Positions 1 through 64,000 of a DNA stretch of 64,000 bases are shown here, in pieces. The stretch is from Siphonodentalium dalli (Eukaryota; Mollusca; Scaphopoda; Gadilida; Siphonodentaliidae): contig CP136061.1 in NCBI GenBank assembly GCA_032622095.1, positions 87,164,983 through 87,228,982 of the forward strand, given 5' to 3'. Made by a program: the position numbers and the translations under genes. Positions within the stretch are counted from its first letter, which is position 1, and each line of letters starts with the position of its first letter. Below the pieces are notes generated by a model. It was not told the DNA's origin and ran no database searches. It saw nothing but the letters and a program-made list of their open reading frames with translations.

Positions 1-618
1 CCCGCACCCTTTCTAAACCCAACTTTGTTAATGGCATCGGTAGTAGGGCACGAAATTTCCAACTGTTGGGAATTTTGACAAGGATTTGAATCAGGATTTG
101 GGCGGGGCGGATCGAGAGGGGGGGGGGGCGTGGTTCACTTTCACCGAGAGAGTATGGTGTATATTCTTATCAGTCATTTAATATTAATGAACGCAAATTG
201 TCACTATTGTGATCGAGAATATTATATATCGTGTATCGGCATATTCATCGCGTGTATGGCATGGACCCCGAGAGTATGGCCTGGTCCCGGGGGTTCGGTT
301 CCGTGCCTCACGCACCATAACCTCGCGTTAGAGGAACTCGCACTCAGTACCACATTTTCATTTCCGATATTGCTGTAAATATATTAAAATTGTGATTGGC
401 CCAGCGTGATGCATTTCCGGTGGTTAAACATCGCCTGACGGAAACAACGCACGACCAGTGAGTATGACGACCAACCTTAATGGAAATTGGAAATGGATGA
501 CATGGTCTAACTGTCACCGTCAGGACAAATCCCTTGTGTGTAGGATTTATATTGGTTTGTGCTTTTATCTAATGTTATAGCACCCTGTATATTATGAGCA
601 ATCGGTGTCATCGTTTTG

Positions 619-847
619 TTAACCCTTTACCCAACAAAACGGCCCAAAACGCCCAAATAAAGCTTCAACAGCCTAAAATATCTTTTAACAATTTTTATAA
701 TATTTTTCTACATTCTTTGACAATTTTATCATTTTTAATATGTGTTAAGCCAATGCATTCTCTTATATATGCGAGGCGACCTATGGTCGACTCGCATATA
801 TAAGAGAATGCATTGGCACAGGGCCGTTCTGTTGGGTAAAGGGTTAA
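619..847. mobile_element. TTAA-flanked MITE (piggyBac-like), copy 1, single hairpin
   Basis: The element starts TTAACCCTTTACCCAACA and ends with the inverted complement TGTTGGGTAAAGGGTTAA. Ends beginning CCC next to a TTAA target are the hallmark of piggyBac-type transposition. It has no coding capacity, so it would be a non-autonomous MITE. It carries one copy of the 69-bp palindrome (749-817), where fuller family members carry two. The paralogous sequence near 1723-1726 has a single uninterrupted TTAA at the same place, which supports TTAA as the target duplication. Confidence 0.75.
749..817. repeat. 69-bp palindromic cassette (hairpin 1 of 15)
   Basis: Two 27-base arms beginning GCCAATGCATTCTC are perfect inverted complements around a 15-base loop that itself contains GTCGAC or GGTCG. 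Intact copies lie at 749-817, 2729-2797 (slightly diverged), 2998-3066, 4157-4225, 16926-16994, 17074-17142, 17523-17591, 17671-17739, 39826-39894, 39951-40019, 58684-58752 and 58961-59029. Half copies lie at 4283-4319, 63084-63115 and about 63329-63360. In two-hairpin elements the second hairpin is the reverse complement of the first, including the asymmetric loop. Confidence 0.9.
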
Positions 848-929
848 AGCGCCACATTATCATTAAGCCTCAGTATAAACGTACATAGTAATTGCTCGCC
901 TTTTTTAAATTTATTTTTATGACAGCATA

Positions 930-1300
930 ATTAAAGTGATGTGAAACACTCCGGTAGAGTGATCAAATAGAATAATCTTGTTCAAAGTAGTTTTTTTTTT
1001 TTTTTTACAAATATTATATCTAAATTGACAACACACACCGTCATTCTTATATATTAATTAAATGCAGTGACTCTCGATGGCGAAATCGTTTTCATTAGAT
1101 TATCACCGATAGATGCGTCCCGAATCGAGTAATAAATATATACAATTGAGCAAAGTTCAGACGATGTTTTCTATGGAGTGTTACGGTCGATTTGCCTGAA
1201 ATTTTCGGCGATGTTAGTAGAATGCTACACATCTCCAGAAACTGTTGGCATAGCAGTTTCACGCATACGAACAAGTACATAATATGTCTTTAAATTTGCA
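930..1300. repeat. Dispersed repeat family B, copy 1
   Basis: About 370 bp related to 5935-6330 in the same orientation. Shared blocks include CAACACACACCGTCATTCTT and AGTAGAATGCTACA. Identity is high but with many substitutions and small indels, so the pair is old. It has no recognisable coding content or clear termini. Confidence 0.65.
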
Positions 1301-1630
1301 GCTGTAGTGGTATTTTGCATTCCAGAAGGATAGCACATACGGGTTTAAGCTAGTCATGCTCGCCCAGCGTCGATATCTGCGCTTGACCAGCAGAACAAAA
1401 TGTCTTGCCATAATTAGACACTAAATTATATACGCATGTATGCTATAGATACTGTAAGAAATTAAATGAAAATGAGTAAATTTTTTAACTGAATACACTA
1501 TAGATAAATCTAAATTGCATACGGAAATTAATAACATGTACATGTTCACTCGTGACTGCCTGTATACATGAATTGTATATGTTATTTTTGGTCTACAATG
1601 TATTATGGATGTCATACAGCAAAGATGACG
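1300..1630. other. No feature recognised
   Basis: AT-rich sequence with only short frames that show no family signature. I see no RNA gene or structured repeat here. Confidence 0.5.
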
Positions 1631-1790
1631 CAGATGATGCTGTCGCAGTGAGGACGAATCCCGTATGTGTATAGTATTAGTTTGTGCTTTTATCTAATGT
1701 TATAGCACCCTGCATCCCTGTGTTAAAGCGCCGCATTATCTTCCAAACTTCAAATTAAACGTATAGTAGTTGGTCGCTTTAAAACATTTC
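1630..1790. repeat. Dispersed repeat, copy 2, with intact (empty) TTAA site
   Basis: Partner of the 480-900 repeat. Where copy 1 carries the 229-bp MITE, this copy reads through as a single TTAA (1723-1726) followed by AGCGCC. It is therefore a natural unoccupied site for that insertion. Confidence 0.65.
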
Positions 1791-2676
1791 TTAGATCAAA
1801 ATAGGTATATAAAACATAAAAATAATGTATAGCTATATTTTGACCACAATGCTTGGACATTCTATATTCGGCTGACATAATGTACTGCGTGGGCTAGTCT
1901 CAAATTCTCCGAAGATTTTGTAAATTTAAATAAAAATAGACTCAGCTTTGCGGTTCACACAATGTGACCCAACGACCACAGCGCGGTAACACGCGCACCA
2001 ACAACACACACTAATAACACGCCCACTACATTCATTTCTTAAATGGCCACGTAATTACATGTAGGCCTATATATAGAAGCAATAACCCTTTAATTGCTCG
2101 TCTTGGCTAACTGTAGACAAATATACACGCTTGGAAATGTTATTCGAAAAATGCTAACAAAACCAGACTTCCCTTACCGACCAAAGCCGAATTAATCCAA
2201 TAAGATACAAATGTTTAATCAAAATTGGAAAATGTCAAAGCATTGCAAAATCATATACAAGTCAACATATTTTAACTAACAACATGATTAGTCATGTTTG
2301 TTGAGGAATCATTATAACAGTATTGTTTACATAACAATTGTTTCAACACATAAATTTTTTTTTTACTGGAGACCTACTAATAATGAATATAAGAAAAAAA
2401 AGTCTATTTCACCATGTTCTTAACCATGCCCAAGTATCCACGGCGAGTGTCTCTGGTCCCTTTAAACGTATTTTAATGTATCAAAGGATATATCCTGATA
2501 TAAATAAGTAAATCCATCAGTAAATAGCACAACGTTTTATGAAGGTAGCTTCACATACATGTATATCAGTACAGAGTGTGTGTGCTCTGCGGATGTCCGG
2601 TTTTAATCTGTATTCCAGGCACGGTAATGGAGAAGGGCATAAAATTGAGTTTGGTGGTATTTACCACGATATCATA
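1790..2676. other. No feature recognised
   Basis: AT-rich intergenic sequence. I see short homopolymers and no protein-like frame, RNA gene or clear repeat. Confidence 0.5.
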
Positions 2677-3121
2677 TGTGACCCGCCATATCAAATCCAG
2701 TCGTAAGTCGGGATTTTTTTTACCCTGTGCCAATGCATTATCTTATATATGCGAGTCGACCATATGTCGCATCGCATATATACGAGAATGCATTGGCATA
2801 ACAATTTTTTATATATTTTTTTTAAATAAATGTTTCTTAGGACATAAAATAAAAAACATCCATTACCCTGCAGGGAGCCCCACACATATATAGAAGCATA
2901 TAGAAGAGTGTCGTCTGCTCATGTTTGTCTGGGGCTCTGTGTGGGTGAAATTATAAAATTGTTAAAGAATACAAGAAAAAATTATTAAAATTGTTAGGCC
3001 AATGCATTCTCTTATATATGCGAGGCGACCTATGGTCGACTCGCATATATAAGAGAATGCATTGGCACAGGGTTAAAAAAAAAATCCCGACTTACGACTG
3101 GATTTGATATGGCGGGTCACA
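2677..3121. mobile_element. MITE with TGTGACCC ends, copy a, two hairpins
   Basis: The element begins TGTGACCCGCCATATCAA and ends with its inverted complement TTGATATGGCGGGTCACA, giving terminal inverted repeats of about 45 bp. It is flanked by TA-rich sequence, so a TA target duplication is possible but cannot be proved. Inside are two inverted copies of the 69-bp palindrome (2729-2797 and 2998-3066) separated by a unique core. That core recurs in opposite orientation in the copies at 58632-59057 and 63083-63394. It has no protein-coding capacity. Confidence 0.8.
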
Positions 3122-3998
3122 TATATATACACGAGTTTGTTCAAAACGCTTTGTTTTATAGCTATGTAAGACTGTATGGGTAGTTCCGGTCGTTGGATCT
3201 GGTTGGATAGACATTGTATATCAAATGATTGCTTATAATAAATGAAAGCCATTAATTCTTAAATTTCGATAAAAGTAAATTTTCTGTCGTAGAAACAAAG
3301 GACATGTCCGGGCGGAGATCGCTACAATGATTCCTCATTTTACAACGCATTGTGTTTATTTTTATTCTTCCGGCAAAACAAGCAAGAGGACTTTATTATT
3401 GGGTTGACCATCTGTAAGTTGGCTTTGAGATCTGAAATGGAGGTTGGGTTGATTATATATACAGTTAATTTGTTCCACTTCAGAACAACTTGTGACAGGA
3501 CTGACTTTTTAAAATGTTCAAATAGGAGTGAAACTTATTTTGAAATCTAAAATTATTCTTGACAATTTATATTTCAAGCGGAATGATTTCCAGTGAAACG
3601 AACCATCTTGGTAGCCTTTCTTTCACAAGGGAAACGGGCAATGCGATGGCCTATAGTCTTAAACGACAATAAGGCAAAAGAAATTAAAACAATCACCCTC
3701 GTTGAACAGTTTATGCTCTCACTCCAGGATATATCTTTAATCTCAACGTCAATTGAAACTATAGGTGGAACTGTCCCGGGGGACTAAGGATAACCCCGCT
3801 GTGCCATTTGGGCTAATTAAGGTAGCCATATTAATCTATAGAAAATAGCTGTGCCAAGTTTCAAAACAATTGACGGGAAAATGTTGGAGTACAAATTCGG
3901 ACAAAATTATGCATGTTGCGAAAAGTTGGATAACTCCACTAAACAAAAAGCAGAGGGACCTCATAATCCCATGGTAGTAAATATCTGTACAATGCAAG
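3122..3998. other. No feature recognised
   Basis: Short open frames at 3350-3550, 3593-3787 and 3851-4057 have no family signature. The last one runs into the following MITE, so it is unlikely to be a gene. Confidence 0.45.
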
Positions 3999-4349
3999 TT
4001 AACCCTTTACCCAACAAAACGGCAAAAAACGCCCAAAATAAAGCTTCAACAGCCTAAAATATCTTCGGTCTGTCTCAATAACACCATACAAATATGGATA
4101 TCATTGGAACCGGTTCATTGACCATGCACATTGTGATGGTTACAGTTATTCCCTGTGCCAATGCATTCTCTTATATATGCGAGTTGACCATAGGTCGCCT
4201 CGCATATATAAGAGAATGCATTGGCCTAAAAATATTCTTTTTTTAACACCTTTTACCATTTTTTCTTACATTCTTTAACAATGCATGGTCGACTCGCATA
4301 TATAAGAGAATGCACTGGCACATGACCGTTCTGTTGGGTAAAGGGTTAA
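3999..4349. mobile_element. TTAA-flanked MITE, copy 2, one and a half hairpins
   Basis: TTAACCCTTTACCC at the left and GGGTAAAGGGTTAA at the right. The first palindrome (4157-4225) is whole. The second is missing its left arm, so the sequence starts inside the loop (4283) and keeps only the right arm, with one substitution. Elsewhere it follows the 400-bp copies near 17 kb. Confidence 0.75.
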
Positions 4350-4394
4350 AAGAAATAACTGAAGAATGTAGGAATACAAGCTCGTACAAAGTTG

Positions 4395-4830
4395 TGACCA
4401 CGGACGGACGGCGGTTTGGGCTCCCAAAATACATCTAATAATATCGGTTTTTGAATTTTTCCCGGTATCGAAATAGGTCCATATATACTCGAACTAGTAA
4501 CTTTCGATGAGCATTATACGTCACAGAAAGACGCACTGACGTCATAAACAAAATACACCTTTAACACGATGTTTGGTAAACAAAACAAAAACTGCCATTT
4601 GCATGGAACAGAAAAAAAATGGTTCCGTGTTAGGATATTCCTGATATGGTAGAAATAAAGAGAGTTTGTTTACAATTGAAAATGCTGGAACATGGCTGTG
4701 ACCATGGATACAGGACATACGAAGCCGTTATTTAAATAATTAGTGTATTTGTCAACAAATGTCACACATTCCAAATTACGTAGACATAATTTAGAAGCTC
4801 GAATGAGCCATGTCCGTTCAATGCTTTTGG
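4395..4830 (+). repeat. Dispersed repeat family C, copy 1
   Basis: Related to 7510-7950 in the same orientation and to 6840-7213 inverted. Landmarks are GGCGGTTTG near the left end, CAGAAAGACGCACTGA, and a block with TGATATGGTAGAAATAAAG. The copies are strongly diverged. Smaller pieces recur at 9720-9760 and 10990-11200. Confidence 0.6.
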
Positions 4831-5930
4831 CGATCGCTGGGTTCCTACGGAAACACGGAATTTGTGTCGCCTTAGAGACCAACGCAATCCCATTGCACCT
4901 GCAAACTCACAATCCATCACTTAGTTCTATAGTTCCCATTTCTGAGATCACATTTGGGAGTCTAGCAAACATTTGTCTCGCTATGACAGGACCCCAGATA
5001 CAGGATATCGACGAGAGGTCGCAGATTTAATCACGTTAATGGAAGCGACCGATCATTCGTTACGGCTACCGTCCATCGATAAAAGCTTCAACGAGATTGA
5101 CAAAGATTAAATTTTTATATTCCGCAATAAAATGCATTGAAAATCAAAGCGGAGTCACAGTCCGAGATCAAACCCATAATGTTTGTTTAAAACATGAAAC
5201 TTGTATGGAGCTCATCAGCGAAGTGCATCGCGATGGGATTCACTGGTTCGCTCATCAATCGATACAGTTAGGGTATATATATTCGAGCTGACATCAATGT
5301 CATAGGCGCTGAAGGATTAATTTGATCTATTCATACTGACGGAGAGTGCCACCGAGTTGTTCCAGAGCTAGTTATGACTATCACGGATGCAACACACGCC
5401 GGGACAATAAGACTAAATTCTCGGATAATATCGTAACCCATTGTTAGAGAGCGGGGTCGCGAGATAGGCTCGTTATCAGAGCCTCTCAAATTAGCGCTCA
5501 ACAAAAAGCCGCATTAGGATTTAGTAACGCTAATGTGTTCTCTGGCAACTTTAGATGTAATTATCGTTCACATAACGAGATACTCCGAGATTTTCTGTGG
5601 AAATCCAAATTACCTCACGTTGCTGAGGGTCTAAAGGCGAAAAATAACAAGGACCCTTAAATGGCCTCCGGTCTTAGACGAGGATTTCAAAGTCGGCTTG
5701 AGTACGCTAATTTCATATGATAAACTACTTTTGAAGATCCTCCGATGGCTTTTGGTTTCGGAAAATTAAAATTTGCGGCGAAAACAGAGTTTAGGAGGCT
5801 TCGGCTACGCAAGGATTATTAAAAGGAACCCCGATAACGACAGTGAAGTTTCCAGAACTTAGTTGCATAGTGATTTCTCTGGATTTTGGTCGCTCGACAA
5901 AAAGTAAGTGATTCTAAAAAAAAACACGGG
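4830..5930. other. No feature recognised; higher-GC patch at 5040-5830
   Basis: A frame at 4743-5030 (95 codons) starts in repeat C and extends into this stretch. I do not recognise its product. The stretch 5040-5830 is slightly richer in GC and CpG than its neighbours and may be a decayed coding or transposon segment, but no motif could be read with confidence. Confidence 0.4.
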
Positions 5931-5934
5931 TACG

Positions 5935-6330
5935 ACACAGGAATGTTCATTAAAGTGATGTTAAACTCTCCAGAAGGGTGATCAAATAGAAATGGTGAAT
6001 AATCTTCCTCAAAGTAGTTATATTTTACAAATATTATATCCAAATTGACAACACACACCGTCATTCTTATATATTAATACAAATGCAGTGACTCTCGGTG
6101 GCGAAATCATTTTCGTAAGTTTATCGCCGATAGTTGCGTCCCGAAACTATAAGTAAATATTTACATTGAGCGTATAGTTCAGACGTTGTTTTCGTTGGAG
6201 CGGTACGGTCGAATTGATTCAGATTTTCGGGTATATTAGTAGAATGCTACATTCCCCCAGTTGACATAGTGCCTGAATACGAACTTACTAGTTTCACGTA
6301 CCCGAACAAGTGCATAATATGTCTTTAAGA
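5935..6330. repeat. Dispersed repeat family B, copy 2
   Basis: Matches 930-1300 in the same orientation, including CAACACACACCGTCATTCTT and a shared end around CATAATATGTCTTTAA. The two copies differ by many substitutions. Confidence 0.65.
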
Positions 6331-6339
6331 GGGAGGCGC

Positions 6340-6860
6340 ACGTTTTGCATAAATCCAGCCAAAAATGGCAAGAAACGTTCAACAAAGAATTTCTCTGGAT
6401 CTATCCGACAAATTTCACAAATCATCATTTTCATTGTATATAGAATCTGAGCAATTATTAAGAGACAACAAAAACAATGGATTTTAAACATTTGGGAGGT
6501 TGAAAATATTATTCTATTTTGTGTCCCTTTCGGTACCAAGAACTGCTAGAATAATTAATAATTTCACAAAAATCTTAAATCACCATATAGCTTATTGTCT
6601 TGGCTCTACGAGAGAAAGCTTCATTTGTGTCATAATGTTGAGTTAGGTTTATTATTGAGTTTTTCATTTCATCATCTTCATTGTTTTTAGAATCTGAGCA
6701 ATTATTAAAAGACAACGAAAACAATGGATTTTAATACATTTGAGAGGTTGAAAATATTATTCTATTTTGTGTCCCTTTTCGGTACCAAGAACTGCTAGAA
6801 TAATTAATAATTTCACACAAATCTCCAATCACCAAATAGCTTATTGTCTTGGCTTCCAAA
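6340..6860 (+). repeat. Two diverged copies of a repeat also found at 21.3 and 30.6 kb
   Basis: Blocks at about 6440-6605 and 6675-6855 repeat each other, with GGTACCAAGAACTGCTAGAA and TATTGTCTTGGCT in both. A related but internally deleted version is at 21330-21515 and again at 30598-30783. The shared frame reads AATTTCTCTGGRTCTATC. It looks like a decayed transposon piece of unknown family. Confidence 0.55.
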
Positions 6861-7219
6861 TTATGTCTGTGCAATTGGAAGGCGGTATACGATAATTTGA
6901 ATACTACGCGAAATATAGATATACCAGCTTCATATGGTCTTCCACGGTCACAGCCATTTTCCAATTGATTTCAATTTATAAACGCTCTTTATTTCTACCA
7001 TAACAGGGATAGACTAACACGGAAGGCACTTTTCTGATCCAATGTGCAAATTGCTGTTTTTTTGTTTGGGACTTCAATGCCTCTTTCTGTGACATAATGC
7101 TCTTAGAGAGGTAGTTCAAGTATTTATCGACCTATTTCGATACCGGAGGGGGGGGGGGGGGTCAAAATGGAGTATTATTAGTTGTATTTTGGAGCGCAAA
7201 CCGCCAAGTGGCTTTAAGT
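6840..7219 (-). repeat. Repeat family C, inverted copy (left arm of fold-back)
   Basis: The reverse complement of this stretch matches 7493-7950. The junction-proximal ends, up to about 7219 and from about 7493, share an arm of roughly 33 bp containing CCACTTGGCGGTTTG. The pair forms a long imperfect inverted repeat around a 270-bp spacer. A G-run lies at about 7147-7160. Confidence 0.6.
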
Positions 7220-7492
7220 TATCACTTCAGATTTTTCATTTATCAAGGGAAATAAGTTCCCTCTCATGATCTACAGTTATGATATTACGGATGTATAAAC
7301 TGCATGTGTGAAATATTTCTATTTTTCATTTGTTCGTTGTAGTTGAAAACGGCAGTTTCAAGATGCCATAAATGAATAATATGGACTTACAAATTCCAAA
7401 TATTAGATTATCTGAGCACAATAAACATTTAAAACATATGTTGTCGTTAAATTGAAAGAAGATACTGCTTTATTTTTTAGCATTAAACAAAT

Positions 7493-7950
7493 TTAATTTT
7501 AAAGCCACTTGGCGGTTTGCGCTCCAAAATAAACCTAATACTATTTTCTTTTGAATGTTTCCCGATATCAATATACGTCGATAGATTTCATACATATTTG
7601 AACTACATTTCTACGGGCTTTATATGTCCCAGAAAGACGCACTGAAGTCATAAAAAATACTGCATTGAACACGGTATTTTGGAACCCCAAATAAAAACAG
7701 CCATTTGCACGACATGGAACAGAAAAGAGCGTTTAGTGTTAGTCTATTCATGATATGGTAGATATAAAGAGCGTTTTTTCACTTATGCGCAAACAATTGA
7801 AAACAGCTGGGGAATGACTGTGACCGTGAAAAGTATTTTTTAGAGCCCGCGAAGCCGGTATATCAATATTTCGGGTATTTGTCGACCTGTCATACTTCCT
7901 TCCAAATTATGTAGACACAATTTGGAAGCTCGAATGAGTCATGTACATTT
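7493..7950 (+). repeat. Repeat family C, direct copy (right arm of fold-back)
   Basis: Inverted partner of 6840-7219 and direct relative of 4395-4830. The spacer 7220-7492 shows no feature. Confidence 0.6.
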
Positions 7951-8503
7951 ACGTTAAGACATTTACACACGCCGGGCTGAACCATGGTGAAAGGCCGTGG
8001 TGTGCACACGTGATGGGGATCTACAGGGCTACAAGGCTGTGACATGGGCTGGTGAAAGACCACTCCTGAATACTAGCCAGTTTTTATAACAATTGGAAAT
8101 TTAATACACAACAGAATAGCAATGGAAATTCCGACTGGATAACTGTTGAAATTTAACTGATACTTTATTTCTCAACAAATATTTACATGTATAGCATGCG
8201 AGTTTTGCCCCAATTAATTGAATACTTACAACTTTCAGACAACATATCCTCGCCAAATGCGCACATAATCGACCTACAAAGTGAAATAGACACATAATGC
8301 GATTATTTGATTCTGGCTTATTTGTGTCATTTTCAGCACATAATCTGCCTAGAATCGCACCATTATGAGTCGATAATATGACTACAAGGCTCCCATTTAC
8401 AGCACACTATCAACTCAAATTGACGATATTCTCAGCAGATTATCAACCTAAAAGAAGTTCCATTGTAAGCAGATAATGTGCGTATGTTTAGGAGAACAGG
8501 CTC
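7950..8503. other. No feature recognised
   Basis: Ordinary AT-rich sequence. The frame at 8101-8295 on the minus strand has no recognisable motif. Confidence 0.45.
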
Positions 8504-9760
8504 TTCAGACACATTCAAACCGGATTGATCCTAGTTCATGTAGTTAAACAATCCAGAAACCGGACTCACTATGTAGGATGTGTGTGGTCAATATTACAAA
8601 CAACAAATTTGTTAACACTCAGGAAAGTTGGAAGGGGTGTTGGTACGTGAAAATGGAAGTTTTTATTGTTGGTACGACCCTCTCCCTTGTGAACCAATAT
8701 CATTCAGACTCGTCCCTGGTCAGCCTATGCCATCATATGCTAGATCATGACATGAATCTCTACTATATATATAACATTGAACAAACAAGGCAGGGAATGT
8801 ACTTCTTTGTTAATACTTGTTACTCAATAATATGCTGCACATTAGGGGTGGTCCCTGCTTGAGATTGCATATTTATATGTGACTGTTGTGAGCCAATACC
8901 GCAATAAACATTGAATTAATTACCTAGGAGAAATTCCATAATTGTAAGCGACGCAAAGCGAAATAGCTCACAAAGTCAAATCATGCAATTTCAAGTTGGG
9001 ACATTCACCTACAGTGAAGTACATTATTACGGAACAGGTAATAACTAAGAAATATATTCCCGGTGTTAATTTTTCGACTTTATAAGGTTCCCTGTCAAAA
9101 CTTTAAAAAGTTCGCAGGTTTTGTACTGGTGGAATTGATCTCTATGGTATAGAGTATAGATTCATGGCACGATCTAATTAATAAATAGAGCATGGCTTGG
9201 AGTGAAATACGCCGATATAGTGCATAGTGAGGTTGTGTAGTTCACGACGCGAAGCGGAGTGAACTACACAACCGCACTATGCACTATATCGGCGTATTTC
9301 ACGACAAGTCATGCTCTAATTATTATATTGTATCGAACAAATATTTTGATTTATCAGTAGGAAACTACTATTTTCAACTTTTACTAAGTTCAGACAATTG
9401 ATGTTCGCCTTACTGAAGCTTTAATTTGGATCAGCGGCGAAATAACAAGTAGTTTCAGAACAAAGTTTGATGTAGTGTTCGTTACTATTTTTAGTAGTCA
9501 AAACTACATATGCATAGTGCACGATGGGAGAGACTTGAAGGCGTAGTATACAACTACGACTAATAGAGTCGAGTAGCCAACCAATCGGAAAGCTTGATTT
9601 CAATAACAAAGTCACGTGAGATACAATATCATGATCTATAAGGACTGTATATACTCTTAGAAATGTATCGTGTATATTATAAATGTATCAACCGTTTCAA
9701 TTTTCTACGGAAGTCAGACAAACGCTCTTTAATTTTACCATATAAGGAATAGACTCTTCC
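8504..9760 (+). repeat. 1.25-kb tandem duplication, unit 1
   Basis: Matches 9749-11065. Shared landmarks are GGTCAATATTACTAACAACA-like sequence near the start, TAACATTGAACAAACAAGGC, GGTGGTCCCTG, and ACTCTTAGAAATGTATCGTG near the end. Unit 1 carries extra DNA at about 9178-9620 that unit 2 lacks, and this includes the fold-back at 9188-9317. Unit 1 lacks the 446-bp insertion found in unit 2. Confidence 0.65.
9188..9317. mobile_element. Fold-back MITE (130-bp palindrome)
   Basis: Left arm AGAGCATGGCTTGG through GGTTGTGTAGTTCAC pairs with the right arm GTGAACTACACAACC through ATGCTCT, around a loop near GACGCGAAGCGGA. The arms are about 58 bp with few mismatches. It lies in the segment that is absent from the sister repeat unit, so it probably arrived after the duplication or was lost from the other copy. 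Confidence 0.7.
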
Positions 9761-11065
9761 GACACATTCTAAACCCAATTGATCCTAGTTCGTGCAGTTG
9801 AAACAATCCAGGAAACCAAATCAAAATATAGTTTGTGTGTGGTCAATATTACTAACAACAAATTTGTTAACATCAGGAAAATTCGAATGGGTCTTGGTAC
9901 GTGAAAGCGGTATTTTTTATTGTTGGGACGACCCCCTCCCCTGTAAACGAATACCATTCAGACTCGTCCCTAGCCAGCCTATGTCATCATAGCGTACATG
10001 TATGTTAAATCATACCATGAATCTCTACTATATAACATTGAACAAACAAGGCAGGGAATGTACACACACAATTTCGACCTCAAGTTATATGATGATTAAA
10101 ACAATTTCGACCTCAAGTTATATGATGATTAAAACATACCATGCAGATTTTGTCCATACGATTTCTTTTGTTTTTTTGTTATTTGTTTTTCAAATTCAAA
10201 GTTACATCTGTAGCTCATGTGCCCCATCGTGTCAAGTCAACATTTATGTATATGCATGTCGCTATGACAGTATTCCTGTGTAAATGACGCGAGTGTATCA
10301 AATAAATAGATAGTCTTATATAGTAATGGGCACACCCACCCTGTTTTGGATGGATGTGCCTTCAATGAATGCATTAGCATTAATATAACATATACTATAA
10401 TATAAGTATGTACCTGTTAAATGTTGTTTTGTCATATATTATTGTATTTGAATTTTGTATATCTCATATATCATGATTATTGATTTATTGAGATTAAAGA
10501 ATTGAATTGAATGTATTTCTTTGTTAATACTTGTTCATCAATAATCTGCTGCACATTAGGGGTGGTCCCTGTATGAGATTGCATGTTTATATGTGACTTG
10601 TGTGAGCCAATATCGCAATAAACATTGAATTAATTACCTGGGAGAAATTCCATAATTGCAGGCGACGCAAAGATAAATCGCTCACAAAGTCAAATAATGC
10701 AATTTCATGTTGGGACCTTCATCTACAGGGAATATTACGGAACAGGTAATAACTAAGAAATATATTCCCGGTGTTATTTCATAAGGTTCCCTGTCAAAAC
10801 TTCAAAAAGTTCGCAGTTTTTTGTACTGGTGGAATTGATCTCTGTGCTAGAGCATAGATTCATGGCATGATCTAAAATATATGTATGATCCTATACAGGC
10901 TGAGTATACTCTTAGAAATGTATCGTGTATAATATTAGAAACCTATCACTCTTAGAAATGTATCGTGTATAATATTAGAAACCTATCAGCCGTTTCAATT
11001 TTCCACGGAAGTCAGATAAACGCTCTTTAATTTTGCCATATCAGGAATAGACTCACCATAAACGC
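9749..11065 (+). repeat. 1.25-kb tandem duplication, unit 2
   Basis: Sister of 8504-9760, offset about 1,245 bp. It is interrupted by an insertion at 10063-10508. Near its end, a 40-bp block beginning CACTCTTAGAAATGTATCGT occurs twice in tandem (about 10908-10988). Confidence 0.65.
10063..10508 (+). mobile_element. LINE or SINE 3' fragment with ATTGA-type tail and 7-bp TSD
   Basis: This 446-bp segment interrupts repeat unit 2. It is flanked by GAATGTA on both sides (10056-10062 and 10509-10515), and the unoccupied site is present once in unit 1 near 8795-8801. The 3' end reads GAGATTAAAGAATTGAATTG, which is a typical short-repeat tail of a non-LTR element. A 33-bp block containing ATTTCGACCTCAAGTTATAT is duplicated near its 5' end. 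No RT coding is left, so it is either 5'-truncated or a SINE. Confidence 0.7.
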
Positions 11066-11330
11066 TCTTTATTGTGTCATACCGAACACGCACACTGTTG
11101 ATATACTGGTTAAACACATTGTATTATACATAAAGTATAACTATAAAATTTGCTATAAGGTAATTCAAGTATATGTATCGACCTATTTCGATACAGGGAC
11201 AAAATCAATGTACGCTTGCATGACGTGGTTAACCGGTTAATCTCGGTTAATTAAAATGGCCAACCGGTCATGAACAATAGTGTTCTAGAAGGTGTAAATA
11301 GTATAGACCATAAGCAAACTACCCGGCTCA
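11066..11330. other. Fragments of repeat family C; otherwise nothing
   Basis: A block with ATCGACCTATTTCGATACAG (about 11178-11200) matches family C copies. No gene is seen. Confidence 0.4.
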
Positions 11331-11880
11331 TTATTGTCCCACGAAACATTTATTTTGGGGGGACTATTGTAATAAGCCCCGTGCGTGCGTCCGTCCGTGC
11401 ATCCATGAGTCCCGTCCGTCCGTGCGTCCGGAGTTATAACTCCAGTAATGATCATCCGATTTGATTGAAACTTGGTATGTAGGTGTCTCAACCAAGAACA
11501 CAGGTGCTCTGCAATTCTGGGTTTGATCCGATGTTCTTTTATGGAGTTAAATTTTTCTTGTTTTTTCTTTGGTTTCCGGATGATAATTAACTCAAGTTTG
11601 GATTGTTTAATTGGAAATTCTTTTTTGTGGGTCGTTCATATCAAAATACAGGTCAAGTTCGAATTTGAGTTTGATCCAATGATTTTTCCCAGAGTTATGG
11701 GCCTTTCGACTTTGAAAAACATTTTTTATAATTTTCTGTATGAGGGTACCTTCATGGTGTAATCAACTCCTCCTACAGTTTTGATCGTAGATATTTGAAA
11801 CTTCAGAGTATTGTTACCCACATATTAGAGATGTGCAACATGTTTATAGATGACGGAAAAATATTTTTTTTTACGGAATT
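11331..11880. repeat. Probable dispersed repeat with CGTCCGTC-rich start
   Basis: A CG-rich run of GTCCGTCCGTGC-type repeats (11385-11430) is followed by paragraphs containing GAGTTATAACTCC, GATTGAAACTTGG, GAGTTATGGGCC and CTCCTACAGTTTTGATCG. This pattern resembles a repeat that I associate with mollusc and other invertebrate genomes. No open frame makes sense across it. The family assignment is from memory and unverified. Confidence 0.4.
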
Positions 11881-12111
11881 ATTAACCCTCTCGACTTAGA
11901 ACATTTCAACATTTTTTAAAATTTCTTTAACAAAGCGGCATCGACTTGCCACGTTGTCGGTGGACTCTGGTCGGCCGACCTTTTATCACATTTATAGTCA
12001 ACCGACCAGATGCTCAAAGAGTGTCATGGTTTGCTTTTTTTGTACTAAATATGATATATGGTATCGAGTAGTCGAATAAATCGACTAGTGACCATCGACT
12101 ATCAAGTTATC

Positions 12112-12255
12112 TCTGAAATCGGTGGGTTAATTGTATGAATATTCGATGCGGTATATATGAAATCGGTGTATGGGTTAATTGTCTGAATATTCGATGCGGT
12201 ATATATGAAATCGGTGTATGGGTTAATTGTCTGAATATTCGATGCGGTATATGAA
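12112..12255. repeat. 48-bp tandem repeat, three copies
   Basis: The unit, from GAAATCGGTG through TATTCGATGCGGTATA, is repeated at about 12114, 12159 and 12207. The first copy is 3 bp shorter. The apparent minus-strand frame here is only a translation of the repeat. Confidence 0.8.
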
Positions 12256-13737
12256 TGCATACCCCGGTGACAAGGGGCCTCGATAATTTATTTTGTCTGT
12301 GAATCACGACCCAGGGCGACCAATCGCGTCGGTGTTGGGTAATTCAGGCAGAAAAAACATTTCCGTTCTGCAAAGTAATTGCGGAAAATGGTCATTAGTT
12401 GGGCCGACAAACACGAAAATTGTTTCAGCGAACCGAATTCGTTGTTTATTTAGATGTTCTAATGGTGATTGAAATCGTGATGACGCATGTTAATGATCAT
12501 ATTTTATTTAGTTTCAAGTTGCGCTTTTCTCCATAATTTATAGGCTCTGCTGCATAAAATAGATGCTTCGTTACTCAGAATTCAGAATTTTTTATTCTCA
12601 AATCGCCGGACGTGTCCGGTTTAACACAGTATAGTTATGTATACACATCAATATATACATATAGATAATAGTGCAAATGAAAACAATATATATGTCAATA
12701 ATCGTGTATACGTGCGGAGAGGGTGGTGGGGAGGGGTTTTTGGATTTGGTGTTTATAGAGGACTGACATCGGGTCTGGCATAAATCACTGCATGGGTTAA
12801 GATCACAATCGTGTTGATCATATGTACCTCCCGTATAATTTCGCTGTATATGGACGTACGTGAGGTGAGTTAGGTGGGGGTGCTTCAAGGTTCGCGTGGT
12901 TATGCCACAGGGGGCTCCACTAGGCGAAGGTCGTCTCGGATGAACATGCTAAGATTGGTGAGGATTCTCATGGATAGAGTTACGAATACGTTAAAGATGG
13001 ATTATCTCTTCATGTAACAATTTTGAAATATAGTTTCGTGGGTACAAAATAATAAATATGAGTTGAAGACCCATGTCCGGAAACGCTTCTATCATTAATA
13101 TTGATTTTATTTCGAATATTTTATAATAAAATGAGATGATTAAATGGGACACTTCATTGTTCTATTTTCAGAACGATACATTCAGGCGATACCACATAGC
13201 GATAGAGGTCATTAGGGTGTTCTCACAGTTATGCTTTGAACGGCAAATGCCCCAGATTTATTGTTTGTATTGTTTTATTACATAGTTATAAGCGATAATG
13301 AGTCTAGTTAACGTTTATTTGTGACAAAATTACACAATAAAATTTCTGGTCTCTGTTAACAGTAACCACTATTGTTCGTTAGCCAAACAACCACAGGTTT
13401 TTAGACCAGAACATATTTGAAATATAATCAATATTAATCGATAGAAGCATTCCGGACAGGAGTCTTAGATTCTTATCTAATATTTTATAACCCGGTAACT
13501 TTATAACACATGTTTACAAAAAGATAGACCATCGTTAAAGACATACCGGAGCGTTTCACACCTCTTTAAGCTGGTAGTCTTAGAACACAATCCCATTGTT
13601 AAAATCGTTCCTCGATTTTTGGTAAAGCACACCAATATCCGATGCGTGTTAACTGTCGGCCAGCACACGGGTTGTGTTTCATGATCATGACATACCGAGT
13701 CACATGGTTCAGAAGCTTATAGAAGCTATTGTTCATC
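12256..13737. other. No feature recognised
   Basis: Long stretch without a convincing gene or structured repeat. A minus-strand frame at 12598-12888 is low-complexity and looks like nothing known. Confidence 0.45.
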
Positions 13738-14240
13738 TTTATTTGTGTCCCAGTAGATTCTCTGTCCCAAAACCAAGTCTGAGTTTAGTGTGTCTGTCAT
13801 TTGCAGAATGAGGTGCACAGAGGGTGAAATTAGCGGGCTAGCGTCACCAAATTCACCCTATGTGGACCTCATTCTGCATGGCCTCATCTGCTATGGGAGA
13901 CTCAGATTGAAGTGTCAAATGATGAATATTGTGATGTACACCCATTGGGAACCTCGACTGTGCAATTTGGGGATAGAGAGAAACTAAACTAAAGAAGAAA
14001 TAGAATCTATGTGAAGAAGTTCTATAGAAATTTTATAATAAAGAAACTGTCCAGGGAAGATGAGGCTTAAGCAGAATGAGGTTCACAGAGGGTGAATTTG
14101 GTGATGCTATATGCGGGATAGCGTCACTAAATTCACCCTCTGGGGACCTCATTCTGCAAATGACAGGCACACTAACTCGGGCTTTCCCAAAAAACGCTGT
14201 CCCAACTTTGTCCCTATAGATTTTCTACTGGGACAAACAG
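13738..14240. mobile_element. hAT-like fold-back element, diverged copy
   Basis: The inner part at 13790-14175 has two hairpins built on CAGAATGAGGTSCACAGAG and its complement: 13806-13878 and about 14073-14158. They are bounded by inverted TGTCATTTGCAG and CTGCAAATGACA. The outer arms continue imperfectly out to GTCCCAGTAGA (left) and TCTACTGGGAC (right). It is related to the better-preserved element at 59752-60005. Confidence 0.65.
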
Positions 14241-14590
14241 ACGAAAATAATTATCTCTTCTACAAGCTTCTGTAACTCTTGTCCCAAGAGTTTATACATG
14301 GTACAAACAAAATATGCCCCCATAACTTTCTGCTTATGTTTCTTGTCAGATCTACGAAATTAAAAGGACGGATGGCGGCGCCTTCGTTATATATGTTATA
14401 ATTTGGAAATAAAAGTTACCAAATTAGGAAAATTTCTTCAAGAATATTCTAATAGCATAGTATAATGATAGTATGAATGCGATATGATTATATGCAGCAC
14501 CTAAATAGTGAGCGATAAGCATCACACTCAACACCGTGGCGTTTACGTTATGAGAGTGATTCACGGTGACCCATTCAACACCGAAATCTT

Positions 14591-14945
14591 GAGGTGGGGA
14601 TTAGCAAAGGCTCTACCGGTATATGTTCTAAACAACTTGGTGACATTTCTAACCAAAAATCATTTAGTGGGGTTTCCCGTGTTGAGTGTTTTGCTTATCG
14701 CGTACTCTTTACGTACTGTTTGTTTACATACCATGTCGTTTGTTTACATAGCCCAGGGTACTAACATTGAGGTGGGGATTAGCAAAGGCTCTACCGGTAT
14801 GTTCTAAACAACTTGGTGACATTTCTAACCAAAAATCAAATAGTGGGGTTTCCCGTGTTGAGTGTTTTGCTTATCGAGTACTCTTTACGTACTGTTTATT
14901 TACATACCATGTCGTTTGTTTACATAGCCCAGAGTACTAACATGA
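14591..14945. repeat. 178-bp tandem duplication
   Basis: Two copies starting GAGGTGGGGATTAGCAAAGG at 14591 and 14769, each ending near GTACTAACAT. They differ by a few substitutions and a 2-bp indel (GTATATG versus GTATG). The open frame at 14508-14807 crosses the duplication and is not convincing as a gene. Confidence 0.85.
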
Positions 14946-15675
14946 TTATGACATGCAATTTACGCCATACTTATGATTAGTATAAGAACAAAATTTGTCT
15001 ATAATATAATATTCTTTCTGTTTATGGCGGTTTTAACGGATGTGACTTTGTTAACAGCAATACCCACCGCCAACTCTTTTCATATCTTTGAAGTGGACAT
15101 AAGCATTTGACGATTTGAAGCCAAAGATCTAGTTCTGAATCTGATGCAAAACGTTCGTGATAATCAGATGCACGGATCGCGTGAAGTGTCGCCAAGGTCT
15201 CGCCTCTAACAGATATTTCCATTGAGTCTAATGACACGTTTTCGCGCCAAATAATTCGATGATTAATGTAATAATAGAACTCGTGTGAGTGGCGATTTAT
15301 CTCCCTTAGATGACGACTCTTATTAACATGGAGGTTAAATAAGACTGCCATCCGTCATCTCGATTCATTAATCACATTGTTGCAGAAATAATTTCCAATT
15401 TTGCTCAGTCAAAAGAAAGTTGAGAAACCAATATCAGTCTTTCTATCGCCGCAAAATGAGTGATTAATCGGGCTAATATAAAACACAGAGGTCGGCAAGC
15501 AGAATCTGATGATTGACAAGTCGGTACAGACCGTTCATGGTAACCCTAATGAACCGTATTCAGAGAAACTCCGTTGTGAATACTCCCTATATATAAATGA
15601 ATTCCTGTAAAAAAATTCATGATTCCTTAAATTGGTAACAATCGATATAGTTTGAAGTTAAGGGTGCCACCGTTA
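14946..15675. other. No gene recognised; one unassigned minus-strand frame
   Basis: A minus-strand frame at 15022-15351 (109 codons) is the longest here. I do not recognise it and it has no signal peptide or domain motif. It could be chance or an exon of an unknown gene. Confidence 0.35.
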
Positions 15676-15677
15676 TG

Positions 15678-15752
15678 GAGCTCTCGGTAGCTGAATGGTT
15701 AGAATGTTAGGCCTGTAAACACAGCGACACGAGTTCGATTATCGCGAGCGGA
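15678..15752 (+). ncRNA. tRNA-like sequence (SINE head or tRNA pseudogene)
   Basis: There is an A-box-like TAGCTGAATGG at 15688 and a B-box-like AGTTCGATTAT about 40 bases later. The start GCTCTCG can pair with CGCGAGC near the end with one mismatch. The anticodon loop region contains CCTGTAA, which would be a threonine-type TGT. The anticodon and T stems do not pair well, so it is probably not a functional tRNA. A tRNA-derived SINE head is the likeliest reading. Confidence 0.4.
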
Positions 15753-15979
15753 CTGCTGAGTTCCACGATAGTAGCTAGGTTTCGTGTTAAGTGGTAGGCA
15801 CCGATGGGGCCACCCAAAAAGTCCAAGGAATACATATGATAAAGAGCGTTTGTTGTTGTTTCGTGTTCAAATAATGGTGAATATTAAATATAGGGTAATC
15901 GAAACTGCTTCTGTCCTTTTCCCCATGGTATACACCCTTGGTTTTGCGGCCATTATGCCCTATGCTATGGGTGTTTACT

Positions 15980-16690
15980 TCTACGCTGATCTGGTCGTGC
16001 CAATGGGGTGATGGGGATATCTGGTAGGACAACACATTTCAGGTTTCAAGCGATGCGAGTTAATTTAGGAAATTGTAGTATGGCTGATCTGGCCGTGTCA
16101 ATGGAGCTATATCGATGGGCATATCTCACAGGACAACACATTTTGGATTTTCACGGATATATATTCGTGGATATCTCATTGTTGCAGTTCATTAATCTGT
16201 GAGCGAATTGGTGTGACTGTGCTCGAATGTGGTTTTGTGTTTGTATGGCGCGAATGTATACATGTACGGTGATGAATAACTGCTTTAGTATATATTTCTA
16301 TATCTTTTTTGTCCAACATATTTTTTTTTGGGTTATGGTATGTTCATGTTTTGCTTATGTTTCTTTAATTTGTTTCAATGTATTCTTGTAATAATCTTCT
16401 ACCAAGGAGGAATTAAAGATATATATATAATATAAAAGCTAACTTTGCTGATGACGTATGTCTTATTTGGAAAGTAGAATAAAGGTCGTATTGCGAAGTA
16501 TCGGGCGTGTATTTAATCCGATTAGTAGATTTTTGGTCCGCATTTAGAAGCTTTCTGGTGTGGTGAATGAGAAACCTGCAGTAATAAGCCGAAGTTTTTT
16601 GTAATAATTTGAAGGATTAGTTGTTTTAACGGAATTCTGAGGTGGTACATCCATGAAACCAATACGTTTTATTATAATTTATATATATAC
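15980..16690. repeat. Dispersed repeat family D, copy 1
   Basis: Blocks at about 16078-16215 (CTGGCCGTGTCAA, AGGACAACACATTT) and 16545-16690 (TTAGAAGCTTTCTGGTGTGG, TTTTAACGGAATTCTGAG) recur in the same order at 36090-36320 and 36400-36565. The AGGACAACACATTT paragraph is itself partly duplicated inside copy 1 (15975-16050 and 16085-16160). Confidence 0.6.
16205..16432 (+). mobile_element. Probable LINE 3' end related to the 22.8-kb LINE tail
   Basis: The end reads ACCAAGGAGGAATTAAAGAT followed by an AT run. This resembles the tail of the intact LINE (ACTGGAGGCAATAAAGAT plus an AT run at 28116-28140). The upstream 200 bp is T/G-rich like a LINE 3' UTR. No coding remains. The similarity is short, so this is tentative. 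Confidence 0.4.
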
Positions 16691-16691
16691 A

Positions 16692-16772
16692 GGGCAAACT
16701 AACGCTGTTAATAAAGAGTATATATACCGTTATGTATTATAATTTATATATATGCAGGGCAAACTAACGCTG
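16692..16772. repeat. Short tandem duplication preserving an empty MITE site
   Basis: The block GCAAACTAACGCTGTTAATA is present without an insertion at 16694-16713. Its duplicate at about 16760-16776 continues into the MITE. The downstream half (TAAAGAGTATATACCG) resumes at 17173. The site therefore exists both empty and filled within 500 bp. Confidence 0.8.
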
Positions 16773-17172
16773 TTAACCCTTTACCCAACAAACCGGCCAA
16801 AACCGGCCAAATAAAGCTTCAACAGCCTAAAATATCTTCGGTCTGTCTCAATAGAACCATACAAATATGGATATCATTGGAACCGGCTCCTTGACCACAT
16901 TGTGATAGTTACAGTTATGCCCTGTGCCAATGCATTCTCTTATATATGCGAGTCGACCATAGGTCGCCTCGCATATATAAGAGAATGCATTGGCCTAAAA
17001 AAAATCTTTTTTTAACACTTTTTACCATTTTTTCTTACATTCTTTAACAATTTTATAATTTTTAATGTGTTAAGCCAATGCATTCTCTTATATATGCGAG
17101 GCGACCTATGGTCGACTCGCATATATAAGAGAATGCATTGGCACAGGGCCGTTCTGTTGGGTAAAGGGTTAA
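16773..17172. mobile_element. TTAA-flanked MITE, copy 3, two hairpins
   Basis: A 400-bp element including both TTAA sites, from TTAACCCTTTACCCAACA to GGGTAAAGGGTTAA, with hairpins at 16926-16994 and 17074-17142. It is the best-preserved family member. The adjacent empty site at 16708-16711 shows that a single TTAA became two. No transposase coding is present, so it must rely on an enzyme supplied elsewhere. Confidence 0.85.
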
Positions 17173-17369
17173 TAAAGAGTATATACCGTTATGTATTAGG
17201 AAGTTGTCATTTTCGCAGTCTTGGTCTAATAGAACGAATCCAGAAAAAGTCGTTATATGTATAAAACAATTTAACATTGTCAATTTTAAAATATTTTAAT
17301 TCTCGCTGTGTTAGTTGTTGCAAACATATCTATTCACTGGCAAAATTTACAACTTTCGTAAACTTCTTC

Positions 17370-17769
17370 TTAACCCTTTACCCAACAAACCGGCCAAAAC
17401 CGGCCAAATAAAGCTTCAACAGCCTAAAATATCTTCGGTCTGTCTCAATAGAACCATACAAATATGGATATCATTGGAACCGGCTCCTTGACCACATTGT
17501 GATAGTTACAGTTATGCCCTGTGCCAATGCATTCTCTTATATATGCGAGTCGACCATAGGTCGCCTCGCATATATAAGAGAATGCATTGGCCTAAAAAAA
17601 ATCTTTTTTTAACACTTTTTACCATTTTTTCTTACATTCTTTAACAATTTTATAATTTTTAATGTGTTAAGCCAATGCATTCTCTTATATATGCGAGGCG
17701 ACCTATGGTCGACTCGCATATATAAGAGAATGCATTGGCACAGGGCCGTTCTGTTGGGTAAAGGGTTAA
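17370..17769. mobile_element. TTAA-flanked MITE, copy 4, two hairpins
   Basis: Duplicate of copy 3, with hairpins at 17523-17591 and 17671-17739. Its left flank is CTTC rather than the original GCTG, because it is the junction of the tandem duplication. Confidence 0.85.
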
Positions 17770-17969
17770 TAAAGAGTATATACCGTTATGTATTAGGAAG
17801 TTGTCATTTTCGCAGTCTTGGTCTAATAGAACGAATCCAGAAAAAGTCGTTATATGTATAAAACAATTTAACATTGTCAATTTTAAAATATTTTAATTCT
17901 CGCTGTGTTAGTTGTTGCAAACATATCTATTCACTGGCGAAATTTACAACTTTCGTAAACTTCTTCTTA

Positions 17970-18199
17970 ACAACATATGTTTGGCCAATCAATTCAGTAA
18001 GACCAAACCGCACTATGCAAATCAGCATGGCTACGTAACCGGTGGTAATATTATTATGTATGTCATTACGGCGTAATGTCGTTCGTGATATATAGTTGTG
18101 TGTTACGAATGACAATTATTTCATGTTTTATTTAATCTGGTATGATATTATGACAGATTTATTCTCAATTTGTTTGGGTCATCTTTAAGTTGTTTTCAG
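17970..18199. other. No feature recognised
   Basis: AT-rich spacer between the MITE duplication and the minisatellite. Confidence 0.5.
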
Positions 18200-19145
18200 C
18201 TAATCTGCACAATCCCGCGAACCACTGCATAGCTAATCGTATAACAACACATGCACAAATGTATACGGCGAATCATCAATATATGTAAGCCATGCACCAC
18301 TGCATAACTAATCCATATAACACCGCGAACCACTGCAAGATAATCCGTATAACCCCGCAACCACTGCATAACTAGTTCGCATAACCACACGAACCAGTAT
18401 ATAGCTAATCCGTACAACACCGCAACCACTGTATAACTAGTTCGCATAACCACACGAACCACTACATAGCTAATCCCACATGAACCACCACATATGTAAT
18501 CCGTATAACCACATGCATGCACAACTGTATACGACGAATCAACAATACATGTAACCACATGCATGCACCACTCCATGTCTAATCTGCATAACCGCACGAA
18601 CCACTGTTATTGCCAATCATTAATCTATGTAACTAATTGCACCACCGTACAGTTAACCCATATAACCATGTGCACAACAACACGAACCATTGCACTGTTA
18701 ATCCATAGAATAACTGTAACCACCGCACAGCCAAATCGTATAACCACACGGACCACATCACTGTTAATCCGTATAACCACACGCACCACTGCACAGCTAA
18801 TCCATATAACAAGAATAACCACTGCGCAGCTAAATCATATAACCACACGGACCACATCACTGTTAATCCGTATAACCCCATGAACCACTGCACAGCTAAT
18901 CCATATAACAACAGTAAACACTGCACTGCTTCAACGAATAACCACATGATACACCGCACAGCTGATGCATATTTCCGTATGCACCACCTCATAGCTAATA
19001 TGTATTTTCGCATGAACAACCCCACAGCTAATATGTATTTCCACCTGCACCACTTCACGGCGGATACATATAACCACGCGAAAAAATGAACTGCTAATCG
19101 GTATATCCACACAAACCACCGACCATCTAATCTATGTAACCACAT
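18200..19145. repeat. Degenerate minisatellite, unit about 33-36 bp
   Basis: Many copies of a unit like AACCACTGCACAGCTAATCC followed by RTATAACCACAC. Copies vary in length and sequence. Open frames on both strands here are artefacts of the repeat. The left edge of the 3.9-kb direct repeat (18871) lies inside this array, and its right part recurs at 28139-28413. Confidence 0.85.
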
Positions 19146-19724
19146 TACTGTGGAGAGGGGGTTATTGGTTGGCAGACCCCTTAGTAGTTGTGGTAGATGT
19201 CCACAGGTATTATTCCCTGTGTCCTCACATTCACATCTGATAAAGGATTGGTATATCCATATCATCAATTCAATAAACAACTTCAATGTCGACTCGTGTA
19301 TTTATGATCGCCAAAGTCCAAGTCCAAATTCTTATCAACACTGCACCTTAGTTACTTTGATAACAACGGTATTACGTAAACACCGCTTAGGTTGTGGTAT
19401 TTGTGTTAGACTGGTAATAAAATTAGGCGATGATAGAACATATCAGAATCGTCTTCATTCTGAGTCCAAGACCAAATAAAGTGATGATTTACACCAAATA
19501 GTGAAATCAGGTTATAAATTGTACGATAAAATGCTCTAAAAATAATCTAAATGAACGACGATTTACACCAATTAATTAGATCAGTAAATGGGAGTATTTA
19601 CCATGATTCCTAATATGGAATTGTAAATACATAGCCGTTGTTTAGACATATCTCAATGACAGTCTTTAAATGTTTACTGCATGCTTATACGCGAGAATAC
19701 GGTGTCGCGGCTGTCTTGGATTAA

Positions 19725-20095
19725 ACCAGCCCCGTTCCGTGATTTCAGAGATTAATCCAGCCCCGTTCCGTGGTTTCTGAGATTCATCCAGCCCCGTTCC
19801 GTGGTTTCAGAGATTCACACAGCCCCGTTCCGTGGTTTCAGAGATTAATCCAGCCCCGTTCCGTGGTTTCAGAGATTAATCCAGCCCTGTTCCGCGGTTT
19901 CAGAGATTAATCCAGCCCGTTCCGTGGTTTCAGAGATTAATCCAGCCCCGTTCCGTGGTTTCAGAGATTAATCCAGACCCGTTCCGTGGTGTCAGAGATT
20001 AATCCAGCACCGTTCCGTCGTTTCAGAGATTAATCCAGCCCCGTTCCGTGGTTTCAGTGATTGATCCAGCCCCGTTCCGTGGTTTCAGAGATTAA
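19725..20095. repeat. 31-bp minisatellite, about 12 copies (left copy)
   Basis: The unit is CCAGCCCCGTTCCGTGGTTT followed by CAGAGATTAAT. Most copies differ by one or two bases. The duplicate array at 28993-29363 carries the same variants in the same order, which shows how recent the duplication is. Confidence 0.9.
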
Positions 20096-20293
20096 TGATG
20101 GCAATGACGGTACCGATGGTGATGATGACGGGGATGACGACGGAGGTTGCGACGACTACAGCGACGACGACTAACATGATGCCGATGATGCTGACGATGC
20201 TACTGATGATTGACGATGCTCATGACGCGATGATGATGATGATGACGACGACCATGACGACGACAAGGACGACGACGACGACGACGATGATGG
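20096..20293. repeat. ATG/ACG triplet tract (left copy)
   Basis: A run of GATGAT and GACGAC triplets directly after the minisatellite. It produces a spurious Met/Thr-rich frame. The duplicate lies at 29364-29561. Confidence 0.85.
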
Positions 20294-21080
20294 TTTTCTT
20301 AGACTTATGATTTTGAATGGACCAGTTTCTGCGCCGCAGTAAATAACTTAACATCCATTGCGGCACATATGTATATATGTTTCCTTGTATATATGTTCAT
20401 GTTTACACTCTAATTTTGTACTGTGTTGTGCTATTGGGTATTAAATCAATCATATTAAATCAAAGGCTAATTTAGGGCAAATTACATTGTAGTTGTTTAA
20501 CAACTTAATGAATGCATATAGATCTCGCTGCGCATGTATATTAACACCCCTGGTTATGGGGAGACGTATATATGTTACAGTAAATCAGTGAAATTAGTAA
20601 TTATGCGAAAACCCTGAATCGTTTAGTAAATTCATGAAATCCCTGATCTGAGTAGGAATTTAATGGAACTACTAGAAAATTCAGGGATTTCGCGTAATTA
20701 CTGATTTTAGGCGCCAGGGATTTCATGAAATTACTGAAGGACAACCAAGTTAAAGTTTTATTATTTTTATTGCAAACAAGTTATGGAATACATAGAAATT
20801 ATAGTCATATTACAAACACAATCAACATTTATAAGATGTTTGATGCTAAGATAAATCATCATCAATGTTCCAGTAACAAATTTAGTTTACAGAAAGAAAT
20901 AGGCAAAATGTTTCCACTGAAAAGGTTTTTCTCAACGGCCGGGTTGAACCTTTTTGTCGACAAAAACAGAAGCACGAATGCTTTTCACTTAGCTCAATAC
21001 AAATTCATCATCTACTTGTTTTTACATGTTAGGCTATTGTGACATCGTGAATTACATTTTAATTGAGCCTTGAAACATTT
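20294..21080. other. No gene recognised; short inverted sequence at 20620-20730
   Basis: The sequence around 20610-20730 holds loosely inverted blocks (AATTCATGAAATCCCTGA near 20629 and TTCAGGGATTTCGCG near 20680), suggesting a small decayed fold-back. The frame at 20725-21042 is unrecognised. All of it is duplicated 9,268 bp downstream. Confidence 0.4.
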
Positions 21081-21308
21081 TCATTTGGCTGTCGTGCATG
21101 TCCCCTTACAGTTACATTTCTTAAATCCTTGACCACCTGTTGCAGATTGCTCCCTGACTGCAGAGCGTAGAGGGAGAATCATTGTTTGGCAGATGTGATC
21201 GGTAGTCAAAAGTCTCTCCGGGCACAAATCAAATTGGTTGCGAGAATACTTTTCGCTCAGAATGCCTGATTTGACAGCGATTGTGTATAAGTCTCTGTCG
21301 AGGTTCAT
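21081..21308 (-). pseudogene. Integrase-type transposon C-terminal fragment (left copy)
   Basis: A 75-codon minus-strand frame. Its C-terminal part, GGQGFKKCNCKGTC, follows YSRNQFDLC and LPLRSAV. As I recall, this order (RNQF, then a conserved cysteine, then LSLRxA, then GGQG-CNC-CxC) occurs at the C-terminus of invertebrate integrase-derived proteins annotated as KRAB-A domain-containing protein 2-like. The frame stops before the usual run of further cysteines, and the catalytic integrase core is not seen upstream, so it is a fragment. The assignment is from memory. Confidence 0.45.
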
Positions 21309-21329
21309 GTCGACAACTCCAAAAATCCA

Positions 21330-21520
21330 GCAAAAAAAAATGGCAAGAGATTTTCAAGAAAGAATTTCTCTGGGTCTATCTGGCGAAAATCTTGAATGTC
21401 ACAAAACATCATCTTCATTGAGTAATCATTGGATACATTTGAGAGGTTGAAATTATTATCTTTTTTGTCACCTTATCTCCAATCAGCAAATAGCTTATTG
21501 TCTTGGCTCCAGGAGCGTAG
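21330..21520 (+). repeat. Repeat related to 6.4-6.9 kb (left copy)
   Basis: Shares AATTTCTCTGG, ATACATTTGAGAGGTTGAAA and TAGCTTATTGTCTTGGCT with 6360-6860, with an internal deletion. Duplicated at 30598-30788. Confidence 0.6.
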
Positions 21521-22819
21521 GCTTCGTTCCCCGAGTGGGTGGGTATCCAGAGGCCAAAACAAGTGTTCTCCTAGGTCATGCAACTTTTATCCAAATACAA
21601 TATTTTACTTTGTTTCTATTTAAACAACTTGCAGGTGTTTTAGTCTTCTCTAATGACTAGAAATGACGCATTAAAAATAGTCTTCACCCCCTCATATAGA
21701 TGATAACATTGGTAAAATTCACTGAGAACTAATGTTGAAAGGGGGTCTTTCTGTGAACGGAACACAATTCCATATGTAAAAAATGTTTTCGATCAAGATA
21801 TGTACACAAAATAAGGTTATTTTCTGGTTATTTCTCCCATAACTATCAGCAAACATGTCGCAACGATGCTTGCTATATGCAGGCCGATACAACTGTAAGG
21901 GCAGGAGTATAATGTTAATAGCACAGCCAGACGACCAGTTAACAGTTACCGATTCATGCGAAGAAAGGGTTACATTTGGAATTGCACTGCTCTGTGATGG
22001 TGGGTTTGGACAAGGTCCCTTAACATAAGCACGCAAAAGCAACGGAACCCCAAAGGAAATCCTTTTGTTTCTTTGTTTTGTTTTTTTTTAGATATTTGAA
22101 TCAGTAACTTTCAACAATCGGTGCTATTATAAGATTATGCCAGGACAAGAGAGAAGCTTATATATTTATAGAAAGCATGAATTAGTCTAAATTTCTGTAA
22201 ATTGAGCAGATATAATCGTCATTAAAACAGTGAATTTGCCATTCTTAGTATTTCTTTGTTTGGAATTAAACAGGAAGTCACAATAATTGCGGTTAATAAA
22301 AACACCTGGTTGGAATAGGAGGCGGTCGTTTAAATTGGACCGAATTTGGAGATGGATTGGGTGGGTGTCAAAAATTTGATGGATAAAATTACACGGAAGT
22401 GTGGATGGGTCCCAAAATTCGGGGGAAAAAAATCAACCTTGTGTATGAACTTTTATCCGCTCCCCTCATAGACCGCTACCCTCATATATTATAATGCAGA
22501 ATAAAGCAGTCACAAATATTCCAGCCCAATGAAAACAAATGTTGATATGCAGTATATGGTCTACTCAAGTAGTGAGCAATCAAATGGAATCAGGCCACAG
22601 TGGTCAGCTTTAACTTTGTCAGGAACCTATATGCCCCAGAACTCATCTCAGCCCAATTTTCCACCACTGATAATTAAATTCCACAATTAAGAATAATTAG
22701 GTCTCCTCTCATGATCTTCAGATATAATATCACGGATATATGAACTTTACTTTAAAAACATATATTTTTTAAACAGAAGTTCTTGGTACCTGAAAACAAT
22801 GAAATTTTAAATACTTTTT
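21521..22819. other. No gene recognised, up to the LINE junction
   Basis: A minus-strand frame at 21719-22042 (107 codons) has no motif I know. The rest is AT-rich. Its last bases, AAATACTTTTT, form the 5' target junction of the LINE. Confidence 0.4.
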
Positions 22820-22833
22820 ACCTCAAAGCTGAT

Positions 22834-23433
22834 ATGCAAAGTTTCGTCGGCCATATATATGGCGAACTCAACAAATTCGCCCACTTGACATGGAACACAA
22901 TCCACGCTAACCGATCGCAAAACCCAATTGATACAAGAGGATACCCACAATCGCCGTCAGTTAGCCATGCAGACATTCAGCTGGTTGGTATTAGCAAGCA
23001 CCCATCTTCACCCATACCTAGTGCTTCAAAATTCAACCCGCAGGAAACGTCTACACCAAGTTCTTCTCACGTTAAACGCACAGATAAAGAGCCAAAAAAC
23101 ACACCACTTGACAAGAAGAATAACTCTATTAACTATGCGCGTCACGCTAATCATGACACGCACGTTGACAACCAACAATCCAATTATGACCTCCGTGATA
23201 TTCCTGTGGATGATTGTGACGACACCCACCACGATTCCGCAGAAGACACTCGACACTCCAATAAACGGAGCCACCTGCAATCAGAGAAGCCTGGTGCTAA
23301 CGATGATCATTCAAACCACAACAGACGCCCTTCGCGAAATAACTACTCATCGAACAACGCATCCTTTTCCAGGTTCTATCAAAAGTCAAACGACGGCCCT
23401 ATTAGACATCGCGTGTGTTCCTCGGTAACCTAG
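22834..23433 (+). pseudogene. LINE ORF1, N-terminal part (disordered), frame broken
   Basis: An open frame of 199 codons from the first ATG inside the element. The product is hydrophilic and rich in His, Asp, Asn, Ser and Lys, with no zinc knuckle, and looks like a disordered RNA-binding region. The frame runs 14 bases into the element from upstream target DNA, so any longer native N-terminus is missing. It stops 18 bases after the start of the next frame, where the conserved C-terminal domain begins. The likely cause is a 2-base gain in the GTGTGT run at 23413-23418. ORF1p normally coats the RNA and acts as a chaperone in LINE particles, so this copy may not make a whole one. Confidence 0.6.
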
Positions 23434-23726
23434 ATGTTAAAGTCGATGCATATGTGCTTTCTGATTATCTGGATGAATTTGAAGTGCGTCACTCAGTTGT
23501 TCGAATCCTGCAAGGTGGAAGAGCTGACGGTCCTGTGTCAGCCAGAATAAATATTCATGTGGATGATGTTGATGAAGTACTCAGGAAAGGTTTCTGGCCT
23601 ATTGCCGTATTATGTAGACCTTGGCTGTCCAAACGTTCCTTTGACGATAGACGTGACAATAACTACCATAACACAACTGAGGATATACGTGGGAAACATC
23701 AATACCAACGACAACAACAACAATAA
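23406..23726 (+). pseudogene. LINE ORF1, C-terminal RRM-like domain
   Basis: In the frame offset from the upstream part, the product begins VFLGNLDVKVDAYVLSDYL and continues to a tryptophan-proline motif (GFWPIAVLCRPWL). It ends in a basic, Gln-rich tail. This pattern (a VFVGNL-type strand, a helix with DYL, then a WP strand) matches the C-terminal domain of ORF1 proteins in CR1/L2-type and related LINEs. There is no good ATG at its start, and a stop codon lies just upstream in this frame (23403-23405), so it reads as the displaced second half of ORF1. The alternative is a genuine separate or frameshifted ORF. Confidence 0.6.
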
Positions 23727-23802
23727 AATCAACTCGCATAGCAACAAATCAAATACCAAATCTTGTGCCTGCTTATGCATTTGAACCTTGAATCGCTCAA
23801 CC

Positions 23803-26800
23803 ATGTTACACGTATTACGTAATTATGCTGGTGAATCTAGCGCTTGCCACTGTTTGTGCAACTTATTGATAATTTTCATAATGTTGTTGAATATTTGCAC
23901 ATGGAACGCTACTGGGATTTTCGGTAGCAGTTCCTACCTCTCGAGCCTTCTCGCACAGGAAAATGTTGGTGTAATTGGAGTGAGTGAGCATTGGCTCTGG
24001 GAGCACAATTCTCATTTTCTCAACACATTACACCAAAATTATCGCTACCATATAGTGTGTGACTATTCACAAAGAATACCGTTACAAATGAGAAGGGCGG
24101 GAAGGCCGAAAGGCGGAGTTGCCATTATATGGCATGCTAGTTTGGACAGTGCCGTTTCAGTCATCCAATACGACGACGATCGCATTTGTGGCATTCAAAT
24201 ACAGATATCAGAATCACAGTATGTATACATCTTTCAGGTGTACCTCCCTTCCAGCAATTACCCAGTCACAATGTATAGAGACTATATAAATCGTGTGCAA
24301 GACCTTATCGATATGTACACAGAAATAGGGCACGTCATTGTAATGGGTGACTTTAACGGCAGTGTACAGAGATCGGATGCCAGAAATAGAAGTTTATCCA
24401 AACTTATCTCACAAAAATCACTGGTGTCTGTCAACAATACTGACGCTTGTATTGGGCCTTCTGCGACATACGTACCCACCGATGGTGGACCAGGTACCAT
24501 GATAGACCACATCCTCATTCCCGAGGAAGAATCGTACCTAGTACAGAAAATCGAAATCATCGACGACGATTCACTGGATGTCTCTAATCATAGGCCAATT
24601 AAAATGGTCATAAATTACCCACATAATAATAAAATGGGTCGCTCAGAAAACCAAATTTCAGCATGCAATTGGAAAAAGTTCACTGCCTCGGAAGACTTAA
24701 TCAATGCTTATCAAACCGCCGTGCAGGACAGTCTTCCGAACTTTGCCATATCTGACATCGATGATCTCGATTCGTACTACGATTCTGTTGTTAGTGCGAT
24801 AAACAAAGCTACAACGCAGCACATACCAAAAAAGTCTTTCAAATCTTTCGCCAAACCGTATTGGAACGACTCTTTGGAATCACTCCACTGCGAAATGCGC
24901 AATACTAGAAATAGATGGCTAGAAGAAGGGAGACCGAGAGGTATTGTAAATATCAGCTACGGCAACTATAAAGAAGCTAAACGCAAATTTCGCCGCGAAC
25001 TTCGCAAATGTAATGGGCAATACATGTCTGCTCAAAATGAACAAATTGATAATTCAGCTGAGTTAGACCAGGGTCTCTTTTTCAAGCTCTTTAACAACAA
25101 AAGATCGAAATCAAAACCGGATAGTAAATTATTCAATGTAAATGGCAAAATAATCCGGAATACGTCGGACATCACCGCTGCATGGGCAGATTACTATGAA
25201 CAACTATATTCACCTCTACAATCGCCCACTTTCGATTCAGAACATCTGGAGAAGATACAACTTTTGATTGCAGATATTTCTGAACATAAGTCACCTTCTA
25301 AAGTAGACCAATCTCTCATTTATGAGATATCACACAGAGAGCTCAATAACGCTATTAGTAATGCCAAAAAGGGGAAAGCCCCAGGTCCCGACCGCATATG
25401 CTATGAGCATGTGGTACATGGTGGCGATACATTGCTCAACTGCACAGCATACATGCTGTCTATGATGTTGAAACTCAGACATGTTCCAAAAATGGCCAAG
25501 ACGGGATTAATGATTTCCTTGCATAAGGGTGGAGACAAACCAAAGAACAAGTTCGATAGCTACAGAGCAATTACACTCTTACCCATATTCTATAAGCTCC
25601 TGGAAAAGGTTCTGCTCAATCGCTTCGAAATTAATACACCATATCTCGTTAAAGTTCACCCCCTTCAGAACGGGTTCCAGAAAGAAATAAGTTGCTTAAT
25701 GTCATCATATGTTGTTAGCGAATGCATCAATTACACATCAGAGCAGAATAGTAAGCTGTATGCATGTTTCCTAGATGTCCGTAAAGCCTTTGATACTGTG
25801 TGGTTAGACGGCCTATTGATCAAACTTTACAATCGTGGTTTCCGTGGACATATATGGTTCATACTACGGGAGATGTTGTCGGGCTTTTCGTGCTTCGTCA
25901 ATTATGGTAAATCAATGTCAAGGGAAATCAAAATACTACAAGGGACGCGACAAGGGGGAATTTTATCCCCTCTTTTATACATGTTGTATATAGATGATCT
26001 GTTATATGAACTCGAGGCATCGAACTATGGTCTTCGGATTGTCTCCACAAACTGCGCGTCGCCAACTCAAGCGGATGATATGACGCTCTTTTCGCTCACA
26101 AACGTGGGCCTACAACGCCTCTGTGATATTTGCACAATGTATAGCCGATTGTGGCGGTTTACATACAACGCACAGAAATGTAAAACCATTGTATTCAATG
26201 AAAAAGTGAAGAATCTGCCTGTGCATCCAAGGAGATGGAAACTTGGTGACGGGTATGTAGACGAAACTGATCACATAACCCATCTTGGCATAACGTTGCA
26301 TAGAAGCGACTTCGCTCGTGAGTTCATCGACTGTATTGTCAACAAAATAAGATCCACCTACTTCATGCTGAGCAATGCTGGTATGTATGCAGGTGGAATC
26401 ACCCCTCAAAGTTGCGAAACTCTTTACAGATCCATAATTATTCCAAAGGGTCTATACGGATCTGAACTATTGTGTGGTCTATCAGAAACCCATTGGTCAA
26501 CTCTTGAGAAAATTCATCGCTTCTGCCTCAAGCATATCCAGGGACTTCCTGTACGTGCTCGCACTGATATCGTTTTGGGGATGCTTGGCATCCATCCTAT
26601 CAAGTCATTGATTGATGCCAGGAAACTCAATTTGTTTGGAAGCCTATGCCGTATGCCTCCTGGCAAAGCTTGCAAGGAAATTTTTGTCACAAGACTTCAC
26701 ATGTACTTCACGGGACAACTGGAAAACCCAAATTCCTTCATCAGCGACATTAACAACACTCTTGTTGAATACAACCTATCCGAGCATATGCATCAGTATG

Positions 26801-27375
26801 CTCATTTCTGCTCATTTCCTCTGAAATCCGAATGGAAACGCATTACAAAAACCGCGATTAACGACAAATGCGTACAGAAATGGACAGAGAGAACAAATTG
26901 TGACACTTCATTTGCGCGTTTTCGAGAAATTCAACCAAACCCTACTATGTGTCACTTATGGAGAACATGTCGTAAATACCCTATGCATAAGATTGCATTT
27001 ATCACAGTCGGTCAGCTCATCGCAGGAAGCGCATTCTCTCAACAAAACACATGCACATTATGCTGTCAGTCACACTCTGATATTATCGAGCACGCACTTA
27101 TCTCATGCAGTAGCCCACTTATGCATTCCCACAGAAACGAAATGTGGTACCAGATGATTGATCGTTTCGGCATACCGCTATTCGTATGGGCCACGAGTCT
27201 CAGCAACAGCGACCTCGTATTGCTCCATCTCACACATCTTCCACGTGATATATTCACATTTCTTGAGCAAGTTGAGGATACATCAAAGTTTACGAGATTC
27301 ATTGTTCTTCACACAAACTTAATTTGGAGGCGCTATGTCGAACTCTCAGCCACTACGCATGACGGTTTGTGTTAA
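23803..27375 (+). CDS. LINE ORF2: APE endonuclease and reverse transcriptase
   Basis: 1,190 codons without a stop, counted from the ATG at 23803; an in-frame ATG at 23881 directly before NICTWNATG could also be the start. The endonuclease domain is N-terminal: Asn and Trp in NICTWN, Glu62 in GVSEHWL, Asp183 in GDFNGS, TMIDHIL, and His263 in SNHRPI. The reverse transcriptase has GKAPGPD, then SYRAITLLPIFYKLLEK, the first catalytic Asp658 in FLDVRKAFDTV, GTRQGGILSPLLY, and the catalytic pair in QADDMTLF (Asp758-759). The C-terminal part has a CCHC cluster, C1084-x2-C1087-x9-H1097-x4-C1102. All key residues are present, so the enzyme may be active. It would nick target DNA and copy the LINE RNA onto it. 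ORF2 lies 76 bases after the ORF1 stop. Confidence 0.92.
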   Translation: MLHVLRNYAGESSACHCLCNLLIIFIMLLNICTWNATGIFGSSSYLSSLLAQENVGVIGVSEHWLWEHNSHFLNTLHQNYRYHIVCDYSQRIPLQMRRAGRPKGGVAIIWHASLDSAVSVIQYDDDRICGIQIQISESQYVYIFQVYLPSSNYPVTMYRDYINRVQDLIDMYTEIGHVIVMGDFNGSVQRSDARNRSLSKLISQKSLVSVNNTDACIGPSATYVPTDGGPGTMIDHILIPEEESYLVQKIEIIDDDSLDVSNHRPIKMVINYPHNNKMGRSENQISACNWKKFTASEDLINAYQTAVQDSLPNFAISDIDDLDSYYDSVVSAINKATTQHIPKKSFKSFAKPYWNDSLESLHCEMRNTRNRWLEEGRPRGIVNISYGNYKEAKRKFRRELRKCNGQYMSAQNEQIDNSAELDQGLFFKLFNNKRSKSKPDSKLFNVNGKIIRNTSDITAAWADYYEQLYSPLQSPTFDSEHLEKIQLLIADISEHKSPSKVDQSLIYEISHRELNNAISNAKKGKAPGPDRICYEHVVHGGDTLLNCTAYMLSMMLKLRHVPKMAKTGLMISLHKGGDKPKNKFDSYRAITLLPIFYKLLEKVLLNRFEINTPYLVKVHPLQNGFQKEISCLMSSYVVSECINYTSEQNSKLYACFLDVRKAFDTVWLDGLLIKLYNRGFRGHIWFILREMLSGFSCFVNYGKSMSREIKILQGTRQGGILSPLLYMLYIDDLLYELEASNYGLRIVSTNCASPTQADDMTLFSLTNVGLQRLCDICTMYSRLWRFTYNAQKCKTIVFNEKVKNLPVHPRRWKLGDGYVDETDHITHLGITLHRSDFAREFIDCIVNKIRSTYFMLSNAGMYAGGITPQSCETLYRSIIIPKGLYGSELLCGLSETHWSTLEKIHRFCLKHIQGLPVRARTDIVLGMLGIHPIKSLIDARKLNLFGSLCRMPPGKACKEIFVTRLHMYFTGQLENPNSFISDINNTLVEYNLSEHMHQYAHFCSFPLKSEWKRITKTAINDKCVQKWTERTNCDTSFARFREIQPNPTMCHLWRTCRKYPMHKIAFITVGQLIAGSAFSQQNTCTLCCQSHSDIIEHALISCSSPLMHSHRNEMWYQMIDRFGIPLFVWATSLSNSDLVLLHLTHLPRDIFTFLEQVEDTSKFTRFIVLHTNLIWRRYVELSATTHDGLC

Positions 27376-27568
27376 ACAACCTTTGATCTTTGAAGTTTGA
27401 ACGTTACGGGTGTTCACCATAAGTCGTACTTAAATGTACCACATTCTGTCCTGTCCATAAAACCGAAGACGACAAATTAAATAAACATGAATAAATTAAT
27501 AAATCATTATATATATATGTATGCATAGGTATGTGTATATGAGGGTGTGATGGTGTGTGTGTGTGTGT

Positions 27569-27626
<58 letters not shown>

Positions 27627-28138
27627 GTGTATACGTGTGTGTATATGTTTTCTTGCGCTAGCGTTTGCACTGTCGCAACATCATCCTACATATAGTCTAT
27701 TCCACTTAATGGGTGCATACATTTATAGGGGAGCTATTGTCGAGCAAGGGCATTGCGTTTGCTGACTCTTTGGGGAGAGAGATTCTTCTAAGCGAATCCA
27801 ACTCCAACTAGAGTTCCTTTTGTAATTGTATGCACCTGCTTATGGTGTGCTGTTGTGACAGTGCATCATAACGTATGTATGTACGGTTGTGTTTGTGTCT
27901 GCGCCATGTGTTAGATTGTATATGCGTACGGGTGTGGTCGAGAGGGTGTGTGTTTTCTGTTGATGTGATATGTAAGCTCGTGTTCGTGTACATACAATTA
28001 GAATGGTATTCTTTTCCTCGGTAGTTTGTTCTCTTGTCTGTCTTTTCATTACTTCTTGATTGCTAAATGTATTTATGTTACATTCATGTATACTATGTCT
28101 TGTTAAATCTTCAATACTGGAGGCAATAAAGATATATA
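27376..28138 (+). other. LINE 3' UTR with TG repeat and AT tail
   Basis: Non-coding. A nearly pure TG run lies at 27552-27623. The last 25 bases contain CAATAAAGAT and an AT run. There is no poly-A stretch, consistent with a microsatellite-type LINE tail. Confidence 0.75.
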
Positions 28139-28992
28139 TATAACCCCATGAACCACTGCACAGCTAATCCATATAACAACAGTAAACACTGCACTGCTTC
28201 AACGAATAACCACATGATACACCGCACAGCTGATGCATATTTCCGTATGCACCACCTCATAGCTAATATGTATTTTCGCATGAACAACCCCACAGCTAAT
28301 ATGTATTTCCACCTGCACCACTTCACGGCGGATACATATAACCACGCGAAAAAATGAACTGCTAATCGGTATATCCACACAAACCACCGACCATCTAATC
28401 TATGTAACCACATTACTGTGGAGAGGGGGTTATTGGTTGGCAGACCCCTTAGTAGTTGTGGTAGATGTCCACAGGTATTATTCCCTGTGTCCTCACATTC
28501 ACATCTGATAAAGGATTGGTATATCCATATCATCAATTCAATAAACAACTTCAATGTCGACTCGTGTATTTATGATCGCCAAAGTCCAAGTCCAAATTCT
28601 TATCAACACTGCACCTTAGTTACTTTGATAACAACGGTATTACGTAAACACCGCTTAGGTTGTGGTATTTGTGTTAGACTGGTAATAAAATTAGGCGATG
28701 ATAGAACATATCAGAATCGTCTTCATTCTGAGTCCAAGACCAAATAAAGTGATGATTTACACCAAATAGTGAAATCAGGTTATAAATTGTACGATAAAAT
28801 GCTCTAAAAATAATCTAAATGAACGACGATTTACACCAATTAATTAGATCAGTAAATGGGAGTATTTACCATGATTCCTAATATGGAATTGTAAATACAT
28901 AGCCGTTGTTTAGACATATCTCAATGACAGTCTTTAAATGTTTACTGCATGCTTATACGCGAGAATACGGTGTCGCGGCTGTCTTGGATTAA

Positions 28993-29363
28993 ACCAGCCC
29001 CGTTCCGTGATTTCAGAGATTAATCCAGCCCCGTTCCGTGGTTTCTGAGATTCATCCAGCCCCGTTCCGTGGTTTCAGAGATTCACACAGCCCCGTTCCG
29101 TGGTTTCAGAGATTAATCCAGCCCCGTTCCGTGGTTTCAGAGATTAATCCAGCCCTGTTCCGCGGTTTCAGAGATTAATCCAGCCCGTTCCGTGGTTTCA
29201 GAGATTAATCCAGCCCCGTTCCGTGGTTTCAGAGATTAATCCAGACCCGTTCCGTGGTGTCAGAGATTAATCCAGCACCGTTCCGTCGTTTCAGAGATTA
29301 ATCCAGCCCCGTTCCGTGGTTTCAGTGATTGATCCAGCCCCGTTCCGTGGTTTCAGAGATTAA
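28993..29363. repeat. 31-bp minisatellite, about 12 copies (right copy)
   Basis: Same variants in the same order as 19725-20095. Confidence 0.9.
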
Positions 29364-29561
29364 TGATGGCAATGACGGTACCGATGGTGATGATGACGGG
29401 GATGACGACGGAGGTTGCGACGACTACAGCGACGACGACTAACATGATGCCGATGATGCTGACGATGCTACTGATGATTGACGATGCTCATGACGCGATG
29501 ATGATGATGATGACGACGACCATGACGACGACAAGGACGACGACGACGACGACGATGATGG
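29364..29561. repeat. ATG/ACG triplet tract (right copy)
   Basis: Duplicate of 20096-20293. Confidence 0.85.
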
Positions 29562-30348
29562 TTTTCTTAGACTTATGATTTTGAATGGACCAGTTTCTGC
29601 GCCGCAGTAAATAACTTAACATCCATTGCGGCACATATGTATATATGTTTCCTTGTATATATGTTCATGTTTACACTCTAATTTTGTACTGTGTTGTGCT
29701 ATTGGGTATTAAATCAATCATATTAAATCAAAGGCTAATTTAGGGCAAATTACATTGTAGTTGTTTAACAACTTAATGAATGCATATAGATCTCGCTGCG
29801 CATGTATATTAACACCCCTGGTTATGGGGAGACGTATATATGTTACAGTAAATCAGTGAAATTAGTAATTATGCGAAAACCCTGAATCGTTTAGTAAATT
29901 CATGAAATCCCTGATCTGAGTAGGAATTTAATGGAACTACTAGAAAATTCAGGGATTTCGCGTAATTACTGATTTTAGGCGCCAGGGATTTCATGAAATT
30001 ACTGAAGGACAACCAAGTTAAAGTTTTATTATTTTTATTGCAAACAAGTTATGGAATACATAGAAATTATAGTCATATTACAAACACAATCAACATTTAT
30101 AAGATGTTTGATGCTAAGATAAATCATCATCAATGTTCCAGTAACAAATTTAGTTTACAGAAAGAAATAGGCAAAATGTTTCCACTGAAAAGGTTTTTCT
30201 CAACGGCCGGGTTGAACCTTTTTGTCGACAAAAACAGAAGCACGAATGCTTTTCACTTAGCTCAATACAAATTCATCATCTACTTGTTTTTACATGTTAG
30301 GCTATTGTGACATCGTGAATTACATTTTAATTGAGCCTTGAAACATTT

Positions 30349-30576
30349 TCATTTGGCTGTCGTGCATGTCCCCTTACAGTTACATTTCTTAAATCCTTGA
30401 CCACCTGTTGCAGATTGCTCCCTGACTGCAGAGCGTAGAGGGAGAATCATTGTTTGGCAGATGTGATCGGTAGTCAAAAGTCTCTCCGGGCACAAATCAA
30501 ATTGGTTGCGAGAATACTTTTCGCTCAGAATGCCTGATTTGACAGCGATTGTGTATAAGTCTCTGTCGAGGTTCAT
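30349..30576 (-). pseudogene. Integrase-type transposon C-terminal fragment (right copy)
   Basis: Identical in translation to the 21081-21308 frame, with the same GGQGFKKCNCKGTC ending. It is copied as part of the 3.9-kb repeat and has no independent evidence. Confidence 0.45.
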
Positions 30577-30597
30577 GTCGACAACTCCAAAAATCCA

Positions 30598-30788
30598 GCA
30601 AAAAAAAATGGCAAGAGATTTTCAAGAAAGAATTTCTCTGGGTCTATCTGGCGAAAATCTTGAATGTCACAAAACATCATCTTCATTGAGTAATCATTGG
30701 ATACATTTGAGAGGTTGAAATTATTATCTTTTTTGTCACCTTATCTCCAATCAGCAAATAGCTTATTGTCTTGGCTCCAGGAGCGTAG
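30598..30788 (+). repeat. Repeat related to 6.4-6.9 kb (right copy)
   Basis: Duplicate of 21330-21520. Confidence 0.6.
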
Positions 30789-32087
30789 GCTTCGTTCCCC
30801 GAGTGGGTGGGTATCCAGAGGCCAAAACAAGTGTTCTCCTAGGTCATGCAACTTTTATCCAAATACAATATTTTACTTTGTTTCTATTTAAACAACTTGC
30901 AGGTGTTTTAGTCTTCTCTAATGACTAGAAATGACGCATTAAAAATAGTCTTCACCCCCTCATATAGATGATAACATTGGTAAAATTCACTGAGAACTAA
31001 TGTTGAAAGGGGGTCTTTCTGTGAACGGAACACAATTCCATATGTAAAAAATGTTTTCGATCAAGATATGTACACAAAATAAGGTTATTTTCTGGTTATT
31101 TCTCCCATAACTATCAGCAAACATGTCGCAACGATGCTTGCTATATGCAGGCCGATACAACTGTAAGGGCAGGAGTATAATGTTAATAGCACAGCCAGAC
31201 GACCAGTTAACAGTTACCGATTCATGCGAAGAAAGGGTTACATTTGGAATTGCACTGCTCTGTGATGGTGGGTTTGGACAAGGTCCCTTAACATAAGCAC
31301 GCAAAAGCAACGGAACCCCAAAGGAAATCCTTTTGTTTCTTTGTTTTGTTTTTTTTTAGATATTTGAATCAGTAACTTTCAACAATCGGTGCTATTATAA
31401 GATTATGCCAGGACAAGAGAGAAGCTTATATATTTATAGAAAGCATGAATTAGTCTAAATTTCTGTAAATTGAGCAGATATAATCGTCATTAAAACAGTG
31501 AATTTGCCATTCTTAGTATTTCTTTGTTTGGAATTAAACAGGAAGTCACAATAATTGCGGTTAATAAAAACACCTGGTTGGAATAGGAGGCGGTCGTTTA
31601 AATTGGACCGAATTTGGAGATGGATTGGGTGGGTGTCAAAAATTTGATGGATAAAATTACACGGAAGTGTGGATGGGTCCCAAAATTCGGGGGAAAAAAA
31701 TCAACCTTGTGTATGAACTTTTATCCGCTCCCCTCATAGACCGCTACCCTCATATATTATAATGCAGAATAAAGCAGTCACAAATATTCCAGCCCAATGA
31801 AAACAAATGTTGATATGCAGTATATGGTCTACTCAAGTAGTGAGCAATCAAATGGAATCAGGCCACAGTGGTCAGCTTTAACTTTGTCAGGAACCTATAT
31901 GCCCCAGAACTCATCTCAGCCCAATTTTCCACCACTGATAATTAAATTCCACAATTAAGAATAATTAGGTCTCCTCTCATGATCTTCAGATATAATATCA
32001 CGGATATATGAACTTTACTTTAAAAACATATATTTTTTAAACAGAAGTTCTTGGTACCTGAAAACAATGAAATTTTAAATACTTTTT

Positions 32088-32639
32088 CATGCCATAAAAG
32101 TTAAGTAAATTAGGTTATAATACCAAATGGGTCGATGGTTCTTAAATACTGTGTCACAATATTAGCTTGTACCAAATTTCACAAAGAAATTCCTGACAGA
32201 TTATGAGAAAATCCATTAAATTTTGGCAAAACGTGCGTCTGACAATTAAATTGTCCTGTTAATATGCTATGATGTTCGTTGGTGCTGTTGTGTTCCTATG
32301 AGACTGGTAGGCCACAGCGATGCTGGTAAGAAAAGGTTATTTTTCCAAAATCCAGTGTCTGTATGAAACATGCAACAAAAATATTAATCTATTTTGGTGC
32401 CTCTCCACATTTTATGCCACTGACCCCGACATCGTCACTTTAGACATTTTTAACCTGCACCATTTTCTTCCTCATGAACAGTTTCACCCCAGTTAGACCA
32501 ATTTTGAGCACTGTAGATGGTTTCCATGTACTTAATGTCTGTAGCTGAGAGACATGCAAACAGACAGACAATCGCACATATAGATATATAAGTAGGATTG
32601 CTGAAATATCTAGAGTTTTGAGATATGATGGTTATTATT
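32088..32639. other. No feature recognised
   Basis: Unique sequence directly after the right-hand direct repeat. It is the original right flank of the LINE insertion. Confidence 0.5.
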
Positions 32640-32886
32640 TGAATTGAATTGAATTGCTTTATTTCACTCAATCATATAAATTGTATGAGATACAGAGTGA
32701 AAAACGTATATACAGAACTATGTACACAATGTTAGTATGGCCGTTGCGTTTGGCGTTCGATGTCCGTAAGTGTCATTCGTCGTGTTCTACGTCATCATCA
32801 TCATCATCATCACCATCATCATCATCGTCATCTTCAGCAACAACATCCTCATCATCATCATCGTCATCATCGTCATCATCATCATC

Positions 32887-32917
<31 letters not shown>

Positions 32918-33150
32918 CCATCACCATCACCATCATCATTTGGTGCAATGATATACGCACAAGAGGTGCTGAATCAAGCTTCCTTTTACACATGGGCATC
33001 ATTTTCTGCAAGAATTATTACGGAATCATATACGGATAGGTTTCTCCGCCCGTCATGCAACCCTATCACTTCGTACCATCTTGGGGCACATCAATTTGTA
33101 ATTTATATCACAAATGGCGTTGCAATTAGGTGATTTTAGGCACAGGCCAA
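32640..33150 (-). mobile_element. Probable LINE 3' end, minus strand, with AATTC tail
   Basis: At 32640-32656 the sequence TTTGAATTGAATTGAATTGC, read in reverse, is an AATAAAGC-type end followed by CAATTCAATTCAATTC. This is the kind of short-repeat tail also seen at 10495-10510. No RT coding can be read upstream, which on this strand means towards 33150. The upstream limit is a guess. Confidence 0.45.
32792..32939. repeat. ATC trinucleotide microsatellite
   Basis: About 148 bp of (ATC)n with minor interruptions (CACC, GTC, CAGCAAC). The His-, Ser-, Ile- and Met-rich frames here come only from the triplets. Confidence 0.95.
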
Positions 33151-34108
33151 TTCAATTAGTAGCCTTTTTCATCTCTGAAATGATGAATTATTCATTATTC
33201 CTACCAAAGCCACCGACATCGCGCGAGGTTTTACTAACGCAAGACGCAATCCCAGAAGCGTGCAAAATGCGATAAACGTTCGCTAAGACGTTACTAAGAG
33301 AAGAGGGCCCCCAGGAGAAATCCCATGGAATTGTTACTGACAAGGAATTTAGTTCGATAGAATACTTCGTATGACTTCCTTCCATTATCCACTTGCATTA
33401 ATTTGTATTTATGAATAGAATTATTGAGCGCTGTGAGTGAAGCCAATAATTTAATGCGTTTGTTTTGTTACATTACATTAGACTGACAAAGGCACCCGGA
33501 TTTCCTCATACGTGTTGGGGGCTCAACATGGGGCTTAACAGAACACGGATCAATTTACGTTCTATCATCACACGGATATCAAACGTTCAGCTAACAAAAA
33601 TCTCGATTTCCACGTCTCTGTAAAACGCTTATAGAGTTAATGGGCCGGGTAAACAGACCGGAAATTGCCTTAACCGGTCGATCGATTATACAGACATGTC
33701 GTTGGATCCATCATTTTGATCGCAGTGCCACAGTGTCGCATCCAAAATATGACATGTCACGACACTTTGACAGAGGAGCACGCGCCATGAGATGAGAAAT
33801 ACCTCTAGAGATTAGGAATGGGTTTCATGACAGCACTTGTTATGAATCATAAATGTCCGCGATGCTTGAGTGGACTGACACATGGACCTGTTGAATGGCT
33901 CAAAGTGCCAAACATGACATTGTATATAACTTGGTCATGAACCCATGACACTGAACTCACCTCAGCCCAATATTTCATTGATCAACAGGCATGACATAGA
34001 AATTCTCAAATATAGAACATTATTTATGGGAAGTTGCCTTTCTAAATGAAAATAATCATTAATCATTAAAGACAGACAGACATTCAGACAGACAGACATT
34101 CGAACATA
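33151..34108. other. No feature recognised
   Basis: Ordinary sequence with a short GACAGACATTC duplication near 34072-34100. No protein motif is seen. Confidence 0.45.
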
Positions 34109-34324
34109 TACAGTAATGCCCTAAGTAATCGACCCCTTAACCACAGCATAATTATGGGTAACTTTTCAGGATTAGTCGGAAATATGGCTTGTTGTCATGC
34201 GTCGGAAAGCTCTCAGTGAGAGCTTTCCGATGAATGGCAACAAGCCATATTTCCGACTAAATCCTGAAAAGTTACCCATAATTCTGCTGTGGTTAAGGAG
34301 TCGATTACTTAGGGCATTACTGTA
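34109..34324. mobile_element. Fold-back MITE with TA-CAGTAATGCCC ends
   Basis: A 216-bp near-perfect palindrome. The left arm TACAGTAATGCCCTAAGTAA pairs with the right end TTACTTAGGGCATTACTGTA. The arms of about 100 bp meet around CTCTCAGTGAGAG. Ends starting CAGT next to TA are typical of Tc1/mariner-type MITEs. It has no coding capacity. Confidence 0.8.
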
Positions 34325-34690
34325 GATATAGAAGCAGGATTGCTGAAATATCTAGAATTTGGAGATACACGTTCTCAAAGTGCCAACATAACATTCTATA
34401 TAATTATATGATCGCAAGTTGAAGTGTCGTGGTGGTTTTAATCCTGAAATTAAGTTTCTTTCCTGGTCCTTATCCGGCTCCGGGATCACAATGGACTTAC
34501 AAGAATACTAACGACCAAGAACAGTTTATGCGGAGGATTATCACCGAACAGTTGATACCGAGGATTATCACTGCACATTTTAATTATTATGTCAACGGCA
34601 TTGGAAGAATGATTAACTTACTTACAAAAAGGACACACGGCGCTACACTTTTTAGTGTTTTTCAGAAAAGAAAAATTCAATAAATAGAGG

Positions 34691-34831
34691 ATCTCAAACA
34701 AGTTACTATTTTATACGGAATTTATCAACCGAGTTCACTAAATTCGATTTGAGCCGAGGTTTACCGAGGCTCAAATAGAATTTAGTGGACGAGTTTGATA
34801 AATTACGTATAAAATAGAACGAGTTTGAGAT
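34691..34831. mobile_element. Fold-back MITE (141-bp palindrome)
   Basis: ATCTCAAACAAGTTACTATT at the left pairs with AAATAGAACGAGTTTGAGAT at the right, with a loop near GAGGTTTACCGA. It is similar in size and design to 9188-9317 and 56421-56570 but differs in sequence. Confidence 0.75.
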
Positions 34832-35019
34832 AACTTTTATCACATGATCATATAATCGCTAAAATTTAATCGAAAACAACAATTAACTGCAGCCAGCGAT
34901 CATTGTCCCAAAGAGCAGCGTGACGTCATTGCACGCGACGATATTACACGTGTCTATTACGCTCGAATATTACATCGGAAAATAGTGCTAATCATGTGAT
35001 AAATTCATATATTGTACTT

Positions 35020-35720
35020 TATAAAAGCTAATTCCACCCTCCTAGACTTTTTAATGGTCTCATCAAATCTAAAATAATCCGCTTTCTCAGAATTTGCTCA
35101 GATAAACATGATCTTAACGCAGCTTGTAATATTCTCTTTCAATCTCTCAATCATCGAGGTTATACTCTATTCGCCACATCAAAAAAATATAAATCTGAAA
35201 CTATTTATGAATTTCGTGAATTTCAATCGTCTTTCGTCCTTTCAAACTGCGCCCGAACAGTCGCACCTTATCGAACGGAGACGTCACTTACTGTAAAAAG
35301 GAGTGTTGCGCCATGAACAGTGCACCAGATAATATATTCTCATGGGGAATTTATGTTCAGAGCGAATCCACTCATATTCAATATCGATCACTCATCAAAT
35401 GGATTGCTACTCTGCAAATGTAAAATGTCTTATAACCTGTCAGTTTTGTAGATTCCAATATGTGGCTCAGACCAAAAAGGAACTCATAGTCCGCATGATG
35501 TCACATCTCCCATATATCAAACTCAAGTTGGACAAACTAGTTGCCAACCAGTTCAGTTCACCAGGACATAACTTAATCACCGATTTGCTTTGCATGCCCA
35601 TTTTGAGAGTCCCGCTCTGTGAAACAGAAGAGGACTCTAAATCTATGATATGAGACTGCAGCGAGAAGAAGTTCGGATATCAACACTTAAAACCACAACT
35701 CATTATTAACACGCCCGCGT
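35020..35720 (+). mobile_element. Penelope-like element remnant (RT tail and GIY-YIG)
   Basis: One frame from about 35056 encodes GLIKSKIIRFLRICSDKHDL followed by NILFQSLNHRGY. This matches the stretch just after the RT in Penelope-like elements (GxIKSQxxRFxRI ... LxxRGY). Another frame, ending at 35653, encodes NVKCLITCQFCRFQYVAQT and later MSHLPYIK and SSPGHN. This is the GIY-YIG endonuclease pattern (VYLIxCxxCxxQYVGQT ... H ... F..PGH). The two parts are in different frames and are broken by stops, the usual GQT glycine is Ala, and the polymerase core is missing. It is therefore a dead fragment. Confidence 0.75.
35342..35653 (+). pseudogene. GIY-YIG domain of Penelope-like element
   Basis: A 103-codon frame, with no start codon expected because it is internal to a larger protein. 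The cysteines of LITCQFC and the QYVAQT segment mark the start of the GIY-YIG fold. MMSHLPYIK and NQFSSPGHN correspond to the later Arg/His and PGH regions. In intact elements this nuclease nicks target DNA for insertion. Here the C-terminal catalytic part is decayed and the frame stops early. Confidence 0.65.
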
Positions 35721-36089
35721 GTATACTGGTGGCCAAATATTAGAAACATGTGGGCCGAAGGGACTTTTATAAATAGAAAATTGGTTTTTCCGGTTTATTA
35801 TTTAAAAGTCGAACTGCGCGATCAGGAGGCCGGTCACCGGTAAAAGGTGTAGTTGAGAATTTTAATTTCGTTTATTGTCCTTTATATTATTATGTAAATA
35901 ATGTTGATTTTTGGTTTGTGACAAGCTATGTCAATTACCAATAAAAGAAATTTAAAAGATAATTTGTAAGTCTTATATTTCAACTTTTATAGATATTTGT
36001 CGTTCTGCAGCCCACTGATGGTTGTGGTCGGAGACGGCCGAGTCGGCCGCCGGTTCGTTAATTAGGTGCTGGTTGTTATTGTTATTTTA

Positions 36090-36565
36090 ACGGAATTCTG
36101 AGTTGGTCATTCGCGAAACCAATATATTTTATATTTTATAATTAAAATCTTGGGTATATAATATATGATCTTGTTTATGGATATTGTAGGAAGACTAATC
36201 TGGCCGTGTCAAATTGAGCTATAGCGATGGGATTTATCGCAGGACAACACATTTCTGGTTTTCGTGGGGTGTGTATCCGCTGGATATCTTATAGTTGCAG
36301 TATGTAACAATTATGACCGCGTTAATTGCCTTCGATGTTTAGGTATGAACAATGGCTGGACCATGCACTCTTGGCGGGAACACAATACCTCCGATTTTTT
36401 ATCCGCATTTAGAAGCTTTCTGGTGTGGTGAATGAGAAACCTGCAGTAATAAGCCGTAGTTGTTTGTAATTATTCGAAGGATTAGTTGTTTTAACGGAAT
36501 TCTGAGGCGGTGAATTCATGTTACCAATATATTTTATATTATAATTTATATTTATGGCTAATAAT
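36090..36565. repeat. Dispersed repeat family D, copy 2
   Basis: Blocks TTTTAACGGAATTCTGAG (twice, at 36092 and 36490), CTGGCCGTGTCAA, AGGACAACACATTT and TTAGAAGCTTTCTGGTGTGG match 15980-16690 in a similar order. It is moderately diverged, with no coding seen. Confidence 0.6.
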
Positions 36566-36892
36566 ATGATCTTGAGGGCGTTAGCATTTCTGATTATGGT
36601 TTTCTTGTGGAAAGAATGTGTATCAAACAGCTCCACAACTTATCTGTCTTCCTCTTGTATATAATCTCCGCAGCACCGAAATTGCGCGATTATTCAAGGA
36701 GAAGGCGACCAAGATGGAAGGAGAACTGGTTGAACCACTCAACAAGAAAGTGGTCATCGCTTCTATAAGAAGACTCAGAATCTTAAAGATAAGTTCTTTA
36801 GATCTAAACTTGGTTAATTCAGTATCTAATTTTTATTTGCTTTTTTTTTTTTCAATCTTTCTCACAATTCCCATTCGGATTGTTTACGTCGT

Positions 36893-37048
36893 CCTGTTGG
36901 TATCTCGGTTTTCAGTGTGAATGCCCCATTAATTAACTTTTGGGCGTGTTGGCATCTCGGTTTTCAGTGTGAATGCCCCATTAATTACAATTTGGGCGTG
37001 TTGACATCTCGATTTTCAGTGTGAATGCCCCATTAATTACACGCTGGG
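36893..37048. repeat. 52-bp tandem repeat, three copies
   Basis: The unit TCTCGGTTTTCAGTGTGAAT continues with GCCCCATTAATTA and starts at 36903, 36955 and 37007. The frame at 36618-36920 runs into it and is not recognisable. Confidence 0.85.
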
Positions 37049-39089
37049 CGCACAAACATGTTTCTCTTTAAAGCAGTGTTCATTTTAAACCACCGCCAAA
37101 AAAGAGAAATAGAAAGACACAAAACAACCGCCGCTAGGACGCCCCCACCACGCTTTCGCCGCCTTGCCTCCAACCACAGCACCTACAACAGCCAAAATTA
37201 CCGATCTTCATCGAATAAATCAAGAAAGGGTGAAGGGACATGCAAACTGCAGTCCGACCATCCTACCCGGCCTTCGGCCGGAAACGACCCAACAACCATT
37301 CGGACGTAGCATATGTTACAGAGATGTCTGATAACTAATTATCAGAATTTAGTCATCCACATTTTTTGTACGCTGACTAATATTCCCGCGATTATTTATG
37401 TCGTCATCGAAGGTTGCGTGCATGGCTTACCTGTTTACTTCTCGCAAGAGAAGTTTTGTTTACCTAGATGGGCAAGTCTCTACAACATGCAAATACATCT
37501 TCTGTTTATGATTATTATAATAATGCATTATATTACAATACATTGTGTCGTATTGTGGATATTCGTGTAGTGGTGGCCTCCTTGCCACGTGGACTGTGCG
37601 ACTCTCGTCCAACGTATCAGTTAAACAAGACTCCTCAGCGTAGCTTTTCAATCGACCCTCAATGCCAGCAAATTCAGGGTCCTCGCTGCACCGAAATTAA
37701 CTTTTGCCAAATAATTTGCCAAATTAAAATATTTTTTGCCAAATTCTTTTAGAATTTGCCAAATGCTATCCCTGATAGTACAATTTTCTGTCTTATGTTT
37801 CGACACTCACTCGCGGTTTGAACGACTTTTGATATCGATAGGAAAGCAGTTAGTTAATAGTTATACTCGCATCTCTATTGTGGTTATTATACACCAATAA
37901 ACCAATCACCGAACACTAAAATGGTAGAAGGTTGCTTCATCAGAAGGGCACACCACAAGAGGATTAGCTATATAAACACCACCACGCTAAATACGGATAA
38001 TCCCTCCACCCATCGATACTACTAGCTATCAGATTAAATGCATGTTAATAGAGGTGTTATCTTTTCCTAAACCATATAAACACCACTAATATAATTATAT
38101 TGTAAGAGTTTCCTGAAATGAATCCTATTGATTGACCAATATTTGTCAACTCTCTTGAGGAATTTAAAAGTGACTTTTGCCAAATGAAAATAATTTTTTG
38201 CCAAATGTGAATTATTTTGGCCATTGGCAAATTTGGCAAGTGGCAGCGCGATCTCTGGCAGCATGCAGGTTGACTCACATTTAATGTTCACCAACTTGGA
38301 GGACAGTGCAAGAAAGAAGTGATTTATTTCACTGAGCCCGTGCCACATACCTTTAAATATATCTATGGAATTGGACAAGTGGTTCAATTTTGATTTTCTT
38401 GGCCATGTTGTTACAATGTTACACTGGTGTAAATAGGGTTCGGAGTGACATCTAGCGGATAGAATAAAATATACACTGGGCACTGATTGGTCAATAGCCT
38501 TTTGTGCTTTTTGCATAAACAAATCATCACACCTCTCCCCTATGATTTCCCATAGGTAAAATAGCCATTGGCACAGAAATTAACCCTTTGTAGTGAAGTT
38601 TGAAGTTTTTGGTGTGGTCTAAAATATGACAGTATTTTTTTTATGCGGTTCTGACATTAGTTACGAAAACACAAGATTTAAAGGCGAATTCCCTGCTAGA
38701 CGTTAGCACTGAGGCCTATGGGAAACATTTACACCAGTGTTATAACCACAAACGATAACGCCGGCATGTCGACACATGGCAGCGGATAACTCTGGGTTGA
38801 CTCTTACATGTCACGTGGAGCCTGGGGGGATCAAACAGATCGATACGATACCTGTCCTTTAATTACTGTTGCTGTTGCGATAAATTGCATTTTCCGAGTC
38901 ACATGTTTACATTGAGGAAAGATAATGCACTTTTGTTTACAAAGCTCAATTACGGTGTTGAACAATATCGGATATGAAACTGGCTGCCTCCGCAAACAGA
39001 GAGAACGCAAGTCACCAATCGAATATAAACACAACTGCCGCCGAGAAAGTCACACAAAAACATTGTAGCTCTTTTAACTAGCAAGATAA
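37049..39089. other. No gene recognised; TTTGCCAAAT-rich patches
   Basis: Two patches (37699-37762 and 38175-38240) are rich in TTTGCCAAAT. A minus-strand frame at 38067-38522 (151 codons) crosses the second patch. I do not recognise it, and its repeated LAK segments come from the repeat. No other feature is seen. Confidence 0.4.
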
Positions 39090-39168
39090 ACGTGCACATT
39101 AGCTATAGACTGCCAAGATCGCGACATCACGTGCACATTAGCTATAGACTTCCAAGATCGTGACATCG
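39090..39168. repeat. 39-bp tandem duplication
   Basis: The block CGTGCACATTAGCTATAGAC, with CCAAGATCG and GACATC after it, occurs twice in tandem. Confidence 0.8.
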
Positions 39169-39554
39169 ATAATGAGACAAAGAGCGTCTGTTTGCTAAGG
39201 CCACATTCTCACACTGACGAATTTGCGAGGCAAATATTCTGGAAATTCGTCACAAATGGCTATCTGATGCACATTTTTGAATGATAAACTCTAAATTGAA
39301 GTGTGTTCGTTCCACTGTTGTATTTATGGTTCGAGTTATATAATATCGATTGGATACTGAATTCTTATAAGGTATATATTGGAAGATTATAGCCTGTCAG
39401 TTACTCGCGGAATTACACATACATGTATGGGGGCACTCCACTGTTGTGTCAAAATAAGCAGAAAACGTTTTCTTCCTTAAACGGACATGGCTCATGCGAG
39501 CTTCCAAACTTTTATTTGTATGCAATATGTATGACAGTAGTTATGTTCGGTTAC

Positions 39555-39672
39555 TGGGGGGGGGGGGGGGGGGGGGGGTGTCGGAAATATTTCAGACACG
39601 TTTGATACTTTTGTTTTACCTTTGGCCATTTTTGCGACCCACACAACAACCTCACCCAATTTATTTTTCGTT
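39555..39672 (+). repeat. Poly-G-headed repeat, copy 1
   Basis: A run of more than 20 G is followed by TCGGAAATATTTCAGACACG and GCGACCCACAC. It resembles 53470-53640, where poly-G is followed by TCGAATATTTTTTTCAGGCACG and GTGACCCACCC. The family is unknown. Confidence 0.5.
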
Positions 39673-40049
39673 TTAACAATTTACCCAACAAACCGGCCAA
39701 AACCGGCCAAATAAAGCTTCAACAGCCTAAAATATCTTCGGTCTGTCTCAATAGAACCATACACATATGGATATCATTGGAACCGACTCCTTGACCACAT
39801 TGTGATAGTTACAGTTATGCCCTGTGCCAATGCATTCTCTTATATATGCGAGTCGACCATAGGTCGCCTCGCATATATAAGAGAATGCATTGGCCTAAAA
39901 AAATAATTTTCTTACATTCTTTAACAATTTTATAATTTTTAATGTGTTAAGCCAATGCATTCTCTTATATATGCGAGGCGACCTATGGTCGACTCGCATA
40001 TATAAGAGAATGCATTGGCACAGGGCCGTTCTGTTGGGTAAAGGGTTAA
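39673..40049. mobile_element. TTAA-flanked MITE, copy 5, two hairpins
   Basis: The right end GGGTAAAGGGTTAA is intact. The left end is altered to TTAACAATTTACCCAACA. The hairpins are at 39826-39894 and 39951-40019, and the spacer between them is shortened. The sequence just outside the right TTAA is CAATTTA, the same as the altered left end. Gene conversion or an end repair copying flank sequence could explain that. Confidence 0.75.
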
Positions 40050-40182
40050 CAATTTATCAACTACCTATATTACGGGTTGGTGTATGTGATTAGTTTAGTT
40101 TGACTTGGCAGTGATTGATTATGCAACATGTCTATGCATTTTAAGTTCGGAGTGACACAGACTGATATATACTGGGCATTTA

Positions 40183-40418
40183 GTAAGGCTGAAGGGGTCA
40201 CTCTCACCAAAAACACCGTTACTTAAATTGTGTTTATGAAAGTATGGCGCCCATTAGCTGTTTGTTTTCAGTACATTTTAATATTCATTGAATCTAAACA
40301 ATTATTCTCTAACATAATTCATGGCAGATACGAAAACTGAACGTCCTTTAGAACGACATTTCAAAACCTGTGTACCCTTCAGCACTTTTTTTGGTGAGAG
40401 TGACCCCTTCAGCTTTGG
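40183..40418. mobile_element. MITE with GCTGAAGGGGTCACTC ends
   Basis: Terminal inverted repeats of about 28 bp: AGGCTGAAGGGGTCACTCTC at the left and GAGAGTGACCCCTTCAGCTT at the right. The interior is AT-rich and non-coding. The superfamily is unclear because no target duplication could be assigned. Confidence 0.7.
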
Positions 40419-40568
40419 TAATGCTATACAACAAGTAACAATCTATACTCACTTTCTAAATGCAGTTTTGGTGTTAAAATTACATTATCTCTAAGGTCTA
40501 AGACCAAACAGTGTTGAACAGAATGGAAAAATGCTTTCCGGTCCTCTTGACCACCCACACACCCACAG

Positions 40569-40877
40569 GTCCCTGGCACAATAGACCCCAAACACCCAAA
40601 GACATATATTATCATGTGGTGACTTTGGATGTATTGTCCTGCATAAAATTGTGAATTGAATGTTAGAAATTTAAAAAAAACTTTGTTGACTTTCTACAAA
40701 TTTGTTCCAAATTGTTTTTCACATCTATATGTCACTACTGAAAGCAATTTTTCCACAATATAATACAGAGATTCAGACCGAGTTACAAGTTTGACGTACA
40801 TTTTTTATATGTTCGCCATACTAAATGCTGTCTTATATATATGTCTTTGGGTGTTTGGGGTCTATTGTGCCAGGGAC
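40569..40877. mobile_element. MITE-like element with 41-bp inverted ends
   Basis: GTCCCTGGCACAATAGACCC at the left pairs with GGGTCTATTGTGCCAGGGAC at the right; the arms run to about 41 bp with no mismatch noticed. A 226-bp spacer lies between. The family is unknown. Confidence 0.7.
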
Positions 40878-40879
40878 CA

Positions 40880-42160
40880 GTGCACACACCCAGTCATATG
40901 TTGTCCCGTAGTCTAGTGGTGAATGTAGAGCTGGTCGTGAACGGGAACAATGAAGAGTCCAGACGGCTTGATATATTTATATTTTAAATAAGTCACTGTC
41001 CATAAGCACACTAGGTAGACGAACAGAGGAGTTGGTTGTTCGGTTGTATAAGCGGGAGTGTCTCTGTATTTCTCGATACGTGTAGTTATTCCAACGGTTG
41101 GTGTATCATGCGTCCAAATAAGGTCTGAGGTATCAAGATACCCTTGCCTATGACGTGTACCATACTATTGTTTACTATAGGGTGATACTGGTTTGATCCG
41201 CCATAACTTATACAATGGTTGCTACCAGTCATAACCAATTAAGAATATGATCTTGTTAATTATGCTTGTGTGTTTTTATACTATATCATTTACATCTCCC
41301 ACGTATTGTGCTTATCTATACAATTAACCCTATCATTACAATCACCGGGGAAAGGAAGTGTATCCTAGATCCGGGAACACATATAACAATAACTATACTA
41401 TCTTATGTACTATACTATATTATGTACTATCGGACAATGTGCTAGGGAAAATGTTTGACTTCCCCCTGGGTTACTCGGACTACTCCTTCATTGGACAACT
41501 TTCGCACAATGAACTACTACTGGTAAGAATTGCGAACAGGGTACTACATCACTAGAATGTGTGTTCTTTCCATCAGTTGTCGTTTTGTCATAGTCCTAGC
41601 TACGGTAACGGTTATACAGAAACCAAACCCCGTGTGGCCCCGGGGTAGAATAGGCCCACCGCCCCACTTCGAGGGGTAAGAATCCCCTAATGTGGAACCA
41701 TGTTTGCCGTGAACAAGAAACAGTATTTGTGGATCGAGGCTGTCGGTTGGGTGAAGGACGACGTTCTGTCTCACCCACCCGACCATCAGCTTGACTCATT
41801 GATAAAGGTTCATGCGCGATTCATCAAATATTATAAATACCTTATCACTGCAAAATCTTATTTTAAAAGCTACTTTACATATTTCGATGCGGCTCCTTGG
41901 TGATTTCGTGTAATTTATTTGCTACTTATTATCTGTCTTTTACTACTTTTATACGTTTTATAGTATGATTGGACACTAGTCAGTTCTTGAATTAATATTC
42001 CCGACTCTAAGTGGAAACATTCCTCTTGTGTTCTTTTAATTATACATAACTAATCATTGCATTATTTTAATCTAATCCACTGTCTGCTTTATCTACACAG
42101 TTGCTTCGCTACGATCTTTTTTATGCCTGGTTCTGTTCTTGGTCGTGATATGGCCTAGTG
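40880..42160. other. No gene recognised
   Basis: The plus-strand frame at 41700-41903 has no known motif. A GC-richer patch at 41630-41690 (TGTGGCCCCGGGGTAGAAT) may belong to a dispersed repeat. Confidence 0.4.
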
Positions 42161-42204
42161 ACTAATAAGACGTTTAACACTCAATCAATCAATCGATCGA
42201 TCCA
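42161..42204 (+). mobile_element. Probable retroelement 3' tail (AATC repeat)
   Basis: GTTTAACACTCAATCAATCA and further AATC repeats. A short AATC tail after a TTTAACAC motif is typical of LINE/SINE ends. The element's 5' limit is not visible. Confidence 0.4.
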
Positions 42205-42964
42205 GAAACCAAGCATGCGCACGCGAACTTTGCATGCAATCCTCATCAAGCATACCACTGATTTGACATGCAAACAACATAATTAAATACAAAATAATCA
42301 CGACAAACATAAATACATCACCGTACTGTGACTGGCAAGAAGTATGAGGCACTGTTATATCACAAACGGACTCGTAATCGTGAATTTTGCGAAAAATATT
42401 TTGGACCGTCCGAAAAATTTACGACTACATGTATTAGCTATTCATTATTATTAACATTATAGTATCTCATTTTGCCAAATGTGTCCTTTTCGAGATCGTC
42501 GCCGGATAACAGAATTTGCGAGAAAAACATGATGCGCACCGAGTGTCTACCTCCAGTACTAAAATGACGTAGCCAAGTCAATAATGTTTATTTCAGTATG
42601 TTTTCTTGATCAAATCAATATAGCTGACAATGTCACCCCGCCCCTTTTGGTATGCGGGATTCGAGCCTTTTTAAGGCGGGATTCGGGCATTTAAGGCGGT
42701 GAGTGGGATGCACACCCCTCTGTTGACTGGTACTCGGACTCATGTGCCCAATTTAACAGATATTCAGGATTCAACAATAAGGCTGGTACGCAGCTTTTAT
42801 ATGATAAAATTACACACATTTTGTTTATTTTCCAGCCCGAATGACATAAGTAGATGTACATGTATTTCAGTTAAATACTTCTTGATATGTTGAAGTTATC
42901 GATACTAAATGTACGTCAGAAAATGTTACTAAATATGTATTCCATATTATCTTAACAGAATGGT
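42205..42964. other. No gene recognised; a stray unit of the downstream minisatellite
   Basis: At about 42710-42735 the sequence CACCCCTCTGTTGACTGGTA matches the 31-bp unit that forms an array from 42965. The rest shows nothing recognisable. Confidence 0.5.
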
Positions 42965-43820
42965 ACGACGAATTCACCCCTCTCTGTTAACTGGTATTCA
43001 AGATTCACCCCTCTCTGTTAACTGGTACTCAGGATTCACCACTCTCTGTTAACTGGTATTCAGGCTTCACCACTCTCTGTTAACTGGTATTCAGGATTCA
43101 CCCCTTTCTGTTAACTGGTATTCAGGATTCACCCCTCTCTGCTAACTGGTATTCACCTTTCACCCCTCTCTGTTAACTGGTATTCAAGATTCACCCCTCT
43201 CTGTTAAATGGTATTCAGGATTCACCCCTCTCTGTTAAATGGTATTCAGGATTCACCCCTATATGTTAACTGGTACTCAGGATAACCCCTCTCTGTTAAC
43301 TGGTATTCAGGATTCACCCCACTCTGTTAACTGGTATTCAGGATTCATCCCTCTCTTTTAACTGGTAGTCAGCATTCACCTCTCTGTTAACTTGTATTTA
43401 TAATTCACTCCTCTATGTTAACTGGTAATCGAGATTCACCCCTCTCTGTTAAATGTTATTAATATTCACCCCTATCTGTTAACTGGTATTCAGGACTCAC
43501 CCCTTTCTGTTGACTGTTATTAATATTCACACCTCTCTGTTAACTGGTATTCAGGATTCACCCATCGCTGTTAACTGGTATTCAGGATTCACCGCTCCCT
43601 GTTAACTGGTATTCAGGATTCACCCCATCTGTTAAATTATATTTAGGATTCACCCCTCTCTTTTAACTGGTATTCAGGATTCACCCCTATTAATATTCAC
43701 ACCTATCTATTAACTGGTATTCAGGATTCACCCTCTCTATTAACTGGTATTCAGGATTCACCCCTGTCTGTTAACTGATATTAATGATTCACCCCTCTAT
43801 GTTAACTGATATCCATGATT
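42965..43820. repeat. 31-bp minisatellite, about 27 copies
   Basis: The unit is TTCACCCCTCTCTGTTAACT followed by GGTATTCAGGA. Most copies have point differences, and some units are shortened. No coding frame is maintained across the array. Confidence 0.95.
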
Positions 43821-44204
43821 GGGGGCTGGGGTATGATACCCTCATAGCTAGTGTGCCAAAAATTAAGTTATATCCAGTATTTATTCAACCGACGAGCTAG
43901 TTCAAGATTCTAATTAAAATTAAAATTAGGTAGAAGTCTTATGTTCGGGAAATGAATGGTGAATGCCACTTTAAAGTTGTTTTCTTTGAAATCTCAAGGT
44001 TATTTGCCGCAAGTATAGATCAGATTGTGATGATCACGTTACAAGTGTACTCGGCAAGATTAAAAGAGACATGTCATATACGTTCTTGAGTATGAGTCGA
44101 TTAAGTGCCGCGATTTCCTGAATGTGGTGAGTGACATGAAAGTTTATCATAAGCATGCCCCAATAGATGTCTTCCTATAAGCATGCCCCAATAGATGTCT
44201 TCCT
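43821..44204. other. Nothing recognised apart from a 27-bp tandem duplication
   Basis: AAGCATGCCCCAATAGATGT plus CTTCCT occurs twice at 44151-44205. The rest is unremarkable. Confidence 0.5.
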
Positions 44205-44205
44205 G

Positions 44206-44340
44206 TTAGATTAGATTGATTGATTGACACATTTGTCCGCTCGAGGCCGATGTAAAAAAAAAAACCAAACAATTACATAAATCAAATAAAATGTGATTAT
44301 AAATATAGTAGCATGAACATTTATGTTCAACGTTTGGTGA
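44206..44340 (-). mobile_element. Probable LINE 3' tail, minus strand
   Basis: Read in reverse, the sequence ends in GGACAAATGTGTCAATCAAT followed by CAATCTAA, which is a short AATC-type tail. An A-run lies at 44252-44263. No coding is seen. Confidence 0.4.
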
Positions 44341-44489
44341 TTCCCATCCTGTATGCATACATATTAGTCCAGGAGATATTGATCGACCTCTGCACCCCCC
44401 CATGACTCAACTTCACCCCACTAATTTTCTTTCTTAATGTCTCCTCTAAATTTTTTCGGTTGTTAACAAGAAAAAAAGTGGCCGCAGAG

Positions 44490-45440
44490 ACTCCAGACAA
44501 GATGGCGTCCGTCATAGCGGCCATTTGTTTTATATGCACCAGGCCTCTTTGATCGCCGTTATAGTAAAGATAATATCACATGCGGTCTTGTTTTCCGCTC
44601 GATTCGTTATGCTAATATACAACCCTTACAAGTTAGCCAAAAATCCGACACCAGAATCTAATATGGCGGCCAAGATGGCCGCCGAAATGTGAAAATATGC
44701 TATTTTTCTGACATTTCACCACCTTTCGTTTGTCTGTGGGAAAATATTGGCATCTTGGCGTGATGTTATACATTTATCGTATAGAAGAGTCATTGACAAA
44801 CACACGGGGACCATAATATACATTCATTGTGGGATTGTTTTGTCCGATATCACGTTTTCCCAAATTCCGGTATAATAGGTCAAAGCCGAATCGACGCTAA
44901 TAACGCGATGTAATGTTTCGAATCAATGAATGTTATTGCTATTAAAACAACACCTATGCATATATATGTGCAGGAGATACCCGAGCTAGGATTCCTCTTA
45001 TACCTGAGTTGAGGAATATTCACCCAAATCCAAGATGGCTGCCAAAATGGCCACCAGAAATAGAAAAATCGCTGATTTTAACATCAGTGAGCGTTATTGT
45101 CACGACAGCTCCACACCTGTTTACTATTGTGAGTTGGAAATACTTAGGAGAAGAACTGTACTTATATCATATCCAAATAAAAGTATCCCAAATCTAAAAT
45201 GGCGCCCACAATGGCGGACAGATTTTGAAAATTCACCGAAATTCCCTCATATTCACATCATTGGGCATTATTTTCGAGACAACTGCATACATGCTGGCAG
45301 TTGAGTTGGAAATACTGAGGTGAAGTAATTACCTTGCATCTCATGCAAGAAATTGTTTTTCAAATCGAAGATGGCGGCCAAAATGGCGACCGAAATTTGA
45401 AAACAAGCTCACATTCCTTTACTTTCTTACGATGGGCGTT
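44490..45440 (+). repeat. Degenerate tandem units with ATGGCGGCC motifs
   Basis: Paired motifs such as ATGGCGGCCAAGATGGCCGC occur at about 44663, 45032, 45199 and 45370, each followed by a loosely conserved GAAATNTGAAAA stretch. The last three are spaced by about 168 bp. The core AANATGGCGGC is the known consensus for the transcription factor YY1. The right arm of the inverted repeat keeps two such motif pairs, near 48310 and 48580. Confidence 0.6.
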
Positions 45441-45563
45441 ATTGTTAAGCGATTTCTGCCCACAATTACATGTTCATATGGAACATTGATATGATGTGTT
45501 CATTTGAGCTTGGCAAACTCTCGCATTCAATTGAAAATATGTCGATACTATCCCATACTAATT

Positions 45564-46740
45564 TCAACTTTTTGTCATTATATCGATACGTATGGACAAA
45601 ACGGTACATAATATAAGCCATCTATTAGTTTCAACATAAATCGTAGCCTTCTGGATGGATGAAAACGCACAATTAATCGCGATGTGGCATTTCGAAATCC
45701 ATTCTCCACTAAGCGCACATAATGGTCGTAACCGTATGTAGGTGTGCAGAATAGTCATATTATGACTTCCAAGAATCAAAACAACAGTACCAGAGCTTAT
45801 TCTGATTTGCCACATTCAGCATTATCTGGACCAGTTTCCGTCTCTTCGTCAGATTAATCTATCTCGTTCATAAACTTCTTTGTAGAAAGATCCCACTAAT
45901 CGGAATGTTTCAAACAATACATATGTCGGTGTCCAGCTCATGTGTTTGTCTCGAAAGCTGGGAATTCTTATCCTTATTCTTGGCGAGCTTCATTCGTGGT
46001 ATAGCTTATGGTATAATGCAGATGCTACATATGGATCTGTGCGTCATCTTGTGTGATAAACAAGAAATGTATGCGGTCGATGCGTATACTAGCTTTCAGA
46101 AGGACCTCTCTATCTGCGTATTTTCAGATTTGGTGACCTAATGGGGATAATATGTACACCTGGTAATCTTCCCAAACAGCCACTTCTCAATATATGGTTC
46201 ATCAATTCACATACTCATCTAATGCACTGACGTGCCCGGGCAACTTCTGTATATGGCTTCGAATGTTGAAATGCCTGACATGTGACGGATGCCTTTCTGC
46301 TAAGGCGTAGAAGACCATAATGCATAATATACCCACTCTTCTTGACCATGATCCTAAGAACAATCTTGTTGGCGCCCAGCAATCGTCTCACCGAACAGAT
46401 CCAAGCAGATAATAACAATACACACGGTGCTAGTTTGTGGGCATGTGTCATGATAATGGAAATGAAATTGGACCATTACTGCACCGCCTCTTCTTTGTGT
46501 ATGATTTAGATTCAGACAGGATCTCATGCGTGGGTTTGCTTTCCTTGTATGCTAAGATTGTATGTTCCGTTTGGAAGCCATTCATAATCAACTGGACCAG
46601 GCGTGTACCATTGGCTACTACTATATAAGCCCCATCCACACTGGGGTGTAGTCTTAAAGGCGATGTCTTTGATTGTTGGTTCATATGTCATACTCACGCT
46701 GTGTGGTGGTCGGTATGGTTCAAAAAAGTACAAATGCCAT
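45564..46740 (-). pseudogene. Decayed coding region in left arm of inverted repeat
   Basis: Minus-strand frames at 46448-46684, 46215-46451 and 45564-45815 are relatives of plus-strand frames in the right arm; one segment reads HKLAPCVLLLSA here and HKLAPRVLFLSA there. Matching segments fall in different frames in the two arms, so both have suffered indels. I do not recognise the protein family. No signal peptide, transmembrane segment or catalytic motif is obvious. Confidence 0.4.
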
Positions 46741-46905
46741 CAACACAAGGGTGAAATGTTCAACACGAAGAACATCCAGAGGAATGTTACGTTGATGAGA
46801 TCTTGCATTCAGTTCAACATACGTTGGGTACACCAAATGATTTCTTGGTAACATCACCGTCCGACCATTTTCCTGCATGAGACATATTAACTACTATATA
46901 CTAAA

Positions 46906-46907
46906 GT

Positions 46908-46935
<28 letters not shown>
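46906..46935. repeat. AT microsatellite near the centre of the inverted repeat
   Basis: A pure AT dinucleotide run within TTATATATATATATATATAT. It lies close to the symmetry centre of the two arms. Confidence 0.85.
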
Positions 46936-46939
<4 letters not shown>

Positions 46940-46959
46940 TATATGATCATAAAGGTCAC

Positions 46960-48905
46960 GTTCCTCAACGTCCACAGCCATTGCCGTCGAGACTATAAAT
47001 TGTTCTTTAAATACATAGTGATATAAATGCACCACAGTTCCTGACATTTTCTTGAATAATACCGCCCACATACTGACATTAACCCTGAGAGAGGATAAAA
47101 ATACCGCATACCTTCATTGTATAAAGACATTATCCTTTAGTCCATCAGACTGTTCTGGGGGGAGGCTAGCATAGTATTATCCGACAAAATTATACGTCTG
47201 GTCAAGTTTAATCAGAACCGCTTCGAAACGGATGTGGAAATATAATTTTACCACACCAAAAAACACCGACACGCATGACATTCTATATCTGAAACATGCA
47301 CCAGATGTAGGGATGGTGTATACAGTGGCCCATTTCATTCCCACTATCGTGGCGTATGTCCACAAACTAGCACCGCGAGTATTGTTCTTGTCTGCTGGGA
47401 GCTATTCGATGAGACGACTGCGGGACGCCACACAGTTTGCTTTAGGATCATGGCCAAGAAGTGTGGGTAGTCGGTACATTATGGTCTTCTCCTTAGCAGA
47501 TATACATCTGTCCAAGGGAATGAGACAGCTAGCAACCTTCGAAACATTGCCGAAGTTGTCCACGTATGCCAATGCGTTCGCTAAGTTTGTGAGTTGACGA
47601 ACCATCTATTGAGAAGTGACTATAGCTAACTGGTTCGCCAGGTGTACATGTCATCGACCATATGCCATTATAGTTCAAGATGATGCAGAAATCCCATATT
47701 TAGCAAATATTTAAAATCGTAAGCTAGAAACCGGAAAAAGAATTGTTTGAAACGTTATGATTAGAGGGACTCTTCTCACAGGAAGTGTTGAATACTTTGT
47801 CGGTATGAGCGACCTAGAAATGGAAACTGGTCCAGATAATTATGGACGTGACGTGGCAAATCAGAATCTGTTATCAGGTAATTGTTCTAATATGACTATT
47901 AGCGCACCTACGGTTACGGCCATTATAGGCGCTAAGTGGAGAAAGGATTTCGAAATGACACATCGCGATATTAATGGTTGGTTTTCGACTTTCCAGAAGG
48001 ATACGAGCTATGCTATGCGTTCTGATACGTTTTAAGTTTAAATAATAGATGGTTTATGTACAGTATCGTCCATACATATCGATATTATGACAAAAAGTTG
48101 AAATTAGTATGGGAAAATATCGATTTCTTTTCAATTTCTGGCCGTCAATTTAGCCGCCCACTTGAATGTGAGTATCAATTGCCAAACTCAAATGAATACA
48201 TCATATCAATATTCCATATCAACATGTAATGGTGGGTAGAAATCGCGAAACAATAACGCCCATCGTAAGAAAGTAAAAGAATGTAGGCGTGTTTTAAAAT
48301 TCGGTCGCCATTTTGGCAGCCATCTTCGATTTGGAAAACAATTTCTTGTATGAGATGTAAGGTAATTACTTCAACTCAGTATTTCCAACTCAACTGTTTG
48401 AATGGGTGGAGTTGTCTCGAAAATGAATGAATGTATATTATGGTCCCATTCTGTTCGCCATTGGCTCTTCTATATGATAAATGTATAAATTCACGCCAAG
48501 ATGCCAATATTTTCCCACAGAAACAAACGAAATGTGGTGAAATGTCAGAAAAATAGCATACTTTCACATTTCGGCGGCCATCTTGGCCGCCATATTGAAT
48601 TCTGGTGTCGGATTTTGGCTAATTTGTAAGGGTTGTATATTAGCCTAACGAATCGAGCGGAAAACAAGACCGCATGTGATATCATCTTTACTATAACGGC
48701 GATCAAAGAGACCTGGTGCTTATTACAAAATGGCCGCCATGACGGACGCCATCTTGTCTGGATTCTCTGCGGCCACTTTTTTTTCTTGTTAACAACCGAA
48801 AAAAATTAGAGGAGACATTAAGAAAGAAAATTAGTGGGGTGAAGTTGAGTCATGGGGGGGGGGGGGGTGCAGAGGTCGACCAATATCTCCTGGACTAATA
48901 TTGAA
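46960..48905 (+). repeat. Large inverted repeat, right arm
   Basis: Inverted partner of 44355-46860, ending at GTCGACCAATATCTCCTGGA. It is shorter because of a deletion of about 440 bp, and a G-run at 48855-48867 is expanded relative to the C-run in the left arm. Confidence 0.85.
47232..48035 (+). pseudogene. Decayed coding region in right arm of inverted repeat
   Basis: Plus-strand frames at 47232-47597 (121 codons) and 47757-48035 (92 codons). The first contains HKLAPRVLFLSAGSYSMRRL and ends AFAKFVS. The second contains EYFVGMSDLEMETGP. Both have counterparts in the left arm, sometimes in another frame. The pair of arms points outward from the centre, so these are divergently arranged copies of one unknown gene or mobile element. 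Confidence 0.4.
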
Positions 48906-49124
48906 TAAAGGCCCAACCACACAGGATGAAAATACCAACGCTGGTACATTTACAAACATTAACAAATTGTGTCATGTGACCTTACATGTAAGTACTAAAA
49001 TATAGCGACGTGGTTAAACAAATGTTTATCCAATTAAGCTAAATTCATTTGGTACGTTTAACAAACGTTCACTATATTCCACTTTAAATGACTAATCATT
49101 ATTGGATATATACGATAAGAACAA

Positions 49125-49565
49125 ATGTGTATAAATTCAATACAATATGTGTTACATTGTATCTTAAACAAAATTATGTAGAAATGACACATGGCATGTA
49201 TGTGTCTGTGGAATTTCCTCATCGTTAAATATGAGGAAATATGTGAATGTATCATAGTTATTATATGAGATGTGTTCTATTGGAGACACACACAAAAACC
49301 CCGTAAAGGTTACCACAGAAACAAATATTGGCAGCAGCTTTAAAATGTGTTATACACTGCGTTTGTGTCAAAACTGAACAATGTGGTAGCATTTACGAGG
49401 TTTGTGTCTCAAATATAACATATCTCATCCACTAACTATAATATACTCATATATTCACTCATATTCAATATTGAGTAAATTCCACCTACACATATGACAC
49501 GTGTCATTTCTACACAATTTTGTTTAAGATAAAATGTAACACATATTGTGTAGACTTTATACTCA
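49125..49565. mobile_element. Fold-back repeat upstream of the protocadherin
   Basis: ATGTGTTACATTGTATCTTA, then AACAAAATTATGTAGAAATGACAC-like sequence at the left, pairs with GTGTCATTTCTACACAATTT, then TAAGATAAAATGTAACACAT at the right. The arms span about 60 to 130 bp with mismatches. Inside are a CACACACAAAAACC-type block and its loose complement. The family is unknown. Confidence 0.6.
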
Positions 49566-50356
49566 CTGCAGAAACTTTGCCAAGAGTCCAAGACTCTCCA
49601 CTATTCGAGGAAAGCAACTGAGTTATATTCAAAGACTGTTTTAAGAAACCTCATATCATCTGGAACGGAAATATGGCTACAGGCAACCGAAATTCAGTGT
49701 CCCCAAATGTGAACTTTCACAAAATTAGCCTCACGTCAGAACCGAAATGCGTCTAAATTAATTCATTAGTGTCCATAATTACCACAAGGACCTAAAATAC
49801 CGTGACTTGTGTGTTTCTAAGAGCACGAGAAGAATAGCCGAGTAACGCAGCGAAAGCTGTTAATTTCTGCCTCGAGGTAGAATATGGCTTTACGCATCGA
49901 TTTTAATTCTAATGCTCGACTAAAAGCGAAGAAGCCACGCAATTACCACGGAGTTCCCTTAATGCGGCCTATCGGGAAATTCTCTGCATATTCGATGCAG
50001 ATAATGGGCGGAGACCGCCTCCATCGCGTAACACCAATTGGAAATGTACGAAGCCATTGGCTTTTACCAAACATTACAGAGCCGCTCACGATCAGCACTT
50101 CCAGTAAAGCCATTTGTATTAAATCTCAGCTTTACGGCATCTCACTGCGAAGAGTTCACTTTTGGGATATCAATAATCCACAATAGAGCACGGATTCGGA
50201 GTTACATTGCTTCGAGCGATCCGAAGAAAGAAGACACATTTCACGGTGAATAACAAATCTAATATAATACTAGGGTTCACAATGTTTTCTGTTTGATATA
50301 ACTGTTCTATATTAATTTGAAATAACTCCCAACTAACTTTCTCAATTTTGTATTTT
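49566..50356 (+). other. Upstream region of protocadherin; possible 5' UTR exon
   Basis: CpG content is somewhat higher than in the surroundings. The frame at 49884-50186 is unrecognised and may be untranslated leader. CACG|GTGAAT near 50244 is a weak candidate splice donor that could pair with the acceptor at 50359. This is speculative. Confidence 0.3.
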
Positions 50357-50359
50357 CAG
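50343..50359 (+). promoter_or_regulatory. Candidate 3' splice site before the protocadherin exon
   Basis: CAATTTTGTATTTTCAG is a pyrimidine-rich tract ending in CAG, 39 bases before the ATG at 50399. It suggests that the coding exon begins with a short stretch of 5' UTR. Confidence 0.55.
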
Positions 50360-50398
50360 ATAAAATTCACGGGACAGAGAGAATAACCAACTTGCAAA

Positions 50399-52912
50399 AT
50401 GGGAAACGGAACAGTTCTGATTGCACTGTGCTGTTTGGTGGTGTCCATGACTGTCCGTTTCTGCGAAGCAAACAAGATGGTGGAATTCCATGTTTTGGAA
50501 GAAATGCCTGCCAACACGATAGTGGGCGATGTTGGAAAACTGCTCAGATTCGAGATGACCGAGAAAGAGTTCTCAAACTTACTGTTTAAATTGTTCCAAC
50601 AAGCCGACTCACCAAATAAGGGCATTTTCTTCGTGACAAGTGGGGGGCTGATTCAGACTGCAGCGGTGATTGACAGGGAAGAGGTGTGCAAATTTTCTGC
50701 ATCGTGTGTGGAACGGTTTGATGTCGTGATTTATTCGCCAGATTCGACCTACTTTAATGTGATCAAGGTCACCATTTTCATCGATGACGTCAACGACAAC
50801 ATGCCGATATTTCCGCACAGGGACGTGAAATTGAACATTATGGAGAATACGATGGTGGGTACTTCCTTTATCCTGCCTGCCGCAATAGACATGGATACCG
50901 GGAGGAACAATTCAGTCCTTAACTACTCCATGAAGCCTCGAGATAGCAGCTTTTCTTTAAATTTCTCTCATGCTGAAGGCAGACTTTCAAACATAGCATT
51001 GGTTCTGACTGATGCTCTGGACAGGGAATCTAGAGACAACTACGAATTTGAAATCGTTGCCTGCGATGGCGGGAGGCCAAAGCGATGCGGTGAACTACCC
51101 GTTGATATCTTCGTCAAGGACGTCAATGATAACGCGCCAAGATTTGCCAAAAAGTCGTTTCATGTCATTGTCAACGAGTCATTGTCAGAAGGAAGCACCA
51201 TCATAGAGTTAAAAGCGACGGATCCAGATATCGAGGAAAATGGACAGATTGTGTACAGTCTGAGTAAAAATCAACCGGATAAAGTTCTTCAAGCTTTCAG
51301 AGTTGAGCCAGAAACTGGGATCGTGAGACTAGCAAGCGCTATGAGGTTCAAATCTATGGAGAATCATAAGGTTATAGTAACAGCCATGGACAAGGGGAAT
51401 CCCCCGTTAATGAGTCACACGACCGTGTTGATACATATAAAATACAGCAATAACAACCCACCCGAAGTCCAGATCAATCCGTTGTTTGGCGACATGGATG
51501 GAAGCATCTGGTTGTCGGAATCCACGAAAGAAGGTACGCTTATTGCGCATGTCAGCGTCGAAGACAGCGACATTGGTGAAAACGGAGCAGTGGAATGCAG
51601 CATCAACGATTCTCATTTCCGATTGGCTAAAACTAGAAGCAGTGGTTATAAGTTGATTCTCAAATCTGAGCTGGATCGTGAAGAGTTGGATCATATTAAC
51701 GTTGTTGTTTATTGTAGTGATCGAGGACGGCCTCCAAACAAGGTCGACAACTCTTTAGTGATTAGGCTGAAAGACGAGAACGACAACGCCCCACAGTTCG
51801 AACAGTCATTTTACTCTGAGACCATATTAGAAAACAATCCGAAATCGAGCCCAATTTTGAAAGTAAGGGCAACAGACGCGGACAAAGGCTCCAACGCGAA
51901 CATTACATATAAAATTGCCGGCAATCACAGTGAATTATTCTCCATAGATCAGTTTGGAATCATCAAGGCTAAAACAAGTTTCGACAGAGAAGGTGGTTCT
52001 TCCTATAACGTCACTGTTACGGCGTGCGATAATGGGAACCCTCCCTTAGAAACAAACACAAGCGTTTACGTCAGTATAATTGACATCAACGACCACGCCC
52101 CTAAATTCACGGATTCCATCTATATTTTCTATGTGTTAGAAAATCAGCCTGTTGGGAAGTCGTTCGGAACTATTTTGGCGGAGGATTATGATAGCCGCGA
52201 CAACGGTGACGTGTTCTATATGTTCAGTAAAATTAAGGATGACGTGCCATTCAGGATTAATGAAGACGGGGAGATGTTTACGACGGAGGTTCTGGACAGA
52301 GAATTTAAACAGAGATATGAGGTATCGGTTGTCGCGAAGGATCGCGGGTCCATTCCTTTAAGTTCTTCTATATCTATCACCATTTATGTCTTGGATGAGA
52401 ACGATAACGCGCCTGTTATTATTTACCCAAACGACGTCAACGACACGGCCGTCACAGAAGCCCCGAACAGTCCCAAAACATGGATAGTAAAAATCGACGC
52501 ACACGACAAGGACGATGGACTAAACTCCAAACTGTTGTACTACATAGTGGGAAGGGACTATAGGGAACTATTCGACATTGAACACGAATCAGGAGTAGTT
52601 TATTTCAAGAGACTTCCCCAAATGGAGGACGGGATGGAATTCAAACTTAATATCGGAGTCTCGGATTTAGGAAACCCGGCTCTCAAGGCAACGGCCATTT
52701 TGTTCATATCAGTGCTGAAGGTTGTAAATGAACCGATGGCGGTGATTCATGAGGAATCGACGGATAACTATGCTTTTCTTGGGATCCTTTTACTGATAAT
52801 TACGGCCGCCATTGTGGCGAGTGTTCTCGTGATAGTTTTAGTGACACAGAGAATGGACAGAAAAAGATCACAGAAAGGAAGGTACTTCAGCCCAAGCGAC
52901 CCCACAGCATAA
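50399..52912 (+). CDS. Protocadherin, seven cadherin repeats, single large exon
   Basis: 837 codons. Residues 1-24 form a signal peptide (MGNGTVLIALCCLVV through CEA). Cadherin repeats end at calcium-linker motifs DVNDN (130), DVNDN (241), a degenerate YSNNNPP (349), DENDN (459), DINDH (562) and DENDN (666), followed by a last membrane-proximal repeat, so seven in all. LDRE/FDRE motifs mark repeats 2, 4, 5 and 6. Repeat 1 has the protocadherin-type C-x5-C loop (Cys97, Cys103). The transmembrane helix is at about 791-816. The cytoplasmic tail is only about 20 residues if translation ends at 52912. Family role: calcium-dependent homophilic recognition at the cell surface, often in neurons. The third linker has lost its DxNDN acidic residues, so calcium binding there is probably reduced. 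A splice donor near the end suggests that further exons encode a longer tail. Confidence 0.93.
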   Translation: MGNGTVLIALCCLVVSMTVRFCEANKMVEFHVLEEMPANTIVGDVGKLLRFEMTEKEFSNLLFKLFQQADSPNKGIFFVTSGGLIQTAAVIDREEVCKFSASCVERFDVVIYSPDSTYFNVIKVTIFIDDVNDNMPIFPHRDVKLNIMENTMVGTSFILPAAIDMDTGRNNSVLNYSMKPRDSSFSLNFSHAEGRLSNIALVLTDALDRESRDNYEFEIVACDGGRPKRCGELPVDIFVKDVNDNAPRFAKKSFHVIVNESLSEGSTIIELKATDPDIEENGQIVYSLSKNQPDKVLQAFRVEPETGIVRLASAMRFKSMENHKVIVTAMDKGNPPLMSHTTVLIHIKYSNNNPPEVQINPLFGDMDGSIWLSESTKEGTLIAHVSVEDSDIGENGAVECSINDSHFRLAKTRSSGYKLILKSELDREELDHINVVVYCSDRGRPPNKVDNSLVIRLKDENDNAPQFEQSFYSETILENNPKSSPILKVRATDADKGSNANITYKIAGNHSELFSIDQFGIIKAKTSFDREGGSSYNVTVTACDNGNPPLETNTSVYVSIIDINDHAPKFTDSIYIFYVLENQPVGKSFGTILAEDYDSRDNGDVFYMFSKIKDDVPFRINEDGEMFTTEVLDREFKQRYEVSVVAKDRGSIPLSSSISITIYVLDENDNAPVIIYPNDVNDTAVTEAPNSPKTWIVKIDAHDKDDGLNSKLLYYIVGRDYRELFDIEHESGVVYFKRLPQMEDGMEFKLNIGVSDLGNPALKATAILFISVLKVVNEPMAVIHEESTDNYAFLGILLLIITAAIVASVLVIVLVTQRMDRKRSQKGRYFSPSDPTA
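52879..52887 (+). promoter_or_regulatory. Candidate splice donor near end of protocadherin exon
   Basis: AAG|GTACTT at 52879-52887, with GT at 52882-52883, lies 13 codons after the membrane segment. Use of this site would replace the last residues and the stop with downstream exons, as in protocadherins that join a large ectodomain exon to cytoplasmic exons. No downstream exon could be identified in the window. Confidence 0.4.
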
Positions 52913-53460
52913 TTCATTATCTTAAAGGGACACAAGGCACTCGAAGTGGGTAAATGTGCAAAAAATACAAAACTTGTAGAATATCACCACTAAGGTAAAC
53001 ATGGAGAAATAGAAAAATATTAAATATTGCCTTTTTATTCATTAACGAAATTATTTCGCGCGTTGAAACCATTGAAACAAAACTGTTACAGTGGTTTGTC
53101 AGCAAACATCGCGTATAGAAAGTTTTAATATTTCAGTCTGAATATGATTTTCATATATTTACAGTCAAGTTTTAATTAAACTTTGGCATCTTATTGGACT
53201 AATTTGACTTTCATTTATTGATAATTCCACTGTAACAGTAATGTTTAATTAACAATGGTTTTGACATACGAAATCTCATTATTGGAGATTTATTAATAAG
53301 TAAAAAAGAAGAGGAAAGTCAATTTATTGTGTCATGTACTTGTTGATGATATATAGTTGTTTTACAGACTTTTATGTTATTTCACATAAACCCACTTCGA
53401 AGGCCTGGATCCCTTTAATTCATTTCGTATCATGTTCTATACGATACTATACAATTTATT
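52913..53460. other. 3' flank of protocadherin; nothing else seen
   Basis: AT-rich. It could be 3' UTR or intron. Confidence 0.45.
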
Positions 53461-53640
53461 TGCATAAACCGGGGGGGGGGGGGGGGTCGAATATTTTTTT
53501 CAGGCACGTATACTGATTTTTTCCTTTCGACCCTTGTTGTGACCCACCCACCCCGCGTCCAAAATTGTTTCCGTTTTCGGCAGTTTTTTCCCGACCATTT
53601 TTGGACATCCACCCCTTTTAACACTAAAACAGAGATTTGC
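53461..53640 (+). repeat. Poly-G-headed repeat, copy 2
   Basis: GCATAAACC and a run of about 16 G are followed by TCGAATATTTTTTTCAGGCACG, CGACCC and GTGACCCACCCACC. It is related to 39555-39672. An inverted relative lies at about 53815-53925 (C-run with GTGCCCGG and TGCATAAACAC). Confidence 0.5.
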
Positions 53641-53814
53641 GGGGGGAAATTCAGCTGTATATGAATTTCTGTGCTTACTATTTGTCATGGATGTTAACAT
53701 TGACATGTAAATAGGAATGGGCTACAGGCTATACTGTTTTGTCTGATCATCATGAACTTTTTCATTTATGTTAATATTGACATTCTAAGGTGTTTTAAGC
53801 CAAACTCATAGCAA

Positions 53815-53925
53815 AAACAGTCAAAAAGACTTGCAGGAAAAAAAAAAATTGTTGGTCCCATCGACCACCCACCCACGCCGACATACGTGCCCGGAACCCC
53901 CCCCCTGCATAAACACAAATAAAGG
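53815..53925 (-). repeat. Poly-G-headed repeat, inverted relative
   Basis: The reverse complement reads TGTTTATGCAGG, a G-run, then TTCCGGGCACGTATG and GTGGGTGGTCGATGG. This is the same order of blocks as the copies at 39555 and 53461. Confidence 0.45.
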
Positions 53926-54078
53926 CAGTATGCCAACAATACAATTCATAATAAAACAATAAACAATTAATAAACAATTACATGTGAACATGGCATGTCT
54001 AGCTATATGTATTTTATTGTGTGAGCGTAATGTCCGCATACTTGTCGGCTACATACACTTGTATAGTAAGTAGTATGC

Positions 54079-54466
54079 TAGGGTACGTTCATTTACTGAT
54101 AAATTTGCACGGTATTTTTTGCAGGCATTTCGTCATAGAAAATCATATGGTGCCAGAGCCAACTGCATGATGAGTAAAATTTCGATAGTTACACATATAG
54201 CGGTGCTACTAACATTTGCCTTCAACTACCTGTATTGTGGATTCTTGCGAGATAATTGCATGCTATTTACAGGCAAATTTCTGTAGCATCGCTACAGGTG
54301 GAACTACAGGATTTTTACTTCTAGCATAATTAGCTAAGGAACAGCATTTTATAAGCATTTTTGCTTTCTTCTTCTGGCACATAATAGCCTTCTCTATCGA
54401 AATGCCTGCAAAAAAAAAAGAAAAAAAAAAGGTAAGACAAATGTTCGAGTGTGTGAACGTAGCCTT
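54079..54466. mobile_element. Long-arm fold-back MITE, copy 1
   Basis: The left end AGGGTACGTTCA continues into GCAGGCATTTCGTCATAGAA, and the right end is the loose inverted complement (TTTCTATCGAAATGCCTGCA ... GTGAACGTAGCC). The arms are close to 190 bp, so most of the element is palindromic. A-rich tracts interrupt the right arm. Confidence 0.7.
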
Positions 54467-54694
54467 ATGTAAATTAAATGTCGTTTGTTTTGAAAATCGT
54501 TCCTTAGTTACATTCACATATTTATGAATTGACACAAGAGCTGGCCATGTTTGTATGTTGGTTTAAATATATTTATTTGCCTCAATATTGTGCAGTGGGA
54601 TTGGGCGGGGTAGCACATATATATTACTGATAACCCCTCTCCAGTGAAGCCAGTGCGCACAAAACAATATTTACATTGACGATGACATTTGTTT

Positions 54695-55118
54695 GTAAGG
54701 GTACGTTCATACACGGGCAAGTTTGCACATTATGGTTTGCAGGCATTTCGTCGTAGAAAACGATATGGCGCCAGAATATGAATGGAAACTAGCATATAAA
54801 ATGCATCTGTACCACACCTAACTACATGCGAAGTAAAATCCGCGTAGTTCCACATGTAGCCATGCTACCGAAATTTGCCTGTAAATAGCGTGCAATTTTA
54901 TCGCAAGAATCAATCATACAGGTATTTGCAGGCAAATGTCGGTAGTGCCGTTATAAGTGGAACTACAGAAATTTTACTTCTCAAGTCGTTCGCTTTGGTA
55001 AAGATGCATATTATATATGCACGTTTATTTTCATATTATGGCACCATGTGGTTTTCTATGATGAAATGCCTGAAAAACCATACCGTGCAAACTTGCCAGC
55101 GTATGAACGTACCCTTAC
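54695..55118. mobile_element. Long-arm fold-back MITE, copy 2
   Basis: GTAAGGGTACGTTCATACAC at the left and the complement GTATGAACGTACCCTTAC at the right. Inner blocks include GGCATTTCGTCGTAGAAAAC and GGAACTACAGAAATTTTACT. It is the same family as 54079-54466 and better preserved at the ends. No coding is seen. Confidence 0.75.
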
Positions 55119-55488
55119 ATAGGAATTTTGAACAAATCACTTATCATTTTTCAAGATTTCATCTGCTTATTTTCATATGTTGTCATCCGATATTCGCCGG
55201 TGAACTTCTATAGTACATAATATGGACTGATATTTTATTTAGCCCATAAAATCATTAAAATGTTGAAAGTTCAAATGTTACCTATACACACACATGACAA
55301 TTTCTATGAATTATTGATGAATTAGCGCCGGAAACCCATTCATTTCTGTAGTTGGCAACCGATGCAATATTTTGTAAATGAGAAATTAAATAATTGAATA
55401 TGTTAGACGAAAGATATCTTCGGTTGACGATTATCGCAATACGCTGTGGGGAACAATCGATCCGATCATCGAACTCAGTTGTGATCAA
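55119..55488. other. No feature recognised
   Basis: AT-rich spacer with only a short minus-strand frame that has no motif. Confidence 0.45.
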
Positions 55489-55509
55489 ATGTGACCCGCC
55501 ATATCAAAT
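55489..55509. repeat. Solo end of TGTGACCC MITE family
   Basis: ATGTGACCCGCCATATCAAA matches the terminal repeat of the elements at 2677 and 58632. The matching second end is not present nearby. Confidence 0.6.
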
Positions 55510-56420
55510 ATTAATTCGTCAAATTAACCCTGCGTGGTAATTGCTCACATTTGTTCACCCTTCGGGGAACAAATATGGATGGAAGCACTTACATACATGT
55601 ACGGATTGTCTATACTCTAAGAAGACTTGCCCATGATATTTGGTGCAAATACCTTAACTATTTAAAACGGTTTCGACAACAGGGAGACATTAATGCATGA
55701 AGAATGACTATCAAGAAGCGCTCTTTGTTTATACACAATTCAGTGAAAATGTCACCATTTTTATTCTTTATTTCTGAAGCGATAATTATTTTTATCACTT
55801 CAATAATTCTTTCCAATATATATATTATATCTGACATGACTTTCTCGCATTCTGATTGGCTGCAAACTGCTATACTAATTACGATAGTACCCCAGTAGGA
55901 TTCCTACATGCCTACTATTCTTTTTCTATTTTAGTACAGAAACAAACTCATTTCGCGCAATCGGTTTGCCGCCTGAAGATAAGGCCAATCTGAACCTATA
56001 CCTTGTACGATACTTGTTGCAATATCGGTATATCATTTTTATATATTGGTGAATTGTAATGATCTTACAAATGTCCGATCATAGCTATCCAATTTAATGT
56101 ATTTAATAGTTTGTCCGTTCAGTTGTCAAGCGACCAGTCCCAATTTTGTAATGCCAGTGGACGTTATTTGTAACTTCCTTTTTCTAAAAGTTCGCCAAAT
56201 GTCTTCGCTATAATGACGTATTTATAGAAATAAACGCATGAATCACGAGGAGGCGCTGTTAGATGTTACTAATAACAATAGTTATATGTTCACTGCCATC
56301 GTCAAATGATTGCCGTAAATTGTAAAATCTGAGACCAATTTCCAAAATTCACGTAAATAAAAATGTGACAAAATCAGAAACAGAAATTGTGAGAGAATTG
56401 ACCCCAATGTTTGATATATT
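55510..56420. other. No feature recognised
   Basis: AT-rich, with no convincing gene or repeat. Confidence 0.45.
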
Positions 56421-56570
56421 ATAATAAATAATGAATGTCTTGTCGTTGACTATGCCAAAAATAGTGGTCCTCGAGGAGAAATAGTCCACTCACCTGCGGC
56501 TCGTGCCGATTTCTCCTCTCGGACCACTATTTTGGCATAGTCAACTCCAAGCCATTCATTATCTATATAA
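56421..56570. mobile_element. Fold-back MITE (150-bp palindrome)
   Basis: ACTATGCCAAAAATAGTGGT at the left and ACCACTATTTTGGCATAGT at the right, with a loop around CACCTGCGGCTCGTGC. The outer parts (AATGAATGTCTTG ... CCATTCATTAT) also pair loosely. Confidence 0.75.
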
Positions 56571-57545
56571 TAAGTGTATTCCGCATTTTATGATCCATTT
56601 TATTTCCCAGAACGGGACACAAACGAGTAGTTACTATATGTTCAATTTGAGTGGCAAACAAAATGGAGGGAAATATTTTTATTTGTTCTATTAATAGAAC
56701 AACATCACCAATAAATGTACATCTTCATCGATCATTATTTTCTAAATATAGTTCATATGGTTTATTTTTGTACTTGCGGCATTTTTTTAAATGTACATAT
56801 GTTTTGTATAACGTACGTTTTGTGTGTTATTTCAATCCATTATTTTATTGCCCTCTGTGAAACAAAATATTCTTGTACAATAAAAGCACATTTAGAAATA
56901 TCAAGGACTGGTAATATCAGGGACACGAACCTACATCACCAACGAAGTCTCTAACCTAAAGCGGTTTTGATTTTACTTTTGTTTAAAACATATACAATCG
57001 AAATTCTGAGGCGATGGTTTAGAGATTAAATTAGAGACGTACGTTCCAATTCTCTTTATGTCTAAATTTAGGTTAATTGTGCCGTTAAATCAAGATTTGT
57101 GTAGTAAAGGTTCGTAGAATTTATTCTGAGCTACAAGAAATATGTGCAAAAACTGTCGCACGAACGTATGCACACTGGGAGAGTTGTCGGACTGCCCCCC
57201 CCCCGCCCATCCGATCCGCATAGCATTATCAGATATAAATACTTAATGACGGTCATATGTTAACATCTATATGGATACTTAATTGTCCACCGTTTATGTA
57301 CATCGAATCTACCATTACGTTATATAAACATAATACTTACTGGCGGGCACAACATGATGATTATATTGACGAAATAACGCGGCTATTCAGAAATAAAAAA
57401 TAAATTAAAATACATTTATAAAAAAACGTTAAAATACATTTTTAACGAGCAATTTTTGTCGAAGATATTTATATTGACTAAATAACGGAGATATTCGGAA
57501 CTGGAAAAAAAAATCAAGAGCACTTTTTTAAAGAGCGTTTTTTTC
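56571..57545. other. No feature recognised
   Basis: AT-rich. The frames at 56651-56954 are low-complexity and unrecognised. A C-run lies at 57195-57203. Confidence 0.45.
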
Positions 57546-57548
57546 CAG

Positions 57549-57673
57549 GTTGTGGTGAAAAGTCACATTATTCCTATATGTGTTATTGAAATTAGACAAA
57601 TAAATATGTTTAATCTAGTCACATTGGACTCGACACGCAGCTTTGAGTCCAATATGACTTTTTACCACAACCT
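57549..57673. mobile_element. Fold-back MITE, CCAGGTTGTGG ends
   Basis: CCAGGTTGTGGTGAAAAGTC at the left and GACTTTTTACCACAACCTGG at the right, about 25 bp paired. An inner hairpin is built on CACATTGGACTCG and GAGTCCAATATG. A related small palindrome, GTCATATTGGACTCG and its complement, lies at 57988-58028. Confidence 0.65.
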
Positions 57674-58631
57674 GGACGAGTACAAGAAAACACATACTGT
57701 TATTTACCACATTGTATAATGACATTTTTATTATCCATCTGTATGTTTATCCAGATTTTGGGAATACAACTTTTGTGGATATTTTTGGTATTTGTCGGCA
57801 CTTGATTCTATAAACGCCTGTATTTGATCATCCGAAATCATGATTTGGAACAGTAAACACGGAAGTGAAGGCAAAAACTCAACGCGGAAGTGAAAGGTCT
57901 GCTAAATCCACCAGATTATTGCGCGCGCATCACGATTTCACGACTGCATTTGGCAATAGAGTTACTTCGTGACGTCACGGAGTCCCGATAAAAATGTCAT
58001 ATTGGACTCGATTGAATCCAATATGACTTTTTCCCGGATTATCATATGACGACTTTTACCAAATCAGAAATAGTGTTAGTTAAGGGATGGATAATAAATA
58101 ATATAGTATATCGATGCTTGAAGTGTCATGCGTCTGAACCTAAGTGTGTATATGTAAATAGCTCGAGGCAATGCAGTTGTGTTTCGCAAATTTGCCCGCG
58201 TGTAAAGTTGTGAACGTACCACGAACACTGTCATATATATATATAGCTTCGTGAGCATGTATAAACGATTTCACAGAAACCTCCATATATAGGATGTCAA
58301 ACTGGAGGCTAATCAATATACCAATGTATTTTATTCGCTTTTTCGTCGGGGATGTTTGGGAAAAGAAATAAAAGTTAACTACTGTCTGAGAGTGGTAATA
58401 TATTTAGATTTAGATCTTTTAACGTAAAACTTCAGCCAATAGCCAGGTTGAGCCACATGTACGTGTAACTTGTAACGCGTGTTGCCATTGCCAACGACAG
58501 TCACCTGAATCACGTGACCATTCCGCCTACACGTACACGGTCAAACTCGTGAAAATAATGGGGAATAATCCAATCTATACAGCCTGTTCTCGTGAAAATA
58601 ACGGGCGTATTGACATTATTTAACCTAAATA
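57674..58631. other. No gene recognised; small palindrome at 57988-58028
   Basis: Apart from the palindrome, which is related to the preceding MITE, nothing is recognisable. Confidence 0.45.
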
Positions 58632-59057
58632 TGTGACCCGCCATATCAATTCCAGTCGTAAGTCGGGATTTTTTTTACCCTGTGCCAATGCATTCTCTTA
58701 TATATACGAGTCGACCATAGGTCGCCTCGCATATATAAGAGAATGCATTGGCCTAACAATTTTAATAATTTTTTCTTGTATTCTTTAACAATTTTATAAT
58801 TTCACCCATACAGAGCCCCAGACAAACATGAGCAGACGACACTCTTCTATATGCTTCTATATATGTGTGGGGCTCCCTGCAGGGTAATGGATATTTTTTA
58901 TTTTATGTCCTAAAAATTGTCAGAAACATTTATTTAAAACAAATGATAATAAATTGTTAGGCCAATGCATTCTCTTATATATGCGAGGCGACCTATGGTC
59001 GACTCGCATATATAAGAGAATGCATTGGCACGACTGGATTTGATATGGCGGGTCACA
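58632..59057. mobile_element. MITE with TGTGACCC ends, copy b, two hairpins
   Basis: TGTGACCCGCCATATCAA at the left and TTGATATGGCGGGTCACA at the right, with hairpins at 58684-58752 and 58961-59029. The internal core, with GTGTGGGGCTCCCTGCAGGG, is in the opposite orientation to copy a. On the right a short stretch (CAGGGTTAA to CTTAC) has been lost between hairpin and terminus. Confidence 0.8.
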
Positions 59058-59743
59058 TATACGCTCTATATAGACGGAAAACGCGGGTTTTGTTTTTAAA
59101 ACAGTCCAATATAGAACTATTTCCATCCGAAATACGCCCATATTGGCATTATTTAATCTTCATTTTTTCATCGAAATGACTTACCAGATTCAGGCTGTTT
59201 ATAATGTATTTTTACTGCGGCCCGCGCCATTGAACGGTATAACGGGTATACGCTCACTATATATGGGGTTATTTCATACTAAAATCCGTCCAATATGAAC
59301 ATAGATATGTGAATATTTACGTCCAATATGAACCTATGTGAATATTTACGTCCAATATGAACCTATTTGCATGAGGATATGTTGTCTAATGAGATATTCT
59401 TTAGCGAGAAACCAACGGTATTCGGGCATTAGGAGAATATAGGGAAATATAATGTAGACGAACATAAAGATTATGTTTAGATTGAGCCAATGACGCATAT
59501 CGGTGGTCGCACTGTGGACATGTGGCTTAATTGTCTCTTCTACTTGGTTATTGTATACATGTTCTGCTACAAGTTGGGCCGATATCTCAAAACGTCTAGC
59601 ACTGGCGCCGTGATATCACATGACCTTTCCCGCCAAGTACATATCCATAGCAATACCATAGTAACACACGTTACGAGTTACACGTATGTGTGGCTGAACT
59701 TGGCTATTGAATGTCACGAGTCATATATGGCATGTATGATGTG
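59058..59743. other. No gene recognised; short duplicated block
   Basis: GTGAATATTTACGTCCAATA recurs in tandem around 59310-59360. The frame at 59490-59789 runs into the next MITE and has no motif. Confidence 0.45.
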
Positions 59744-59751
59744 CTTGTCTG

Positions 59752-60005
59752 CAAGCCTTGAAATAGGGTGTCTGTCATTTGCAGAATGAGGTCCACAGAG
59801 GGTGTATTTAGTGATGCTACCCCGCATAGCGGGCTAGCATCACCAAATTTACCCTCTGGTGACCTCATTCTGCTTACACCTCAACATACTGAGGTTCACA
59901 GAGGGTGAATTTGGTTATGCTAGCCCGCTATGCGGGGTAGCATCACTAAATTCACCTTCTGTGGACCTCATTCTGCAAATGACAGACACCCTATTTCAAG
60001 GCTTG
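59752..60005. mobile_element. hAT-like fold-back MITE with 8-bp target duplication
   Basis: A 254-bp element starting CAAGCCTTGAAATAGGGTGT and ending with the exact complement ACACCCTATTTCAAGGCTTG. It is flanked by CTTGTCTG on both sides (59744-59751 and 60006-60013). An 8-bp duplication with CA..TG ends fits the hAT superfamily. Inside are two hairpins built on CAGAATGAGGTCCACAGAGG. The diverged element at 13738-14240 is related. Confidence 0.8.
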
Positions 60006-60013
60006 CTTGTCTG

Positions 60014-60962
60014 ATCTTTCTCGTATATGAATAATGACACTTTATGACAGCCTACCTGCGTTCGTATACGAACATGTCTGGACACGACGTCATACAGCTG
60101 ACCGTTAGAAGCAAATAGTGACTGAATTTAAAGTTAGTTGCACTGATTTGACACCTAAATTTTCCTAAGCCAGTTTTCATCTTACCAGGCTTACCAAGTT
60201 TCCACCTAAACGTCTATTATATACCATGGTAGCCACACCCGCGGCCTTGCAACGTACAAACCACTGATTGGACCACTAGTTCGGACCGGTTTGACTAGCA
60301 CTAAAGGCAAGATTAAATGGCCCATGACATTTATGTTGAGATATAACTATCATCGGTCATATATATTCCCACGACACCAATTCTATAGACGATGCAAAGC
60401 AAAGGGCGAGAGCTAATTAACCATACCCACGTCACGTATTACATCATTCGTATATATGGCACATGAATCGCGTAAATTCACACAACCATCCATCAGTTTC
60501 ACGTTAAAAACGAGTAAAACGTGTGTCAAGTTTGCAGTTCATTATTAGTCCAATCAAACGGATGGAAGGAAACGCGCAACCGTGAAAAAAATTGCTATGC
60601 AATGACTTTTGGTCTTTTTGAGTGTGACTATACTCATATAATAACATATCCAAAATCCCCATGAACCAGAATGGGAAAGTCCTAATTTTTGAGTCAAAAT
60701 ACTGGAATATGTAAACAAAAATAAAGCTCAGTCGAGTTCCCTGACTGCCAATGTGACCATATAATAACATATCCAAAATGGCCATGCGTTTAATGAAGGG
60801 AAAGTCGTTAATTTTGGATAAAAATCGCCTGACAAAAATTCAAAACTTTAATACTTCCTCTTTTGAAAGTCCATATACACGCAAGACTGTCGACCCCCCC
60901 CCACATTAATGGGCTTATGGGTCAGGGTTGGGTCAATTACATTGCAATGTAATTAATTACAA
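60014..60962. other. No gene recognised; small internal repeat
   Basis: CATATAATAACATATCCAAA occurs at about 60635 and 60761 within a minus-strand frame (60504-60785) that I do not recognise. Confidence 0.4.
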
Positions 60963-61041
60963 TGACTTTTTCTATACGACAAAAAGTAGACCCTACCCAT
61001 AATATGGGTAGGGTCTACTTTTTGTCGTATAGAAAAAGTCA
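60963..61041. repeat. Near-perfect 79-bp palindrome
   Basis: TGACTTTTTCTATACGACAA continues to CCTACCCAT at the left arm; the right arm ATGGGTAGGG continues to TTGTCGTATAGAAAAAGTCA. The arms are 38-39 bases, with almost no loop (ATA). It could be a minimal MITE or a hairpin RNA source. Confidence 0.85.
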
Positions 61042-61162
61042 CAATATTAGTTTTATGGTGTCAAATCGAATGGGGTATTTAATGTAGGTTCTAGGTATAA
61101 ATTTGCACAATAAGTTTCGCACATATACGCAAGATATATCACTACGATAGGTGTTGGTATAT

Positions 61163-61487
61163 TTAAAGGGGTACTGTACACTGAATCCGACCATTTATGG
61201 GACCATATCCTTTTATACTCAACAAAATGCAACAAATGAATGAAATTGAGTCATGAATTAGTGAAAAATACACTGATGTGCTCTATGAACGATGGAAACA
61301 ACATGGAATTCTAATGAAAATTCATTTTCATTATAATTACCATGTTGTTTGCATCGTTCAATGAGCACATGGGTGTATATTGCACTAATACGTGACGCAA
61401 ATTCATTCATTTGTTGCATATATTCTGTTGAGTATAAAAGGAGATGGTCCCACAAATGACCGGATTTAGGGTGCCATACCCCTTTAT
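61163..61487. mobile_element. Fold-back MITE, TAAAGGGGTA ends
   Basis: TTAAAGGGGTACTGTACACT at the left and GGGTGCCATACCCCTTTATA at the right, with further pairing through GGGACCATATCCTTTTATAC and GAGTATAAAAGGAGATGGTC. The arms are close to 150 bp with mismatches. It has no coding capacity. Confidence 0.75.
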
Positions 61488-62673
61488 AAGTGATAAATCA
61501 GTGACATTGATATATTAAATTACAATTCCATATATCTGTTCCCAGACTCTACGTTGAAAAAGTGAAACAGTTCCCAGAACTAACTTGTTAATATTTATAA
61601 GTTATTGAATGTTTAGTTGGTTCCCAGAACACATGTCTTCATAGTGTATTTTATATTCCAAAGACCAATGGGTGAATAAATATGTTCTAATTTCCACTAT
61701 TTGTTTCTTACTCATATGTCTTCATTCTATGGATGGGCACAGCTACTGGGGTCAGTCCAGAGACATACATTTCTCCCACCCCCTGCATACTTTAGCACAG
61801 GCAGTCAGTGTGAGATAGCTGGGTGAGATTTCCCTGTCTCACATAACACGTGACCATCTGTCTCACACCACCCACGTGACTGCTTTACCTATTTAATTAA
61901 GAGCCGGAACTAATTTAACAATCCGTCATCATGTTTTGTGTGAACTAAAACAGATCAAAACAATGGCGACCAACCAGTTACGCTTCAAGATTCAAGTAAA
62001 TAAATACGGACGAATTCGTGGACGCTAATACAAATGGAGATAAGCCTCAACTGTTAATCACGAAAAACCTTCAACATAACCTCACTTGCAGACACAGAGT
62101 TGCATATATGACATATATAACATGAAATATAAACGACTAATTTGCGAACATATTCCATAAAACGGAAGACCCCAATCGAAACTGGCACATTTCGTAACAG
62201 GTAAACAATAGCCGCTTCACAAATGACAACGAAATAATTCCACATTCGAACAGTTGTCATCGTTGCAATAAATCGTCGAACGCGTCTAACTAACATTTGT
62301 CTGTCACATATTCACATGTTTCCTTTTCTAATAATATCGATATGGTCATTTCCGATGACAAACACGATTAGTTCAGTTGTATATACTTCATATCAATACG
62401 CGCGTTTCTCGGAATTTATACAGGTGCAACGATGTGACGTATCCATGTCGTTTTCACAAGACCGTGTCGATTTCACTCTAACGTATTAACCCTGCGAGCA
62501 CGGGTAACGCGCTTTGTTTTTACAGTATGGTATATACCGAAATCATCCCAGCTAAACACGAATATCGCATCAGATTTCTCCCCAGATATACCGTTACGAA
62601 GCTACTGGAATGTGCCAAAGATTGGTATAAAACAAAAAATCGGAATGAGGCTCTTGGGTTGGGAGAAAAATGA
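61488..62673. other. No feature recognised
   Basis: No convincing gene. The frame at 62054-62296 on the minus strand is unrecognised. Confidence 0.45.
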
Positions 62674-62819
62674 TCCATCATGACCTGGGGTGTGATATGG
62701 AAAAATCTCACCCTCGGGGCCAGATATTTGGTCCGGACACTCGGCAAGCCTCGTGTCCGGCCCAAATATCTGGCCCCTCGGGTGAGATTTTTCCATCCCA
62801 CACCCCAGGTCATGATGGA
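62674..62819. mobile_element. Fold-back MITE (146-bp palindrome)
   Basis: TCCATCATGACCTGGGGTGT at the left and the complement ACACCCCAGGTCATGATGGA at the right. The arms are about 70 bp, with a centre near GGCAAGCCTCG. Frames on both strands here are mirror translations of the palindrome. Confidence 0.8.
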
Positions 62820-62824
62820 TAATA

Positions 62825-63080
62825 TTAATCTCGGCATAGAAATTACTTCGGACCTATCATGGCGTGTTCACATGGACGAAGCTCTCATAAAAATGTTAAA
62901 AATCAAGCATACACTATTCACGCGTGGCTCTACTAGTAACTGAAATATGCTTGCGCAACGTGGTATGTTGCGACCCATATCGACAATATCAAATCGACCT
63001 GTTAAAAAAGGCACAAAGTCGTGCAGCTCGTTTCATTGGTCGTCAGCATTCGCGTGATCGCGGCATGGTAACAACACTGT
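62825..63080 (+). pseudogene. LINE reverse transcriptase C-terminal fragment
   Basis: One frame encodes NLGIEITSDLSWRVHMD, matching the YLGxxxxSDLSWxxHI segment after the RT catalytic motifs of CR1/Jockey-type LINEs. After a stop at 62941, another frame encodes DPYRQYQIDLLKKAQSRAAR, then FIGRQHSRDRGMV, matching the DPYxxxxIxxLExVQRRAARF segment that follows. It is broken by a frameshift, truncated on both sides, and abuts the fold-back MITE. Confidence 0.7.
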
Positions 63081-63082
63081 GA

Positions 63083-63394
63083 GGTCGCCTCGCATATATA
63101 AGAGAATGCATTGGCCTAACAATTTTTTACAATTTTAATAATTTTTTCTTGTATTCTTTAACAATTTTATAATTTCATCCATACAGAGCCCCAGACAAAC
63201 ATGAGCAGACGACACACTTCTATGTGCTTCTATATATGTGTGGGGCTCACTGCAGGGTAATGGATGTTTTTTATTTTATGTCCTAAAAATTGTAAGAAAC
63301 ATTTATTTAAAAAAAATGATAAAAATTATCGACTCGCATATCTAAGAGAATGGATTGGCACAGGGTAAACAAATCCCGACTTACGACTGGATTT
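63083..63394. mobile_element. MITE with TGTGACCC ends, truncated copy c
   Basis: Starts in the middle of a hairpin loop (GGTCGCCTCGC), keeps the shared core with GAGCCCCAGACAAACATGAG, has a second half hairpin from about 63329, and ends CCCGACTTACGACTGGATTT without the final terminal bases. Confidence 0.75.
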
Positions 63395-63408
63395 TCCAGG
63401 CCGCACCT

Positions 63409-64000
63409 GGTACGTTGAATTAAATGTTGAATTAAATTGTGTGGCCACGAAGGCGCGGGGGCCTTGGTCTCCTCTCGGATTTGAATTGGTGGGCACGCTA
63501 TCTTCGTGAATTAAATGGTGTGGCCACGACAGCGCGGGAGCATTTGTCTCCTCTCGGATTTGAATTGGTGGGCACGCTATCTTCGTGAATCAAATGGTGT
63601 TGCCACGAAGGCGCGGGGGCCTTGGTCTCATCTCGGATTTTAATTGTTGGGCACGCTATCTTCGTGAATTAAATGGTGTGGCCACAACAGCGCGGGAGCC
63701 TTGGTCCCCTCTCGGATTTGAATTGGCGGGCACGCTATCTTCGTGAATTAAATGGTGTGGCCACGACGGCGCGGGAGCAATGGTCTCCTCTCGAATTTGA
63801 ATTGGTGGGCACGCTATCTTCGTGAATTAAATGGTGTGGCCACGACCGTGCGGGGACCTTGGTCTCCTCTCGGATTTGAATTGGTGGGCACGCTATCTTC
63901 GTGAATCAAATGGTGTGGCCACGAAGGCGCAGGGGGGCTTGGTCTCCTCTCGGATTTGAATTGGCGGGCACGCTATCTTCGTGAATTAAATGGTGTGGCC
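63409..64000. repeat. 79-bp satellite array, open at window end
   Basis: GGGCACGCTATCTTCGTGAA starts at 63491, 63570, 63649, 63728, 63807, 63886 and 63966, so the period is 79 bp (80 once, from an extra G). The unit also contains GGTGTGGCCACGA and CTCCTCTCGGATTTGAATTG. It is GC-richer than the window, and copies differ by a few bases. About 7.5 copies are visible. Confidence 0.95.

Follow-up and report, generated by a model that had tools for sequence, protein, structure and literature searches.

Target-site duplications (TSDs) of LINEs are usually short, about 5-30 bp, and long-read human data give a median of 21 bp (PMC12350158). Longer ones have been described for L1 in cultured cells. For example, engineered human L1 in NER-deficient cells produced TSDs from 5 bp to 5.3 kb, with a median of 1,495 bp and tabulated cases of about 4 kb (PMC5223499). 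In CSA-complemented and CSA-deficient cells the TSD ranges reach 3,450 bp and 29,902 bp, the former in the complemented cells, and the medians are 12-13 bp (PMC5717806). A tumour has been reported to carry a direct tandem duplication of 22.6 Mb with an L1 bridging sister chromatids, and a model of this process has been published (PMC7058536). Outside HeLa cells, only canonical TSD sizes were known to the authors of PMC4805530, as stated in its appendix. Repair-mediated proximal duplications in vertebrates reach 619 bp, and the 39 proximal cases examined all lacked a polyA/T tract (PMC2671141). In the literature that was searched, which was mostly free of subscription, we found no inherited kilobase-scale TSD of a LINE.

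In the window (that is, the whole stretch of 64,000 nucleotides from Siphonodentalium dalli that was analysed), a LINE lies between two direct copies of a host segment, R (Table 1). At 3,949 bp the duplication is far from the usual length and falls in the documented class of long TSDs. The first-pass annotation had held that LINE target duplications are normally well below 100 bp; this is true of the usual lengths, but kilobase-scale L1 cases are documented. We think it probable that one LINE insertion has duplicated its own target region. If this is real, several kb of host DNA were duplicated by a LINE insertion in a single step, and the locus is a young, heritable case of an outcome that the accessible literature has so far described in cultured human cells and in tumours. 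In this way exons or regulatory DNA could be duplicated, and later recombination between the long direct repeats can take out the LINE without a trace. The locus would also allow us to ask how often the second-end joining of a LINE fails in a germline.

Table 1. Features of the locus (positions in the window)
Feature	Position	Strand	Basis or remark
33-bp minisatellite array spanning the left edge of the left copy (18870/18871)	18676..19144	.	TRF
Left copy of the 3,949-bp host segment (R)	18871..22819	+	identical to 28139-32087, non-extendable
LINE, 5,319 bp	22820..28138	+	3' end: polyadenylation signal and tail; 5' end putative, set by the repeat end
Probable first part of ORF1	22834..23433	+	first in-frame ATG to stop; weak codon-usage support
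Open frame resembling a continuation of ORF1, in a different frame	23406..23726	+	
ORF2, 1,196 codons stop to stop	23785..27375	+	Pfam PF03372, PF14529, PF00078; PDB matches
AATAAA and TA-run tail, overlapping the four bases (TATA) with which the right copy starts	28125..28142	+	
Right copy of the host segment (R)	28139..32087	+	base-by-base match with the left copy

The duplicated segment and its continuity with the host

The window consists of the letters A, C, G and T only. A base-by-base comparison of the two copies of R, at an offset of 9,268, gave 0 mismatches (3,949 of 3,949 bases identical), and not one adjacent base matches on either side, so that the coordinates are exact. Length and identity exclude chance for this pair. 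The first-pass annotation had sampled parts of the repeats and described them as identical at a constant offset, which now holds over their full length. The 4-bp overlap that it had noted is also present: the right copy starts with TATA, the same four bases with which the tail ends, and this is an ambiguity of the join. That the repeats flank the LINE exactly is well supported at its 3' end, whereas the 5' end is putative, as it is defined by the end of the repeat itself. At this putative start the G+C content (in 90-base windows) climbs from 28-32% to 44-49%.

The upstream host sequence (U) and the left copy share a 33-bp minisatellite that stays in register across their border, which shows that R belongs to the host DNA and is no terminal repeat of the element. 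The lag-33 identity is 0.76 across 18870/18871 and 0.21 across 28138/28139; at 5,000 random places, its median is 0.27 and its maximum 0.64. The LINE therefore has pre-existing host DNA on both sides, in the form of flush direct repeats, as in a target-site duplication. LTR or Penelope-like terminal repeats would account for a reverse transcriptase between identical direct repeats, but this reading is contradicted by the register of the minisatellite across the left edge and by a LINE-type coding region that includes an APE-like endonuclease; we give it practically no credence. A 3' transduction of R was rejected as well: R ends with AATACTTTTT and the downstream host sequence (D) begins with CATGCC, without an A-tail between them.

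The LINE and its 3' end

ORF2 matches the endonuclease/exonuclease/phosphatase family (PF03372, E = 2.2e-14) and the reverse transcriptase family (PF00078, E = 3.2e-26). With an APE-like endonuclease and a reverse transcriptase in one open reading frame, the element is an APE-type non-LTR retrotransposon. The PDB matches of ORF2 are R2 and human L1 ORF2p, which do not settle the clade; a Jockey/CR1-like placement would be a candidate. Neither of the two ORF1 frames matched a Pfam family, and the codon-usage scan of ORF1 gave low scores, a third frame being favoured in one scan window (23240). That ORF1 of this copy is frameshifted and split between frames is therefore only a suggestion.

Within the window, segments of 22800-28160 gave no blastn match to a second LINE copy at E ≤ 1e-3, and a tblastn search for ORF2 relatives returned the self-match only. 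In collections of viruses and prokaryotes, patterns for ORF2 relatives were matched by 3 stretches in viral contigs and 24 in genome contigs, with 0 confirmed in either, and an exact 23-base pattern from the LINE 3' end had no match in viral or genome contigs. Given what these collections contain, the lack of confirmed matches is hardly informative about a LINE of an animal. Rfam yielded 0 families at the gathering threshold.

At the 3' end, AATAAA starts at 28125 and is followed by a TA run, that is, by a polyadenylation signal and a simple-repeat tail. Both stand directly at the right copy, and the TATA with which R starts matches the tail, which is what one would expect if the LINE had been primed there.

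One insertion or two

In the single insertion that we favour, the LINE endonuclease would have nicked the bottom strand at 18870/18871, within the 33-bp minisatellite, and the freed 3' end (...GGGGTTATA) would have annealed to the LINE RNA at its UAUA tail and served as primer for the cDNA. At its other end, this cDNA would then have been joined to some end or template lying 3,949 bp downstream (22819/22820) and not to a second nick a few bases off, which would turn U-R-D into U-R-LINE-R-D. As to the distant end, the chromatid itself may have been nicked a second time, its sister may have been broken, or synthesis may have switched template and continued by copying; the three are indistinguishable here. 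The large TSDs of engineered L1 and the published sister-chromatid model are precedents for a single insertion event. Both models of the first-pass annotation (a distant second break, or a tandem duplication via a sister chromatid) fit the anatomy and we rank them first. On the other hand, ordinary settings rarely yield large TSDs, and a split ORF1 is unexpected in a very young autonomous insertion, unless helper proteins or a base error are involved. Furthermore, a second near-identical tandem duplication (16773-17971) lies 900 bp to the left of R, and the region or its assembly could be prone to duplications.

The exact boundaries had been taken to argue for one event. They do not do so by themselves, and the earlier list of possible origins was incomplete: two ordinary insertions on different homologues, either recombined or mis-assembled, look identical, and for this reason a giant TSD in a single assembled sequence cannot be read as one event. 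Potentially, a LINE of the same family was inserted at 18871 on one haplotype and at 22819 on the other, and the assembler crossed over within the 5.3-kb LINE, joining U-R-LINE to LINE-R-D. By derivation, this reproduces the observed sequence exactly, without a trace of a TSD; the structure is taken from assembled sequence, and the second near-identical duplication is close by. However, copies of R from different haplotypes should differ. For 3,949 bases without a difference, the probability is 0.019 at 0.1% heterozygosity, 7e-6 at 0.3% and 7e-18 at 1%, an argument that is weakened if the haplotypes are nearly identical or if polishing or consensus building has homogenised the differences. The two edges can also be compared for the priming motif. 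The left edge of R begins with TATA, while in the 100 bp scanned at its right edge the only TATA starts lie 59, 83 and 97 bp inwards from that edge, so that an insertion at the right site needs either a target start other than TATA or a TSD of 59, 83 or 97 bp (for lengths of 4-100); this weighs little, as TATA need not be required. In summary, we regard an assembly chimera as unlikely.

If two homologues carried allelic LINE insertions at a distance of 3.9 kb, real unequal recombination between these (NAHR) would by derivation lead to the same structure. Recombination between L1 copies is documented, and PMC12350158 gives 219 deletions and 1 insertion with L1 pairs at their flanks. NAHR requires two insertions in the same direction plus one exchange, and the allelic differences expected between the copies of R are not seen, which leaves it only a slim chance.

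A further alternative changes the order of the steps. Here a break would be repaired with template switching: the U-R end, broken at 22819, would be extended by LINE cDNA as filler, reinvade at 18871 by means of TATA, and recopy R and D. The TATA common to the tail and the start of R fits this, as does the duplication-rich neighbourhood, but a copy of a chromosomal LINE is not expected to halt exactly after AATAAA and the tail. The LINE's own 3' end would thus still have to be involved, and the alternative then differs from the single insertion in the order of the steps only; it seems to us slimmer still.

The ends of U, R, the LINE and D share 0 bases in all six flush comparisons, and a plain microhomology tandem duplication was rejected on this ground. 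One could also think of a tandem duplication of R that came first and received the LINE exactly at the R-R junction, given that near-identical tandem duplications are found nearby (16773-17971). The insertion would then have to strike one point in about 7.9 kb without a TSD of its own, the copies of R are flush with the LINE, and the ends of R have no microhomology to neighbouring ends; we consider this order of events very improbable.

The neighbourhood of R is rich in duplications. A nearby one, of 597 bp, has a piggyBac-like MITE at its edges; the MITE terminus had no match in viral contigs. As a long shot, the joining of second ends by LINEs, and perhaps the local repair of transposons generally, might be loose in this animal and regularly lead to heritable kilobase duplications. 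LINEs would then be an engine of tandem duplication in the germline, and the 597-bp duplication a sister product.

Comparison with known systems

We compared the preferred single insertion with the described systems. The vertebrate cases (PMC2671141) share with it a local germline duplication ascribed to break repair; they are up to 619 bp long and, in the proximal cases examined, without a polyA/T tract, whereas here a LINE with a tail stands at the join. Occasional kilobase-scale duplications are common to this locus and to the CSA cells (PMC5717806), which concern L1 in cell culture. The L1 insertions in NER-deficient cells (PMC5223499) likewise show a direct duplication that can reach several kb, with one copy on each side of the LINE, but they come from a human L1 reporter in cultured repair-deficient cells, while here we see another LINE, with a TA tail, in an animal genome. 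The tumour case (PMC7058536) differs in being somatic, with 22.6 Mb and a short L1; the present duplication is of 3.9 kb, has an element of 5.3 kb and comes from an assembled genome. In both, one LINE lies at the join of a direct duplication, with its 3' end at an endonuclease site and no second LINE.

Identity and edges of the R copies

We compared the two copies of R, the host segment on either side of the LINE, at their offset of 9,268 and found 3,949 of 3,949 bases identical, which confirms the perfect direct repeats described in the first-pass annotation; the match ends immediately at either side, without extension. The divergence of the copies has an upper bound of 7.6e-4 (rule of three, no differences), and the identical span takes in low-complexity GAT/GAC tracts as well as a minisatellite whose 31-bp unit is repeated about 12 times. 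In a self-comparison of the window (direct repeats ≥80 bp long, start offsets 300-12,000, leaving out two satellite regions with starts at 42900-43900 and beyond 63300), this pair was the longest by far, the second having 602 bp.

The left edge of R can be judged from a 33-bp minisatellite. Identity at a lag of 33 is 0.76 across 18870|18871 vs 0.21 across 28138|28139; the background, taken at 5,000 random places in 33500-62000, has a median of 0.27, a 99th percentile of 0.45 and a maximum of 0.64. Since the register is kept across the first junction and not the second, U (the DNA left of the left copy) and R are continuous host DNA and the join of LINE to R is new. The register running from U into R also rules out that the element carries R as its own terminal repeat. 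Across the edge between R and D, the DNA to the right, there is no comparable marker, so that here we infer the native state.

The enclosed LINE

ORF2 matches PF03372 (E 2.2e-14), PF14529 (E 6.3e-07) and PF00078 (E 3.2e-26). Solved structures from 10 distinct sequences match it at E 0.01 or better, with R2 proteins (6.3e-21) and human L1 ORF2p (3.4e-18) at the top. The two upstream frames look like one ORF1 split by a frameshift at 23406-23433; neither has a Pfam match above cut-off, and a codon-usage scan lends weak support, one window favouring a third frame. The apparent frame change is odd if the insertion is very young; inheritance, helper mobilisation or a base error could each explain it. 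No second LINE copy was found within the window, nor relatives in viral or prokaryotic collections, which are uninformative for an animal LINE. We treat the host as an animal because an open frame of the window, at 50387-52912, encodes cadherin domains.

Features of the window
Feature	Position	Remarks
MITE copies or fragments	near 619-847, 3999-4349, 39667-40052	
Older direct duplication	8494-9177 and 9747-10875	82-88% identical in two pieces; second copy has ~450 extra bases
Tandem duplication M-r-M-r	16773-17971	~900 bp left of R
33-bp minisatellite	18676-19144	contains left edge of left R copy (18870|18871)
R, left copy	18871-22819	
Open frame upstream of ORF2	22756-23433	
LINE	22820-28138	5,319 bases enclosed by R copies
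Open frame upstream of ORF2	23406-23726	
ORF2 open frame	23785-27375	1,196 codons; endonuclease/exonuclease/phosphatase and reverse transcriptase domains
AATAAA, then TA run	28125	LINE 3' end
R, right copy	28139-32087	
31-bp minisatellite	42972-43820	27 copies
Open frame, protocadherin-like	50387-52912	841 codons between stops; Cadherin (PF00028) in six stretches, E 9.2e-91
79-bp tandem array	63428-64000	7.2 copies, running to window end

One insertion or two

We think it probable that a single insertion event made R-LINE-R. Two ordinary insertions 3.9 kb apart, on homologues U-R-LINE-D and U-LINE-R-D, would also give U-R-LINE-R-D, with each R flush-ended and without a TSD (target-site duplication) trace, if the assembler changed path inside the LINE, which we consider unlikely, or if a real crossover (NAHR) took place there, which we consider very improbable. 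Because the structure is the same, the exact boundaries, put forward earlier as an argument for one event, are no proof of it, even though one event is still preferred.

With two insertions the R copies would derive from two haplotypes, and discrimination therefore rests on their identity. The Poisson chance of no difference in 3,949 bases is 0.019, 7e-6 and 7e-18 at heterozygosities of 0.1%, 0.3% and 1%, which speaks against both two-insertion routes, but 0.67 and 0.14 at 0.01% and 0.05%, all of these being assumed values and not the species' own; consensus polishing, too, could homogenise the copies. Where one haplotype has the LINE at a single edge and the other is empty, one of the R/LINE junctions is missing, and the observed path cannot arise. 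By this graph argument, reasoned rather than computed, the path needs either a true R-LINE-R or insertions at two sites, barring a gap-filling error.

The tandem duplication left of R consists of a 400-bp MITE (M) and 197 bp of flank (r), a unit of 597 bp whose copies differ at 1 of 602 positions (mismatch at 17342). The MITE, which we take to be piggyBac-like, ends in TTAA-CCCTTTACCCAAC (ends given also as TTAACCCTTTACCCAAC), and TTAAC stands at each outer edge. Such edges at a mobile-element target motif near R suggest a repair habit of the genome, a locally unstable region or assembly that over-joins repeats; the neighbour cuts both ways.

For the preferred single insertion, the general model of target-primed reverse transcription, as outlined in PMC2881922, has the bottom strand nicked, its 3' end primed on the RNA tail and the duplication length set by the position of the second-strand break. 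Priming would occur at 18870|18871, where a bottom strand ending ...TTATA-3' could pair with a UAUA tail, with which the TATA ambiguity at 28139 agrees; the second edge would lie 3,949 bp downstream. When the termini of U, R, the LINE and D are set flush against one another, the six comparisons show 0 shared bases, so nothing indicates plain microhomology duplication. The second end may have come from two distant nicks on one chromatid (requiring 3.9 kb of strand separation), from cDNA joined to the sister chromatid where that was broken (as modelled in PMC7058536, Fig. 7b) or from the cDNA end switching template; the sequence favours none of the three.

Target duplications in known systems

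Human long-read data give a median LINE TSD of 21 bp (PMC12350158), and TSDs in DT40 cells are 5 bp or 15 bp depending on LINE species (PMC4245944), which bears out the expectation of usually short duplications. In NER-deficient human cells, TSDs span 5 bp to 5.3 kb, the median being 1,495 bp, according to the text of PMC5223499, whose table rows give values up to 6,765; inserts with TSDs >100 bp made up 4/7, 21/23 and 22/28, 18 of these exceeding 1 kb, vs at most 10% of events in HeLa. The range reaches 3,450 bp in CSA-complemented (median 13 bp) and 29,902 bp in CSA-deficient cells (median 12 bp; PMC5717806). The appendix of PMC4805530 states that its authors are aware of canonical sizes only, outside HeLa, and one tumour carries a 22.6-Mb tandem duplication bridged by L1 (PMC7058536).

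As long TSDs are documented, a 3.9-kb duplication fits a known class, and the single-event interpretation is partly supported. Pending single-molecule evidence, R-LINE-R would represent a familiar type of event in surroundings new for it, the unusual part being an assembled animal genome, an apparently young insertion and a LINE with a TA tail.
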